64,000 nucleotides of DNA from Antedon mediterranea (Eukaryota > Echinodermata > Crinoidea > Comatulida > Antedonidae): contig NC_092675.1 in assembly GCF_964355755.1 (NCBI RefSeq), positions 5,678,312 to 5,742,311 of the forward strand, in the 5' to 3' direction. The notes beneath the pieces were generated by a model, which did not search any database, was not told the DNA's origin, and worked only from the letters and a program-made list of their open reading frames with translations. The first letter of the stretch is position 1. The number at the start of each line of letters is the position of its first letter. This document shows, one piece after another, positions 1 to 64,000 of this stretch. The position numbers and the translations under genes are program-made.

Positions 1-3000
1 ATTTGATAGTCAATCTTTAACTGTATAGAAAGATATATCAATTGGAAGTGTAAAATCACCGGCAATCTCTGAGTTTGGTTACCTATCCTGCCTCCTAGAA
101 TTTTTTTTTTACTTCATCATTGTGTTATAATATGTGGTAAAGTGTAGTATTATTAAAATATTTCCTACTGGTCGTGCTAGACACGATGGCCTAAATTAAT
201 TCCATATCAAGATGAACCGGCGTTAGTTATAAACACCTTTCAATTGTAAAGTCTAACTTTCGTTTCACCTGTCCAAAAAACGTATGTGTGAACTAAAAGT
301 ACATACGAGAATTGTCTGAGCACTAACCAATCATAGTGACTTCCTCACAGAATTATTGCTTTACATGCATAATGATATCATATCTTTTGGCCCATAGCAA
401 GCAAACACATTCTCTTTAGAGGAAGCTGAAAGGAACCCAAGAGATGGTGTAGTTCCTGATTTGTTTACAACTCTGTTGTCCTGAAGACATTAATCTTATT
501 ATTTGAAGGTGTTAGCAATTAGTGTATTCAATTTTACATGGTCAGGTTTTTGCACATAAATTGAAGAGTGGCATGTTCTATAATGTTTAGCAATTGATAT
601 ATTACTGTTGGGATGTAGTAACTGTGAACTGGTATTCTTTGTTGCATCATGTTCGGATCTTCTGAACTATGTCATGATATTGTTTGATTTAATGCTTTAT
701 AGTGGACTAATAAAAGCAAAGAAATAGATCACTGCTCATATGATATTTATACAAACAATAGTTGTATTTTTGGTGTATACAAAAATAATTCCTGTAGTAA
801 CACCAGGTAAAACAAAATGTACAGTAATACCCACCAAACACACACCACAATTTCTTTCTAGAATAATTAGCAAAATGTAATGTACAGGCTGCAGATGACA
901 TGCATATTAGCAATTACACCCTAGGTGTTTGTCCTATGTGAACAGTTAAATCATCCCTGTTTTACAAGTTTAAAACAGTACCTGAGCAGGTTGAATATTG
1001 TTTGTATTGGCTTTTAGGGACAATGAACTTCAGTCAATTAAGGAACCTAGTTATATTCTTACATCTCAGAGGCAAATGTTTTCCAAGTATATTGTCAATT
1101 TGACAGCCACAGTTGTTTGCTAATTCACTGTTCACCACAATTTTATTTATACACATTAAAAAGGACCATGTTTATGCCGATATCAGTAGCTGGAAGGCAA
1201 GATGTGGCTCCTCTTGGTTTTTTTACTTTGAAGTCCTGAAATATCTGATTTTATTACAAATATCACACACAAATACATCAACCTCAATAAAATGGATATA
1301 GATTGCATGAATTTTTGACTAAGAAAAGTTTATATTAACAAATAAACAAATTGTTGCTTTTTTAACAGAAAATTTATATATATAAATCAATATTGAAAGA
1401 AATGGTGCAATTGCCTGAAATTCAAAAATCTGTAAAAAAAAATTTAAAAGCGCCATAATTTCCTCATCCTTCAGATGGGTTGTTCAGTCAAGGGTTCTAT
1501 GTGCAAAAAAGAGTGGTGATATAATGTAATGGGTTTGTAGAAGACCTAATCCTATAACATGATGGATATAATAAATTAATATACATTATTGTTCAAAAGA
1601 AAATTACAGATTTAAAGACTAGATGTAGTACTACAAGTTACTTATTTATGTCCTCAAGGTTTTTGCAGAATTCTGTTTATACCTTTAGGACAATGACACT
1701 TCTGATGTTTATTTTCATCCTTAACCATTGTAGTTATTAAAAGCAAGATTCTTCTTTACTCTCTTGGACATTGACTCTATGTTTGTTTATTTGGATACCA
1801 AGCAGAGTAACATCCCAAATGGCTATGATGTGATTAATTGATATTAAAATTTAAGTTTTTTGTTTGAGTCTGTGACACAAGATGTTTATTTGTGTACTTT
1901 CCTTCCCAGTTTTATAATAGCACCTTCTTGTCGCCAACTCTGATTTTGGTCATATTTTGTTCCTATTAAGAATAGATAAGAGAAGAAGAAATAATTACAA
2001 ATTTTATTATCTGTCAACAGCGCATCAATGACATAAAACTGACCATAAATACATATCAATCAAGGGTACGAATGACAAACAATTTACTACCTTTACTCAA
2101 CTGTAAAAAGGATGGCTCTAAAGTTTGTTAAATTGTCCTTGGATTTATTATTAAAGATTTATAAATTATATAATAGATAAAATAATTTTAAAAATCTAAA
2201 CTTCTATCCAAAGTTAGAAAACTTTTGAACAATTGAATTTAAATATTCGTAAAATATTAATTATGTCATTATTTTTATAGTTCACCAGGATGTTATTACA
2301 AATACCAGGATCCATTAACTTATTATTGCCCTTAGGTTAACATGTTAATAGTGGTCTAAATGTCTTATACATTACATCAAAATTGACTTAGTTCTCTTTA
2401 AAATAAACACTTTCACAGCTTCATTGAAAAAGATCCGATGGTTATGATTCATTGAGGAAGATCCGGTGTCTTGTGTCTTTAATTGTGGAATTAAACGACT
2501 TCTGTTTATTTGGAAATAGTTCTGGCTCCAAACTTCTACTCCATGGGTGCAATCTGTGGCAACTCTATTTATTCTTACTGGTTTTAAAAAGTACTCTAAA
2601 GTGATGTTTGTTTAGTTGTTTAAAGTTAATTGGCAGTGTAGCCTGGTTTAAGTAGACATGAAGTAAAGGAAATACTCATATAAAGTTTCTGAAGATGTAT
2701 ATTTAAGTGGCTCAGTGTAAAATATATATACTTGACTAATGTCCTGTATTTATACTACAGGTGTGCTGTGGTAGAATAAAGGGGCTAAAAGTCCAGTTTA
2801 ATCACTTAGTGATGACACTGATGTGGAGTAGTTGATGCATATTATTATAGTATATTAGATGATATTATCTGACCTCCTCAAGACAATGATTTTTCAACAA
2901 GTGCCAGGTGTATTTCATTCCAAAGCCCACAATTTTATTGATTTTTATATGTGAACATTATTTTAATAAACACGCACATTAAATAATAGTAAATAATATT

Positions 3001-3134
3001 TTTTACCTTGAACAATATATTACATTTATCTTATTACCGGTACACATTTTCTTAATGTATCATAGCTGAAAACCCCATGTTTTTTTTTCGTTTCAAATGG
3101 CAATAATTCAGACAATGATAGACGCAGAGATGGA
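1..3134. other. AT-rich intergenic DNA, no gene seen
   Basis: No reading frame here has splice sites, codon usage or motifs that suggest a gene. The sequence is AT-rich with scattered A/T runs. It may be upstream sequence or first-intron sequence of the neuregulin-like gene, whose signal-peptide exon has not been found. Confidence 0.5.
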
Positions 3135-3302
3135 CTAGAGCACCGGGGTAATCCTACTCTTCTGAAAGATAGATGCACTGGGTTCTTCCATGAGCACATT
3201 AGACGGATGTGTACCTTGGACCTCCGGTTCCTTGTCCATGATATCTTGTTTTACCTCCAGAACTATAGTTGAGGAGATGTCGCTTTCATTCTGTGGTTTG
3301 AC
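3135..3302 (-). CDS. possible 3'-terminal coding exon, unknown gene
   Basis: A 55-codon minus-strand frame without an initiator methionine ends in TAG at 3135-3137. It lies in a patch clearly richer in G+C than the surrounding DNA. The encoded peptide is hydrophilic and rich in Glu, Ser and Pro (for example MDKEPEVQG), like a cytoplasmic tail. A possible acceptor (CCACAG) would start the exon at 3290, with a branch-point-like TACTAAAA upstream but almost no polypyrimidine tract. No family was recognised. It could be the last exon of an undetected minus-strand gene, or chance. Confidence 0.25.
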   Translation of the reverse strand, partial: VKPQNESDISSTIVLEVKQDIMDKEPEVQGTHPSNVLMEEPSASIFQKSRITPVL

Positions 3303-5986
3303 TCATTTTTAGTATATATGATAAAGGGAGAATTTGAACCAGAACTATTGAATTACAAGTAGTGACATTTTGTTCCTAAAAATTCATTCATTTATTTTGT
3401 ATATTTACATGTTTATTATTTAGCCCACAAATAATGAAAAAAGCTCTTTTTGGAAACAATTAATGCCAACATTACAATTCTCTATTGACGAATTAAAAAT
3501 TTATTTTATTTGTATGTTAATCCAACAATTCACTGTAAACAACATCAAAGGTTCATTGCAAGCATATCGCAAACGTACCTCCATTGATTAATTATTTTGA
3601 AGACCCATATTTTAAATAATGTCTCGTAAAGAATCTGAAAAGCTGTTTTGCCTTGTTTAATGTTTCAATTTATATGCTCATTAATTACCAGATTTAATGG
3701 GAATACCATTTAGCTACGCAAAGACTAATAGAAATGGCATAATACAACTGACGTCACCGTGGGGGTGTATAGTAGCTGTCATCTCATTTCATTATTTCTC
3801 CTTTTGTATTCCATTTTCTTTGGGATAGTGTGTTATACGATTCTAAAAATACAACATAATAATACATAAATTAACATGCAGGTTATTAGCTTCTATGTTT
3901 GCCTTGAGTGGCTACAAATGTAGGTTTTAATTCCAGTAAACAATGTCAGGTTTCTATGCTGCTGTTTTTGCTTTAAAATATACATATAGCTGTATGAATA
4001 AAGAAGAAAGAACAACTACATTATGGCTTGTTTGAGATATGTCATAATTACATTTTAGTAATTAATTTAGATGAAAAAAAAATTGCCAACTTCTTAAAAT
4101 CATACTAATAAAAGAACTTGAATTTAAAGTGAACTATATAAACAAAAAAAGAAACAACGACATGTTTTGTAATTTCATTGTGGCAGAGTTTATCTAAACA
4201 CAACAAACTATCATCTTGGGTATAAGAACAACAACCGTTTTCCTGTTTTGACCAACACGGTAAAGGTGTATGTACAGTATGCCACTCTAAATGAAAACAA
4301 TAGTACAATTATTCAAATATAAGTAAAAATATAAAAAACCATCAGCAAAATAAAATAAGGACAAAAACCCCAATGTGATTATAATGCCAAAACTATTCAA
4401 CAATAAATCATAGTAACATACAATTTATTATATTATTTACATCAATCAAAGTAACATTTATTGCTCTTCTTCTCTTTCATAGTATATAAATATTAACAAT
4501 AAATATGATAAAAATAAGAGGCGCAACATTCCATAGAAACGAAGCTTGTGGGCGAGAATATTATATAATAACAATTGAAATATGAGTGACGATGCAAAGA
4601 TGGTTTCAGACATAGATAATTATTGGTCATCATTTCTTGACAGTCTGGCAATTTGTTTCATCATTTTGTTGTTAAAAATCATCTGCCTGCTAAAATCATG
4701 CCAATTGTATGTCATCTATTCTTTCCCTTCTATAAATAAAATCTATAAACAAAAATTAGTAACTGAAAAACAGTCATATAAACCATAGAGTATAAACTAT
4801 ATTATTGGGGATAACCATAAACATAAACTATATATTTTTGTACAAAGGCCCATCCTCTCGGCCCATCCTCTTGACCCATCCTCTTGACCCATCCTCTCAG
4901 CCCATCTTCTCCCGTAAAACATATCCCAACTAAGTAGGATTTTATTAGTTGGCAACAATTTTGATAAAGGCTTTTAACTGAATATTATTTTTAATTCTTT
5001 CTGTCTGAAAATGTCCGTTTTCGGAAATGAGTGTATTTACTGATAATAAGCCAATATAATAATTTTTTTTTTAAAAACCTTTTCTTTTAAACAGTCCTAA
5101 ATGTTTTCAAATCAAAGTATATAGTTGCCAACTGCATTTGGTGTTACTGTGATCAATATATTTGTGCAAAATTTTAAGATGCATGAAACTTAAAGATATG
5201 CAAAAATTAAAGATTCATGAATATTAAAGATGCACGAAAATAGTCTACAGCAATTAGATTTTTTTTGTTTCAAGCACAAATGTTATTGAATGTCTTTATA
5301 TTTGCGGTTAATATTTCGGGGTTGAATATGGATTTCAAAAGTGAAAGTTTCTATGTCTGGAAAGGCTGCTTCGTTTAAAGTTGACATTTTTGTTGACAGT
5401 AACACATGACTTGAAAGGGTTTTCATTATAGCTGTCTACAATAAAATAAGCATAAATTTGATTAATATGGTTTAATATAAATATCAATCATGAATATGAA
5501 TATACTTTTTTTTTCATTTTCATTATGTTTGATATATATAGCATTACTGAATGATTTAGTAAAAGATAAGATATTTAAATTTCTATAATGTATGCTGAAA
5601 TCAAATATAATTAACTAGTCTGCCAATCTTCATAATCTATACATAATGAAGATTTTTATTTTCTATATTTACCTTTTCTAGAAAATTCAAACTAAACAAA
5701 TAAGGAGTTAACTTGGTAGAAGCACAAGTAAATAAATCTTATTATTGCATCTTATTTCACAATTATAAAAGTATCTTCCGTGGGAAGTAATAGAAATAAA
5801 TGTTTATTAAACTTAATAAAGTTATGTCGGGTTTTATATTTCAAAAATTCTAGATTGGTTTATTTCATCATCAAAGTAGTGCTTAAATAGTGTTGGTAAT
5901 TTCCTGTCATCACGTATATTGTTATAGATTTTGGAAGATAAAATCTCTTTACACATTCTTTAACGAGATCAGAATTCCGATGGTAA
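3303..5986. other. AT-rich non-coding DNA
   Basis: No supported gene. A full cyclic-AMP-response-element palindrome, TGACGTCA, is present at 3749-3756. A short tandem repeat lies at 4848-4914. The short reading frames here have no splice signals or recognisable motifs. Confidence 0.5.
4848..4914. repeat. short tandem repeat, about 15 bp unit
   Basis: Five imperfect copies of a unit like GGCCCATCCTCTC follow one another. A dispersed relative, AAGCCCATCCTT, recurs at 23.1-23.3 kb. Confidence 0.7.
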
Positions 5987-6271
5987 TTAGCCCAAGGTCT
6001 CATCTTTATGTCTTTTATTGGTAGAATCCGAAATTGTTATTTGATTGCAAATGCCAACCTTTTCCAAGATATAAACTATATACCACGTATGTAGGATACA
6101 GAGTGCCAGTGTCATTGTGTTCGTAGTCGGACTGGCGAGCACGTTGAAGTTAAAGTACCCCCTCCCTTGGTTTGGAATGTCATTGATGTTTTCTGATGTG
6201 GTCTTGTTTGCCGACAGATATTTCAAAGAAATTATAAATCTAAGAAGGTGTAATAATTTGATAATTATCAA
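5987..6271 (-). CDS. weak exon candidate with hydrophobic segment
   Basis: This is a 94-codon minus-strand frame. Its central part reads like protein (motif NQGRGYFNF) and is followed by a hydrophobic stretch around TMTLALCIL. The first about 20 residues are low-complexity and may be intron. No convincing donor or acceptor was found and no family was recognised. It could belong to the same hypothetical minus-strand gene as the 3.1-kb candidate. It may equally be chance. Confidence 0.15.
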   Translation of the reverse strand: MIIIKLLHLLRFIISLKYLSANKTTSENINDIPNQGRGYFNFNVLASPTTNTMTLALCILHTWYIVYILEKVGICNQITISDSTNKRHKDETLG

Positions 6272-9200
6272 CTTTATTTAAAATTGTATAGAATACTGTA
6301 CAGAACCTCTCTTAAGAGACTTGAAAAAGTGTCTTTCTTATTTTAGAGGTTGGTCGTAGCATTGATCCATGTTTTTTTAATGAGAATTGTGGGTGTCCCT
6401 ATGTTTTTGATATTTAGATAGTGTGAAGATTTGAATTTCAATTGTATTAAATAATTAGGCATAGGAAAATTAATATTGGTATACTTTTGGTATCGTTGTA
6501 AATAAATAACTGCAGCTATATTTCTTTCAATCTTGAATTTCTAGAAAACAGGTTTATATATTCTTGTTTGAACTTTAAATTTATACAATTATTCATATAA
6601 AACTATTAGTTAAAATAAATGATCGTAATCATGTATGGAATTCAAAGTTAAATTTGTTCAGGAAAAGCTTAGTTTAAGTAATAAATATTGAGTGACCAAA
6701 ACTTGTAGCACTAGAGTGCCTATGCCTTACAACAGTAAGCTTGCCCTGGTAAATTTACACAGGGGATTTTGATATGTCAAGGGAAAGAAGGGTATTTCAC
6801 AGCTAGGGAAATTTGCAAATTACTCACTACCGTATAGTAAGCTCATAAATTCTATAGCTTTTATAACGAGACTAGATGCAGCATTTTTTTCATCTATTAA
6901 CGAAAACACTATAACAAAATTTTACTAATAAAAATATAATGTTCCTTTTTGAAATACATCTACTGAACATCAATGGTAATAACCTCTTGGTCATTGAACT
7001 TTTCATATACCAGCAATAGTACCCATCATGCCTGTGGTAGTAAACCAATACAATACAACTTTCAACCAATCGGATTTCAGCACAGACATTTTGTCTTGAG
7101 ATGCTATTAAAGCCCCTTAGGCAGTGCACTAAAGGCAAGCACACAAAAGCATTGGCATAGCCTTCTTTAGGCAAGTTCAATGCCTGGAAATGTTGGTTTT
7201 ATTGAGTGAAGGCCTAGTCAATGCTACTTTGGCTCTGGCAGGCCAATTATTTTATAGCCAAATAGTAATCCAACATGTTTATGCCTGCTGGGTTTCAAAT
7301 CTTTAAAAAGAAACTGTTCTAGAATGTTTCTGATACAAAAACAAACAAAATTATAAATACTTAATTGTAAGAAGCGTGCAGACTAACATAACATTTATTT
7401 AGTATTACTTAAACTTGATTGACTTATTGTAACAATTATTCTAAAATTATTCTGATTTTTATCAATGTTAATTAAACAAAGAAAAACATTTGTTTTACTG
7501 ATAACATGCTTTTAAGTGCAAATTATGGTTTAGGGCATTTTTACAGTTCTCTGATCAGCTCTCTGTTGAGTATGAATACAGGACCTTTTTGCCTTCAAAA
7601 GTTTTGGGGTGGTATGTAATTATAGGTATCATTATTGCAGTTATTAAAAAAAATACTGAATAGATTGCAAACATATTTACAGTGATTATCAATCAATCAA
7701 AACATTTTTAATTTTCACTTAAGAAATTGAAATATGTTTTCATATCATGACAAGTATTAACTGTGATGTCACCAGTTTTCGTGTAGATTGATCATCAGTT
7801 CTCGTGTAGATTGATAAGCATGTTATGATTGCGCTTTAAATCCTTCATGATTTATTAAAGATTTTTTTGATAGTTGTGTCATCAATTATGTAGGAATGGT
7901 GTGTTAACAGTAACCATTGGTGATTGTATGAACTTGCATGTTTTAATATTTTATTAGTAGCAGATATATTTTAAACTTTCACCTTTGATAAATTGCTTCA
8001 GCATTTTTATATATTTTTAAGGTGATTATTGACAGATTTCATCACTTATAATTATTAATAATAAAACACAATTGACTGGTATGTTTTATAAGATGCAAAA
8101 AATTCAATTATTTACACATTTAGTTTTGTTATGTTTACATTAAAAAATTCCATAAAAGTATGACGTAATTGTTATTTAATATAGACCTCATTTTACCTAC
8201 AGATATCCGAATAAACTAACAAATTAGGATGTTTATGGGACCAGGGGTATTATTTCAAAAAACAAATTATTTAATTTATAGTTTTTAGAGTTTATAATTA
8301 TGTGAAATACACTATTAAGTGCTCTTATCCAAACTGTTAAGTATGCTTTTATTGCCATCTATTGTTTCCTTTTCTGCTGTATCAACTTCCTTCAGGATTT
8401 ACTCAGTTTTCCTATTGACTGGAATCATGGAAATAGTTGCAATTCTAGTCACCTTTCAACATCTAGATCCTGGTGCTCTTCCTATGTAGACCTACTACCT
8501 AGTTTAGTACATTTCAAAGGACAATGTGACTTTGATTCTGTTAGTATTGCAGCATTCAAGTATAAGGAACATGCTGTTAAATCACCCTTTAATAGACCTA
8601 CAAATTGTTATTAACTTGTTAACGAATGGTATATGCAGGTTTCACAATCAAAATTGTTTTTTTGGTTCCCATTTAGTTTATTCATACAATTTTAGAATGG
8701 GGGAGAGAATCGCACTTTTTAAACATCACCATTTTATCTAATTAAAATGATTTATATGATGAGGCTTTTTTGTAGTGTAGATGAATGGCAATTGTAGACT
8801 TTTGTACTGTACTACAAGACCATTTCTTATCTTGTGGTATAGCAGTTGTCAGCAAACACTTTAAACCACAAAACAAACCCATGAGGCCTACTTGAATTTT
8901 TAATTGCCTCCTTAATTTTTTAACCTCAATGTTTATTTATTAGTAACTCAACATAACAGTTTATTTTACAATGGTTCAAATGAAAATAAATGCAAACTAT
9001 CATGTTTGTTGAGGTATAAATTGAGTAACCTCAAGTGTGGCTGTTTATGTGTGTAACAGCAGTTGTCCAATTTGTTCAAAGCTTTTACCAGAGTCAAACG
9101 CCTGCCTGTATCTGGAAAAAAAACGTACAGGAGTCGGCCAATAATTAGAATCTGCAGATGAAACAGGAATCCAAAGTGACATTTATTGTTTTTTTGGTGG

Positions 9201-12020
9201 GAAAACTATTTCTTAATTGCTCTGTGAACAGTGAAACTTCAGGGCCATCAGTCTTAACATCAAATCACTATTCACCAAAAAAATTAAATTCTTTTTAAAC
9301 TTAAACTACTGAATCTTCTCAGATAATTTGATAAGCTATTTTATAAACTGAAACAATGGTCATTTTTTGCAAAAAGTTAACTTTGACCTCTTCATGCCTA
9401 GCATATTGAAACGTAAATGGTCTATACCACAACTGCTCCAGCTGCCCCTTCGTACTTAACTCCAATAAGACTTAACAATTCCTTGCGGAATCAGTAACTT
9501 GGATTAGTCACTTAAGACAACTACTAAGGGATCGATCAATTGGAATATACATCTGTTTCTGGATTAACACATCTTGACACAATTCTGAGCAATCAAAAGC
9601 TATTACATTGTATTAACTTTCACTTACTGACTAATTGTCTCAAATTATGAAATTAATGTGGATTAGAACTTTATTTGATATAGAGGTTATTTTAAGTAAA
9701 CATACATGACATTAATGATTACATTAATTAATAATAACCTATTTTATAAGTTACCTATTAATGATATTAATAATCAGTATTCCACACAATCAACTTGAAT
9801 TGTCTTTCACTTAAAAGCAAATGTCACCGTCAAAGAAAAAACTACAACTTTTACCATAATGCTAGTAAACTACAGTACAGTTTGGCTTTCAATTTTGTAC
9901 TTTGTTTGTTTATACTAACTTTTTTAATTGTTTGTTATTTATTAAGAAATGTACCATAGTTAAGTCACCCTGGACATACTTTTATTCACAAAGCTTACCA
10001 CTATTTGAAAAGTATAGTTTCAGAATAAATTATTATTATTATTTTGAATTTACTATAAAAAAGGTGGAAAATGTAGAAAAAGAAATTTAATCAGAGCTCA
10101 TTAATATTTTTTTTTGTATAAGAAAATTTAATGAAATATAATACTTGATTTATAGAGTATGCTTTCAGTGATTATACACTTCTAGTTATGAACTATGAAT
10201 TTTACAGTTGTACATTTATATTTATGTGTGAAATAAATCTGAAAACTGAAACTGAACTGAACAGTATATAGAAAATAATATATAGTATCTAGAAAAAAAA
10301 GTAGCATAGCCTGTGGCCTAATGACAGTTAATGAACTGACTAGACAATAATTCTTTTTATACATTTTTAATACAATTCCTGTATGTAATGTTGTGAATTG
10401 TTGGCTTGATTTAAAAAAAAATGTATAATAAGCTTTTACTCAACTATTTATTTGTTTGTTTATTTGCTGGTTTGAATTAGAACTATTCCCAAAAGAGAGC
10501 CCAATTATAAAGACGAAACAAATTAAATTCTCATTAGCAAGTACGTGCTTTCGGAAACTAAGTTTTGAGTGTCACAAACATAGAACAAGGCGCAACAATA
10601 AATACAAGAAAACAATTAGGCATCGGCATGACAAAGCTCTATGGGGTGGAACCATAATATGACGTTTTTAATTACATTTTCCTATGCAGTTGTGCACGTC
10701 ATTTCTTGTTCTCGTTTGGCCTCCCATAGTTTTGGACTCGAATCACTACATGATGTTGATTTGTATTGAAGTTTATTTATAGGATAATGTAAACCAACTC
10801 AGTTTTTTAGACGAAGCATGTGGATATAAGTTTATTTATAATTATTTGCGAATTGTTCCAGGTAATAATTTCTTGGACCACTCCATGATATGTATTGTAT
10901 TCGAAAATAGCAAAATTTATTATTTTATGGTGTGTCATCGTTAAAACATTATTTGGTGAACTTATGAACGTTACGTAATGAAATTTGTAGTATTTACAGA
11001 CAGATAAATAATGAAGACGGTGTGATAATTGTCATTTTTAATCTAAAGTTGTTTATAGTGTAATCAATTCACATCAATATGTGTATACTTTTACATTTAG
11101 ATCATGGAGCTATCCCGCCCCCACCCCCACCCCCAGATACGGCATCAGTTTAAATACATCTTTATCTTTTCTATTTATAGAAGCAATGCCTTTTTAATAC
11201 ATGAACCAGTTTTTAAACAATGTTGTGTGTGTAAATCCAATCCTTAACAACAAAATTAATACTGCTATTCATTATAAACACTTTCTAATTAAACCTAAAC
11301 ACTATAATCTATTAATAATCCTTTCTTCTAAAAATAAATGATTATTTTATGTTGTTTTTCAAACCAAGGTCAACTATTTAGTTGACATTTATTTTCATTG
11401 AATATGTTACATGTTAGCATTTAGTTTTTAATGTGTATTACTAGAATATCTCGATAAGTTGATGAGGCATCTGAAAAGGTTAATAAGCTGTTTGATTCTA
11501 AACGCAATTATCTATAGGAATTCAAGGTCCACCAATGAATAACAAAATAAAAGTCACGATTTATATTATAAACGAAAATTATCTTTCAAACGTATAATTA
11601 AAAAGTTAAGTTTTTTATTTATTGAGTGAATAAAATTGAAGCAAAATGAAATCAATTTTAAGAAGTGAGTTATTTGATTTTCTTAATAGATGTCAAATTG
11701 TGAGATATTCTTGAACTTAAATCATTAACTATAGAGGGCTCTTTATCTATATTTATAAGTACAAATCATCTTTTTGTTTGTGTATAGAAAAGCAATATGA
11801 CGAGCTAAGATTTACTAATACACACATCAGGTCTGGTTGGGCATAAACCGCATTTATCAATTTTGCAGTCAAAATTCAGTCAAGTCAAAATAGTGAAAAA
11901 AGTGAAATATTGAAGCTTTATTTATCAAACCTATTTATCTTTAAAGAATTGACTTTTTTTATCGCATAAAGAACAAATACCATATTGCTTTATTATTTGA
12001 AAACTGACAAAGTTAATCGC
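6272..12020. other. AT-rich non-coding DNA
   Basis: No supported gene. There is a C-rich low-complexity run at about 11,116-11,132, and a short near-duplicate (TTTTCGTGTAGATTGATCAT type) at about 7,770-7,825. I looked for a signal-peptide exon ending in phase 1 that could precede the Ig exon at 12,497 and did not find a convincing one. Confidence 0.45.
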
Positions 12021-12221
12021 TAAAGCTTGGTTCCCACTAGAACGCAACACTAGAACGTAACGCAAGGACGTAAACGCAACGCAAGCGTTTTAACCAATGA
12101 CAAGCGAAGTTATAGACAGTTAGCAATCACAAGCGAATAAGCTATCGCTTGTGATTGGTCAATTCACTTGCGTTGCATTACGTCTTTGTGTTGCGTGATC
12201 GCTAGTGGGAACCACGCTTAA
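12021..12221. mobile_element. foldback MITE, about 200 bp
   Basis: The two ends are imperfect inverted copies. The left end begins TAAAGCTTGGTTCCCACTAG; the right end is the complement of TTAAGCGTGGTTCCCACTAG. The similarity continues inwards through the AACGCAAC-type motifs. The centre is a second hairpin built on CAATCACAAGCG / CGCTTGTGATTG. No coding capacity. It lies about 275 bp upstream of the first Ig exon. Confidence 0.75.
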
Positions 12222-12496
12222 GCAAGTTTTTTACATGTTGACTCCTGGTATAATGCTCTGTAAATACAAACTCTCATTCAATTTACAGTACAAACTGGCA
12301 AAACATAATTTTATATGCAAATGAGATCTTGCTATGTTTGACCAAATAAACAACTATAGAGGACAGCACAGTAGTTGCTAGATCAGATAAACATGTTTAA
12401 AATGGTTATACTTGACATACAATATTTTAATATTACGCAATTTCACAATTTTACCTAATTTTAATTACTTAATTTCTTTTTTTTTTTCTTTTGTAG

Positions 12497-12656
12497 TTAT
12501 AAAACCAAATTTCACAAAGTTGGTAAGAGACAGATATGTTAGTGAAGGTGAAAAGGTGACGATAACATGTGATGTCATTGGAAATCCTGTACCAAAACTA
12601 TACTGGATAAAAGATGGAGAAATCATAGATAAAATAAAAGGAATCAAAATATCAAA
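12497..12656 (+). CDS. NRG: neuregulin-like exon: Ig domain, first half
   Basis: The acceptor is a long T-rich tract ending TTTTGTAG; the donor is GTGAGT. The exon enters in phase 1 and leaves in phase 2. It encodes the N-terminal half of a C2-type Ig domain, with the first cysteine in VTITCDV and the conserved tryptophan in KLYWIKDG. It ends in GIKISK, which corresponds to the NIKIQK strand of vertebrate NRG1. It must be preceded by an exon ending in phase 1 that supplies a signal peptide, which was not found. Confidence 0.85.
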
Positions 12657-15600
12657 GTGAGTTTTTAAAAACTGCATGTACAATGATCTTGTTCTTCTTG
12701 AAATTTAATAGAACAAATTAATATTAATAATGGGGTAAAAACAACAGAGCAACTACAGTTTCTGTGATTTTATTTATTTATTTATTTTCAAAATGGCTTG
12801 TTAGTAACATCCTGCAAATTTAATTTTTAAAATAAATTATCATCTTATGTATAATTTTGTATTCATTTGATTACATAATTTTAAAGTTTGTGGAAAATTT
12901 ATTATCTGTTTATTATTTTATATCACTATTTATCATCTGGTATTTCCAAAAATTATTAGATTTTTTATGCCACATATTTTCTAGCTATATTTTCCATATT
13001 CAAAAACACATTTTTTACAATGTGTAGTAATAAATAAATAATTTGATAAATTAGTATTTCACACATGTACCAGACTTGTACACATGTTAGCATGATTATA
13101 ATGCGACGTGTGTAACATTTTTCGAATGCTGCTTGTACACATTTTTAATAGTAATTTATCTCAAGAGAGTCTTGGCTATTTTTGTTTTTTTCTGCATTTA
13201 TATTGATAAAAAGATGTGCTGTGAATATTTAGGGACAAATATTTAAAATTTGACAAGAATAATATAGGATTAATAAATTGTCTGTGTCATCAAGAAATGT
13301 TTTCTTTGGAGAACATTTATTCAGACAGAATTGTCAGGCGTACTGATATGCTCAGCATGTTCATGACATAAAGACGTAAAAATTAAGTTTTTCCTCTTTT
13401 TCTGATCATTTACTATGCTAAGGTAAACCCCTTGATAGCATTCTTGTCACAGAGGCACATTTTTATAGAAATTGCACAAAAATTCTTGAAATTGTGTGTA
13501 CATTTAAGGCAATAATTAAATTAAAATGAAAGCACATGTACTGGTGTGATAAATAAAAAATGAAATTGTAGCAAGAGACAGAAAAGTATTTAAAGATTTA
13601 AAAAAAAAACATTAGCAATCTGTAAAAGAAGCACAGAATTAACATAAAATGTTGTGAAGTTCCATTGCACTGCAGTGGCCAGTCTAAAGCTCTGTCTATA
13701 CTATCCAACTAGTTTGACCAAAAAGGTGTAATGTGCCTAAATTTTGTAGTGATATGATGTCATCACTACCATATTTGGGCAAATCACTTTTTTTTATAGT
13801 GTAGACAGAGCTTAACATAGTAATATTCTTACAATACAGTTAAAGGCTCTACATGCCAGAATAGGTTTATCAACATTAATAAAGTTAAATTAAAAACCTG
13901 TTTATTATATGATTTTCTGATTTTAAAATTATAAACTTGTTTATTACATGATTTTAATTGCAATGTGTCAGCAGTTTGTCAGTATTGCCCGATTTATTAA
14001 ATTTATATTTTATTTAATCAGACAATTTTTATGCGACCTAGTTTTAACAGTTTATTAGTAGACGGCCAATTTACTGTCACTCAAATAGGGAATTTGCAAT
14101 TTTAAATATAACAGTAAGAACAATTTTTGTTGATATAGTAAATCATTAAAAAAATATTAAACATGACATATTACAATTTGGCATTATTCAGTCTATTTCA
14201 TGCCTAGCTTACTTGGATAAACCGACAATAGCCATTTCTCCTCAAAGAGCGAGGTCTACCTCAAAAAGTAGAAATTGCCATTGAATATTGTGGGAAGTCT
14301 AACACCTGAGGGCAGAGTTTATACCACTATTTTGTGGAAATGAAAATGTCCACTTTTTTTTAATACTCTTCAAAGAGAAAGGGCTATTGGTTTATCCAGG
14401 TAAGCTATACTCATAGATTACCAATACCACTATTGGTTTGTGTAATATTGTTCAGCAATAAGTATGTATTTTATTTAACTTCATTTGGCTATAGTATATA
14501 AATCAAATTAATAAAATTACAGGCACAATAAATGTCACATATAATAAAATATTGATTGAACAATTTAAAAACATTTACCATGATGATGATACAAAATAAG
14601 TAAACCCTCATTTTTATTAAATTATAAATATCCTATTTGAAATTTAAATTATTGAAATCAATAAGTTGAGAAATATATATTTTTTTAAATTATCAAAATA
14701 AAGAAAACCTAGCATTTATTATATTATAAATGTCTTGAAAGATGAAATTTAACCTTTTAATGTTTTTAATTTAAATTATTGGAATTAATGTTGAGAAAAT
14801 TTTTGTTTTAATTATCAAACTGATTTTTAAATAACGAAAACCTAATTTATAATGTCTTAAAAGTTGAAATTTAAATCCTTTCAATGTTTCAAACTTACAT
14901 TGTAAAAATTATTTGAATCTACTGGATTATTGATTATAGATAAATGTATTATAAAGAAATATGCAGTTTTGATTCATTTAAATGATTTTCTTTTATTATA
15001 AAAAGTGTTTTTTGACATTAATTAAAAGCATTAACATCTCGTATTAAGGGAAGTTGAGGGCAGCATATTGATAACAGACTATCTATACATTGCAAATTTA
15101 AATTTATTATCTGTATAAAAAATTCATGTCATTTTGGCTTGTCTGCATATCGGAAGACTTGGAAGTAATACATAAAATTAATGATATCCTAAATGTTAAG
15201 GTTAAATTATCTGATTTGAATTTGAAGAACCTTGGGACTAGGTGGTTTTTTTTTGGTGGGAAGTGGGAGGTGGGTGTTGGCGGCTACTGTGGAGAAGATA
15301 TGGAGATATTAGATTTATGTCAAAATATTTGCAGACAGATTGTTGTATTGTGTCATTTATTATTACCGGTATTTATTTATTATTTCTTGATATTATTATT
15401 TATAACGCCATTAAACAACAAATTAAGTACTCTTAAAAAGAGCAATTTGATTTGTTGCGGACATTCATTCACCCACGAGCCTAAAATTGTTTCATCATTA
15501 AATATTATATCCAAAACATTACATAAAATTTGAAAATTGTGTTTTTGTGTACACCCAAGGGAAGAACATAGTGACTTGATCTGTGCCTCCGTGTTTAAAT

Positions 15601-18600
15601 AAAGTTGAATTGAATTTAATATTATAACATGTGATTTAGTACGTTTATGTATTGTTGATCAATTGGTTATTAAGTGTTTTTTACATTTTCAGAGGAAAAA
15701 ATAAACTTCGTTTCAAGGCCATATCTAAGGAAAAGCATGAAGGTGCTTATGAGTGTGTTGCTGATAATGGGGTTGATCCGCCAATTTCAAACAAACTTTT
15801 TGTCAGTAAGTAGCCAGTAATCGTATCTAAATAGGGACTTTACGATTCATGACTTTAACCTGATTTACAAATGCGTGATGTCTAAGCTCTGTCTCTAATG
15901 TAATGTTGTTGGCATACATTGAGAATCTTAAATCTTAATTTGGTGAATTAAACAATTTTCAAATTCTTTCAAACTTATAATATGCAAGTCAATAAGATTA
16001 AATCAAAGGTTCAAGTTGTTGATCAAAAAGTTTCTATTAATTTCAAATTGTCCTTTAAGCACGGTTTTACTTTCAGAAGATGGAACGCAAGAAGTAAGTC
16101 GCTTAATGGGTTGTATCTCTAGTTTTAGTAGATGCACAGAGGCATAGTATCAATGTATGTCTGCCAGGTTGAAACGACATTCAAATATCATACAATTTGT
16201 TACTCAGCTTAATTTAATATTACAGAAATAGCGTACATTTTCAAAATATGTAACAATTTATTTTAAATGAATAAATGGAATATATGAAATCATCAATTAA
16301 CTAACTATTTCAATCGCATGCTTTTGGTAAATAAATTCAACCTTAACTATTCCAATTTTAGAATCAAGATTCCATAAATTAGAATGATAATAAATAATGT
16401 TTAGGGTTCTTCTTAGTTTAGCTTACTTTAAAATTTACAGTGTTTCATTTATCATTTAATTAGGTTTCATAGTTTCATAAATGTATTCATAATTGAATAT
16501 CAACTATTAATGAAGCTATATTGTTCCATTGGATATCCTAACTTATTTCTCCATGGATATACATAAATTAGTTTCTTGAGATATAGATTAATGGAATCAA
16601 GTTTCATAAGATCAATTATCACTGTATCATCACGACCACTATTGCACTTGGTTCTTTAAAAGCACAATGGATTGAAATGATACTTGACTGTTATCCAGAT
16701 CCTTTCGAAGAGTAAATAAGTTTGTAAGTAAAGGTTGTTACAGTTTACGTAAACCTCTGTTGTCTGCCATACCTGCCACCCATGACCAATCATGTATTAG
16801 TTATTTACATCAACCTTTCCAACAACATATTGCATGGATATACTGTAGTGTAGTGAGCAGTGTATTCCCAACAAACAATGAATATTAAACATCAAGGATG
16901 CCTCATTCCAACATAGTCTTTTCCGGTTGCATTAGGTACTCTGCATCACAGAATTAAGTCTTCGAGCAATACATAATTACTAAATTACTAGTTTAAGCAT
17001 TAGACTAGATACTTTGGCTCCAAGAGAAAATTTTGTAGTCTGCGTAAAATATATATACACATTTGCTACTTAATTATCCCACGTACCCACTACACTGACT
17101 TCCTGAGAAGAATTCGGTTATATATCTGATTTATCAGAAATTGACACACCTGGTCTCCAGAGGGGCAAGCATTTGGTAATTTATGTATATAGACTTGTCG
17201 TTGGATAGTTAGATTCCTTCAACCAATATCTACAGTATGTATGATTCATAATAACGAACATCATACATAGATGTATTAATATCGCTTAGTCGATAGATAC
17301 TGATTACCATCTGAATTAGAAATGACAATTTACAGATCCGCTCATGATTACATCTGTTTTTCATCTTGATCACATGACACCAACGAAAACTGACGCGTAT
17401 GACACATTTGAAACGTCTCTTCACATTTGAAATGTCTATTTGGGTTTGAAATAGAAAGAGATTTTTCAAATACTTTTCGTTTCTGTTATCTTGGATGCTG
17501 TTGCTTTATGATTATGATGGGATAGATGAGGTTTAGTTTGAAAATAAATGTTTTTTGGTTGTCAGTACGAATGTCTGGTTTATGTGTGTGAGTGTTAGAT
17601 TAATTTGATTGTATGAAAACGTTTTTTAATGGAGGCATGACAGTCTCGTATACTTCAGAAATTTCATCCACTTCGGTTTGAATTTATCATGTATTCATTA
17701 ATTGAATTGGTTTCAATTGTGGATTAGAAATGTCAAAGCCTTATTATAATACTATTTGAACCATTTGCAAAGTGTATTAATGTTTAAGTATTAAGAACAG
17801 GTATTAATGATTTGCTTATACTATTTTTGTATACATTTTGAAATACATTATGTAAATTAAATTTTTAGTAATTTTAACTTTTAACAATATTGAGAAATGT
17901 GAATAAAAACAGTAACAAATCGTAACATTTTACAACTGTATTTAATAAATTTTAATTTAATAAATCTTAATTGTTACATATTGCAATAAAGTTTTCTAAT
18001 CTTTAATTAAATCTATATTACATTGAAATACCAGTACATTCTTTTACCAGTACATTTTTCTGCAAACACATATTAAAATCTATCAGCTCTCATCAATTAA
18101 AATGCATTGTCTAGTGTCTGTTTAAGGGTCAATCAAAATTGATCAACCAATTGTGACAATGTGTCATCTGATATTATATAACCAAAAATAATAAATACTT
18201 ATCAATCATTTCAATTTTTTTGTTTTCCAAAAAAATAATAAGCTAATATCAATCATGTTACTTGTTATTGAAAACCTGTCTGAAAGTCCATTAGTGAAGT
18301 TTTACAGTATTTGTACATTAATGTGTTATGAATGTTTAATAATGTGAACAATTGATTTGTTAGTCCAGTTCATGTCTGTAAATGCCAATGCTTTTAGACG
18401 TCTTGAGATGTTTTAGAAGAGAATGGTATTAATGAGATCATACTAGTTAGCTTTATATTAGGTTATAATAGGTTAGTATCTTTCGTTCTATTATAATTTA
18501 CCACATTCTTCTTCATTCTTCTTCATTCTTCTACTCACTTATTTTAGATATTCACACAAGCAAATTAACTCTCAAATTGGTTAATCATGATTTTAAAAGT

Positions 18601-21600
18601 CCGCGGCCTCATGAATTGAGCATTCAAAGATTTTGATTTGTTTCGTCTACCTTATTTTGATCGATTCTTTGAATTACTGTAGATAAAGGACTGATTGAGT
18701 GACGTTTTTGATTGAAACAGCTTCCACATATTCATTAACGTAATGATTGATTAGTAGAATAGAATTCATGTGCTTGATTTTAAGATAGATTTTAAATAGA
18801 CAATATTAGAATCAACATTCAATAACAGGTGAAAATACAAAGTGTATACATTTTTAGGAAAATGTCTATCGTTTCCCTTTCACAATTCCACTAATGTGAT
18901 TGTCCTTTAATCACAGTTATGTTAATGAACTCTGTTAATTGCACTACAGTACAAGATATTAATCTCGTTTACAAGTAGTGTTCCATAGCCCTGATGTAAT
19001 TATATGTAGGCCTACTATAGATTAAGTCATTTGTATATTTACAGGTGGATAGATGATTATTTCTACAGAGAATCTTATAGCATTATTTACTTTATAATCA
19101 AGTCTTATAAATCTTTACGGTTAAATGATTCAGATTAGCGTTGCTTGACAGGAATGCAAAAAAGCAAATTAATTTGTGCTGTCTTTAGTAATTGCCCATA
19201 GCTTTGCATTCTAATGTTCAATAGTTGGTCCAAAATTATGTTGTATGAGTTTCACAGTTAAATGAAGACCGAAAGTCTTTATCACATTATTAACATCTTT
19301 TTCTATCATTTTTATCATCATTTTGTTATCAACAACATCTTGTGTGTTTGTCAATAACATTATTGATACCTTGTCTTGATAATCTTATCAACATCTTATG
19401 ATCTTATCAATATTTTTACATATTTATTAGTATTTTGATTCAAATTCAAATCTTAATTATCATGTTGCATCATTTTTATCAATATCTTTTCTTTCTGATG
19501 ATCTTAAATTTTTTTCTCTATAGTATCAGCTTATCAATGTCACTAATAATACAATTACAAACCCTTTTTTTAACAGCCCACAATATTTAATAGTTAAATC
19601 TTTTAACTAGATAATGTGAAGTAATAACTTAAATGTTGCATAATATATTAAAAGTCCCAAAAGGTTATTTGAATTCCTCTCTGTATTATGAATAGACTAG
19701 GCCATCTCTGTGCCCAACCATGTAGAACTGGGCCACACCATTCTCAATTAAGGTATGTTAGTTTGACAATTACTATTCAGCACACTGAGAAAATGTCAAT
19801 ATTAATGGTGCATGTTTGCTAAAGACTAAAGTCCAAATCCTACAGTGATACTACTTAAATTGCAGCACTATACTATACAGACTCTACGTATCACTTAATA
19901 TAAGTACTTAGTGGGATCTATTGGCCCACATAATCCAAACTACGATCACATGACAGTTTTAGAATAGCATGTTAATCATAGCACACTGCAGATCACATAA
20001 CACGTTGAGCAAGCTGAGCGGAACAGTTCACTACCAATTTTCTCTCTGCTCATATTGATTTTCCCATCGTCGGCTGGCTTGATTTCTGATTGAGTTTAAC
20101 AACACCGATATGGATTCTTCGGACGAATATGATGATCCAAAAGGACTTCTCCTGGTGGAGAAAACCAAGTCTCAGCTTCGAATGTCGCTGGCTTTGCGTC
20201 TTGCAATCTTAGGCACGATAGTGGTCGGATTGGTATTTATTGTATTGAATTTATCTGTGGGAGACTGGTGGAAACTTGAGTATTCAACCAGTGAGTAACG
20301 TACCTGCTGTTTTATTGATTATTGTTTGGTGTTTAATTAACCATTGTATAACCGCATTCAAAACAAAACGTGTTTTAGCTCATAGACCAATTATCAATAC
20401 ATCATACATCACCAAAGAAGTAATTATTTGTAACTTCCATTTAATAGATATTATAGAATTGAAAATAATTACTTTCTAATATGTATATAAAAAAATTGTC
20501 AAAACATTGCTGATTAAATATTACACACATTTATAGACTGCTTAATTGTGCATGCATGCTTGGTAAAATACTATAACATTTAAACAATTCATAACCGTAA
20601 CTAAATCCTATTGTTAATATTGTACATATTTTTTAAAGATGAACACAGCATTTTTCTTACAAATTTCAGTCCTGAGTGTTCTGATTATTATGGAAATAAA
20701 AAATGAAGTGTCTCTAGAGTGTAAAAAACTATTAGACATGCTAACAATGCCTCTGTATAACATAGATATCAGGTGTAATATAAATATTTACTTATTCATT
20801 TTTTACATAATAGCCTTGAGTATGACAAATGAAACAAATTCCAAAATACCTCCTTCAAATTTAGAATATTGACATATCAAATTAAGCATACATGATTTTT
20901 GTATGGTTTGGATTTTTCTAAAATTATTAATAAGGTACACTACTAGTTTTAAAATGTCTCGCCTACTTAGTTATTATACTTTATTAGTACACATATTACT
21001 GTATAAATAATTATGTTTATTGATCATCTTTTTTGTTTTGTACTATAACATGTATACAGTAGATTTATTACTGTAAATGTATTTGATGTGTTTATTAAAT
21101 GACCATTACTTTACCACAAAATACTGTACAATTTCTCATTCTTCACTTTATGAATGTTTTTCCTTTACTACAGATGTATTACCATTACAAAGTGAGTCAT
21201 GTTCATTTTATGAAATGTTTTATTCAATCTTAATGCTTTCACAGGAGCTATTAAACATTTATTTCTTTTATAGTTTTATACTGCTTTTTTTTTTGCCATT
21301 TTAGTGTAGTTATAAAAAGGCAAATATTTCAGTTGCTCCATTTTGGGGATTCTTCTCCATCGACTTGTTTCCCCATCTCAGCAATTTCCTTAAAATCCTT
21401 CATCTCTGGAATCTTTCTACTTTCCCTTTTTTCCAAATCCCCACCTTTTTAAACCAGGAAAATACTTTTTTTTGCATGTTTAAAAGCAAAAATATCTTTT
21501 ATCTTTAATTTATAATTATCTTTAATTTATAATTGCCAAGTTTATAAGCAATGTTCCTTGAGTAATATAGTTGTCCTACTGTTTGTGTGTTCCTGTATGT

Positions 21601-24600
21601 TGCTAAGTGCAGACGTGTACTCTAAAAGTGCTTTAATGTATTTTAATTTTGTGATAATAATTCATGAAAATATTAATTTAAAAAATCATAATTGATGATG
21701 CTAATAATAATAATTTTATTAATTAAATGAAACATAGGGTTACATAAGCCTCAAGTAATTAATAGATATTAAAATCCAAAATTTTAAAAGCTTTTTGTGA
21801 AATTGAGTTGTAATTATAATTATATACTGTATGTATATAATAATTACTGCTATACTACCATTTCATCTCTACAGAGTTTTATGTCTTTTAAACGTGACTT
21901 TAAAAGACTATAACATAATTGATCAGTCATAATTCAAAACATGTTTCTAATTTATTTTATCAATAACTAATGTAAGAGTGATGAAATCATGGTAGATTTA
22001 CTTTTTCTGTACATGATAATTTGTAGTTTTTTTTAAGCCCATACATTCCATACTAGCTAGATCTAAATCAAAGTTAGACAGAAGAATACTATATATTTTA
22101 CAAATATAGGATAGTGAATCAAATCCTTATTAGTGCTTGACACAAAGCTAGATTTATTGTAATAGCTAAAATTAAATTACTAGCCTAGGTTTTTACTAGA
22201 CAATGTACTCTGTGCTAGTAGTAAGTTAAAAAAAAATATACTAATACAGTGAATAGTGATAGATGATTGAAACATCACAAGTTAGTAAAAATAAGTTGGA
22301 AAGCAGAGTTAATTGCAATCAAGTTGAATCAATATCAATTCTGCAGGGTCTCCTCCTTAAAGTACAGTAGACATATTTACACTTGTAATCGTTGTATATA
22401 CGTAAAACCACGGATTCATATATCATCTGCGTGCCAAATTCTAATTCTGTGACGCATCTTAAGATATGATAATTACCATCGTTGAATGTGTTGTTGATTT
22501 TTTTTCTTAACCGCCAGAGAATGTTTGTCCATAAGTGTTTTAACAATTCAATTTCAAAATGTTATAATGCGGTGGAGTCGTGCAGAGCTATATTGGATTA
22601 TCTCGACTGCTTTTATGTATTTCAGCCATCACTGTGAAGATTTAGAACATGCTTTCTGAATGTTGTTAGTGCTGCTAGATGACTAATATGGATTGTCGAA
22701 ATGTAAATACAGTATATGCAAATTAATGTTAGAATTTTTACCTAAAAACCTACATATTTAATTTTCTTTTTTTTTGTAATGAATATTCATTAGCTGAAGT
22801 TACTGTATCTTCATGTCTCTTCCTTTTCAGTAGCTATACTAACCTATATTGAGTATATTGCAACCAATGCCGTGAGCTTCATTCTTATTCAGGATAATTT
22901 AGCAGATAACATCGATTCATAGCTGAACTCGCACTCATTATGACGTGGGATAACTCATCAGACTTTATTGAAAACCATAAAGTACAATTAGTTTTCTATA
23001 AGTGGCCATTCACTGTCAGGCTGGTAGCATTTACAATCATTATAATTTGTACCAGGTTTTTCTTATTTTTTTTGTAGAATAACATAAATTGATGCAGTAT
23101 CATATTGATTCAGATAAGCCCATCCTTGGATACAAGCCCATCCTTATTAGGACATAAGTAGCTCATCCTTGGGTTTAAGCCCATCCTTCTACCATATATT
23201 TCCACCTTCCGTTGCTAAGCTCATATTTGTCATATGTTGCTCCTCGAGACTAAGGATGTGCCTTGTGAGGAGCCTCTGGGTGAAATATTGAATTTAAAAA
23301 AGAAAAAGCCCATCCTTGTGTATGTCCCCACCATAGGAATTGTAGTAGTCACACATATGTCATTAGTTCACAATTGTTTTTAAATTTCTTTGCTTCACTC
23401 CACCATCAGGTCTATAAAAAGATAGGTTCCTTTTAAGCATTAAGCATTTTATTATCTAATATAAGCATAATTAATTGTTTATTTACAGAAAGTATGCAAA
23501 ACTATATTTGGAGCAAAAAGAATGGATAAAATGGAAAGAAAATGGCACAATACAGTAGTCAAAAACTGACTTTATCCAATTGTAGTTACTTTTTATTCTC
23601 ATAGAAATCATGACATGTTGAGACTCAAAGGAATCTATATAAATGTTCCACTAATCTTTATAAATGTTAGTCAATTAGTTTTTTGTTCCACCTATACAAT
23701 ATCTGTCAGAGGAAAATAGAGCTTACAAAATAAAAAAGATTTATATATTTAAAAAGTCAATCATGCCTAAACTCATGGCCTTAAGCTTATGTACAAAATA
23801 TGTAAATATATCCACCATATAATGTAGTTATTGGAAACCGTATAACCGTACAAATTCATTAAAATTATGAAAGCCAACAGCAGTTGTAAACTTATACAAT
23901 TATATACACAATGTTAAATGTAAAGTCATTAAATTTATATTATTAAAAGTGCCAAAACGATTCTCCTTGCGACCATTTGCGTGATAGTACATATAACCTC
24001 CAATTATCCTCAAATCAAGAGGAATTTTCCAATATTAGAAATCGGTGAAACAGCAGCTGATTTAATGAAGTGCTCAATGTCATGGTTCAAACACTGACGA
24101 GCTTATCTTTATTCTGTACTTATTAGCTGTCTTGATTTGATAGATTGAATAGAATATTGGCAATGTTTCTGGCAAAACCACTTAACGAATGCCGAGCAAC
24201 AAATACAAAAATTCAAACATCACCTTAATAATCATTGTTCTAAGAATATTGACCTTTTCAGAATTTATTAACATTTACAAATTTTTTTTGTATTTTGGTA
24301 TAGTTTTTTGAACTTTATATTTCATAATCGTAGAGAAATTATGTGAACCACTTTGGCTAATGGTTTTATTAAAAGATAATTTTGTGTAGCACAGTCCTAT
24401 AGTAAACATTGTATATAATAAACAACACATTCTCACTGTTTGAAAGTTTAAAAATACCGTAGAAGAAAGTTGTTCATTGATTTCCTCCCAAATAGGGATT
24501 CTTTTCTGAAGGAGAGGTCCACTGTATAATTTAGTTAATTTAATATTGTTCATATGTAGCTTAGTGATAAATTATTTACATGGATCTTCAAATTACTTTA

Positions 24601-27600
24601 TTATCCTCCTCCTCTCACAAATCAAAATTATCTTTATTAAGAAAAACTAATTAAAATCTGTTGGAAGTTATTAGTAGTTGCTACGGAGAAGGGTAATATA
24701 GCATTATTTTCCTGTGTACCCTGTGTTATGTGTTTGTATGGATGATACTATTATTATTATTACGGGTTTGTGTTTATTGATTACAAGCTAAGTTCATCTA
24801 CTGTAATCCCACCTTTTTTCAGCATTTCTTTTATATAATTCCAAGACATTTATTATAATTTATTTTATTTGATTAGTTATTTTTCCATTCATATTAGCAA
24901 TATTTGTGCAGGCATCATGTTATGTGAAGTTAAATTGATTTTTTTTCTAAAGCTATCTTTAGAAATGTGTCAGAGGCTTGTTATGAGAGTCCTCCCAACT
25001 TGTTTGTTTTTGTCGGAGCGGCAAGTTAAAACGTGTCATCAATTGATTATCCGGAAGTGGTTTTGAAATAATGAAAGAAAATGTCACACATACTTGGCTA
25101 TAATTACAAACAATAAAGCAATGAATAGAACATATGAAATTCTACGGGGAAAATATTAAAAACAATAGTATAAACAATTAGTTTATTTGTAAAATTAGAA
25201 AAGTCATTTTTATTTGCTTATTTTATGAGATGATGCATGAATATTGTGCTTTGATTTTTAGTAAAAGTACACTGAAATTTAATTTTATACTTAAAGCCCC
25301 ATTCCCTCCTTTTTTTAGATCTAATTTAAGATCACAAACTATATTTAATGTAAAAATAATACTATATGATCCTATTGCGATAACTTTTTTCGTCTTTAAA
25401 CGGTTAAAAATGTGAAAAATAAGTCGATTCTAATAATTATAGCGGCCCGCTATAAATCCCAAAATGCATTGCGCGCGGATTGATATTTTTGTTTTTCACC
25501 TGTAATTCGCCCACTTTTCGATCGATGGTGAGGCCAAAACAAATGGAAGACTCATAACTTTTCAGCGAAAATACCTGGTTTACGTACGTTACCGATGTTT
25601 ACCAGCTAGGCCTACAAAACTAAGCCTAGCTAGGCTAGGCCTAAGACCGTCCACGAGAGGTCGATCGCCGCGAGCTACTTAGGTAGTGCATTGTTTCTCA
25701 CTTTTTATCATAATTTACCATAAAACGTACATTTAAGACAAGGAATGACATGGTTTAATGTTTTTAAAGTGATATATATGTATTATTTTCCAAAAAACGT
25801 CCAAAATTGCAGGGAAGGGGTCTTTAAGAAAAATAGTGACTGTATAGTTAACCATAACTAGTTAGACATTATACTTATTAATTTCCTATTTATTATTTTA
25901 AAATTTCTAATTATTATTTTAATAATTTTTATTTAGATATAGTTCATTTATTAGTTTGTAATCTGCTTTTTCTTGTTTTATTCAAGTTTAGAAAAATTAC
26001 AACTGACATATATTTGTTATTGTTGGTATACTACATTATTTTTTTTCCAGATCACTTTTGTTCTGTCCAAATCAATTACTGAATATAGATGTATTGTGCA
26101 TGATTGTGCATAAATTACAAACATACTCAATAAGCACATCAAGTTTAGCCCATCATCAAAATAATGTTTTAATTTGTTGTACTGTATTATAAATATCTGA
26201 CAAGGTTCAAACATGACATATTTTTATCGTCTTTCTGTAGATGTATGTGCAGTGAACTGTTACAATGGAGGTACCTTGAACGATAAAAAATGCAACTGCG
26301 CTTGCCCAGAAGGATTCATTGGAGAGTTTTGCGAAAATTCAGATATAGTAACAACAAAAGCACCACCAGCTTGTGACGGAATGTCATGTGGTGATTACGG
26401 TACACTTAATGAAACAAGGTAAACATAACTGTATTGTGCAATACCTCTGTTTCGAAATCCATCTGAATTTTCTCTACCTTTTGTATAATTAATGAATGAT
26501 TGCAAAACAGGAGTATTCATATGTTTATATTATAGTCTTATCATTCGGGATCGAAATATACATATTAAAATTTACCTTTACAAGGTCAAAAATACTACTC
26601 AGACAAGTAATGTACATAATTGCTAGTATATCAATACATTATGTATTAACATTTAGACATTTCTCTTTTACCTGGGCAGTGCAAGTCCCAAAACTACTAC
26701 AAGTTCTGTACTTTGGCAATAATGACATGACATTTTATTTCAGTTGTACCTGTAAGTGCCAAAAGTATTACTCAGGCAAGTACTGTACAGAGGATGACAC
26801 GCCCCCACCGTGTACGCTTCAGTGTGTAAATGGCGTACTTGATCGTGACAATTGTAGCTGTAATTGTGATCTGATGTACACAGGCCGTACTTGTAACAGT
26901 GAGTTTTTATTTAATTCATGTTGGCTGTCTAAAAAATTGGGAACTGTTATTTAGAGTTTTCTAATAATTCTTCATCTAGAAAATGGATTTTTCATTTTAG
27001 TTAGAAATACTACCTATTATCCCTCTCATCAATAATTTAAATGGAATAGTATTTTTCAATTATTGATAAACAGTTTTAAACTGTTCTAATAGAGATTAAA
27101 AATGCAAATATTTATTTTGATAAGTTTAAGAATATTAAATATTAATCTGATAAAAACCAACTCAATTTTGATAAACCTTTCAGGGAATCCTGAATCCTGA
27201 ACATCACCATAGCATAATATATTATTACAGTTATCGTGTCTGTGTTTCTGTCTTTGGGAAAACCTACACCTACGTGAAAAATGGATGTTTATAAAGAGGA
27301 AATTACAGTGCATTAACAAAAACATTTCTAATTGTTTGTTAATATCATTATAAGTAATATTGTTTTATTTTTAGAAAAAGATGAGAAGCCTTGCAGTAGA
27401 CCAGATATTTGTCTTAATGGAGGAACGTGTTATGCAACAAACAATAATGATGTTATTGAGTTGTGCTAGTAAGTTTATCAATCATTTTATTGCATCATGT
27501 TCCTTGAATTTTCATTTTGGTTCTATGTACATTTGCTGATGTAGCCACATTTATAATTATAAATTCAATTCAATATCTACCAAATGAAAAAAAAAATTAA

Positions 27601-30600
27601 AATTTCTATAAACCATAGAAATACTCTATGCATAAAAAGATGTATAAAACATATTTTTATACTCTTATGACTAAAAGACAAATGTTGCCGGTAATGGCTA
27701 GCTAGCTTATGTACAAAGTATAGGTCTCATTTGCTGTATTGTTATGGGAAATCTTATGTATCGCTAAAATGAAAGCTTACATGCATGTTTAATTTATATA
27801 TTCAGTTCTAAATTTCAGTGTGAACTGATGATTATTGCCTCTTATTTTCAGGTGTAAAATCGGTAATATATGGAGATGATACTTTTTATTGAACCAAATA
27901 CATATCAGATTTTTGTTGTATATATTATAATATATATGATATGATATTATATATACAGTAGATGACAAAATTGTCCTTGATATTGTGAATTGCAGTTACT
28001 ATTATGATAGTTATTAAATGCAAACAACATAAGTTAATTTCAATCACTACATTTTTCTTCAGCTGTCCTGATGGGTATTCTGGTAATAATTGTGGAATCA
28101 AGAACTGTAATTTAAATTGTGGAGATCATGGAGAACTGATGACTGACCCTTGTAGTTGTGTTTGTGATAAAGGCTACAAAGGTGCCCTTTGTGATGGTAA
28201 GCGTTTTAATATATATAGTAAAAGATATATTTATTTGGAAACTACAATAGGATGTTTACATTTTGAAAAATATTTGAAATAAAAGAATGGTATTGTACTA
28301 ATCTTTCAAAGGTATAGCCACTTTATTGTGAAAATAGAAGATAAATTTATATATATATATATATATATAAACACAAGAGGCAAAGAACAATATTGAACCA
28401 CTTACACTGTTAAATCACATTTCAGTTCTTTTATGATGATTTTCCTAATAAATTCAAATCAAAAATCTTTTTAAGCTAAAAAAATTGGTTGAAATCCTCT
28501 GAAAAGATATATTATAATTGCGATAAAAATGTGTGCTATTTTGACAAATGACATTGATTTCAGACGAGATTGTAGCAACGCCAACCAACAGCTTTTTACA
28601 ACAGTGTACAGATGAAAACTATAACAAGAACTACTGCTTTAATGAGGGAACATGTTACGAGTTTATTAGCGATCCCAACAAACACTTGTGTTTGTAAGTA
28701 TTAAAATAAATTAGTTTTTACAGATATGTTATATAAATATTACAATATTTTATTTCAAAATAAATTTAAACAGTAAACAATTAAGCTTAAAATAATTTAT
28801 AAAAAGAGCCTTTACATTTAGAAAACATTTTAGCATCACTAAAATCATTTCGCAATAGACAGATTTTTATAAAACGACAGAATACCATTTAAAATAAACG
28901 TGCTGACACTTCTGTTAGTATAATTAATATAGCTAATATAATTATAATATATTTTTTATTATGAAACAGAATTGGTTTATCATTTTTGTTTACTAATAAT
29001 TAGCAGTTAATATAGATGCGGTAATAATACAAATTTTACAAGTAAATATTTTGGTATCTAGTATTTAACATTCTAACTTCAAAATTCATTAATATAATAA
29101 TGGTAATAATTCAATAATTAATTCAATCTTAATGAAAAACTCATTTTTTGTTATGTTTATTCTTTTTTTCATTGTGATGTGTTGTTATATTCAATTTAGT
29201 ACTGAACTCTAATTTGCCTTACATTGTTCATATATTGTCCATTAAAACTAAATAAAGTGTTTATACCCATTAAAAAATATATATATATTTGGAATACCCT
29301 AAAAATGAAGTTAAATTTCTATGATAATTTGTTCAATTTTAATGGACATTACATCATTAAGTGTTGTACTTTTGTACTGCACTTTTCTGTATTGCACTTT
29401 GCTTGTTGGTTCTGCACTAATTGTTGTTGTATGTTTCTCAATCTCATTTAAAACCATTTAAATCACTCATTTCAATAATTTGACAATTTCAAATGTGAGA
29501 AAAAATGTCTCTTCACCTTAAGTATTATTATTTTTCATTCAAATTTTGTTTTTAAATAATTACAAAATTAATCTAAAATGGTTATGAGTACAATTATAGA
29601 GGAAAAACTGCTTGTACTATTTGGAAAATCAATCGTCCAACTTTAATTTTTTTTTTTCAGTTATAAAAACATTTATTTACATTTATGTATCTCTTCCAAC
29701 ATAAAATCATTGTGATAAATTGTATTGTACATGTTTATACATCATCTTCAGTGCATGTCATTAAATGGAACATTTGCATGCTTTCCGTTTTTGTGTGCTA
29801 CATTACAATAGCATAATTGTTTACATAATAATCTCATTATGTAAATTGAATAGAATCTTTGTATTATCATAAACATATTTGCATGTCTTATTTCACATTA
29901 ATGCACTTTTTGCATGTGTTTCTTAATATTTTAGTTTATGGATTTAAAATATTTGTTTATATATTTATATATACTAATATTTGATAAAGGATATTTATAA
30001 TTTACATAGTTAATAATGCAGTAAAACATTTACAAGTTTAATTTAAGAAATACATATTTATATTTCATTCACTACTAATATTTATATAATAAAATTAAAT
30101 ATGTAAATGAACAGGCACATAACAAATTCTAAATCGCACGGTGATGTACTGAAAGTTAATTAATTTAGGAAAGATAAAGATGAGGAAGTATGTGAGAATG
30201 AGAAAAAGCTGCAACAACCGAGAATGACCTAACAAAGTAAAAATATTATTACATCCCGAATAATAATACAAAATTTAATATATATTTTTATATGTAAATG
30301 AATATTCATATTTAATTAGGTACATTGGTATGATTGATAAATCATTAGTCGAAGTGTCATTTTTCATACAAATTTGAAACTTTTATGTCACCTGTCATGA
30401 TAAAATTATGCTCAGCCATTGTGTACAACTGTTTTTATTTTCATTTTATGTTTTGACATTTGTCATGTTTTCAATATTATACTCCAAACATGAATTAAAA
30501 GAATATTCATAATTAAAGAAGAACAAAATTGTTAAATTTAAAAATAGACAATCAACAGTTTAAATTATAAATTATCGTATTTTTTAACGAAATACATCAA

Positions 30601-33600
30601 ATTTGTTAGTAAATTTAAAGAATGACATTCACGTTTCTGTTTTCTTACAGCTAAAAGTAATTGATGTGTCCCAAATAATTCTTTGCTTTCATTTTAAAAT
30701 TTCCGTATTCTTTACTTCTGGTCTTCTTAATTCAATATGAAATTTATAATAATATCACAGACATCATAATTATGTATCTACAAAGTGTAAGTATTTTTAA
30801 TGAAAAATATGTGTTAAATTGGCTGAGCATATCTTTTGATTGGCAGATGTCCAAATGGTGCGGAAGGGACGCGATGCCAACTCCTCACCACTAGTTTTGG
30901 TGACTGCCTTTGCCTCAACGGGGGCGTTTGTGTGCGCCATCCCGACGAGCAAAATGCTGTATGTTTGTGAGTACTGAGGCTATTGCTACGGATGTAGATT
31001 ACATCACTACTTTTCTTTTCTTCCGTGTGTTTCATTTCATTTACATCTTTTTTAAAATCTTAAATTTCATAAACCATATACCAACACTTTTGAATATTTT
31101 CAGTTTATTCCTTAAAATCATCTCTTTATTATATAAACAGCATTTAAGAAGAAGTAGCTTGTTCGCTTATTACATGAAAATCAATTTTCAAAAAAGTGTT
31201 AAATTGGTAGAGATTTAGAGTTTTATTTAGTTTTTGGAATCTTTTTCATTTATCCAATTTGCAACAGAATGTATGAAGCACTTCTCTTTCAAATTTATCA
31301 AAAATTTTGTAATTTCAATGTTTGCCTTGACAATCCACATCTTACTGTAGGGATAGTAAATTAAGGAAATGAATTACTGTGACATTCCTTTTACGTAGAA
31401 ACGAAATCAATTTACAACAAATTCCCAAACTGTCTAGATATAATCGGTTTACCCGTATCCCACTTAAAATCTTCAATGATGATATGAATGATAGATAATA
31501 ATAACATTATTTGTCTGTTTGATTTCAAATATTATAATCACCTGTTGTTTTTTTCAATTGAATAATTAGGAATTTACTTTCATTAACCACCAACACTAAC
31601 ATACTTCATAATGTTGAGTTCCACACTACATTAAATAAGTGAAAGTTTACATAGACATTTTCAGATATATTTTATATACTCCTTGTTGGAATATATCTTA
31701 AAATGGCAGGTTTAAAGTGTTTGTTTTTCATGGAGTGACTGTTTCTTGTATGTTTGGATACTTCTCTTGCTAGATATTCTCCTATGTATTTAAATGTAAA
31801 TTATGTACTTTTTCTTAACATATACATAATATTATTCCTGTTTGAACATTTAAGAATATGTTGAGAAAAATAGATATCATTTAACATTGTTTTTTTTAGC
31901 CATTTTCTTAAAAGCTAAATAATGTATTTTTGTACTAATACTGTAGTATACATTTAACATAAAATAACAAACAGATAACAATAAAGAGTTCAATATTTGA
32001 AAATAGTTACCATTTAAAAAGCTGAATACAGTTGTGAACTCTTTATTGTTTTATACTTCATTGATTAGTTCATCTTCTTATCATAATGACGCGAGTATAA
32101 GCCTGCCCCCTAATATTGAGTAATATAATGAAAACTAATTCTTCCTAGACGTTATACTGAAGTTTGTGTTTAGGGGTTAGGCTTATACTCGACTTGGTAA
32201 GGTTTTTAATTTGTTGACACATAATTAATTAACATAACATGTAGTGGTTAAATGTAATGAATTGCTTGTGCACTGATGCCTGTGTATGTTTGTCTCTGTT
32301 GTTTCCAGTTGCCCCGCTCCACACGGCGGCAATCGTTGCCAGCTAATTTTACCAGTTGACATAAAAGATGGTGAGAACGCCAATCATCAAAGTAAGTTTG
32401 TGCATGGAATGCGCACTTTTCTTATTTTATGTGTTTTGTTTTTTACCTCGTCTTGAAAATTTACTTACAGGTGTCTCAAAAACTTTATGGGTTTACGATG
32501 TGAATTGGTTAAAGCAGCCAAAACTTTCGATTGTAAGTAATTATCAGGCCAAGAAACTGCGTGACCTCTGAACCCTTCTCTTCATCAAAGCTGAGCTATT
32601 GTTAACAACCTCATCCATTTGATTCCTCTCAACTAGCAGTAAACTCACAGATGCAATAACAACTTTCCTCATCTCCTCTAGCGCTAATAGTTTTAGTAAT
32701 CATTTCTATTAACCATAACGCTTTTGTAGTTTTTCACAGGAATTTCACACAATTACATTCCAAATATGGAGTGTGATATTGCTTTGGAGCGGTTTGCTTG
32801 CTTTTTACATATTATATCCAACTTTGATCACTAAAAAAATTATTATTGAAATTACTAACCTTTGTTTCAATTGAAAAATAAAAACTTCCAAATATTATTA
32901 TACAGTAATTTGTTAAAACTTAAATTTTCAATGGTTGATTTTTACATGAATCATGTTGAAAGTAAATCAAAATTTAATCAGCTCATTGACATCATTAAAA
33001 ATGCATATAAGAGGCACGCCAAAGAGCATGGTGGGTAACCACTATTTAGAAGAGCCTAGGCCTGGTGCAAGTTTAACTTGATGTAAGAAATGTAGGCTGA
33101 CTTGGTGTTCTTGTCATGCCCAGCCTATGGACATCAAACTATCACAATTCTTGCAGTAAACTACATACTATTATATTTCTTCTCTTCTCATTCTTCATTA
33201 CCATGTAGTTAGAGAGCTCTTCCTTTATTGATCTATTCTTCATACTGAATCTAGAAACATCTTGCATGCATTTTTGCTATTTCTTTATAATAATACAGAA
33301 GAAATGTATTGAAATTAAGATTATAGTTTTAGACTAATATCTATTGAGTACACAAGATTCAGAAGCTCTAGCTGTAAACTGGTGACACCGTATGTTGAAA
33401 TGATTCCAACTTTGTGGAATGTTCCAACCAAAACCACCACCAATCTGTACTAGAGACATTGACAGCTTCTACATTCAGAAACCAACAAAATTCCAACTTT
33501 CCAAAACTCTTCAACTACTATATATAAAGAAATAGCAAAACTTTATCAACAATGTAAAATTTAATTTATTCAAAATTATGCATGAAATTTTGATAAAATT

Positions 33601-36600
33601 ATTAGTTTTTTGTCATACTGAATTTTTGATATCCACAAATCATTTTTTAAACAATTTGTAATTCACATTTACTGTATACTGTTATTATATGTCTTGGTGG
33701 ATTCAACCTATTAAATAATGTTAAACAACTCATAGTTTCTACTTCTAAGAAGGTAAACTTTTCTTGTATAAATTATACTGAATAAATATTTGTTATTTCC
33801 TACATTATATCTTTAAAGAAAAACCACTTTAACCAAAACTAACGCTGTAAAGCTTTTTGAATAAAATTTAAAACTCGTCTTTCTATGCCTTCTCTTCCCC
33901 ATAGCACGCGGAATTGTTTACTACTAAATTCTAAATTACAAATTAATAGTTGGTAGCAAACCTTTTAATAATAATACTTCTAAATTAATTTTTCTAGCTA
34001 ACAATTCTCGGTCATCAAATTGGAAATTCTAATCTCTTCTAGCTTAGCTAATGCATCAATAAGAGGTTGCCAGTTCCTTATCCAAATTCACCCCAATTGA
34101 ATTGCTTATAAAGTCAGAGGGTCTCTTTTTTGCCTTAACAAGCCAAATAATAATTTTTATATATATTATAATATATACAGTATTTAATATATGTAATATT
34201 ATGTTAATATATTTGTTTTAATCTATATATAAATTTACGTAAGGGCAAAATTCGGTAAATCGCGCCTTACTTCTAGAATTTTCACTCGATGGTATGTAAA
34301 GTTGGTTCGTACTTTCGGTACTGATTTTAACCGCCTGATGTAACCCTGTTTACTAATTAAATTGAGTTAGATAATTAGTTATTGACGATTAAAACGAATT
34401 TAGGTTCAACGATTTGCCCCAAATAGGGGTGTTTTCCGATCGTGGTATACACTGTCTAATGGATGTCCATCTTGAAAAATACCCGCCAAAAAAATGCGAG
34501 GAGGCTTCGCATTTTTCTATCTCCTCCTACGATAATTGTTTTTAATAGCTGAAAACCGGTTGAACAGCTAGAGTACACCATCATAATGTTGAAGACAGGC
34601 CGATTTTCTTTAAAAAATACTATTTTGATAGATTTAATATACGATTATACAAATGTATTGATTTGCGATGAATGGAACATCCCAATCTCTCAGTCTGCCA
34701 GAGTTTGGTTTAACACAAGTACTGTAGGTAAATTTATGAGCCCTTGGTTTAACACATACGGTAGGTAAATATATGGGCCCTTTGAGAATAAACTTGCAAT
34801 AGGTTCGGAAAATGTTAAAAACCAATTTATATTATTTGAATCGGTAAACAGTTTCCATTTATTATACATTGATAATGAAACATGAAATATTCCTATTTAT
34901 GTCCCTCGAGGTTCATTACAATTTATATTTAGTAGTCCCACGGACTTCATCTTAGCCACTCCCCCGAGTGCTAAGGCCAAATTTATGATACCCTACTTTC
35001 TATGTAAGTTTAGTTACAGTTAGTTCTTGACGATAATACAACGAATTTAGGTTACACCCTTCGGCCGCGAAAACGTTTCTGTACAAATATGATACCGATT
35101 GGCTTTATTTCATTCAACAGCGACCATAATCTCGCCAATTACAGGATAGATAAACTATTTTATTATTGATGTGCTTATAAATTAAGACTCATGTAAACAG
35201 CTTGATTACATCATTTTACAGACAAACGAAACTTTTTTAAACCTACTGTTTCAATAACTGAGTATAATACTGTATACGTTTTCATAAGTAAGTGCATATA
35301 CATTTTCGTGTTTTCATTGACGAGATTGTAATAGTAACTTCAGTAACTATTACAGTACTTATTATACGACACAAGACAATTGTATCTGACAGGTACGTAC
35401 ATTATTCTAAAAAATAAGTCTAGATAGATCCCTTAGGCGTCATAAATCACAGGCCAACAAATCAGTACTCATGACAGAAATTCGACCCAGTTTGGTTCAC
35501 ACAAATGTTTACAGGAATTTCAACCACCACAACCGAATCAACTTTATTACTGCGGTTCCATCACCACCACGTGCCGCCCAATTCCCCGGTACATACATTT
35601 CCATTTCTCCCTAATTTCTTTAGTCCACATAAATTAATTGTCCTTTATGGAATCCAGTATTGGTTTTGTTGTCTCTATTCTATTCTACTGTATTCGAGAA
35701 CCATCTGTGAGCACCCCTAGATGGTACGCGAGCGAAGCGAGCGTGCCATCTAGTAATGATAATTTGCCTATTAAACTAAAGATTTTGAATTTAATTTAAC
35801 CCATACCATAATCAGAAAAATTTATTTAAACCTTGAAATTGCTAAAAAGTGGTACAGTATACAACTAAAGAGAACATCCGTGTGTTTCATTCAGATTGAT
35901 CCACAAGAGGCAGCTTGCATAGAAGACATGTACATATATATATAATCACATTTTATATTTATTTGATAGTGGTGTCAATAATAATTTTAAGTATTTTTAT
36001 TTCAACAAAAATAGTGATATATTATGTGTTATTATTATTTGTAATTCTTTCACTAAATATTTTACAATGATTTTAGATTTTAAAACATTTCTTGTTAATG
36101 ATTACTGAATTTTGCAACTTTAAAGAGAATCGTTGAAGGATATTATAGACAGTTACAGTTAATCTATGTATATTATATTTGAATAACTTGAATTGATGTA
36201 TTAATAGCATTGTAGAATTTCAAATGTAATAATTGTTATGATTTATTGAACAGCGGGACAACAAGACCAGCGAAAGGTGATAGTGTACATGACGGTTATA
36301 TTTGTCGCGTTCCTTGTCACCATTGGACTATGTTTGATATGCTATCTTAGATACAGGTTTGTTAAATCATTTGCTTTCTTTTTCTTTTTAATTTTGTCTT
36401 TATTGTCAATTATCAAGAGTTATTAATAAAATAAAAAATGATTTTTATAGAAAAGGTCCACTTTTTATTGCAGCAAAAGAAAGATGTGTAAATATTGTCT
36501 TTCACCTACTGCAGGGATTAAAAATTGTCAAGCTAGTTGACTAGAGTTAAATGATGAGATTATATTCAATCTTTATCATACTATGTCAAATATGGTAATA

Positions 36601-39600
36601 AAAATTATCTTTGTTAAAAACCCAACTCAATCCATGGAAGGACCTATACAACCTATTTAAATAATTCTGTAATATATTTCATAGTTATTGATTAACTTGT
36701 AATAATAAATGTTGATACATTGTTTTTCCCAGAAAATCAAAAGAAACGGAGCGTTATGAAAAACAAGTTGAAAATCTCAGAAAACACCAATCTAAACGAT
36801 CAAATGGAATGAGTGGCCAAAATAAGGACATCGAAAACCAAATGGTAAGAATAAAAAAAAAAAATTCATAACAGCGTGCCTCAATTTATCTCATGGTGGC
36901 CAAGATAGTTAAATTACAAATAAATGTGATCAGTGTAATTCTGGATGAAAATAAGTGAACCTAAAATTCTCCTGAAGACGCATACAACTGTGGCATATTA
37001 TTATGTTGCAGCAACATTTTTTAGGCTGTTGAAATAATAGTCTTACACTATTTTTTGTTACTTCCATAGCTTTGGCTTCAACAATATTTGAGAGGACTTG
37101 GGGTAAAGAGAAATATATCTCTGTTAAAACTATTGCACTATTTCCAACGCATGTTTATCTTTTCTAATTAAAAGTTGTTTTTTTTTTCATTAAATAACGC
37201 ATGTTTATTAATGCAAGACATTTTTTTTTATCGTGAATTCTACAAACGTAATATAGCACTGAATTATTTTGTGGTTACTGTATTAGTATATCTTTTTATA
37301 TGGTTAAGATTTAATCATTTTTTAAATATATATTTAAATATATATTTTAAAGTGTGATGGTTCTATTATAGTATTGGTTGTATTTTATTCATTTCAAATT
37401 TAATATTGAAAGTTTATCAAGTTTAATTAGTTAATTGAAATTGAAAATGGTCAAATAAATACACATTTGACATTAATTAACAGTGACATTAACAATGGCT
37501 ACTAAACCAATGAACTTTCAATATTTATAATTCATGATTTTATGAATACTTTGTTTGTTTATTATGTGTTGTTTTGTTACACAGCAAACTCCCTCAAAAC
37601 GACATGGACAAAAACAAATTTCATGGTCGATATTTTGGAAGATCTATTCCAAATTTTATTCATTTTTACTACTTATTTTAATAACATTTTTTGAAACCTA
37701 AAGTTATAAAGGATTATAATTCATTTGGTTTCATTTTTTTAATTTATAGATTAATTCCTTCTTTTTAGTTTAAAAAAATTATTTTTAGTTGATTTTATTT
37801 TCTGTTGTATATTATTTTAGGCTGAGGAAGAGTTATGATTTTTAGCCTGGTATTTCACCTTTATTATTTTATGTAAGTACCCTTCAAGATCAGCACATTT
37901 TTGGCTTATGGTTTAAATTGAATTAACATCTTTGGGGTGCTAACAATAAAGCATTTTATTTCATCAATATTCAACAATATTAACTGCAAAGCAAAATATA
38001 TAAATATTTATACTACCATCACTCCATTAGATTTATATCACTCATAACATCATGCAATAATACAATTAATTTATCATGACATCATCATAAAATATCATTA
38101 TCTATTAGTAACATTAACATTTATTAAGAATAATGGGATTCCAATGTCATTACATTAAATTGAACATCTTTACTGGATCTATGCCTGGAAAGACATGCTT
38201 TTACACGCGCACTTATGACCATTTAGAAATGGAATAATTTCCTCTTTCTTTGATAACATTACTGGCCATAAAACCTTCAATTGTGACAGACCTGGGTATA
38301 TATGATCATTAGGGTCCTTTTTAATTTCTTACCTCATTTTCATAATTCCTTTCTTAGGCATTATAGCATTGTTATCTATCCTAATATTCTACTTCAGCTT
38401 TTGGTTTTCTATATATAATTTATGTTTAGGTTTTAGATACCAAAATAACTGCCAAACTGACCTTTGTTTCCTGTTGTTGTAGTTTGTTTGATGTGTCTAG
38501 TAAAAGACAATGTATTAGAATTGTCTTGATAAACTTGGTAATATTTACTGGTCTAATTGTATACTGCTGTCGAAGTGTCGTTTTCAAAATAAACTACTTT
38601 TATGGATTTTTTTTCTTGTGTACTCTGTAGTATAAAAACTGGGAATAGGCCAGCTTTATTTTAAAAGCTAAATTTTCCTGTATCTTTTCAAATCATTTGT
38701 GAACACCAACAGTTCCGTAAATTCAGAGCTTTTATGTTAATCTATCATCTTTATTACAAACTGTAAAGATATTTAGACTGTGCCTAGTTTATAATTACTA
38801 AAATATTTTTATTGATTATTTTCTTAGAATAATTTGTTTTTATTAAACAGTTTAATAGTTAGTTTACCTAATGGTAAGATGTTAAATTCTAGTGCACAGA
38901 TTTTTATTTTTCATTTATCTAATTTTGTAAAAAAATTCTGTTTGTAATTGTTTTGAACTGACATATTTCTGTTTAATTTGTGCTTAAATGGTAAAAATAT
39001 GCAAGAAATTATTTATCAATTTTATCGTAAACATGGTAATGCATATTGAAATAAAACTTTTTTCTCTCTTTTTATCTTGCCCTGTATTTTTAATATTTGT
39101 TGGATTGCATGGCATTATATTTGTATGATTTCTACATGGATTTGATTTATGTTTGTAAAATGATAAGTGTATTATTTAAAAAACAGGTGCTACAATATTA
39201 ACATAATATCTTTATATTTCTAAGCCTCTTACCTCCCCTTACTTTTTTTCTCACAATATCATACTTATTTAAAAAGTAGGATTACATTAAGTGTGATTAC
39301 AGGAAAGATATTAAAGTGACATTTTTCTGACAATTGTTTGCCCAATAATAATAACTAATAACAGGCATTGGAATGAGGCATAATAACGCTACCAGAAATA
39401 TTGAAATTATGATGGCAGTCTCCTATATGACAAAATCTATTTATAATGTTATTGTTTTATTCTGTGCAAGTGATCTTATGTTTGATGTGAAAATACTAAT
39501 ACAATTTATTGAAAGTTAATAAGCAAGCAATAATAATTAATAGTGTTACTGTTCATTAACATTTAATTGAATAAGAAAAAAAAACCTTCTTCTAAGTAAC

Positions 39601-40797
39601 ACTAGATTTAGATTTTTTCTCTACAAAATTCAAACTTGCATTTTTATCATTTATTTGTTTAAAACACAAACTGTGTATGTTGAGAAACAGTACTCAAATA
39701 TCATGTGTGAGCTTTTCACTATCTGCTTACATATTATAGCCCTTTCACATCGCCTAACAAAACTCCGGAGTTTTCACACATCAGGGCGTTTTGTATGGTG
39801 TGCGTGCTGGTGTGTGATATACTTCTAAGTACTGCTAGGCCATGTAAAAAAGTATTAAGTCAGCTTATACCAGTTTTTCTTGCATTCAAATTTCATTTTT
39901 AAGTTCTAATTTGGTTATTTAGAGCACTTCTACATTATAGAAATATGGGAATAAATTGATTAACCTTTTGCTTTTGATTATTTTTAATAGTATATTCCGG
40001 AAGAGGTATTAAACAATCGTCCAGACAATGCTTATATAAGACCTCAACTATGTATGGGGTCACGTAACTCATCCACTACAAGTGCAGCACAGACTGTTAT
40101 CGAGATGAATCATCTTGCAGCCTCTAAGGGGTCACAGTTCAATGAAAGAACTGTGCAAACGGGCAGTGCTGATAAGGTATCTGGTCATGGTAGTGCAACA
40201 AGCGTTCATGGTAAATCATCACGATCTGGAAGCACAGGCAGTGGTCATCACTCACAACAGTCTAGTCCACCATCTTCAGGAGCAAGTCAGAGGCGACGTA
40301 CAGAGTATGAGAAAGTCCCCAGCGATGATCCAGACAACTGTGTATATAAACGTCAAGGCGGAACTGCGTGTGTTAGAGAGCGAGACTTTTGCGTGTCAAA
40401 AATGGATAGCGACAGTGCTTCTGATAAAGACAGTGAAACGTCGAGTGTATGCGAAGGTGATAGCATTGATATGCCAAACCCACAGATTCAAGCCTTCAAT
40501 ACGTTACGTTCTAGCGACCGCGATAGTGCAGAATATACGTGGGATGACTATGGACAGCTCGCCAGGTTCACCCCTAATGGTTTCAAAGGGGATTCTCCTT
40601 TGCATCATCCGATGGGCAGAGGGAGGCTGTACGGTACAGGTAGCGGGGTACGACCCAGTATGAACGTTGTTGCAAACCCAATGAACTGTGGCTTACAGAA
40701 CAATGCGATGGGAGACAGTATAAATAATCCTAACGATGCATATTATCAATCAACCCTTAATAATTTAGACATCTCCGCTTCTCCTGCAGCTGTATAG
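12497..40797 (+). CDS. NRG: neuregulin-like EGF ligand gene (multi-exon span)
   Basis: This is the gene-level entry; exons are listed separately. The order is: Ig exons 1 and 2; an alternative first exon with a membrane anchor (20,110); EGF exons (26,241 to 32,532); transmembrane exon (36,254); two cytoplasmic exons (36,733 and 39,991). Phases agree at every junction. The isoform starting at 20,110 totals 2,076 nt, or 691 residues plus stop. The neuregulin assignment rests on four things: the Ig domain resembles the NRG C2 Ig (GIKISK...KLRF...GAYEC); EGF modules are split after the fifth cysteine as in NRG1; a membrane-anchored start exon lies between Ig and EGF exons as in NRG1 type III; and a single transmembrane helix is followed by a Ser-rich tail ending PAAV. 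Known NRGs activate ErbB receptors after shedding. The alternative is another EGF-family ligand. The 5' signal exon is missing. Confidence 0.8.
13685..13815. mobile_element. foldback MITE, family A copy 1
   Basis: The ends are inverted copies: TAAAGCTCTGTCTATACTAT on the left and the complement of TTAAGCTCTGTCTACACTAT on the right. A second copy of the same family lies at 51,815-51,957. About 130 bp, no coding potential. Confidence 0.8.
14205..14407. mobile_element. mariner-type MITE with TA ends
   Basis: Inverted ends of about 25 bp: TAGCTTACTTGGATAAACCG on the left and the complement of TAGCTTACCTGGATAAACCA on the right, with the similarity continuing into AATAGCC. Both ends finish on TA, consistent with the TA target duplication of Tc1/mariner elements. 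About 200 bp, non-coding. Confidence 0.7.
15693..15805 (+). CDS. NRG: neuregulin-like exon: Ig domain, second half
   Basis: The acceptor is TTACATTTTCAG and the donor GTAAGT. The exon enters in phase 2 and leaves in phase 1. It encodes KLRF followed by GAYECVADNG, that is the Y-x-C of the second Ig cysteine, and ends SNKLFV. The same order (ELRI...GEYMC...ANITIV) occurs in vertebrate NRG1. Its outgoing phase 1 fits the first EGF exon at 26,241 directly, so the anchor exon at 20,110 would be skipped in Ig isoforms. Confidence 0.85.
15806..20109 (+). other. intron and presumed alternative promoter region
   Basis: AT-rich intron. It contains a possible 17-nt microexon (16,077-16,093), CTTCATTCTT-type short repeats near 18,505-18,535, and cryptically simple TTATCAACATCTT-rich sequence at about 19,290-19,420. 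The last few hundred bases before 20,110 would hold the promoter and 5' UTR of the anchor isoform. I see no clear TATA box. Confidence 0.55.
20110..20290 (+). CDS. NRG: neuregulin-like alternative first exon with membrane anchor
   Basis: The ATG at 20,110 opens a 60-codon frame that ends at donor GTGAGT in phase 1. This is exactly the phase needed by the EGF exon at 26,241. The first about 30 residues are hydrophilic and acidic, then basic (EKTKSQLR). A hydrophobic segment of about 20 residues follows (LAILGTIVVGLVFIVLNL), then an extracellular WWKLEYST. Basic residues before the helix suggest a cytoplasmic N-terminus. Vertebrate NRG1 type III likewise starts with a cytoplasmic N-terminus and a hydrophobic anchor encoded by an alternative first exon between the Ig and EGF exons. 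With the C-terminal helix the product would span the membrane twice. The vertebrate cysteine-rich region is absent. Confidence 0.75.
20291..26240 (+). other. long intron before the EGF exons
   Basis: Mostly AT-rich. AAGCCCATCCTT recurs four or five times between 23,118 and 23,320. A piggyBac-like MITE with a GC-rich core lies at 25,290-25,828. No additional exon with acceptable splice sites and matching phase was identified. Confidence 0.6.
25290..25828. mobile_element. piggyBac-like MITE with GC-rich core
   Basis: The left end is CTTAAAGCCCCATTCCCTCC and the right end is the complement of CTTAAAGACCCCTTCCCTGC. A TTAA lies at each end, matching piggyBac target duplications. The core (25,440-25,680) is G+C-rich, with GCGCGCGG and repeated AGGCCTA/CTAGGCTAGG motifs that also occur at 55.0-57.5 kb. 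No transposase frame is visible, so it would be non-autonomous. Confidence 0.65.
26241..26418 (+). CDS. NRG: neuregulin-like exon: EGF module 1 and start of 2
   Basis: Acceptor CTTTCTGTAG, donor GTAAAC; phase 1 in, phase 2 out. EGF 1 runs from VCAVNCYNGG to GFIGEFCEN, with cysteine pattern C-x3-C ... C-x-C-x-C ... G-x-x-G-x-x-C. A short linker rich in Thr and Pro (VTTKAPPA) follows, then EGF 2 begins at CDGMSCGDYG. The exon can be joined either to the Ig exon at 15,693 or to the anchor exon at 20,110. Confidence 0.85.
26744..26898 (+). CDS. NRG: neuregulin-like exon: end of EGF 2 and EGF 3
   Basis: Acceptor TTTATTTCAG, donor GTGAGT; phase 2 in, phase 1 out. It completes EGF 2 (CTCKCQKYYSGKYC) and, after a DTPPP linker, encodes EGF 3 (CTLQCVNG to GRTCN). 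EGF 1, 2 and 3 share a compact arrangement with a short B loop. Confidence 0.85.
27375..27468 (+). CDS. NRG: neuregulin-like exon: EGF 4, first half
   Basis: Acceptor TTTATTTTTAG, donor GTAAGT; phase 1 in, phase 2 out. It encodes KPCSRPDICLNGGTCY and stops just after the fourth cysteine (IELC). The rest of the module is on the next exon. A split between the fourth and fifth EGF cysteines is also found in vertebrate NRG1. Confidence 0.85.
28063..28196 (+). CDS. NRG: neuregulin-like exon: end of EGF 4 and EGF 5
   Basis: Acceptor TTTTTCTTCAG, donor GTAAGC; phase 2 in, phase 1 out. It completes EGF 4 (CPDGYSGNNC) and encodes EGF 5 (CNLNCGDHG to GYKGALCD), the compact type. Confidence 0.85.
28564..28693 (+). 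CDS. NRG: neuregulin-like exon: EGF 6, first half
   Basis: Acceptor GATTTCAG, donor GTAAGT; phase 1 in, phase 2 out. A linker containing ATPTNSF is followed by the first four cysteines of EGF 6 (CFNEGTCY ... HLC). Cysteine spacing, with the next exon, is 9-5-11-1-8. This is the closest of the seven modules to the NRG1 EGF spacing of 7-5-13-1-8. Confidence 0.85.
28694..30846 (+). other. intron inside EGF 6
   Basis: AT-rich intron of about 2.15 kb. No second-half EGF alternative exon comparable to the 32.3-kb pair was found in it. Reading frames here lack splice signals. Confidence 0.6.
30847..30966 (+). CDS. NRG: neuregulin-like exon: end of EGF 6, first half of EGF 7
   Basis: Acceptor GATTGGCAG, donor GTGAGT; phase 2 in, phase 2 out. 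It completes EGF 6 (CPNGAEGTRCQ) and starts EGF 7 (GDCLCLNGGVCV ... NAVC). The first loop of EGF 7 is unusually short (C-x-C). The exon ends in phase 2 before two alternative continuations. Confidence 0.85.
30967..32308 (+). other. intron upstream of the alternative EGF exons
   Basis: AT-rich intron. It holds two inverted repeats close to the alternative exon pair: CAATAAAGAGTTC with its complement (31,979-32,047) and a foldback at 32,092-32,191. Confidence 0.6.
32092..32191. repeat. 100-bp foldback in intron
   Basis: The left arm begins CGAGTATAAGCCTGCCCCCT; the right arm is the complement of CGAGTATAAGCCTAACCCCT. The arms are about 23 bp with few mismatches. It ends about 115 bp before the first alternative EGF exon and could be a small MITE. 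Confidence 0.7.
32309..32370 (+). CDS. NRG: neuregulin-like alternative exon a: EGF 7 end
   Basis: 62 nt; acceptor GTTTCCAG, donor GTGAGA; phase 2 in, phase 1 out. It encodes the last two EGF cysteines (CPAPHGGNRCQ) and a stalk (LILPVDIKD). It fits the transmembrane exon at 36,254. Using both this exon and the one at 32,471 adds 124 nt and shifts the frame, so only one can be used in a full-length product. Confidence 0.85.
32471..32532 (+). CDS. NRG: neuregulin-like alternative exon b: EGF 7 end
   Basis: 62 nt, the same length and phases as exon a; acceptor TTTACTTACAG, donor GTAAGT. Joined in phase 2 to the 30,847 exon it encodes CLKNFMGLRCEL followed by a stalk VKAAKTFD. That is a second version of the EGF third loop and juxtamembrane region. 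It lies 100 nt after exon a. In vertebrate NRG1 the alpha and beta forms also differ at exactly this part of the EGF domain. Confidence 0.8.
32533..34221 (+). other. intron before the transmembrane exon, first part
   Basis: AT-rich intron without a recognisable exon. It is followed by the Helitron-like element at 34,222-35,753. Confidence 0.6.
34222..35753 (+). mobile_element. Helitron-like non-autonomous element
   Basis: The left end is TCTATATATAAATTTACG, preceded by A. The right end is CTAG, followed by T, and just before it is the hairpin GATGGTACGC / GCGTGCCATC with GAGCGAAGCGAGC in the loop region. The 5' TC, a 3' hairpin before CTRR, and insertion between A and T are the hallmarks of Helitrons. 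The 1.5-kb interior shows no Rep/helicase frame. It contains a two-copy direct repeat of about 38 bp at 34,700-34,782 (TTGGTTTAACACA). The 5' end recurs on the - strand at 59.15-59.31 kb, which supports a mobile family. Confidence 0.65.
36254..36356 (+). CDS. NRG: neuregulin-like exon: transmembrane segment
   Basis: Acceptor TTATTGAACAG, donor GTTTGT; phase 1 in, phase 2 out. A short stalk GQQDQRK, which contains basic residues that could serve a protease, precedes about 22 hydrophobic residues (TVIFVAFLVTIGLCLICYL). RYR then marks the cytoplasmic side. Family members are shed next to the membrane; a cleavage site here is inference. Confidence 0.85.
36733..36844 (+). CDS. NRG: neuregulin-like exon: cytoplasmic juxtamembrane
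   Basis: Acceptor TTTTTCCCAG, donor GTAAGA; phase 2 in, phase 0 out. It encodes a strongly basic and charged segment (RKSKETERYEKQVENLRKH, then SKRSNG). The position and charge match the KKQRKKLHDRLRQSLR region of vertebrate NRG1. Confidence 0.8.
36845..39990 (+). other. intron with possible alternative 3' exons
   Basis: AT-rich. Two acceptor-like sites would give alternative C-termini in the right phase (37,585-37,701 and 37,821-37,838). No other coding feature was seen. Confidence 0.5.
37585..37701 (+). CDS. NRG: possible alternative terminal exon of the neuregulin-like gene
   Basis: After TTTTGTTACACAG a phase-0 frame of 38 codons runs to TAA. It is basic at first (KRHGQKQ), then aromatic and hydrophobic (FYSFLLLILITFF). 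It fits the phase-0 end of the 36,733 exon. Vertebrate NRG1 has several alternative cytoplasmic ends, so such an exon is plausible, but the AT-rich composition allows chance. Confidence 0.2.
   Translation, partial: QTPSKRHGQKQISWSIFWKIYSKFYSFLLLILITFFET
39991..40797 (+). CDS. NRG: neuregulin-like terminal exon: cytoplasmic tail
   Basis: Acceptor TTTTTAATAG; phase 0; 268 codons plus TAG. It starts YIPEEVLNNRPDNAYIRP. The tail is rich in Ser and Gly (SGHGSATSVHGKSSRSG), then RRRTEYEKVP, then an acidic Ser-rich segment (DSDSASDKDSETSS). It ends ISASPAAV. Vertebrate NRG1 tails have a similar order (EYETTQEY, an acidic Ser-rich patch) and end DPIAV. Its G+C is clearly above the flanking introns. 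Codon bias and the long open frame make coding certain; the neuregulin assignment of the tail itself rests on weak similarity. Confidence 0.9.
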   Translation, partial: YIPEEVLNNRPDNAYIRPQLCMGSRNSSTTSAAQTVIEMNHLAASKGSQFNERTVQTGSADKVSGHGSATSVHGKSSRSGSTGSGHHSQQSSPPSSGASQRRRTEYEKVPSDDPDNCVYKRQGGTACVRERDFCVSKMDSDSASDKDSETSSVCEGDSIDMPNPQIQAFNTLRSSDRDSAEYTWDDYGQLARFTPNGFKGDSPLHHPMGRGRLYGTGSGVRPSMNVVANPMNCGLQNNAMGDSINNPNDAYYQSTLNNLDISASPAAV

Positions 40798-42874
40798 CAT
40801 GTCAGGACCTTGTTGTAGATAAATAACGTAAATATTTATAAATTAAACAGAGTAAGCATACAAAGTATAGTATTATGAAAGAAATTAAGATGATTTGAAA
40901 GAAATATTAATGAAGTATGTGATGCAACATTGAACATATCTCTATTGGGAGTGGTTAAACTTTGAAAGAAAGTAAGTAAGGTTGTAATGTGAATTGGGCT
41001 ATACACAATTAACTTTTAAGAGCCATAGTTGACTGAAATAATGTACTAATGAATGCATTGTTTAGTTTATGAATAAATTAAACTATTGAAGAATATATAG
41101 TTTTATATACAGTGTAATTATGTAGTTCAATATACATTGATTAGTGTAGCGGTTGAGTAATGGAAAAGTCATTGTTAATAATGGTTTGAGATATATATGG
41201 AAGAAAGTGTAACCATCACGAGTACAGTAAAACGGTCATTAATATATATATGATCTTGAAAGAAAGTATATAAGTTTGCTCAGTAAATTGAATAGGTTTG
41301 AAAGGGTAATAAAAGTTTAATAATCAAATATTATTTTTGATATGATAAACATGATTTAGATCATGTAGGAAAGGTACTCAAACTGTCTAACTTGATCTTT
41401 TACAAAAAAGTTGTGGTTATATGTGATTTAGGAAGAGTAGGAAAGGGTCTAAAGTTGTGTAGCAACAAATGGAAAGATGATTATTTTCCTTATGGAATAT
41501 AGGTTAAGTTTGCAAGTGTTTAAAATGTATGCAAAGAATGAAATTAAATATTTTAATTAGTGCATTTGTTTGTAAAGCTGTTGATGACCAGCGTATGCTG
41601 TCATGCAACATAGCTAAGCAGTTGAATGCTCGTTTTTATACTGCACCTTATTGGATTAATCAGTTAGTTTTCACATCATTCCCCGAGTCTGTGTTGTGTG
41701 TGTGTGTGATGCTTTTAATTTATGTTGTTTAAACTGTTTTTAGCACATATAATGTAAATAATTGTTTCTATAAATAAATATTAATTCAGATGTCAAAGTA
41801 TTAATATTATCTGAATTAATTTTTTAGATAAATTTTTATATATTTTTGTTTTTTTAATTGTTTGCATCGATGGGACGCAATCAAATGCTGCCGCAGATCA
41901 TGACTAAATTGAACCAATTTATGACGTATAGATATGTGATCATTTTTTTAGTTATAAATTTAAAAAATCTAATTTTGTATTAAAACAAATACATAGACTT
42001 TAATGTTGGTAATAATACTTAAAAATATAAACATCATAGTTATTATATGTTTGAATCTAAATTTACCATAACTGTTAAGTGACAATTTACAAAGTTTGTT
42101 TTACTATTAATTTTTTATTTAATTTTTATTAAACGACAGCCAAAGATTTCATTTGTATAAATGCAGATAGGAATTTATTTAGGAAAGTTATAAGATATAC
42201 ATAGTAAAATTAAATATAAATAAAAAATATTAACCTTTTAAAGTAAAAAATCTACTTATCTTCATTTGTTTTAAAAGGCTGAATCTAAATTTTAACAAAA
42301 CCTTCGTTCTCGATTTGTTTAAATAAGAAAAAAAAATACCTTTACCAATTCCAGCATATTTTTATCTTATAAATAATATAGTATATGATATATAGTATAT
42401 ATATATTGCCTTGTACAGATGTAGTAAGATTTTTAAGAAGTTAAGGAGTTGTTCAAAGCCTAGAATAGTCACATGATTTTACTGCTATACCATAAGTAAC
42501 AAGGGGCTATAAAATATATATATACGAATATATAAACTTTGGTGTAAATTCTAAATATTTTTGTAAGTTTGCTGAATGAGGGAAATGATTAAAGGTGTAG
42601 TTTGTACATTTTCAAAGCAATGTGGTGAGGCTGGTAAACTAAGTAAGCTAGCTAATACTATCCTACTACTACTAAGTACTTTCCCAATTCATTTAAAATT
42701 AATTTTGCCATGTGCCTATTCATTTAAATGTATTCATCTTATGTTGTTGTTATGTTGTTTACAATGTGTACTGTATAATACTGCAAAATCTTAGTTTTTT
42801 TAAATTTTGGTCTGAAAAGTGTTTTAGGTACTTTTGTAAAATGAATGCTTGACTCAGTATACAAACTGTATAGC
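40798..42874 (+). other. probable 3' UTR and downstream sequence
   Basis: AT-rich, no coding evidence. AATAAA-type signals occur at about 41,070 and 41,773. The frame at 42,576-42,794 lacks any recognisable feature. Confidence 0.5.
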
Positions 42875-43112
42875 ATTAAATAAATAAATGTTAACTTTTA
42901 GTTAAACCAGTTGACAAGTACTTACTTGCTACGTTTCAGCTACTTTCAGTAGCCTTGGTCACGGTGAATTGCGCCATCTCTCGTCTGATGTTCAGCTTTC
43001 TGCTGGTGTCCCCCTTTTGCGTGACCAAGGCTACTGAAAGTAGCTGAAACGTAGCAAGTAAGTACTTACTTGTCAACTGGTTTAACTAAAAGTTAACATT
43101 TATTTATTTAAT
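42875..43112. repeat. long near-perfect foldback (about 90-bp arms)
   Basis: Arms 42,875-42,963 and 43,020-43,112 are nearly perfect inverted copies (for example CAGCTACTTTCAGTAGCC and its complement). They are separated by a 56-bp G+C-richer loop, and the right arm has a 4-bp TAAG insertion. TGTATAGCATTA occurs immediately left of the left arm and again about 30 bp right of the right arm. It may be a foldback transposon or MITE. Confidence 0.85.
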
Positions 43113-43531
43113 ATCCATTGAAACCAGATGAAATTTTTTGAGAATGTATAGCATTATATTATCAATATGACTGATTTGGGTGGCCCACACCCTGTAATCA
43201 TATCTAATCCTACTTCAGTGTCATTTTCATGTAAAAACAAAACAAGCAGGTAGGTTTTTTTTTCTTAAAAAAAAACAAAAATAAAAGTATAATAAATACT
43301 TTTACCATATTTATTTTTTGTAAATGTTAATTTTAAGTTAGCTGTAATTATTATTTAATTGTATTTCTAGTTTTAGTTATTACAGTATTTATTTTGATAA
43401 CATTGCCTTAAGAAAACCAGTTGCTTTGCTGTATCTTATCCTGCAATGCAATTAACTAAAATACTCCCCTCTATGGTGTATTTTTTCTTGACAATAGTTG
43501 TTTATATTTGTGGATACGACTTGCTGTAATT
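43113..43531. other. AT-rich spacer
   Basis: No gene or repeat recognised between the foldback and the 93-bp tandem array. Confidence 0.5.
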
Positions 43532-43950
43532 TAATATTCATGAGACTAATTGCATATGCATAATTTGCTTCAACTTGTTAGCATAATTATTTATAATGTG
43601 GATGTAAGCTGTGATTTTTTTTATGAATATTCATGAGAACAATGGCATATGCATAATTTGCTTCAACTTGTTAGCATAATTATTTATAATGTGGATGTAA
43701 GCTGTGATTTTTTTTTATGAATATTCATGAGAATAATTGCATATGCATAATTTGCTTCAACTTGTTAGCATAATTATTTATAATGTGGATGTAAGCTGTG
43801 ATTTATTTTAATGAATATTCATGAGAATAATTGCATATGCATAATTTGCTTCAACTTATTAGCATAATTATATATAATGTGGATGTAAGCTGTGATTTAT
43901 TTTAATGAATATTCATGAGAATAATTGCATATTAATACTTGCTTCAACTT
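43532..43950. repeat. 93-bp tandem array, about 4.4 copies
   Basis: Units begin near 43,532, 43,626, 43,719, 43,812 and 43,906. Each carries the palindrome ATGAATATTCAT (or a close variant) and, in the first four, TTGCATATGCATAATTTGC or a close variant. Units are very similar, which suggests recent amplification. Confidence 0.85.
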
Positions 43951-44600
43951 TGACACATGTAAATTTGATTGGATGAAAGTTAATGAATGTTAAATAGTTT
44001 TACTGCACTGTTTATAATACTTTCTTAATAGTGTAGCTCTTCACTAGAAATTATTAAAAAATTAACTATTTGCAAAAAAAATTTAAATGTAAAAATATTA
44101 ATTAATCATGCAGCGTGTTTGTATATTTTCATATGTATTGTTTACTAAAAATTTATTTATTAACATTTGGTATGTGATTTAGCTGAAGTTTCAAAACAAT
44201 AATGATGTTCTACATATCTTCCTCAGGATAAAGACACCTCAACTCCTCCAATTAGATTTTACACTTGGCCCTGATAAACACCCACATTATAAATATAAGC
44301 ATCAGTTACTCTAATTAGAGACCAAACCTGGTAATAACAACTACATGTCTTTATCGGGCCTTGTCTTTAAATCGGTACTTAATGTTTGTTTTGGAGCATG
44401 CTCAGTACATGCTTGTAATCTAGTTCAGCTTTTATGACGAGTAAATGCAAAGATTCCAAAAAAGAAACCAATTTGATGTGTCATTTTACTTCAAACTATT
44501 ATTATTATTCAGCATTATTTTGAAGCAAAATAGTGCTGAAAAGTATGACATATTATGTGATTATAAAGCAAATTATTTATTATAAATGTGGTAATAACAA

Positions 44601-45895
44601 AATAACAAGGTTGTAATTTGCCCATTTTTCGACAAAATCCCTGTGCTATAGCATAGGGATTTTTTTTTAAATCGCACAAAATACAAACTTTTCAAAATGC
44701 GGTAATATCGCTATATGTGAACGTATATCACATTTTTATCCTCTTATACTGTCATAGGACAAAGTTATGTAAAAAAATAACATGGTTGTAATTTGCCCAT
44801 TTTTTGACAAAATCCCTGTGCTATAGTACAGGATTTTTCAATAAATCGCCCAACATACTCGACTTTTCAAAATGAGGTAATATCGCTATATGTGAACGTA
44901 TATCACATTATTATCCTCTTATGCTGTCATAGGACGAAGTTATGTAAAAAATATAACAAGGTTGTAATTTGCCCATTTTTCCACACAATCTCTGTGCTTT
45001 TGTACAGGGATTTTTTTTTAAAATTGCCCAAAATACAAACTTTTCAAAATGCGGTAATATCGCTATATGTGAACGTATATCACATTATTATCCTCTTATG
45101 CTGTCATAGGACAAAGTTATGTAAAAAAATAACAAGGTTGTAATTTGCCCATTTTTCGACAAAATCCCTGTGCTATAGTACAGGGATTTTTCAAAAAATC
45201 GCCCAAAACACAAACTTTAAAAAATACTGTTATATCGCTATATGTGCACGGACATCGCATTTTTATCCTCTTATACTGTCATAGGACGAAGTTATGTAAA
45301 AAAATAACAAGGTTGTAATTTGTCCATTTTTTTACAAAATCCCTGTGCTATAGTACAGGATTTTTCAATAAATCGCCCAACATACTCGACTTTTCAAAAT
45401 GAGGTAATATCGCTATATGTGCACGTATATCACGTTATTATCCTCTCATGCTGTCATAGGACGAAGTTATGTAAAAAATATAACAAGGTTGTAATTTGCC
45501 CATTTTTCCACACAATCTCTGTGCTATAGTACAGGGATTTTTTTTAAAATCGGCCAAAACACAAACTAAAAAAAAAAAATAATATCGCTATATGTGCACG
45601 GACATCGAATTATTATCCTCTTATACTGTCATAGGACGAAGTTATGTGAAAAAATAACAAGGTTTTAATTTGCCCATTTTTGGAAAAAATCCTTGTGCTA
45701 TAGTACATGAATTTTTCCAAAAATCGCCCAAAATACAAACTTTTCAAAATGCGGTAATATCGCTTTATGTGCACTTATATCACGTTATTATCCTCTTATA
45801 CTGTCATAGGACAAAGTTATGTAAAAAAATAACAATGTTGTAATTTCTCCTTTTTTGACAAAATCCCTGTGCAATATCGCTATATGTGCACGCAT
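44601..45895. repeat. 175-bp satellite, about 7.3 copies
   Basis: The motif GGTTGTAATTTGCCCATTTT recurs at a spacing of 174-176 bp from 44,609 to 45,836. Most units contain the inverted repeat AAATCCCTGT ... ACAGGGATTT, or a close variant, around GCTATAG, and also TATCGCTATATGTG. Frames within the array are shadows of the repeat. Confidence 0.9.
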
Positions 45896-46521
45896 TATTA
45901 TTATTTGCGAATCGGAATTTTGCTACAGACAAATTTAATTTCAAAAATATGATTTATTGGTCCTCATTGACTGTTAAAATACAATTTCTTTAAATATAAA
46001 TAAAATTACTTTATAATTAATTAACAAGATATTTTGGTAATACTTATATATTGTTACAAAACCTCATGTTGTCATGAGCATGTTTAGACTGACCTGCCAC
46101 TACTTCTACCAAGGATTATATTCAGAGATATTTGGCACCAATAAAGAAATTAATCTTCACACACTAATAATTATAATTGGTACATGATCAACATAAAATA
46201 ACTGTGCTTCTTCTCAGAGCAGCACACATCAACACAGTATACACTGTTAGGAAATTCTGCACCATAAACAAATTAGATTCTGTCAAAGTCAACACAGCAA
46301 ACAATCAACTATCATCTATTTAATACTTGGCCTCTCATAGGTCACTCAGTTAATAAGTTAAAATAATACTTAAAAATCATACACAAGCTTACAGACATTA
46401 CCTGTAAGCCTCTAAAAACAAGTAAACATGAAATTGTTTCTGATATATTTTTTATTATAAACATTTTAAAACTTAATAATTAAGTGAGCACAGTCTATCA
46501 CATCTTAATTATTTCAAAGAT
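45896..46521. other. spacer and probable 3' UTR of the antiporter gene
   Basis: AT-rich, no coding sequence. It directly follows the minus-strand antiporter stop. A TTTATT at about 46,449 is AATAAA on the minus strand and could be its polyadenylation signal. Confidence 0.5.
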
Positions 46522-46767
46522 TTAGACAAATGTTTGCTTGTAACTGTCAGATTCTGATGTTTTTTCATCCACTTCACCAGGTATTTCTCCATTTGTAGCG
46601 TTGGTTGCCAAGTCTGGAACTTTCTCATCCGCCATCACCTCAACATATTCATGAAGTGTATTTTCTGGTAGTGCATTGCTTTGCAGAAGCTTTGGTCCAG
46701 TCAACATGATTAGGATTGCACCAATAGGAGCAGTGAGGAGGATGACAAGAACTGCTATTGTTAAGAT
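46522..46767 (-). CDS. SLC9B2: SLC9B2 exon 9 (last)
   Basis: Acceptor TTTACATTCACAG|ATC; phase 0 in; 81 residues plus stop. It encodes the final membrane segment (ILTIAVLVILLTAPIGAIL), then TGPKLLQ and a hydrophilic C-terminal tail. The first about 50 nt and the acceptor are the template of the adjacent 67-bp array. Confidence 0.92.
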   Translation of the reverse strand: MLTIAVLVILLTAPIGAILIMLTGPKLLQSNALPENTLHEYVEVMADEKVPDLATNATNGEIPGEVDEKTSESDSYKQTFV

Positions 46768-49700
46768 CTGTGAATGTAAAGATTGCACCAATAGGAACAG
46801 TGAGGAGAATGACAAGAACTGCTATTGTTAAGATCTGTGAATGTAAAGATTGCACCAATAGGAGCAGTGAGGAGAATGACAAGAACTGCTATTGTTAAGA
46901 TCTGTGGATGTAAAGATTGCACCAATAGGAACAGTGAGGAGAATGACAAGAACTGATATTGTTAAGATTTGTGAATGTATTGTAAAGATTGCACCAATAG
47001 GAGCAGTGAGGAGAATGACAAGAACTGCTATTGTTAAGATCTGTGAATGTAAAGATTGTACCAATAGGAAGAGTGAGGAGAATGACAAGAACTGATATTG
47101 TTAAGATTTGTGAATGTAAAGATTGCACCAATAGGAGCAGTGAGGAGAATGATAAGAACTGCTATTGTTAAGATCTGTGAATGTAAAGATTGTACCAATA
47201 GGAACAGTGAGGAGAATGACAAGAACTGCTATTGTTAAGATCTGTGAATGTAAAGATTGCACCAATAGGAAGAGTGAGGAGAATGACAAGAACTGCTATT
47301 GTTAAGATCTGTGAATGTAAAGATTGCACCAATAGGAGCAGTGAGGAGAATGACAAGAACTGCTATTGTTAAGATCTGTGGATGTAAAGATTGCACCAAT
47401 AGGAACAGTGAGGAGAATGACAAGAACTGCTATTGTTAAGATCTGTGAATGTAAAGATTGCACCAATAGGAACAGTGAGGAGAATGACAAGAACTGCTAT
47501 TGTTAAGATCTGTGAATGTAAAGATTGCACCAATAGGAGCAGTGAGGAGGATGACAAGAACTGCTATTGTTAAGATCTGTGGATGTAAAGATTGCACCAA
47601 TAGGAACAGTGAGGAGAATGACAAGAACTGCTATTGTTAAGATCTGTGAATGTAAAGATTGCACCAATAGGAGCAGTGAGGAGAATGACAAGAACTGCTA
47701 TTGTTAAGATCTGTGAATGTAAAGATTGTACCAATAGGAAGAGTGAGGAGAATGACAAGAACTGATATTGTTAAGATTTGTGAATGTAAAGATTGCACCA
47801 ATAGGAGCAGTGAGGAGAATGACAAGAACTGCTATTGTTAAGATCTGTGAATGTAAAGATTGCACCAATAGGAACAGTGAGGAGAATGACAAGAACTGCT
47901 ATTGTTAAGATCTGTGAATGTAAAGATTGCACCAATAGGAGCAGTGAGGAGAATGACAAGAACTGCTATTGTTAAGATCTGTGAATGTAAAGATTGCACC
48001 AATAGGAGCAGTGAGGAGAATGACAAGAACTGCTATTGTTAAGATCTGTGAATGTAAAGATTGCACCAATAGGAGCAGTGAGGAGAATGACAAGAACTGC
48101 TATTGTTAAGATCTGTGGATGTAAAGATTGCACCAATAGGAGCAGTGAGGAGAATGACAAGAACTGCTATTGTTAAGATCTGTGGATGTAAAGATTGCAC
48201 CAATAGGAACAGTGAGGAGAATGACAGGAACTGCTATTGTTAAGATCTGTGAATGTAAAGATTGCACCAATAGGAGCAGTGAGGAGAATGACAAGAACTA
48301 ATATTGTTATGATCTGTGGAGGTTAAGATTGCATCAATAGGAGCAGTGAGGAGAATGACAAGAACTGCTATTTTTAAGATCTGTGAATGTAAAGATTGCA
48401 CCAATAGGAAGAGTGAGGAGAATGACAAGAACTGATATTGTTAAGATTTGTGAATGTAAAGATTGCACCAATAGTAACAGTCAGCAGAATGACAAGAACT
48501 GCTATTGTTAAGATCTGTGAATGTAAAGATTGCACCAAGAAAAGATCTGTGAATGATATCTTTGTTTTCTACACGATTTTTTTTTTTTTTTAAATAGAAC
48601 TGGAATTTACAATATGTTACTATCAAGAGGCTTAAAGTACAAATTAGGTTACCTCAAAACAAGATTAATGTAAATAATGTGTATAAGATAAGCCTACTAA
48701 GCAAAATAAACAATAACAAACATGATCAAAAAAATTTAGATTACTAAACAATATTGCATCATTTTAGGATAGATATCAGAGCTATCTATAAACCCAGATC
48801 TATAGCTGCTGGCAATAGTCCAGGTTTACTTCCTAATCATTTCTAATAGGTGCATTGAGCAATAAAACAATTGTATTTAACTTTGGTTTATGTTTATAGC
48901 AGTATTAAATATGCTGTCAAACAAAATACTGTAATTTACATGCTAAATGTATACAATGTCTTACTTGTCTTCCCAGATCTTCAAGGTGTTCTTCAGCCCC
49001 ACGTTCTCTTGCTGTATCCAAAGCAACTGATCCAATTGCAGCCTGTAATCAATAACATTTTATCCTTCTTATAATCTTTTTAGTAACATTTAAGATATTC
49101 GATTTAGTTGTGATGTTAGTATTTATAGTCTTTGCATAGTAAGTATATATTGTGGAATTATCAAAATGTACTGCTTCTCATGTAATAAAAGTATATTTGT
49201 AAATTATAATCAATTTTCCTTGACATTCTACGGTATTCTTGCTACCGTTATAATAACAGTTCTATAAATATTTTTAGGAAACAATATATTTTCCAACGTA
49301 ACAATCTACTGAGTGACATACCTGTACTGTAGCCTTAGGTAGCCAGGCTATTGCAACAAACACCTTCTCTTTAATAGTAAGACCAGCACCACTCACAGCC
49401 AGTATGGAGACTAATATTCGAGCAGTAAGACCAGTAAAAACAACAGCCAAACCTAGACCTATAAGCATACAATTGGTCATTTTTTAGGTGCGAGAGCTTC
49501 TACTGTATGATAAACACAGCAATTATTTATGAGAAAACTCAATATCTGCAGTCAATTCTTGCATTCAAATTTATCATACACATATTAAAAGTTTACGAAA
49601 TGTTCCTTACCAATTGATGATGGTTCAAGGTAGCTTAGTTTGACCTCTGCACCAATAAGGCCAAAAAGTAAAGGTTGAAATATTATCCACATGAATTCCA

Positions 49701-52578
49701 TCAATTTTTCAATTGGTTCCTAAAAGACAAAGGAAAAGAACAAAGGCTATACTTTTGAATCCTTCATCAATGAATTTGAACTAAGATTACCATTGTTATA
49801 AATGATTAACACAAAACAAAGTTAAGCTACACAAGGCAGTCAAAGAGAGACACTACCGATGTCTATTTTATTTTAGGTTATGTTGCAAGACGTCTTTATT
49901 ATTTACCTTATTTGGTTTCCAACCGTATCCAGCCACAAAAGCCATCGTAAGGCAACCTAAAGCACCTGCACCAGACAACTCGGCAACATTACTCCCAAAA
50001 ATATAAAACAGACCTGTACAAAACAGAAGCAGGAATCTCATAAACGAAACTTTAACCTTGAAAAAAGAAAAACAAGGAATGGGAATTGAGAACGATTTGA
50101 CTTCCACATTAGATGACATTATTGGTTGGCAAAGCAGAAGGTAGGCATTTAAGTGTACAAATTATTTACCTGATTTTGATTTGGTATATACCAAAGAATG
50201 ACACCAGACAAAACACCAACACTAACCCCAATGATTAACTCAAGTGGACCACGAAAAATGCTGTACAACAAGTTTCCTACCAAAAAAAAAAAAAAAAAAA
50301 TGACAATAAATTTCATTTCCCAAGATTTAAATTAGGTGAAATTAATTATTTTGAAACTAGCAAGCATTCAAGTACTACTAAATAAAACTATAAAATAAAA
50401 TGATTCCTTACATTTTTTTCAATTTTATAAATCAAAAACCATAACACAAAACAACCTGTATGCACAAAATATGGTAATGGCAGGGACATCCTGCAAAATA
50501 AGCATTCACTCTACCCCTAAGATATATCTTTAGGCAATGATAGTATACCTGTTGAAAATGCTGATCCAAGTAGCACACCAAACACACTAATGGCAAGGAC
50601 GTCATCACAACTAGCTGCAGCTATCACCAGTGTTGGGATACCTTTAGTGACTCCATATCCTCTATCTTGTAAACTTAGAAGGGTTGGTACAATCACAGCA
50701 GGCGTTACTGCTCCCAAGACAAACCTGATATAGAACAAAGTATTTCATTGGTCAAGTACATACTTAAAATCATAATCTTCCACATGGCACAAACAATACA
50801 TGTATGTCTAACAACAATTATGTTAAAATGTTTGAAAAATAGACAATGGTTTTTATACTACTGTAGGTATGTTATAAACATGTAGGGCCGGGTTATTTGT
50901 ACACAACATGATCATTATAATAATAGATAGGGATAACCCATTTAAACTGCCTCAGGTACACTCTAAATATTATTGCAGTTTACTTTCAATTAACCACAGG
51001 CGGATCCAAAGGGGTCTGTCTAATTTGTTTATAAAATAAAATGTACACAATAGATTCAGCACTTCATTTTACAAATGTTAGGTCCTAGCCATCCACCATC
51101 TCGATTTAAAAATCCTGGATTCACCAATGTTACTGGTAGAAGCTAATTCCAAGTTTGTGTTGAGTTACATGGTAATAAAAAATAATCCCTAAATATACTA
51201 TACCCCAACATAAATCCCCACACCCATGGGAAGCCCAGCAACAGGTTTGCAGTAATGCCTACTGTAACTGCTTCAGCTACACACGGCATACAGCATAAAC
51301 GGACACATACACAACTGAGACGCCGTAGTGCGTCAGCATCTAGGCCTAGCCCTGCACGAATCAGAATAACAACCAATGCCATGCTGCGCAGAGATGATGA
51401 CCATTCTGGGTAAATATCCTCAGCAAAGTTGATAGCTGGTACATTTCCAAGTAAAAATCCAACAATTAACATTCCTAAAATGAACAATCAATAAGCGAAA
51501 TATAAAACATTTTAATATTGATAGATAACAGTGTTTCCTAAAAAATAATTTATTATAATTAGCTATACAAAGGCCATAAAGCCATTAAAATCGATCCTTT
51601 ATATTAAATCTTCTAAAATAGGATCATATAATAATTATGATAATGCTGGTGATAATGATGTTGTCTTCTTAAATTCAGTTTTTAAAACATAAAATAACAA
51701 TTCACTTTCAGCCAAAATTAAAGATGGAATACATAATATCAATAATGATGCTGATATTGATGATGTTGAGCATGAGGGTTAACAATGGCTTAGTAGTTTT
51801 AAACATCCAGTCAAAAGCTCTGTCTACACTATCAAATTAGTTTGACAACAAAGCGTGATGTGCCCAATTATGCTAGTAATATGACATCATTATGATCATA
51901 CATGGGCACATCACATTTTGTTTTTACTTAAAGTTTGATAGTGTAGACAGAGCTTAATGTAATATTTCAAGGAAAATATTTGCGTTTAAGATTTTTCTGT
52001 AGATTGAAAATACTGTTTCTTTAATGTCTCTTAATCACACAGATCATATTTGAATCTAAAAAATTCAGAACATAATCCATTTTATTACATTGTTCTTCTT
52101 TAAACTTACCAAGAAGTTCGGGTAGCTTAATCAGTTGTATAAGAACACCACCAAGTTGACAAAGAACAACCAAAAGAAAGAGTCCAAATAAGTTTCCCCC
52201 AGGAAGCGCCTCCTCTCCTGTTATTGCCCACAGCATGCCCCAGCTTACACCCAATAGCAGAACACACAGCAAAAGGTTAGAGAATGTTCCATGAGGAGGG
52301 CACATCATTGCATATTTAAGCCGTTGCATTATGGTGGGATTTTGTCTGTGTTTATAATACTTTGACATCCATGGCTTAAAAGCAACCATGTAAGATTGTT
52401 TACAGTTACTGCAGCAACCATTGCTCTTGTCATCTTTTGAATTTTCGTTTAATTTTATGTTTCTTTCACAATTGATTTGCCCATCATCACTAATTGTGGC
52501 CAATCTTATTTGTATAGAATTTATTGTGTTGTTATCTGTCTCCTCCATCTTTCTGTTTGTAGCCTCCATAGATGCCAT
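46522..52578 (-). CDS. SLC9B2: sodium/proton antiporter, SLC9B2 (NHA2) type (multi-exon span)
   Basis: Nine minus-strand exons join in phase to 1,743 nt, 580 residues plus stop; human SLC9B2 has 537. Family-typical segments appear in order: ALPGGNLFG; SSSLRSMALVVILIRAGLGL; GFVLGAVTPAVIVP; RGYGVTKGIPTLVIAAAS; the ion-binding Asp pair at about residues 287-288 (SCDDVLAIS); FQPLLFGLIGAEV; AWLPKATVQAAIGSVALDTA; and LTAPIGAIL. NHA2 proteins exchange Na+ or Li+ for H+ across plasma, mitochondrial or endolysosomal membranes. All hallmark motifs are intact, so the gene looks functional. It converges with the neuregulin-like gene, and its last intron holds a 67-bp array derived from its own last exon. 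SLC9B1 is the only close alternative. Confidence 0.93.
46712..48556 (-). repeat. 67-bp tandem array copied from the exon 9 acceptor
   Basis: About 27 copies of a 67-bp unit, counting exon 9 itself; one unit, near 46,978, has 5 extra bases. On the minus strand each unit reads ATCTTAACAATAGCAGTTCT, runs through the codons for LVILLTAPIGAI and ends CTTTACATTCACAG. So every unit carries a splice-acceptor sequence followed by the first codons of exon 9. The many overlapping minus-strand frames here are shadows of this repeat. Units differ by a few substitutions, and similar unit variants recur at 670 bp (10 units), for example at 47,051 and 47,721. Confidence 0.95.
48557..48964 (-). other. rest of antiporter intron 8
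   Basis: Unique AT-rich intron between exon 8 and the 67-bp array, with a run of T at about 48,578-48,591. No gene seen. Confidence 0.7.
48965..49042 (-). CDS. SLC9B2: SLC9B2 exon 8
   Basis: Acceptor TTGATTACAG, donor GTAAGA; 78 nt, phase 0 at both ends. It encodes AAIGSVALDTARERG followed by EEHLEDLGRQ. The human protein has AAIGSVALDTARSHG at this point. Confidence 0.92.
49322..49458 (-). CDS. SLC9B2: SLC9B2 exon 7
   Basis: Acceptor TGCTTATAG, donor GTATGT; phase 1 in, phase 0 out. It encodes a membrane segment (LAVVFTGLTARILVSILAV), then TIKEKVFVAIAWLPKATVQ. The WLPKATVQ motif is characteristic of the NHA/CPA2 group. Confidence 0.92.
49611..49719 (-). CDS. SLC9B2: SLC9B2 exon 6
   Basis: Acceptor TGTCTTTTAG, donor GTAAGG; phase 0 in, phase 1 out. 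It encodes EPIEKLMEFMWIIFQPLLFG then LIGAEVKLSYLEPSSIG. The FQPLLFGLIGAEV block is strongly conserved in SLC9B2. Confidence 0.92.
49907..50056 (-). CDS. SLC9B2: SLC9B2 exon 5
   Basis: Acceptor CTTTTTTCAAG, donor GTAAAT; 150 nt, phase 0 at both ends. It encodes a membrane segment (FMRFLLLFCTGLFYIFGS), then ELSGAGALGCLTMAFVAG and GWKPNK. The human counterpart is PGSGGLCTLVMAFLAGMGW. Confidence 0.92.
50170..50276 (-). CDS. SLC9B2: SLC9B2 exon 4
   Basis: Acceptor TTTTTGGTAG, donor GTAAAT; phase 1 in, phase 0 out. It encodes NLLYSIFRGPLELIIGVSVG, then VLSGVILWYIPNQNQ, matching the human VLRGVLEVVIGVATG region. The exon is short (36 codons) and has no initiator methionine, so it is recognised from phase and family similarity. 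Confidence 0.88.
50549..50724 (-). CDS. SLC9B2: SLC9B2 exon 3, ion-binding Asp pair
   Basis: Acceptor TTCTATATCAG, donor GTATAC; phase 2 in, phase 1 out. It encodes FVLGAVTPAVIVPTLLSLQ, GYGVTKGIPTL and SCDDVLAISVFG. The two adjacent aspartates (about residues 287 and 288) correspond to the transport-site Asp pair of NHA2 (D278/D279 in human). Both are present, so transport activity is expected. Confidence 0.93.
50725..51203 (-). other. antiporter intron 2
   Basis: About 480 nt of AT-rich intron with no further exon. Confidence 0.75.
51204..51474 (-). CDS. SLC9B2: SLC9B2 exon 2
   Basis: Acceptor TTCATTTTAG, donor GTATAG; phase 1 in, phase 2 out. It encodes MLIVGFLLGNVPAINF, then WSSSLRSMALVVILIRAGLG and RRLSCVCVRLCCMPCVAEA, ending FPWVWGFMLG. 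All blocks align by eye with human SLC9B2 (for example SSSLRSIALSIILVRAGLGL). Confidence 0.93.
51475..52109 (-). other. antiporter intron 1, containing a MITE
   Basis: About 635 nt intron. A family A foldback MITE occupies 51,815-51,957; the rest is AT-rich. Confidence 0.8.
51815..51957. mobile_element. foldback MITE, family A copy 2
   Basis: Ends AAGCTCTGTCTACACTATCA on the left and the complement of TTAAGCTCTGTCTACACTAT on the right; about 140 bp. The interior also shares GTGATGTGCCCAATT-type sequence with the copy at 13,685. Non-coding. Confidence 0.85.
52110..52578 (-). CDS. SLC9B2: SLC9B2 exon 1
   Basis: The ATG at 52,578 begins MASMEATNRKMEETDNNT; a second Met is at residue 4. A hydrophilic cytoplasmic N-terminus of about 95 residues follows, including a Cys cluster (GCCSNCKQ). 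Then come CPPHGTFSNLLLCVLLLG and ALPGGNLFGLFLLVVLCQLG, ending IKLPELLG. Donor GTAAGT; phase 1 out. The CPPHG and LPGGNLFG motifs are typical of SLC9B2. No acceptor-like site forces a different start. Confidence 0.9.
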
Positions 52579-52856
52579 ATCTTTGTAAAAATTGTGAAAA
52601 AAAGTGTCATGACACTAGTGATAATAAAGAATTAAATTATTTACAAACCACTAAAGCCTCCTTCATTTGATTTAGCACACTAAATTAGAAAATATACACT
52701 AAAAAATAGAAAAAAAAAATTTACTGATTAACACTATATTAATATACTTTCCTTTACAAAAATGAAAGTATAGTATTATTAACTAAACATTTTAGGCTAG
52801 CTAGGAAAGGAGTTGAAACACAATGCCATTTTATGTTGTTGAGTGGAATAGATTTC

Positions 52857-53460
52857 TTAGACTGGTGGTGGACCATTGTCACTTATCAGTATGTCGGGTA
52901 TACAATATCGTCCAATGTGTCTCATCAATTTGTCAATGACTGATTTTGCAGTGGTGGAGTGTAGATGGTGGAGTGTAGATGGTCTACTTCCCAAAAATTG
53001 GAGTAGTAGAATACTGTTATCAAGTAGTCCTTTCCATTAAAATGGAACAAATCAACTCCAATTTTTTCCCATGGGCGTTCAGGAAACTCATGACTCTTTA
53101 GTGACTTTGATGCTTGAGAGATACTATGCTAATTGCATGTTTCGCACCGTTCTATGCACTGCTTGACTTCTTCATTCATGTTGGGCCTGTAGACTTGTTC
53201 TCTAGCTCGGCGTAATGTTGATTCAACACCATGTGACCAATGTGGAGGTATTGATAGATTTTCCCCCGAAAGACTAAATCATCGTATATGCTTAGCCCAT
53301 CTCTCATGCTGAAGTATGGTTTCAGTCTCTGGTCTAGCTGATTCTTATGATCAGGCCATCTGTTTCAGATGCAATTCTTCAGCATATGCTGGACCTCGTC
53401 ATGTGCCATTTTGTGGCCTGGGAGGGTTAAATGTTGTACAGCGTTTAACTACCTCAAGTC
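52857..53460 (-). pseudogene. Ty3/gypsy integrase remnant
   Basis: The minus strand encodes an HHCC-type zinc-finger region ending in ERCETCN. The start of the catalytic core follows (WEKIGVDLF), then SDNGP at 52,869-52,886. Stop codons and a 15-bp tandem duplication near 52,956-52,985 interrupt the frame. The D-D-E core is incomplete. Confidence 0.75.
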
Positions 53461-53510
53461 TGCAATGAGATTGTTTCGTCCTTGCATGTACTTGATCATA
53501 GCATCATAAG

Positions 53511-53985
53511 CTAAAGCACGAAGGAGCATCGATGGTGTTCTCGTCTTAGGTAATTTTTTAGGTTGCCGGGGTCTATGCATATTCTGAGGCTACCAGATTT
53601 CTTTTTGGCCACTGACATCTGACTCACCCAATCAGTTGGCTCGTTTATTCTGCTTAAAATGTTCTGTTCGACCATTTTTCCAATTTTCATTTTCACCTCA
53701 GGTTTGAGGGCTTCAGGAATACCTCTTGGTGGTCTTACAATGGGCATGCTATCTTTACTTATAGTGATGTGAACTTTACCTCCAGGTAGGACTCCTGTCT
53801 TTGTGTCATCAAATACCTCCTTATATTCTTGAATGAAGCCAGGTAGAGTGTACTTTTGTAGTTATCTGTCTGTTATCAATCCCATTTGTTCGGTTGCCGT
53901 TCATCTTAAGATAGGCGTAAAGTCTTTCTCCACGACCACACAATGAAAATTGTACTGCTTCCCATTCGAGGTTTTTTTTATTGGT
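53511..53985 (-). pseudogene. Ty3/gypsy reverse transcriptase N-terminal remnant
   Basis: The minus strand shows the protease-RT linker (VVVEKDFTPIL), then FDDTKTGVLPGG, and the RT start with RPPRGIPEALKPEVK, EPTDWVSQM and LRICIDPGNL. It ends shortly after REHH; the palm and catalytic YxDD are missing. A stop and a frame change occur in the linker. Confidence 0.8.
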
Positions 53986-54720
53986 TATCCGCACTTGGCG
54001 GATAACCCCTTGTTATTGTCAGGATTTTTTTTCTATCTTATTCTTCTTTCTTTCCCAGAATTCTGTGTCACGTGTATCTCTTATCAACATTACATTGTAT
54101 AACTTTAACTGTAGAAGTGCAGGAAACTATTAATTTCAACTTTCTACGCGTTTCATGTAATTTTAAGCGTGTCAAAAATTCCCACGTGCTGGAATCTGTT
54201 GAATTGTAGATACGAATTCATGTACAAATTTTGAGCATCGGATGTTGTGATGACATCATATGGCCAGTTGAATTATAAAAGTCATATTTTCATATTTTGC
54301 GTCATAGTTCATGACATTTAAAAGAGCGTGCATCTATATTCTACGTATCTAAATTTTTTCAACACGTTAATAATATGTTGTTGCTCAGATAATTCCCACC
54401 CAAAATTGCAATCTATGTGTTTCATTTTGATGACGCCATCATGTTAAAATTTGGAATAAAAGGGGGGTCCCATTATTTTCACCTATTCTGCACTGTACAT
54501 TTAGTATGTATACAGTAGTGTATACTGTACGTATATATACTTAGACACAAAAAAAGAGAGGGCACACAAACATTTTATTTTCTTCAGGTCACAATGGCAT
54601 AATCGTTTTTCTGTGCGCAATATTCTAACGTATGACATGCATGTGGCGTTTGCACGGCGGATAACGTCTATAGTGACGAGTTCAAATCTAGTTTTTATTT
54701 TGGTTCTGCCAATTGCATTT
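53986..54720. other. inserted sequence, possibly a separate element
   Basis: It begins close to the palindrome GGTTATCCGCACTTGGCGGATAACC at 53,982-54,006 (here GTTATCCGC with its complement). A related GCGGATAACGTC lies at about 54,656. The inverted GTTATCCGC motifs suggest a non-autonomous element of about 670 bp, but its boundaries are uncertain. No coding sequence. Confidence 0.4.
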
Positions 54721-55505
54721 GTTATGCGCGATTTCAACGATTTGCGCAATTTGAAATTGCGCAAAAAAATCCTTGCGCAATTTCAAATTGCGCAAAGAAT
54801 TCTTGCGCAATTTAAAATTGCGCAAGGATTTTTTTGCGCAATTTCAAATTGCGCAATCAACTTGCGCAAGAAAATCTTTGCGCAATTTTAAATTGCGCTG
54901 CACAATTTGTAAATTGCGCAAGATAGTTCTTGCGCAATATGACACCTTTGCGCAATTTGAAAACGAACTGTAAATTTTCCCATACATGGCTAGGCTAGGC
55001 CTAGGCAGAGGAGTTTAAAATTTAGTATTTTATTATATAAATAAGACCATTTCAATGAAGATAATGTTTAATAATACTCGCTTTTTAAGTTTATAATATT
55101 AGTTTAAGCTAGGCCATGTAACCTAGTCAGTATCAGTAGTCCAGACCCTAGCTAAACTAGAGTAGTATAGCCGGCCGCCCGCGCCGCGCCCGCCTGGTGG
55201 AACACCACCGCTTCGTTTTCCTTCGTTGGTTCTTCGACGGTATGCTAACTTATAACAATATTTGCACTACTAAAATAAGGAAATGCGATATTTATCTTTA
55301 ATTTTGAATCATTCTTAGAAATTACTATAAAAATATGGGTGTGCATGATTTCACAATCTGTCGAAAAACCTTGCGCAATTTGCAGATTACTTGCGCAATT
55401 TAATACGTTGCTTGCGCAATTTGAAACACATGTTTCAATTCAAATTGCGCAAGGATTTTTTTTGCGCAATTTCAAATTGCGCAAATCGTTCAAATCGCGC
55501 ATAAC
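54721..55505. mobile_element. TTGCGCAA palindrome element, copy 1
   Basis: Terminal inverted repeats: GTTATGCGCGATTTCAACG on the left and the complement of GTTATGCGCGATTTGAACG on the right, continuing for roughly 70 bp. Inside, subterminal blocks are built from palindromes of the form TTGCGCAATTTNAAATTGCGCAA; I count 19 TTGCGCAA by eye. The centre holds a G+C-rich stretch (GCCGGCCGCCCGCGCCGCGC) and the hairpin GGTGGAACACCACC. No coding potential; 785 bp. Confidence 0.85.
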
Positions 55506-55561
55506 ACATTCATTTTAAGTGTCTTAATGTACTTTATTTCTTCTTAATGTTGGTTGCATAT

Positions 55562-56355
55562 GTTATGCGCGATTTGAACGATTTGCGCAATTTCAAATTG
55601 CGCAAAAAAATCCTTGCGCAATTTGAAATTGCGCTAAGAATTCTTGCGCAATTTAAAATTGCGCAAGGATTTTTTTGCGCAATTTGAAATTGCGCAATCA
55701 ACTTGCGCAATTTAAAATTGCGCAAGAAAATCTTTGCGCAATTTTAAATTGCGCTGCACAATTTGTAAATTGCGCAAGATAGTTCTTGCGCAATATGACA
55801 CCTTTGCGCAATTTGAAAACGAACTGTAAATAGTTCAAGATAGTTCTAGGCCTAGGCAGAGGAGTTTAAAATTTAGTATTTTATTATAAATAAATAAGAC
55901 CATTTCAATGAAGATAATGTTTAATACTCACTTTTTAAGTTTTTAATATTAGTTTAAGCTAGGCCATGTAACCTAGTCAGTATCAGTAGTCCAGACCCTA
56001 GCTAGGCTAGAGTAGTATAGCCGGCCGCCCGCGCCGCGCCCGCCTGGTGGAACACCACCGCTTCGTTTTCCTTCGTTGGTTCTTCGACGGTATGCTAACT
56101 TATAACAATATTTGCACTACTAAAATAAGGAAATGCGATATTTATCTTTAATTTTGAATCATTCTTAGAAATTACTATAAAAATATGGGTGTGCATGATT
56201 TCACAATCTGTCGAAAAACCTTGCGCAATTTGCAGATTACTTGCGCAATTTAATACGTTGCTTGCGCAATTTGAAACACATGTTTCAATTCAAATTGCGC
56301 AAGGATTTTTTTTGCGCAATTTCAAATTGCGCAAATCGTTCAAATCGCGCATAAC
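55562..56355. mobile_element. TTGCGCAA palindrome element, copy 2
   Basis: Second copy, 794 bp, with the same ends and core; about 19 TTGCGCAA sites by eye. It is separated from copies 1 and 3 by 56-bp spacers (55,506-55,561 and 56,356-56,411) that are identical or almost so. This suggests that element plus flank were duplicated together. Confidence 0.85.
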
Positions 56356-56411
56356 ACATTCATTTTAAGTGTCTTAATGTACTTTATTTCTTCTTAATGT
56401 TGGTTGCATAT

Positions 56412-57175
56412 GTTATGCGCGATTTGAACGATTTGCGCAATTTCAAATTGCGCAAAAAAATCCTTGCGCAATTTAAAATTGCGCAAGGATTTTTTTGCGC
56501 AATTTGAAATTGCGCAATCAACTTGCGCAATTTAAAATTGCGCAAGAAAATCTTTGCGCAATTTTAAATTGCGCTGCACAATTTGTAAATTGCGCAAGAT
56601 AGTTCTTGCGCAATATGACACCTTTGCGCAATTTGAAAACGAACTGTAAATAGTTCAAGATAGTTCTAGGCCTAGGCAGAGGAGTTTAAAATTTAGTATT
56701 TTATTATAAATAAATAAGACCATTTCAATGAAGATAATGTTTAATACTCACTTTTTAAGTTTTTAATATTAGTTTAAGCTAGGCCATGTAACCTAGTCAG
56801 TATCAGTAGTCCAGACCCTAGCTAGGCTAGAGTAGTATAGCCGGCCGCCCGCGCCGCGCCCGCCTGGTGGAACACCACCGCTTCGTTTTCCTTCGTCGGT
56901 TCTTCGACGGTATGCTAACTTATAACAATATTTGCACTACTAAAATAAGGAAATGCGATATTTATCTTTAATTTTGAATCATTCTTAGAAATTACTATAA
57001 AAATATGGGTGTGCATGATTTCACAATCTGTCGAAAAACCTTGCGCAATTTGCAGATTACTTGCGCAATTTAATACGTTGCTTGCGCAATTTGAAACACA
57101 TGTTTCAATTCAAATTGCGCAAGGATTTTTTTTGCGCAATTTCAAATTGCGCAAATCGTTCAAATCGCGCATAAC
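56412..57175. mobile_element. TTGCGCAA palindrome element, copy 3
   Basis: Third copy, 764 bp, nearly identical to copy 2 except for the loss of one subterminal palindrome block. Its right end abuts the protease remnant of the gypsy element (minus-strand CCTAAGAAATATG), so the original insertion was into that gene. Confidence 0.85.
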
Positions 57176-57300
57176 ACATATTTCTTAGGAATCAGGTTCA
57201 CTGTTGCTCCACTATCAATTGTATTGTATGGGTTTGTTGTGGATTTCCATGTTGCATAGTATTGGTTTACCTTGGTTGGTTCGGACCGCGTTGACAGTTC
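57176..57300 (-). pseudogene. Ty3/gypsy protease remnant
   Basis: The minus strand encodes the aspartic-protease active-site region IDSGATVNLIPKK (57,180-57,222). It is preceded, in another frame, by VRTNQGKPILCNMEIHNKP. A 1-nt frame change lies between the two parts. The frame ends at the junction with the palindrome element. Confidence 0.75.
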
Positions 57301-58170
57301 CTAGACAGCTAGAGGGCCTACTAGGTCTAGCCTATACTAGCTAGGCCTACTATACTACTACTAGATAGTAATGAGTAAGACACTCTAAAGTTAAGGCCTA
57401 GGCGGGAACCTGTTTGGGGCCGGGTAGGATTGGCCTACTCTACTCGCCTAGGCCTAGGCAGTCTAGTTCCCTTTTGCACCTATTTTTATTTTATCCTGAA
57501 TACCACACCTTAGAATTAGTAATTTTATAAAAGTTCTTTAAATTGGTGATTTTACAAACGTGTTTCTCGCACACACTGTTCGCAGATCGCATACAGAGCT
57601 CCACATGTTCATTATTTTTGTTTCTATGGAGCGCCAAAAGAGCAACAATAATTAATTGGTATTCACAAAGGCTCTAACCTAATTTCCCCTTATCTTACTT
57701 ACTATAGTGTAAATAGTTTTCTTTAAAAACTTGTTTTATAAGATTTTTAAATTGCTGGCGTTGCACTAACGACCTCCCAAACATTACCCACTATAAAAGA
57801 ATATCACAACACAACGTGTTTACAATCATCATGTTTATTTATATAGCATAAACCTCCCGTACCTTTTTTCTCTTTTACTGGGTGTGTCCCACATTTATCA
57901 CTATCAGTTTCTACTAATATCTCTTGTTATCTTCCATTATATTCATTTTCTCTTATAATTTTTAATTCTTGCAAACACATTCATAAAAGTTATGTTTATT
58001 TCTTTTCTCAGTATCAATCGGTTTTTACAGTATTTGCATGCACATGCATGCACATTTTCTCTATACTTAATACAGAATAGAATTTGTGAATTAGCTTTTC
58101 TATAGCATATTAACATATAGTAAATATATATTTTCCATGTTACAAAGGTTATACACGAATACAAACTCTT
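57301..58170. other. non-coding DNA with AGGCCTA-rich patch
   Basis: 57,310-57,470 is dense in AGGCCTA / CTAGGC motifs, as in the cores of other elements here. The remainder is AT-rich and probably includes the 3' end of the LINE remnant that follows. No gene. Confidence 0.5.
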
Positions 58171-58960
58171 TTAATTACCGTAGTTAATAATATTCGCAGA
58201 TGACAAGGTAGACAAGGTAGGTAGGAAATATTCACAATTCTCTCTTAACCATATAATTTTCCTTTCAATCAAGCCTCTTTTCAATATTTGTTTTAGTATT
58301 TGTTTTATAATGCTCTTCTCTTCATTTGTAAAAATGTCGAGATGTAACCTGAATTTTAATTCATTTAAAACAATTATATATTGAATTATTACTTCCATAA
58401 GTATTTTACGTTTGTATAAACAGAAAATTACAAAAGTTCCGATTTTTATAAGATCATTTTCATTTTTTTTGAAAAAGAAAGTTACTGTATGTAGGCCTAA
58501 GTTAAACTGAGTAAGATTAAAATTCTTAAAGTAACTGTATATTTTGTTCATGATGGCTATCGCTATTTTACATTTTTCGAAAACATGAATTTCATTTTCA
58601 GTTACCTTGCATTTTTCACAATCTTTACAGTCTTTAATTTTCCAATACACTAATTTTTCATTAGTTGATAGAATCTTATGTAACAATTTAAATAATTATA
58701 CATTCTGATATCTTTTTCTCTTTAATGGTAATAACATTTGCAAGCCATACATTTTCTCATTCTGTATTTTCATTTGCATTCTGTATTTTTCGTTTTCCCA
58801 TTTATTTTGTGATGATTTTTCTGATTCAACAGATTGATTATATGCATCTTTACATGTCTTAACCTTTTCATTTTTATATACATTATTATTTTCTACACTT
58901 AATAGTCTAAACCAATCTTTAGGAATAGCTTTCTTAATACAATAATACTCTATTATACTC
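58171..58960 (-). pseudogene. LINE (non-LTR) ORF2 C-terminal remnant
   Basis: The minus-strand frame reads KKAIPKDWFRLLSVENN, then KWENEKYRMQMK, a stop, and then LLHKILSTNEKLVYWKIKD with a cysteine motif (CKDCEKCKVTENEIHVFEKC). This is the usual C-terminal zinc-binding region of L1/Tx1-like ORF2 proteins. The downstream 170 codons are open, but the fragment lacks reverse transcriptase. The stop at about 58,700 shows decay. Confidence 0.65.
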
Positions 58961-59149
58961 TATATAATACTTTATTATTTATTCTTCAACTTATTACATC
59001 TTCTCTATTGAAATTAGTTTGTCTTTTTTCTCTTGAAATTAGTCTTCAATTCCGTAAGTCAATTTTTAAAATATAGTGATTCACCTTTAATAGTACATCC
59101 CGTACACAAACCTATACATGTTGTTTCAGCATCGACAACCATTCAGTGT

Positions 59150-59307
59150 TCGGGGCAAACCTGAATTTGGTTTAATTGTCTAACTTAACCTAATTAGTGT
59201 ACTGGTTTTCATTTAGTGTTAAAAATCAGTACCGAAAATATGTATTATATATCTTCGAGAAAATATGATAGAAGTTTTACCGAATTTTACCCTTACGTAA
59301 ATGTAGA
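59150..59307 (-). mobile_element. Helitron-like 5' fragment, second copy
   Basis: On the minus strand it begins TCTACATTTACGTAAGGG, preceded by A, and shares with the element at 34,222 the blocks AAAATTCGGTAAA, TTTCGGTACTGATTTT, TTAAGTTAGA-type and TTTGCCCC. Only the 5' part is recognised. It lies about 120 bp downstream of the Ig-superfamily stop codon. Confidence 0.55.
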
Positions 59308-59430
59308 TTAATTCTTTTAAAATCCATAATTATATTATGGACATCTTCACTCGTCATTTGAGCATAACATTGGACAAGTTTAAACACATTCTTCTTAAAG
59401 TCATAGACTGTCTAAGATTCGAATTTGTTT

Positions 59431-60612
59431 TTAATTTATTTTTAAACATCTCAGACACTGAAAGCTGGCAATTATGATTAGGTATACAAACAAGATTGAC
59501 TGAACTGATAGAAGAAGTATTTGAATAATACGTTTAAAGAAAATGTTAGATGTTTCATAAGGCTGAGATTCATCAGATGAGTGAAATGTTTCACTCGCCA
59601 TTAAACCAGTGTCTATTCTGTGAACTTCTGTGCTGGATTTGAGACATTCTTCTATTTTAATTGTCGTTGATTTCAAAATATCACCTGTGTTTACTGAACA
59701 CGTTATGTTTTCTCCTTGCATTTCACAAGTAATATGTCTAATAAATAAGTTATTTGATAAATTAGCTTCTTGTATTTCCTCGTTAAAAATCACTTCGTTT
59801 GTTGAATTCCATCGAAATTTGATCTCTTTAAGATGTGTATAATAATTTATGCTTTTAGCAATCAATGATGTTTTTGGTTTCCAATCAAAAGCATAACACC
59901 AAATTGTTGCGGATTGATTAAGGATAAATTCTGTTGCATTGATTTTGACCACAACGGGACGTTTTATAACAACGGTAGATATACACAAATGTACGTTATT
60001 CGTTGTCATTTTGCATGTGTAATCAGTTCCCTCATCGCTATCCATTGCTATGAACATAGCACTACTAATAACCTTGTTCTTATTTGTAGTATTAGTAAAA
60101 ACCGAGTGTTTAGGAAATTGTTTTGCATCCCAGTGCAACTTTAAATATGGATATGGGTATGTTTCACAATTTAATGTGACATTGTCACCGACAAAGTACT
60201 CTGATTTTGAAGGGATACATACCGGGTCTGAAGGTATAGGCAGCACTACTAGTTCCATCTTACCAGAATTAACAAGCAATCCATTGCCTTGATATATACA
60301 TTCGTAAACGCCACTGTCTGTTTCATATAGGTTTATTGAAAGGACACTTTCTAGCCGCAGTGTTTCCATTAACGTCGACACTACAGATTCTGTCATTTCA
60401 ATTTCAACATCATTTTTCTTCCATATGGTATTTTTGATGACCGTTTGTGCTTCAAACCCTTTACCAATATCAAAATCACAGTAAAATGTAAACTCCTTAC
60501 CGGCAACAGCATAACTAATGCCTCTTCCAGGATAGCACTGTAGAACGTCAGTTGATTTAATTATGGATAAGGAAAGTAACAGGTAAATTAGAAAATTTAA
60601 CAAATGACCCAT
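59431..60612 (-). CDS. single-exon Ig-superfamily type I membrane protein
   Basis: 393 codons without interruption. Residues 1-20 are a signal peptide (LLNFLIYLLLSLSII). Ig 1 has C45, W64 and the D-x-G-x-Y-x-C motif ending at C105. Ig 2 has C149, W161 and DYTC at C200, plus extra cysteines at 132 and 210. A third, divergent Ig-like region spans about 222-322 (C239, C296, C305). A stalk of about 35 residues precedes a hydrophobic segment at about 364-383, and the cytoplasmic end is only about 10 residues. Seven N-glycosylation sequons lie at 144, 174, 225, 232, 269, 284 and 302. There is no signalling motif, so it may act as a ligand, adhesion molecule or co-receptor. TTTTCATTTCTTCAG directly before the ATG could be an acceptor, so a 5' UTR intron is possible. 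I do not recognise an ortholog. Confidence 0.85.
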   Translation of the reverse strand: MGHLLNFLIYLLLSLSIIKSTDVLQCYPGRGISYAVAGKEFTFYCDFDIGKGFEAQTVIKNTIWKKNDVEIEMTESVVSTLMETLRLESVLSINLYETDSGVYECIYQGNGLLVNSGKMELVVLPIPSDPVCIPSKSEYFVGDNVTLNCETYPYPYLKLHWDAKQFPKHSVFTNTTNKNKVISSAMFIAMDSDEGTDYTCKMTTNNVHLCISTVVIKRPVVVKINATEFILNQSATIWCYAFDWKPKTSLIAKSINYYTHLKEIKFRWNSTNEVIFNEEIQEANLSNNLFIRHITCEMQGENITCSVNTGDILKSTTIKIEECLKSSTEVHRIDTGLMASETFHSSDESQPYETSNIFFKRIIQILLLSVQSILFVYLIIIASFQCLRCLKIN

Positions 60613-61514
60613 ACTGAAGAAATGAAAATGCGTCCCAGTGTAAAAAAATGTACGGTTGACTTACATGTGATCCAGTACAATAACTTGTACAGTACAGTAC
60701 AATAAATACGCCTGTTTCTCTAATTCCTTTTTTCATTACGAGTTTCAATTTGTTTTAAATTTGTATACATTAATGAAATCCGCTATTTGCAATGTCTTTC
60801 GATTTCAATCGATCAAACTTGTAGGTGATCAAACGCTTTGATCTTAACGCTTGATATAAACAATTCTATTAAATTTACGATTTTACACTTTTCATAACGC
60901 TAATTGATACTTTCAGTTTCTCATTATGTAATAAAGGTTTGTAATCGGCTTCTTCTTTTCCAGATTGCACATTATAAAAGTAATATGTAATACGAAAAGA
61001 TGGTAGATATTACCTGTTTGCATTGTCAATATTATTTCATTTAAAAAGAATTAAACTTCATACAAATGATCGATAGGAAACTGAACGTAAAGAAAAGAAA
61101 AATTCCATTTTTTAGGTAAGCATAACAGAACTTAAAGTTTATTAAATTTACGGTAAATATGAAAATCCAACACCATACATGGAAAGTAAAGATGTATGAA
61201 AAGTAAACTGAACATTAAGATATTGATTACTGTAATTGGTTTTATTACAGTCGAGGATTTAAATTTCATAAGTAACATTGCTTTGATTGATGGATAATTT
61301 AACCACATAAATAGATTATTCTGTTTTAATGGATTATTAAATTTCTGACTTTCTCTTTCAAATCAAATTGTTTATTTTAGTTTTCATTCAGTAAATAAAG
61401 TAAATTTCCATCAATGTAGAAAATCATACTGTTAGGCCTAATGTCTTTCTACTGTATTGTGCATTCCATCGCATTTAATATTTTACAAATCGTTTCTCCT
61501 TTTATTACGTTATT
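60613..61514. other. upstream region of the Ig-superfamily gene
   Basis: AT-rich; would contain the promoter and any 5' UTR exon of the minus-strand Ig gene. No coding evidence. Confidence 0.5.
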
Positions 61515-61730
61515 TCAATAACGCAAAAACGTAAAAAATAGCAATCGTTATTACTATTCACAATCGACATGGCGATCAGGACACTTCTTGAGGATCGATC
61601 CAGTCAGTAGAAAAGACGCAGGAGATTACCAATGTAGTTTTAAATATATGAAGTACAGAATGTGTCACTTGGCTATACAGACTCGTCCAATTATGTTGTC
61701 CCAAATAAATAATTGTCATTGCTTTTTTAA
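61515..61730 (+). pseudogene. orphan Ig half-domain, opposite strand
   Basis: A plus-strand frame without initiator Met encodes STWRSGHFLRIDPVSRKDAG, then DYQCSFKYMKYRMCHLAIQT and RPI, and soon ends in TAA. D-A-G-D-Y-x-C is the Ig F-strand signature. The spacing C-x8-C followed by RP matches DYTCKMTTNNVHLC...KRP in Ig 2 of the neighbouring minus-strand protein. The first half of the domain is absent, so it is either an exon of an undetected gene or a decayed paralog. Confidence 0.6.
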
Positions 61731-61856
61731 ATAAACATTTTCTCAATTGTTAGTAAACTAACTCCGTTGAAACCTTATTGTTTGAAGTTCATTATTATCT
61801 AAATTAGCACAGTTAAAAAGACAATAAAGTAGCCAATTACAAATGATTTGATATCA
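61731..61856. other. AT-rich spacer
   Basis: No feature seen. Confidence 0.4.
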
Positions 61857-64000
61857 TATAATTTATTTAGTCAAATACAGACAAAGCAAGACATAAAAAC
61901 AGTACAAAGGTAATTCAATGAGGCACTCCACATAGAACTACTTACATAAAATGAATTACACCCATAAAAAACATGAAAACATGAATTCTTATAATATTAA
62001 GGTAAAACGTTAAAATTCTGTTGGTAAGATATTTCTTATGGTTATGCTCAAAATTTGAAAATAACTCATTCACGTCAGAAGAATCACAGTTCCAGTTAAT
62101 ATTTGCGAATTTTTCAATAAAACGTTGGGGATCAATTTTAGAATAATCATAGTCTTGAAATGTTCCCCTTTAAAGTAAACATTTTACACAAAACTCCTTC
62201 ATGATCGCTGTCGACACCTGGGTGAGGTTGAATATCAGCTACCATATCAGTATTACTTTTTTTTCTCTCTTTTGTGGCGCAACCACCACTTTTATTCACA
62301 TTCATATTATCTCATATTACATAAAATTGTATTATTTAACTAAGTTCATAAGTAACATTTTTACATATATGAATTCTGTATTACTCCTTTTTTCATTAAT
62401 TTTCTTATATTTTGCTATACACTTGACAGGATCATCATTATCATCTATCCCGTTTTAAAATAGTTCACACATTTTCATTTGTTTGTTTTCATTTTACAAC
62501 CCGGATTATACAATATATTTATATACATGATAAAAAGAAATTAAAAAAACCCAATAATAGCTCAGTACCACCAGTAACCCGTATCACAGTAATTCCTTTT
62601 CTGATAATCGTATCAAATTAGAAATTATATTAGCATAACAGTATTTCTTAAAGCTACCCATTTTTCTATACTTGTTTCTTTATTGTTATATGTTTCACAT
62701 TCAATGTTATATAACATATTGCTTTTAATTGAATTCCATAACGATTTACCCACTGGCTTATTTAGTGCTGATAACATTTTTATTCTATAAATAGTAAATG
62801 CTGCAAAAGTGTAAATATAATCTATTAGCTTATCTCCCGTTCCTAGTATTAATTGTTTAAATGATATATTATTGTGGTTTAAACTTACAAAGATACTAAG
62901 CATTTTCCTCCAAAATTTCTGAATAAATCTACAACTAAAAAACAAATGAGTTTAGTTGTGACATTGGAATAATGAAATATTCTTTCACAAACCATGAGTA
63001 TATTAGTTTGGTAGTATTAATCTCATACTTGGTCCCAACTAACTCATCATTATCATCACAATTGAAAATATCTACCTCCTTAATAACACGTTTCCATTGA
63101 ATGGGTATTGCCTTAATAATGCACAAATACTCATTTAACCAGTTTATTTTACATTGTAGTTTCACCGGTATTTTGTTTGATGTTAAAAAAGTGTTCTTAT
63201 TAACAATATCTTTAATACTGATAATGCCACTGTCAATCCAATGCTGGTAGAAAAGCGATTTTTTTTTTAGTTTAACGTAGTGGTTTCCCCACAGTTGCTC
63301 ATTCATTATATCGTTATAAGTTTCAGGTTTTTTTTTTAGAGATTCTGTTATAATTTATGTAGGCTTTTATCATATTTTTGTAAAACAGTGGAATTTTATC
63401 AGAATTAACATCAATAATGCTATAACATGACATATTAAGTAAAACATTAACATCACATATTTTTTTAATATAATACATTGGAATATTTTTCCATTTAGCA
63501 CCATCATCATTCATAATTCTTTTTAACCAGCCACATGAGTGCGTTAACATTTTTTTTTATTTAGTGTCATTCCAGAAACTTCACAAAAAAGTTCAATTAC
63601 ACTGACTGCTGACTTAATACTTTTGTCATTACCAACATACAAAACAGTATCATCGGCTAATTGGCTTATTCTAGCTTCTATGTTATTTTAATTATTTGGA
63701 AGTTTAATACCCTTATAGTCATCTTGGTTTCTATATTCTAGATGCCATTACTTCGACCACTAAAATGAATAATAGAGCGAACAGAGGACAACCTTGTCTA
63801 ATACCTCTTTCCATTTTAAAATTGTTTGAAACCCAACCATTGTTTAACTGTGACCCATTCAACGTTATTATATAATACTTTTACCCAGTTACAAAAGAAC
63901 ATTCCAAAGTTAAACTTTTCTAGAACATTGAACATAAAATCTCTACTAATAGAATCAAAAGCCTTCTTAAAATCTAAGGTAATTATTGCCCCTTCGATAT
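61857..64000 (-). mobile_element. degenerate LINE (L1/Tx1-like), runs off the window
   Basis: Reading leftwards on the minus strand from 64,000, reverse transcriptase motifs appear in order: LDFKKAFDS (about 63,950-63,980), ERGIRQGCPLFALLFILVVE (about 63,750-63,810) and QLADDTVLYVG (about 63,630-63,664). They are followed by C-terminal ORF2 segments with QHWIDSGIISIKD and IKAIPIQWKRVI (63,306-62,935) and FIQKFWRKML (62,945-62,625). Frameshifts and stops separate these parts. 61,857-62,624 is probably its 3' UTR. The 5' part lies beyond the window. Confidence 0.75.

What the first reader, a model, noticed from the sequence alone, without database searches (positions are those of the whole stretch)
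46712..48556. The last-exon splice acceptor of an antiporter gene is amplified about 26-fold in tandem
The 67-bp unit is the exon 9 acceptor plus its first about 50 coding bases (final membrane helix). Counting the true site, 27 near-identical acceptors precede or form exon 9. Because 67 = 1 modulo 3 and one frame of the unit contains TAA, use of an upstream acceptor is expected to end in a premature stop or to shift the frame of exon 9. The most distal acceptor must therefore be chosen over decoys met first. This could be a poison-acceptor rheostat, a polymorphic minisatellite born from an exon, or a splicing burden that is somehow silenced. Pyrimidine-rich coding sequence in each unit serves as the polypyrimidine tract of the next acceptor.
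Basis: partly seen in the sequence, partly recalled or inferred. Interest (0 to 1): 0.85.

Follow-up and report, generated by a model that had tools for sequence, protein, structure and literature searches.

The report
Repeated exon-start minisatellite in feather star
In a feather-star antiporter gene, the start of the last exon with its splice signal has been copied 26 times inside the preceding intron; this looks like a largely neutral repeat of a kind already described in lancelets, but it offers a test of how cells pick the right splice site among many near-identical copies.

Summary
An SLC9B2-like antiporter gene (minus strand; matches a public Antedon mediterranea protein) carries in its last intron 26 tandem 67-bp copies of the exon 9 acceptor (13 intron + 54 coding bases); exon 9 starts with copy 27. 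Four of 26 copies lost the AG, leaving 22 intact decoys plus a weak truncated edge copy. Array and true acceptors share branch-point candidate, pyrimidine tract and AG, so what marks the true site must lie outside the unit. I found no sign that such products exist or are selected: the public protein has the distal tail, two tail searches found nothing, and the copied codons vary as neutral sequence would (few variants; no RNA data). Closest known kind: the "mirage" minisatellites of amphioxus (BflGb6 has the same geometry); human ABCA7 is a donor-side analogue where repeat length does affect splicing. New member of a known kind, in an echinoderm and at a terminal exon. Moderate interest.

The parts
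46522..52578 (-). SLC9B2-like Na+/H+ antiporter gene, 9 coding exons (52578-52110, 51474-51204, 50724-50549, 50276-50170, 50056-49907, 49719-49611, 49458-49322, 49042-48965, 46767-46522), 580 aa; the public model starts 10 residues later
   Evidence: GT-AG gene model; P0001, 570 aa, named from A. mediterranea: 100% identity over 98% of the query; PDB chains named sodium/hydrogen exchanger 9B2, 7b4l and 7p1i, E 1e-141 and 1.8e-135; Pfam PF00999
46522..46767 (-). true exon 9 (coding part): last membrane helix plus C-terminal tail; its first 54 bases are copy 27 of the unit
   Evidence: same tail in public protein P0001, recognisably similar in Anneissia P0002
46768..48527 (-). 26 tandem copies (25 spacings of 67 bp, one of 72) of 13 intron bases + first 54 coding bases of exon 9; 22 of 26 keep the acceptor AG
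48447..48448 (-). example of a copy with lost acceptor (CACAA); same loss at 47777, 47107 and 46968
48528..48559 (-). truncated edge copy (CATTCACAG|ATCTT then a shortened remnant to GGTGCAATC), weak acceptor context
   Evidence: pyrimidine fraction 0.44, an AG 11 nt upstream, no yUnAy candidate beyond -4; predicted product loses the helix (12 residues)
46451..46456 (-). first AATAAA in the transcript after exon 8; none in the array
   Evidence: scan of 48960-46200 for AATAAA/ATTAAA: hits only at 46456 and 46324

Best explanation
It is a minisatellite that began as a tandem duplication across the intron 8/exon 9 boundary of a crinoid SLC9B2-like gene and grew, probably by unequal exchange or conversion, to 26 extra copies, i.e. 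a 'mirage'-type repeat, largely neutral. Splicing most likely goes mainly to the last copy. In steps: (1) shown: the true acceptor and its decoys share the same flanking sequence apart from scattered substitutions, one 5-bp insertion (before u24) and the truncated edge (before u1); (2) follows from (1): the discriminating signal is outside the unit; (3) inferred: terminal-exon definition pairs the acceptor nearest the poly(A) signal (a last exon of about 330 nt), while upstream acceptors would make last exons of about 400-2080 nt; (4) inferred: leakage to upstream copies is tolerated, because such a product keeps the membrane domain and only swaps the tail, and has no downstream junction to trigger decay.
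For: Polarity: the copied helix is conserved in SLC9B proteins of other echinoderms and in the PDB 9B2 chain 7b4l, so the exon is ancestral and the array derived from it. The public protein has the distal exon 9. Neutral drift in the copies: 11 nonsynonymous and 3 synonymous variants, expected nonsynonymous share 0.68-0.69, binomial p 0.57. An acceptor-killing variant is present in 4 of 26 copies. Array edge less homogenised: the first 4 copies differ from consensus at 4.0 sites on average against 1.5 for the other 22, permutation p 0.0148 with the cut at 4 chosen after seeing the data; edges escape homogenisation in BflGb6 too. Precedent: RT-PCR of amphioxus globin mirages suggested regular splicing (PMC3087553 section 16). 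AATAAA/ATTAAA occur only beyond exon 9's stop. Terminal exon sizes. [quoted passage not shown]
Against: No RNA data were available, so use of the distal acceptor rests on a public gene model that may have been chosen by homology. If decoys competed one after another, the per-site capture rate over 22 intact decoys must be below 3.1% for half of the transcripts to be correct and below 0.48% for 90%, which is demanding. Boundary or intronic minisatellites do affect splicing elsewhere: ABCA7 exon 19 skipping rises with repeat length; human boundary repeats often show alternative transcripts that retain the repeat; a C. elegans minisatellite is enriched near multiple alternative splicing regions. 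The coding part of the unit has somewhat fewer variable positions than the intron part (14 of 54 against 6 of 13), not significant (Fisher p 0.18, or 0.74 without two positions due to the 5-bp insertion). The tests are small.
Confidence: 0.8

Rival explanations
1. Tail switch or dosage rheostat: upstream acceptors are used at appreciable rates and make antiporters with the normal membrane domain but a short alternative tail (28 residues after the helix in 20 of the 22 copies with intact AG), array length setting the ratio.
For: 22 of 26 copies keep the AG, and all 26 keep the helix frame; no junction-dependent decay is expected. Repeat length changes splicing in ABCA7.
Against: No alternative-tail protein among the 4 hits of the short search (all four have ordinary tails), and none of the 10 candidates of the tail-region search reached E 10. 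Copies carry helix changes at A13 (13 of 26) and L7P in u5, at positions invariant in the alignment, with N:S as neutral. 4 of 26 acceptors lost.
Confidence: 0.08
2. Poison-acceptor rheostat through nonsense-mediated decay.
For: Every array copy leads to an early stop; 3' untranslated regions up to about 1.9 kb for the 26 full copies (stops, end) could still provoke decay in some animals.
Against: All stops lie in what would be the terminal exon, with no junction downstream; AATAAA/ATTAAA occur only beyond the normal stop.
Confidence: 0.04
3. Assembly artefact: a falsely expanded or collapsed repeat.
For: Tandem arrays are often misassembled; the BflGb6 mirage appears misassembled in the lancelet draft (PMC3087553, supplementary legend seen). 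Copy number cannot be checked here.
Against: Copies form an irregular interspersed variant pattern with private substitutions, one 5-bp insertion and a degenerate edge; the public protein lies on a 31.7-Mb record.
Confidence: 0.06
4. The array helps: many U2AF and branch-point sites upstream act as a recruitment platform that strengthens splicing to exon 9, whose own branch-point candidate and tract now come from the array.
For: The 54 bases upstream of the 13 intron bases of the true acceptor are the coding part of copy 26, with CTCAC at -34 and no AG in the 48 bases before the site.
Against: No comparison of splicing with and without the array; the lost AG in 4 copies and neutral drift give no sign of selection.
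Confidence: 0.07

Closest known systems
Mirage minisatellites of amphioxus (Adh3; globins BflGb6 and BflGb9; troponin C; similar repeats in PGBD5)
   Same: [quoted passage not shown] BflGb6 repeats the 3' intron end plus the 5' part of exon 2, the same geometry; many but not all copies keep the splice signal; cluster edges escape homogenisation (PMC3087553 section 16 read; PMC3902484 one passage)
   Different: Here an echinoderm, 26 extra copies of 67 bp against 6 and 3 units of 150-160 bp in BflGb6, and a terminal exon, so decoy use would swap the tail. Adh3 units are given as 10-72 bp; its copy number was not read (original paper not held).
ABCA7 intron 18 VNTR (human)
   Same: Tandem repeat that begins with the exon's splice donor; 12 to about 427 units; the exon-proximal donor is canonical, and retention of one unit is a minor product (PMC5954066 passages)
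   Different: Donor side, 25-bp unit in the intron, internal exon; length raises exon 19 skipping, an effect not known here
Internal tandem repeats in human genes in segmental duplications
   Same: Minisatellite expansion, some at exon-intron boundaries, altering gene structure (PMC2812944 passages)
   Different: On average 30-bp units repeated 4 times; there boundary repeats are tied to novel introns, often with a repeat-retaining transcript

Membership tests
Mirage minisatellite | tandem repeat spanning an exon-intron boundary | tested here: met
   unit = 13 intron + 54 exon bases
Mirage minisatellite | many but not all copies keep the splice signal | tested here: met
   22 of 26 array copies keep AG
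Mirage minisatellite | concerted evolution with cluster edges excluded | tested here: met
   first 4 copies 4.0 differences against 1.5 for 22 others, permutation p 0.0148; small sample, cut chosen afterwards
Mirage minisatellite | regular splicing not disturbed | tested here: inconclusive
   public protein has the distal exon 9; two searches show no alternative tail; no RNA data
Mirage minisatellite | length instability between haplotypes or somatically | not testable with these tools
   one assembly only; search of the window's own genome did not complete
Poison-acceptor (NMD-coupled) switch | alternative site creates a stop upstream of an exon junction | tested here: not met
   all array acceptors precede the terminal exon of the gene model
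SLC9B / NHA antiporter | Na_H_Exchanger domain and close SLC9B2 relatives | tested here: met

The most novel reading that the evidence does not exclude
A length-tunable tail switch: 22 usable acceptors in an expanding minisatellite feed one terminal exon, producing a membrane-complete antiporter with an alternative, mostly 28-residue tail in proportion to array length, escaping decay because every stop lies in the last exon; individuals would differ in antiporter regulation by repeat number.
Probability: 0.08. Interest if true: 0.75.

Novelty: new member of a known kind. Interest (0 to 1): 0.42.

Why it matters
It puts 22 near-identical decoy acceptors in one intron and so leaves position and downstream context as the information that can mark the true site: a natural test of terminal-exon definition against first-come-first-served splicing. 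It also suggests that boundary-spanning minisatellites of the mirage type are not confined to lancelets.

Tried and rejected
Rfam scan of the window: 0 matches at gathering scores. Inverted repeats in 46400-49050 that could loop out the array: 0 pairs of 14 bp or more. Mini-exon use of the unit: the best internal GT contexts match 5 of 9 consensus positions (the consensus is recalled), so not pursued. My unit-lag identity was spoiled by register slips, and copy u4 was mis-cut there (hence false 66/68-bp units and a wrong tail); corrected. My true-donor comparison was out of register and is not used. Unit distance by lag dips at 10 units (2.0 against 2.43-3.62 for the other lags of 1-13): perhaps a block duplication, not tested. 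Comparative genomics of Anneissia or other Antedon DNA was not possible: no eukaryote genome collection is offered.

Literature: 10 paper searches were answered. In the listings shown (1 to 20 rows each, often a small part of the papers found) I saw no echinoderm case of such a repeat; this is no proof that none is in print. Read: section 16 and passages of PMC3087553; passages of PMC3902484, PMC2812944, PMC5954066, PMC4039745; for PMC3737548 the start of the abstract in a listing only.

Full report
What is there. The window encodes on its minus strand an SLC9B2-like Na+/H+ antiporter with nine coding exons and GT-AG introns. Its predicted protein matches a public 570-residue protein named from Antedon mediterranea, a feather star, at 100% identity over 98% of its length (taxonomy), so the window most likely comes from that species. 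The solved relatives found are the sodium/hydrogen exchanger 9B2 chains 7b4l and 7p1i. The 67-bp array sits at the 3' end of the last intron and runs into exon 9 without a break.

The unit. Each copy holds 13 intron bases ending in CACAG and the first 54 coding bases of exon 9, the last membrane helix ILTIAVLVILLTAPIGAI. There are 26 copies upstream of exon 9; exon 9 itself starts with copy 27. In 25 of 26 steps the spacing is 67, in one it is 72. Chance is excluded: TRF score 3269 against a maximum of 65 in 100 dinucleotide shuffles. Mean pairwise divergence of the 26 array copies is 4.5%, and exon 9 differs from its nearest copy at one site. Four of 26 copies have CACAA and have lost the acceptor. 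At the upstream edge lies a truncated copy whose acceptor is weak: pyrimidine fraction 0.44 against 0.69 and another AG 11 bases before it.

Direction of origin. The helix is conserved: Anneissia has ILTIAVLVILITAPIGAI, and sea urchin, sea star, brittle star and the 7b4l chain have close versions. The exon is therefore ancestral and the array is its copy, not the reverse.

Splice signals. Over the 30 bases before the site, array acceptors and the true one are the same apart from scattered substitutions, a 5-bp insertion before u24 and the truncated sequence before u1. Their pyrimidine fraction (0.69 in 27 of 27 copies) lies within the 0.50-0.94 of the gene's 7 other acceptors. Copies u2-u27 have no AG in the 48 bases before the site, and 25 of 27 copies have a match to yUnAy (a motif recalled, not from a call) at -34, CTCAC in the standard unit, inside the coding part of the previous copy; u1 has one at -36 and u24 at -39. 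Since the unit is shared, whatever marks the true site must lie outside it: position, the unique part of exon 9, or the poly(A) signal. AATAAA/ATTAAA occur on the transcript strand between 48960 and 46200 only at 46456 and 46324, so a last exon from the true site is about 330 nt and from array sites about 400-2080 nt (which assumed cleavage 20 bases after 46456).

What misuse would do. I spliced exon 8 to every copy in a script (u4 corrected). For all 26 full copies the helix is read in its own frame and the stop comes before the normal end: 46 residues after exon 8 in 22 of 26, 37 in one, 61 in one and 70 in two. Counting only the 22 with an intact AG: 46 residues in 20, 61 in one, 70 in one. 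The truncated edge copy would lose the helix (12 residues). Thus an upstream choice of a full copy keeps the membrane domain and replaces the normal tail by a short one, typically FTFTDLNNSSSCHSPHCSYWCNLYIHRS. Because this is the last exon, no junction follows the stop, and junction-dependent decay is not expected (established knowledge of the pathway, recalled). Decay by long 3' untranslated region remains possible.

Are such products real? The public protein has the distal tail; Anneissia's tail is recognisably similar, while the other aligned proteins diverge soon after the LTGPKLL-like motif. A search with exon 8 plus the alternative tail gave 4 proteins up to E 10, all four with ordinary SLC9B tails. 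A search restricted to the alternative tail within the full protein had 10 candidates and none at E 10 or better. These collections are not a transcriptome of this animal, so the absence is weak evidence. Selection: among 20 distinct variants in the copies, 6 fall in the intron part and 14 in the coding part, 11 nonsynonymous and 3 synonymous; random change would give 68-69% nonsynonymous, binomial p 0.57. The changes hit positions invariant among the 8 aligned rows, such as A13 (changed in 13 of 26 copies; four of these read leucine through a second change) and L7 (proline in u5). Against this, the coding part has fewer variable positions than the intron part (14 of 54 against 6 of 13), which is not significant (p 0.18, or 0.74 leaving out two positions caused by the 5-bp insertion). 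The copies thus behave as unconstrained sequence as far as this small sample tells.

How demanding is correct splicing? If 22 intact decoys competed one after another with equal chance, each would have to capture less than 3.1% for half of the transcripts to be right and less than 0.48% for 90%. Terminal-exon definition, in which the last acceptor and the 3' end processing signal recognise each other, could give such a bias (PMC3737548: start of abstract seen in the listing). This step is inferred.

Known kinds. PMC3087553 (section 16 read) describes 'mirages' in amphioxus: minisatellite-like repeats over exon-intron boundaries. BflGb6 has the 3' intron end plus the 5' part of exon 2 repeated 6 and 3 times in two haplotypes; RT-PCR suggested regular splicing, some copies lack splice signals, and cluster edges are excluded from homogenisation. 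PMC3902484 (one passage) adds imperfect repeats in PGBD5 and mentions troponin C. In human ABCA7 a 25-bp repeat beginning with the exon 18 donor varies from 12 to about 427 units; use of a donor one unit on is a minor product, and exon 19 skipping rises with length (PMC5954066, passages). In human segmental duplications, boundary repeats may create introns and often show repeat-retaining transcripts (PMC2812944, passages), and a C. elegans minisatellite is enriched near multiple alternative splicing regions (PMC4039745, passages): such repeats are not always silent. The present array meets the sequence features of a mirage that I could test, including a more diverged edge (4.0 against 1.5 differences, permutation p 0.0148, cut chosen after seeing the data). 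Differences: an echinoderm, 26 extra copies, and a terminal exon.

Verdict. The copy number in other animals and the splicing outcome could not be checked, because the genome search did not complete (ten attempts) and no RNA data are offered.

Noticed in passing
54742-57041: Three tandem stretches about 820-856 bp apart with foldback arrays of TTGCGCAATTT; 300-nt blocks are 98-100% alike between copies, except 64% in one ungapped comparison of the first copy.
   Followed up: partly
44595-45876: 175-bp repeat, 7.3 copies, with an internal palindrome around CCCTGTGCTATAGTACAGGG, just downstream of the gene.
   Followed up: no
43533-43950: 94-bp repeat, 4.5 copies, 95% matches; several minisatellites lie around this one gene.
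   Followed up: no
42875-43112: Inverted repeat: arms of 56 nt (95% complementary) and, inside, 48 nt (100% complementary), like a foldback or MITE-type element.
   Followed up: partly
52850-53900: Minus-strand stretch that by eye resembles a broken gypsy-type retroelement polyprotein; the ORF at 53511-53861 has no Pfam match at E 0.001.
   Followed up: partly
59431-60660: Minus-strand ORF of 409 residues with an immunoglobulin domain (Pfam Ig_2, E 4.1e-11).
   Followed up: partly
12391-28282: Plus-strand pieces with I-set immunoglobulin (12391-12660) and teneurin-type EGF (27989-28282, below Pfam's curated cut-off) matches.
   Followed up: partly
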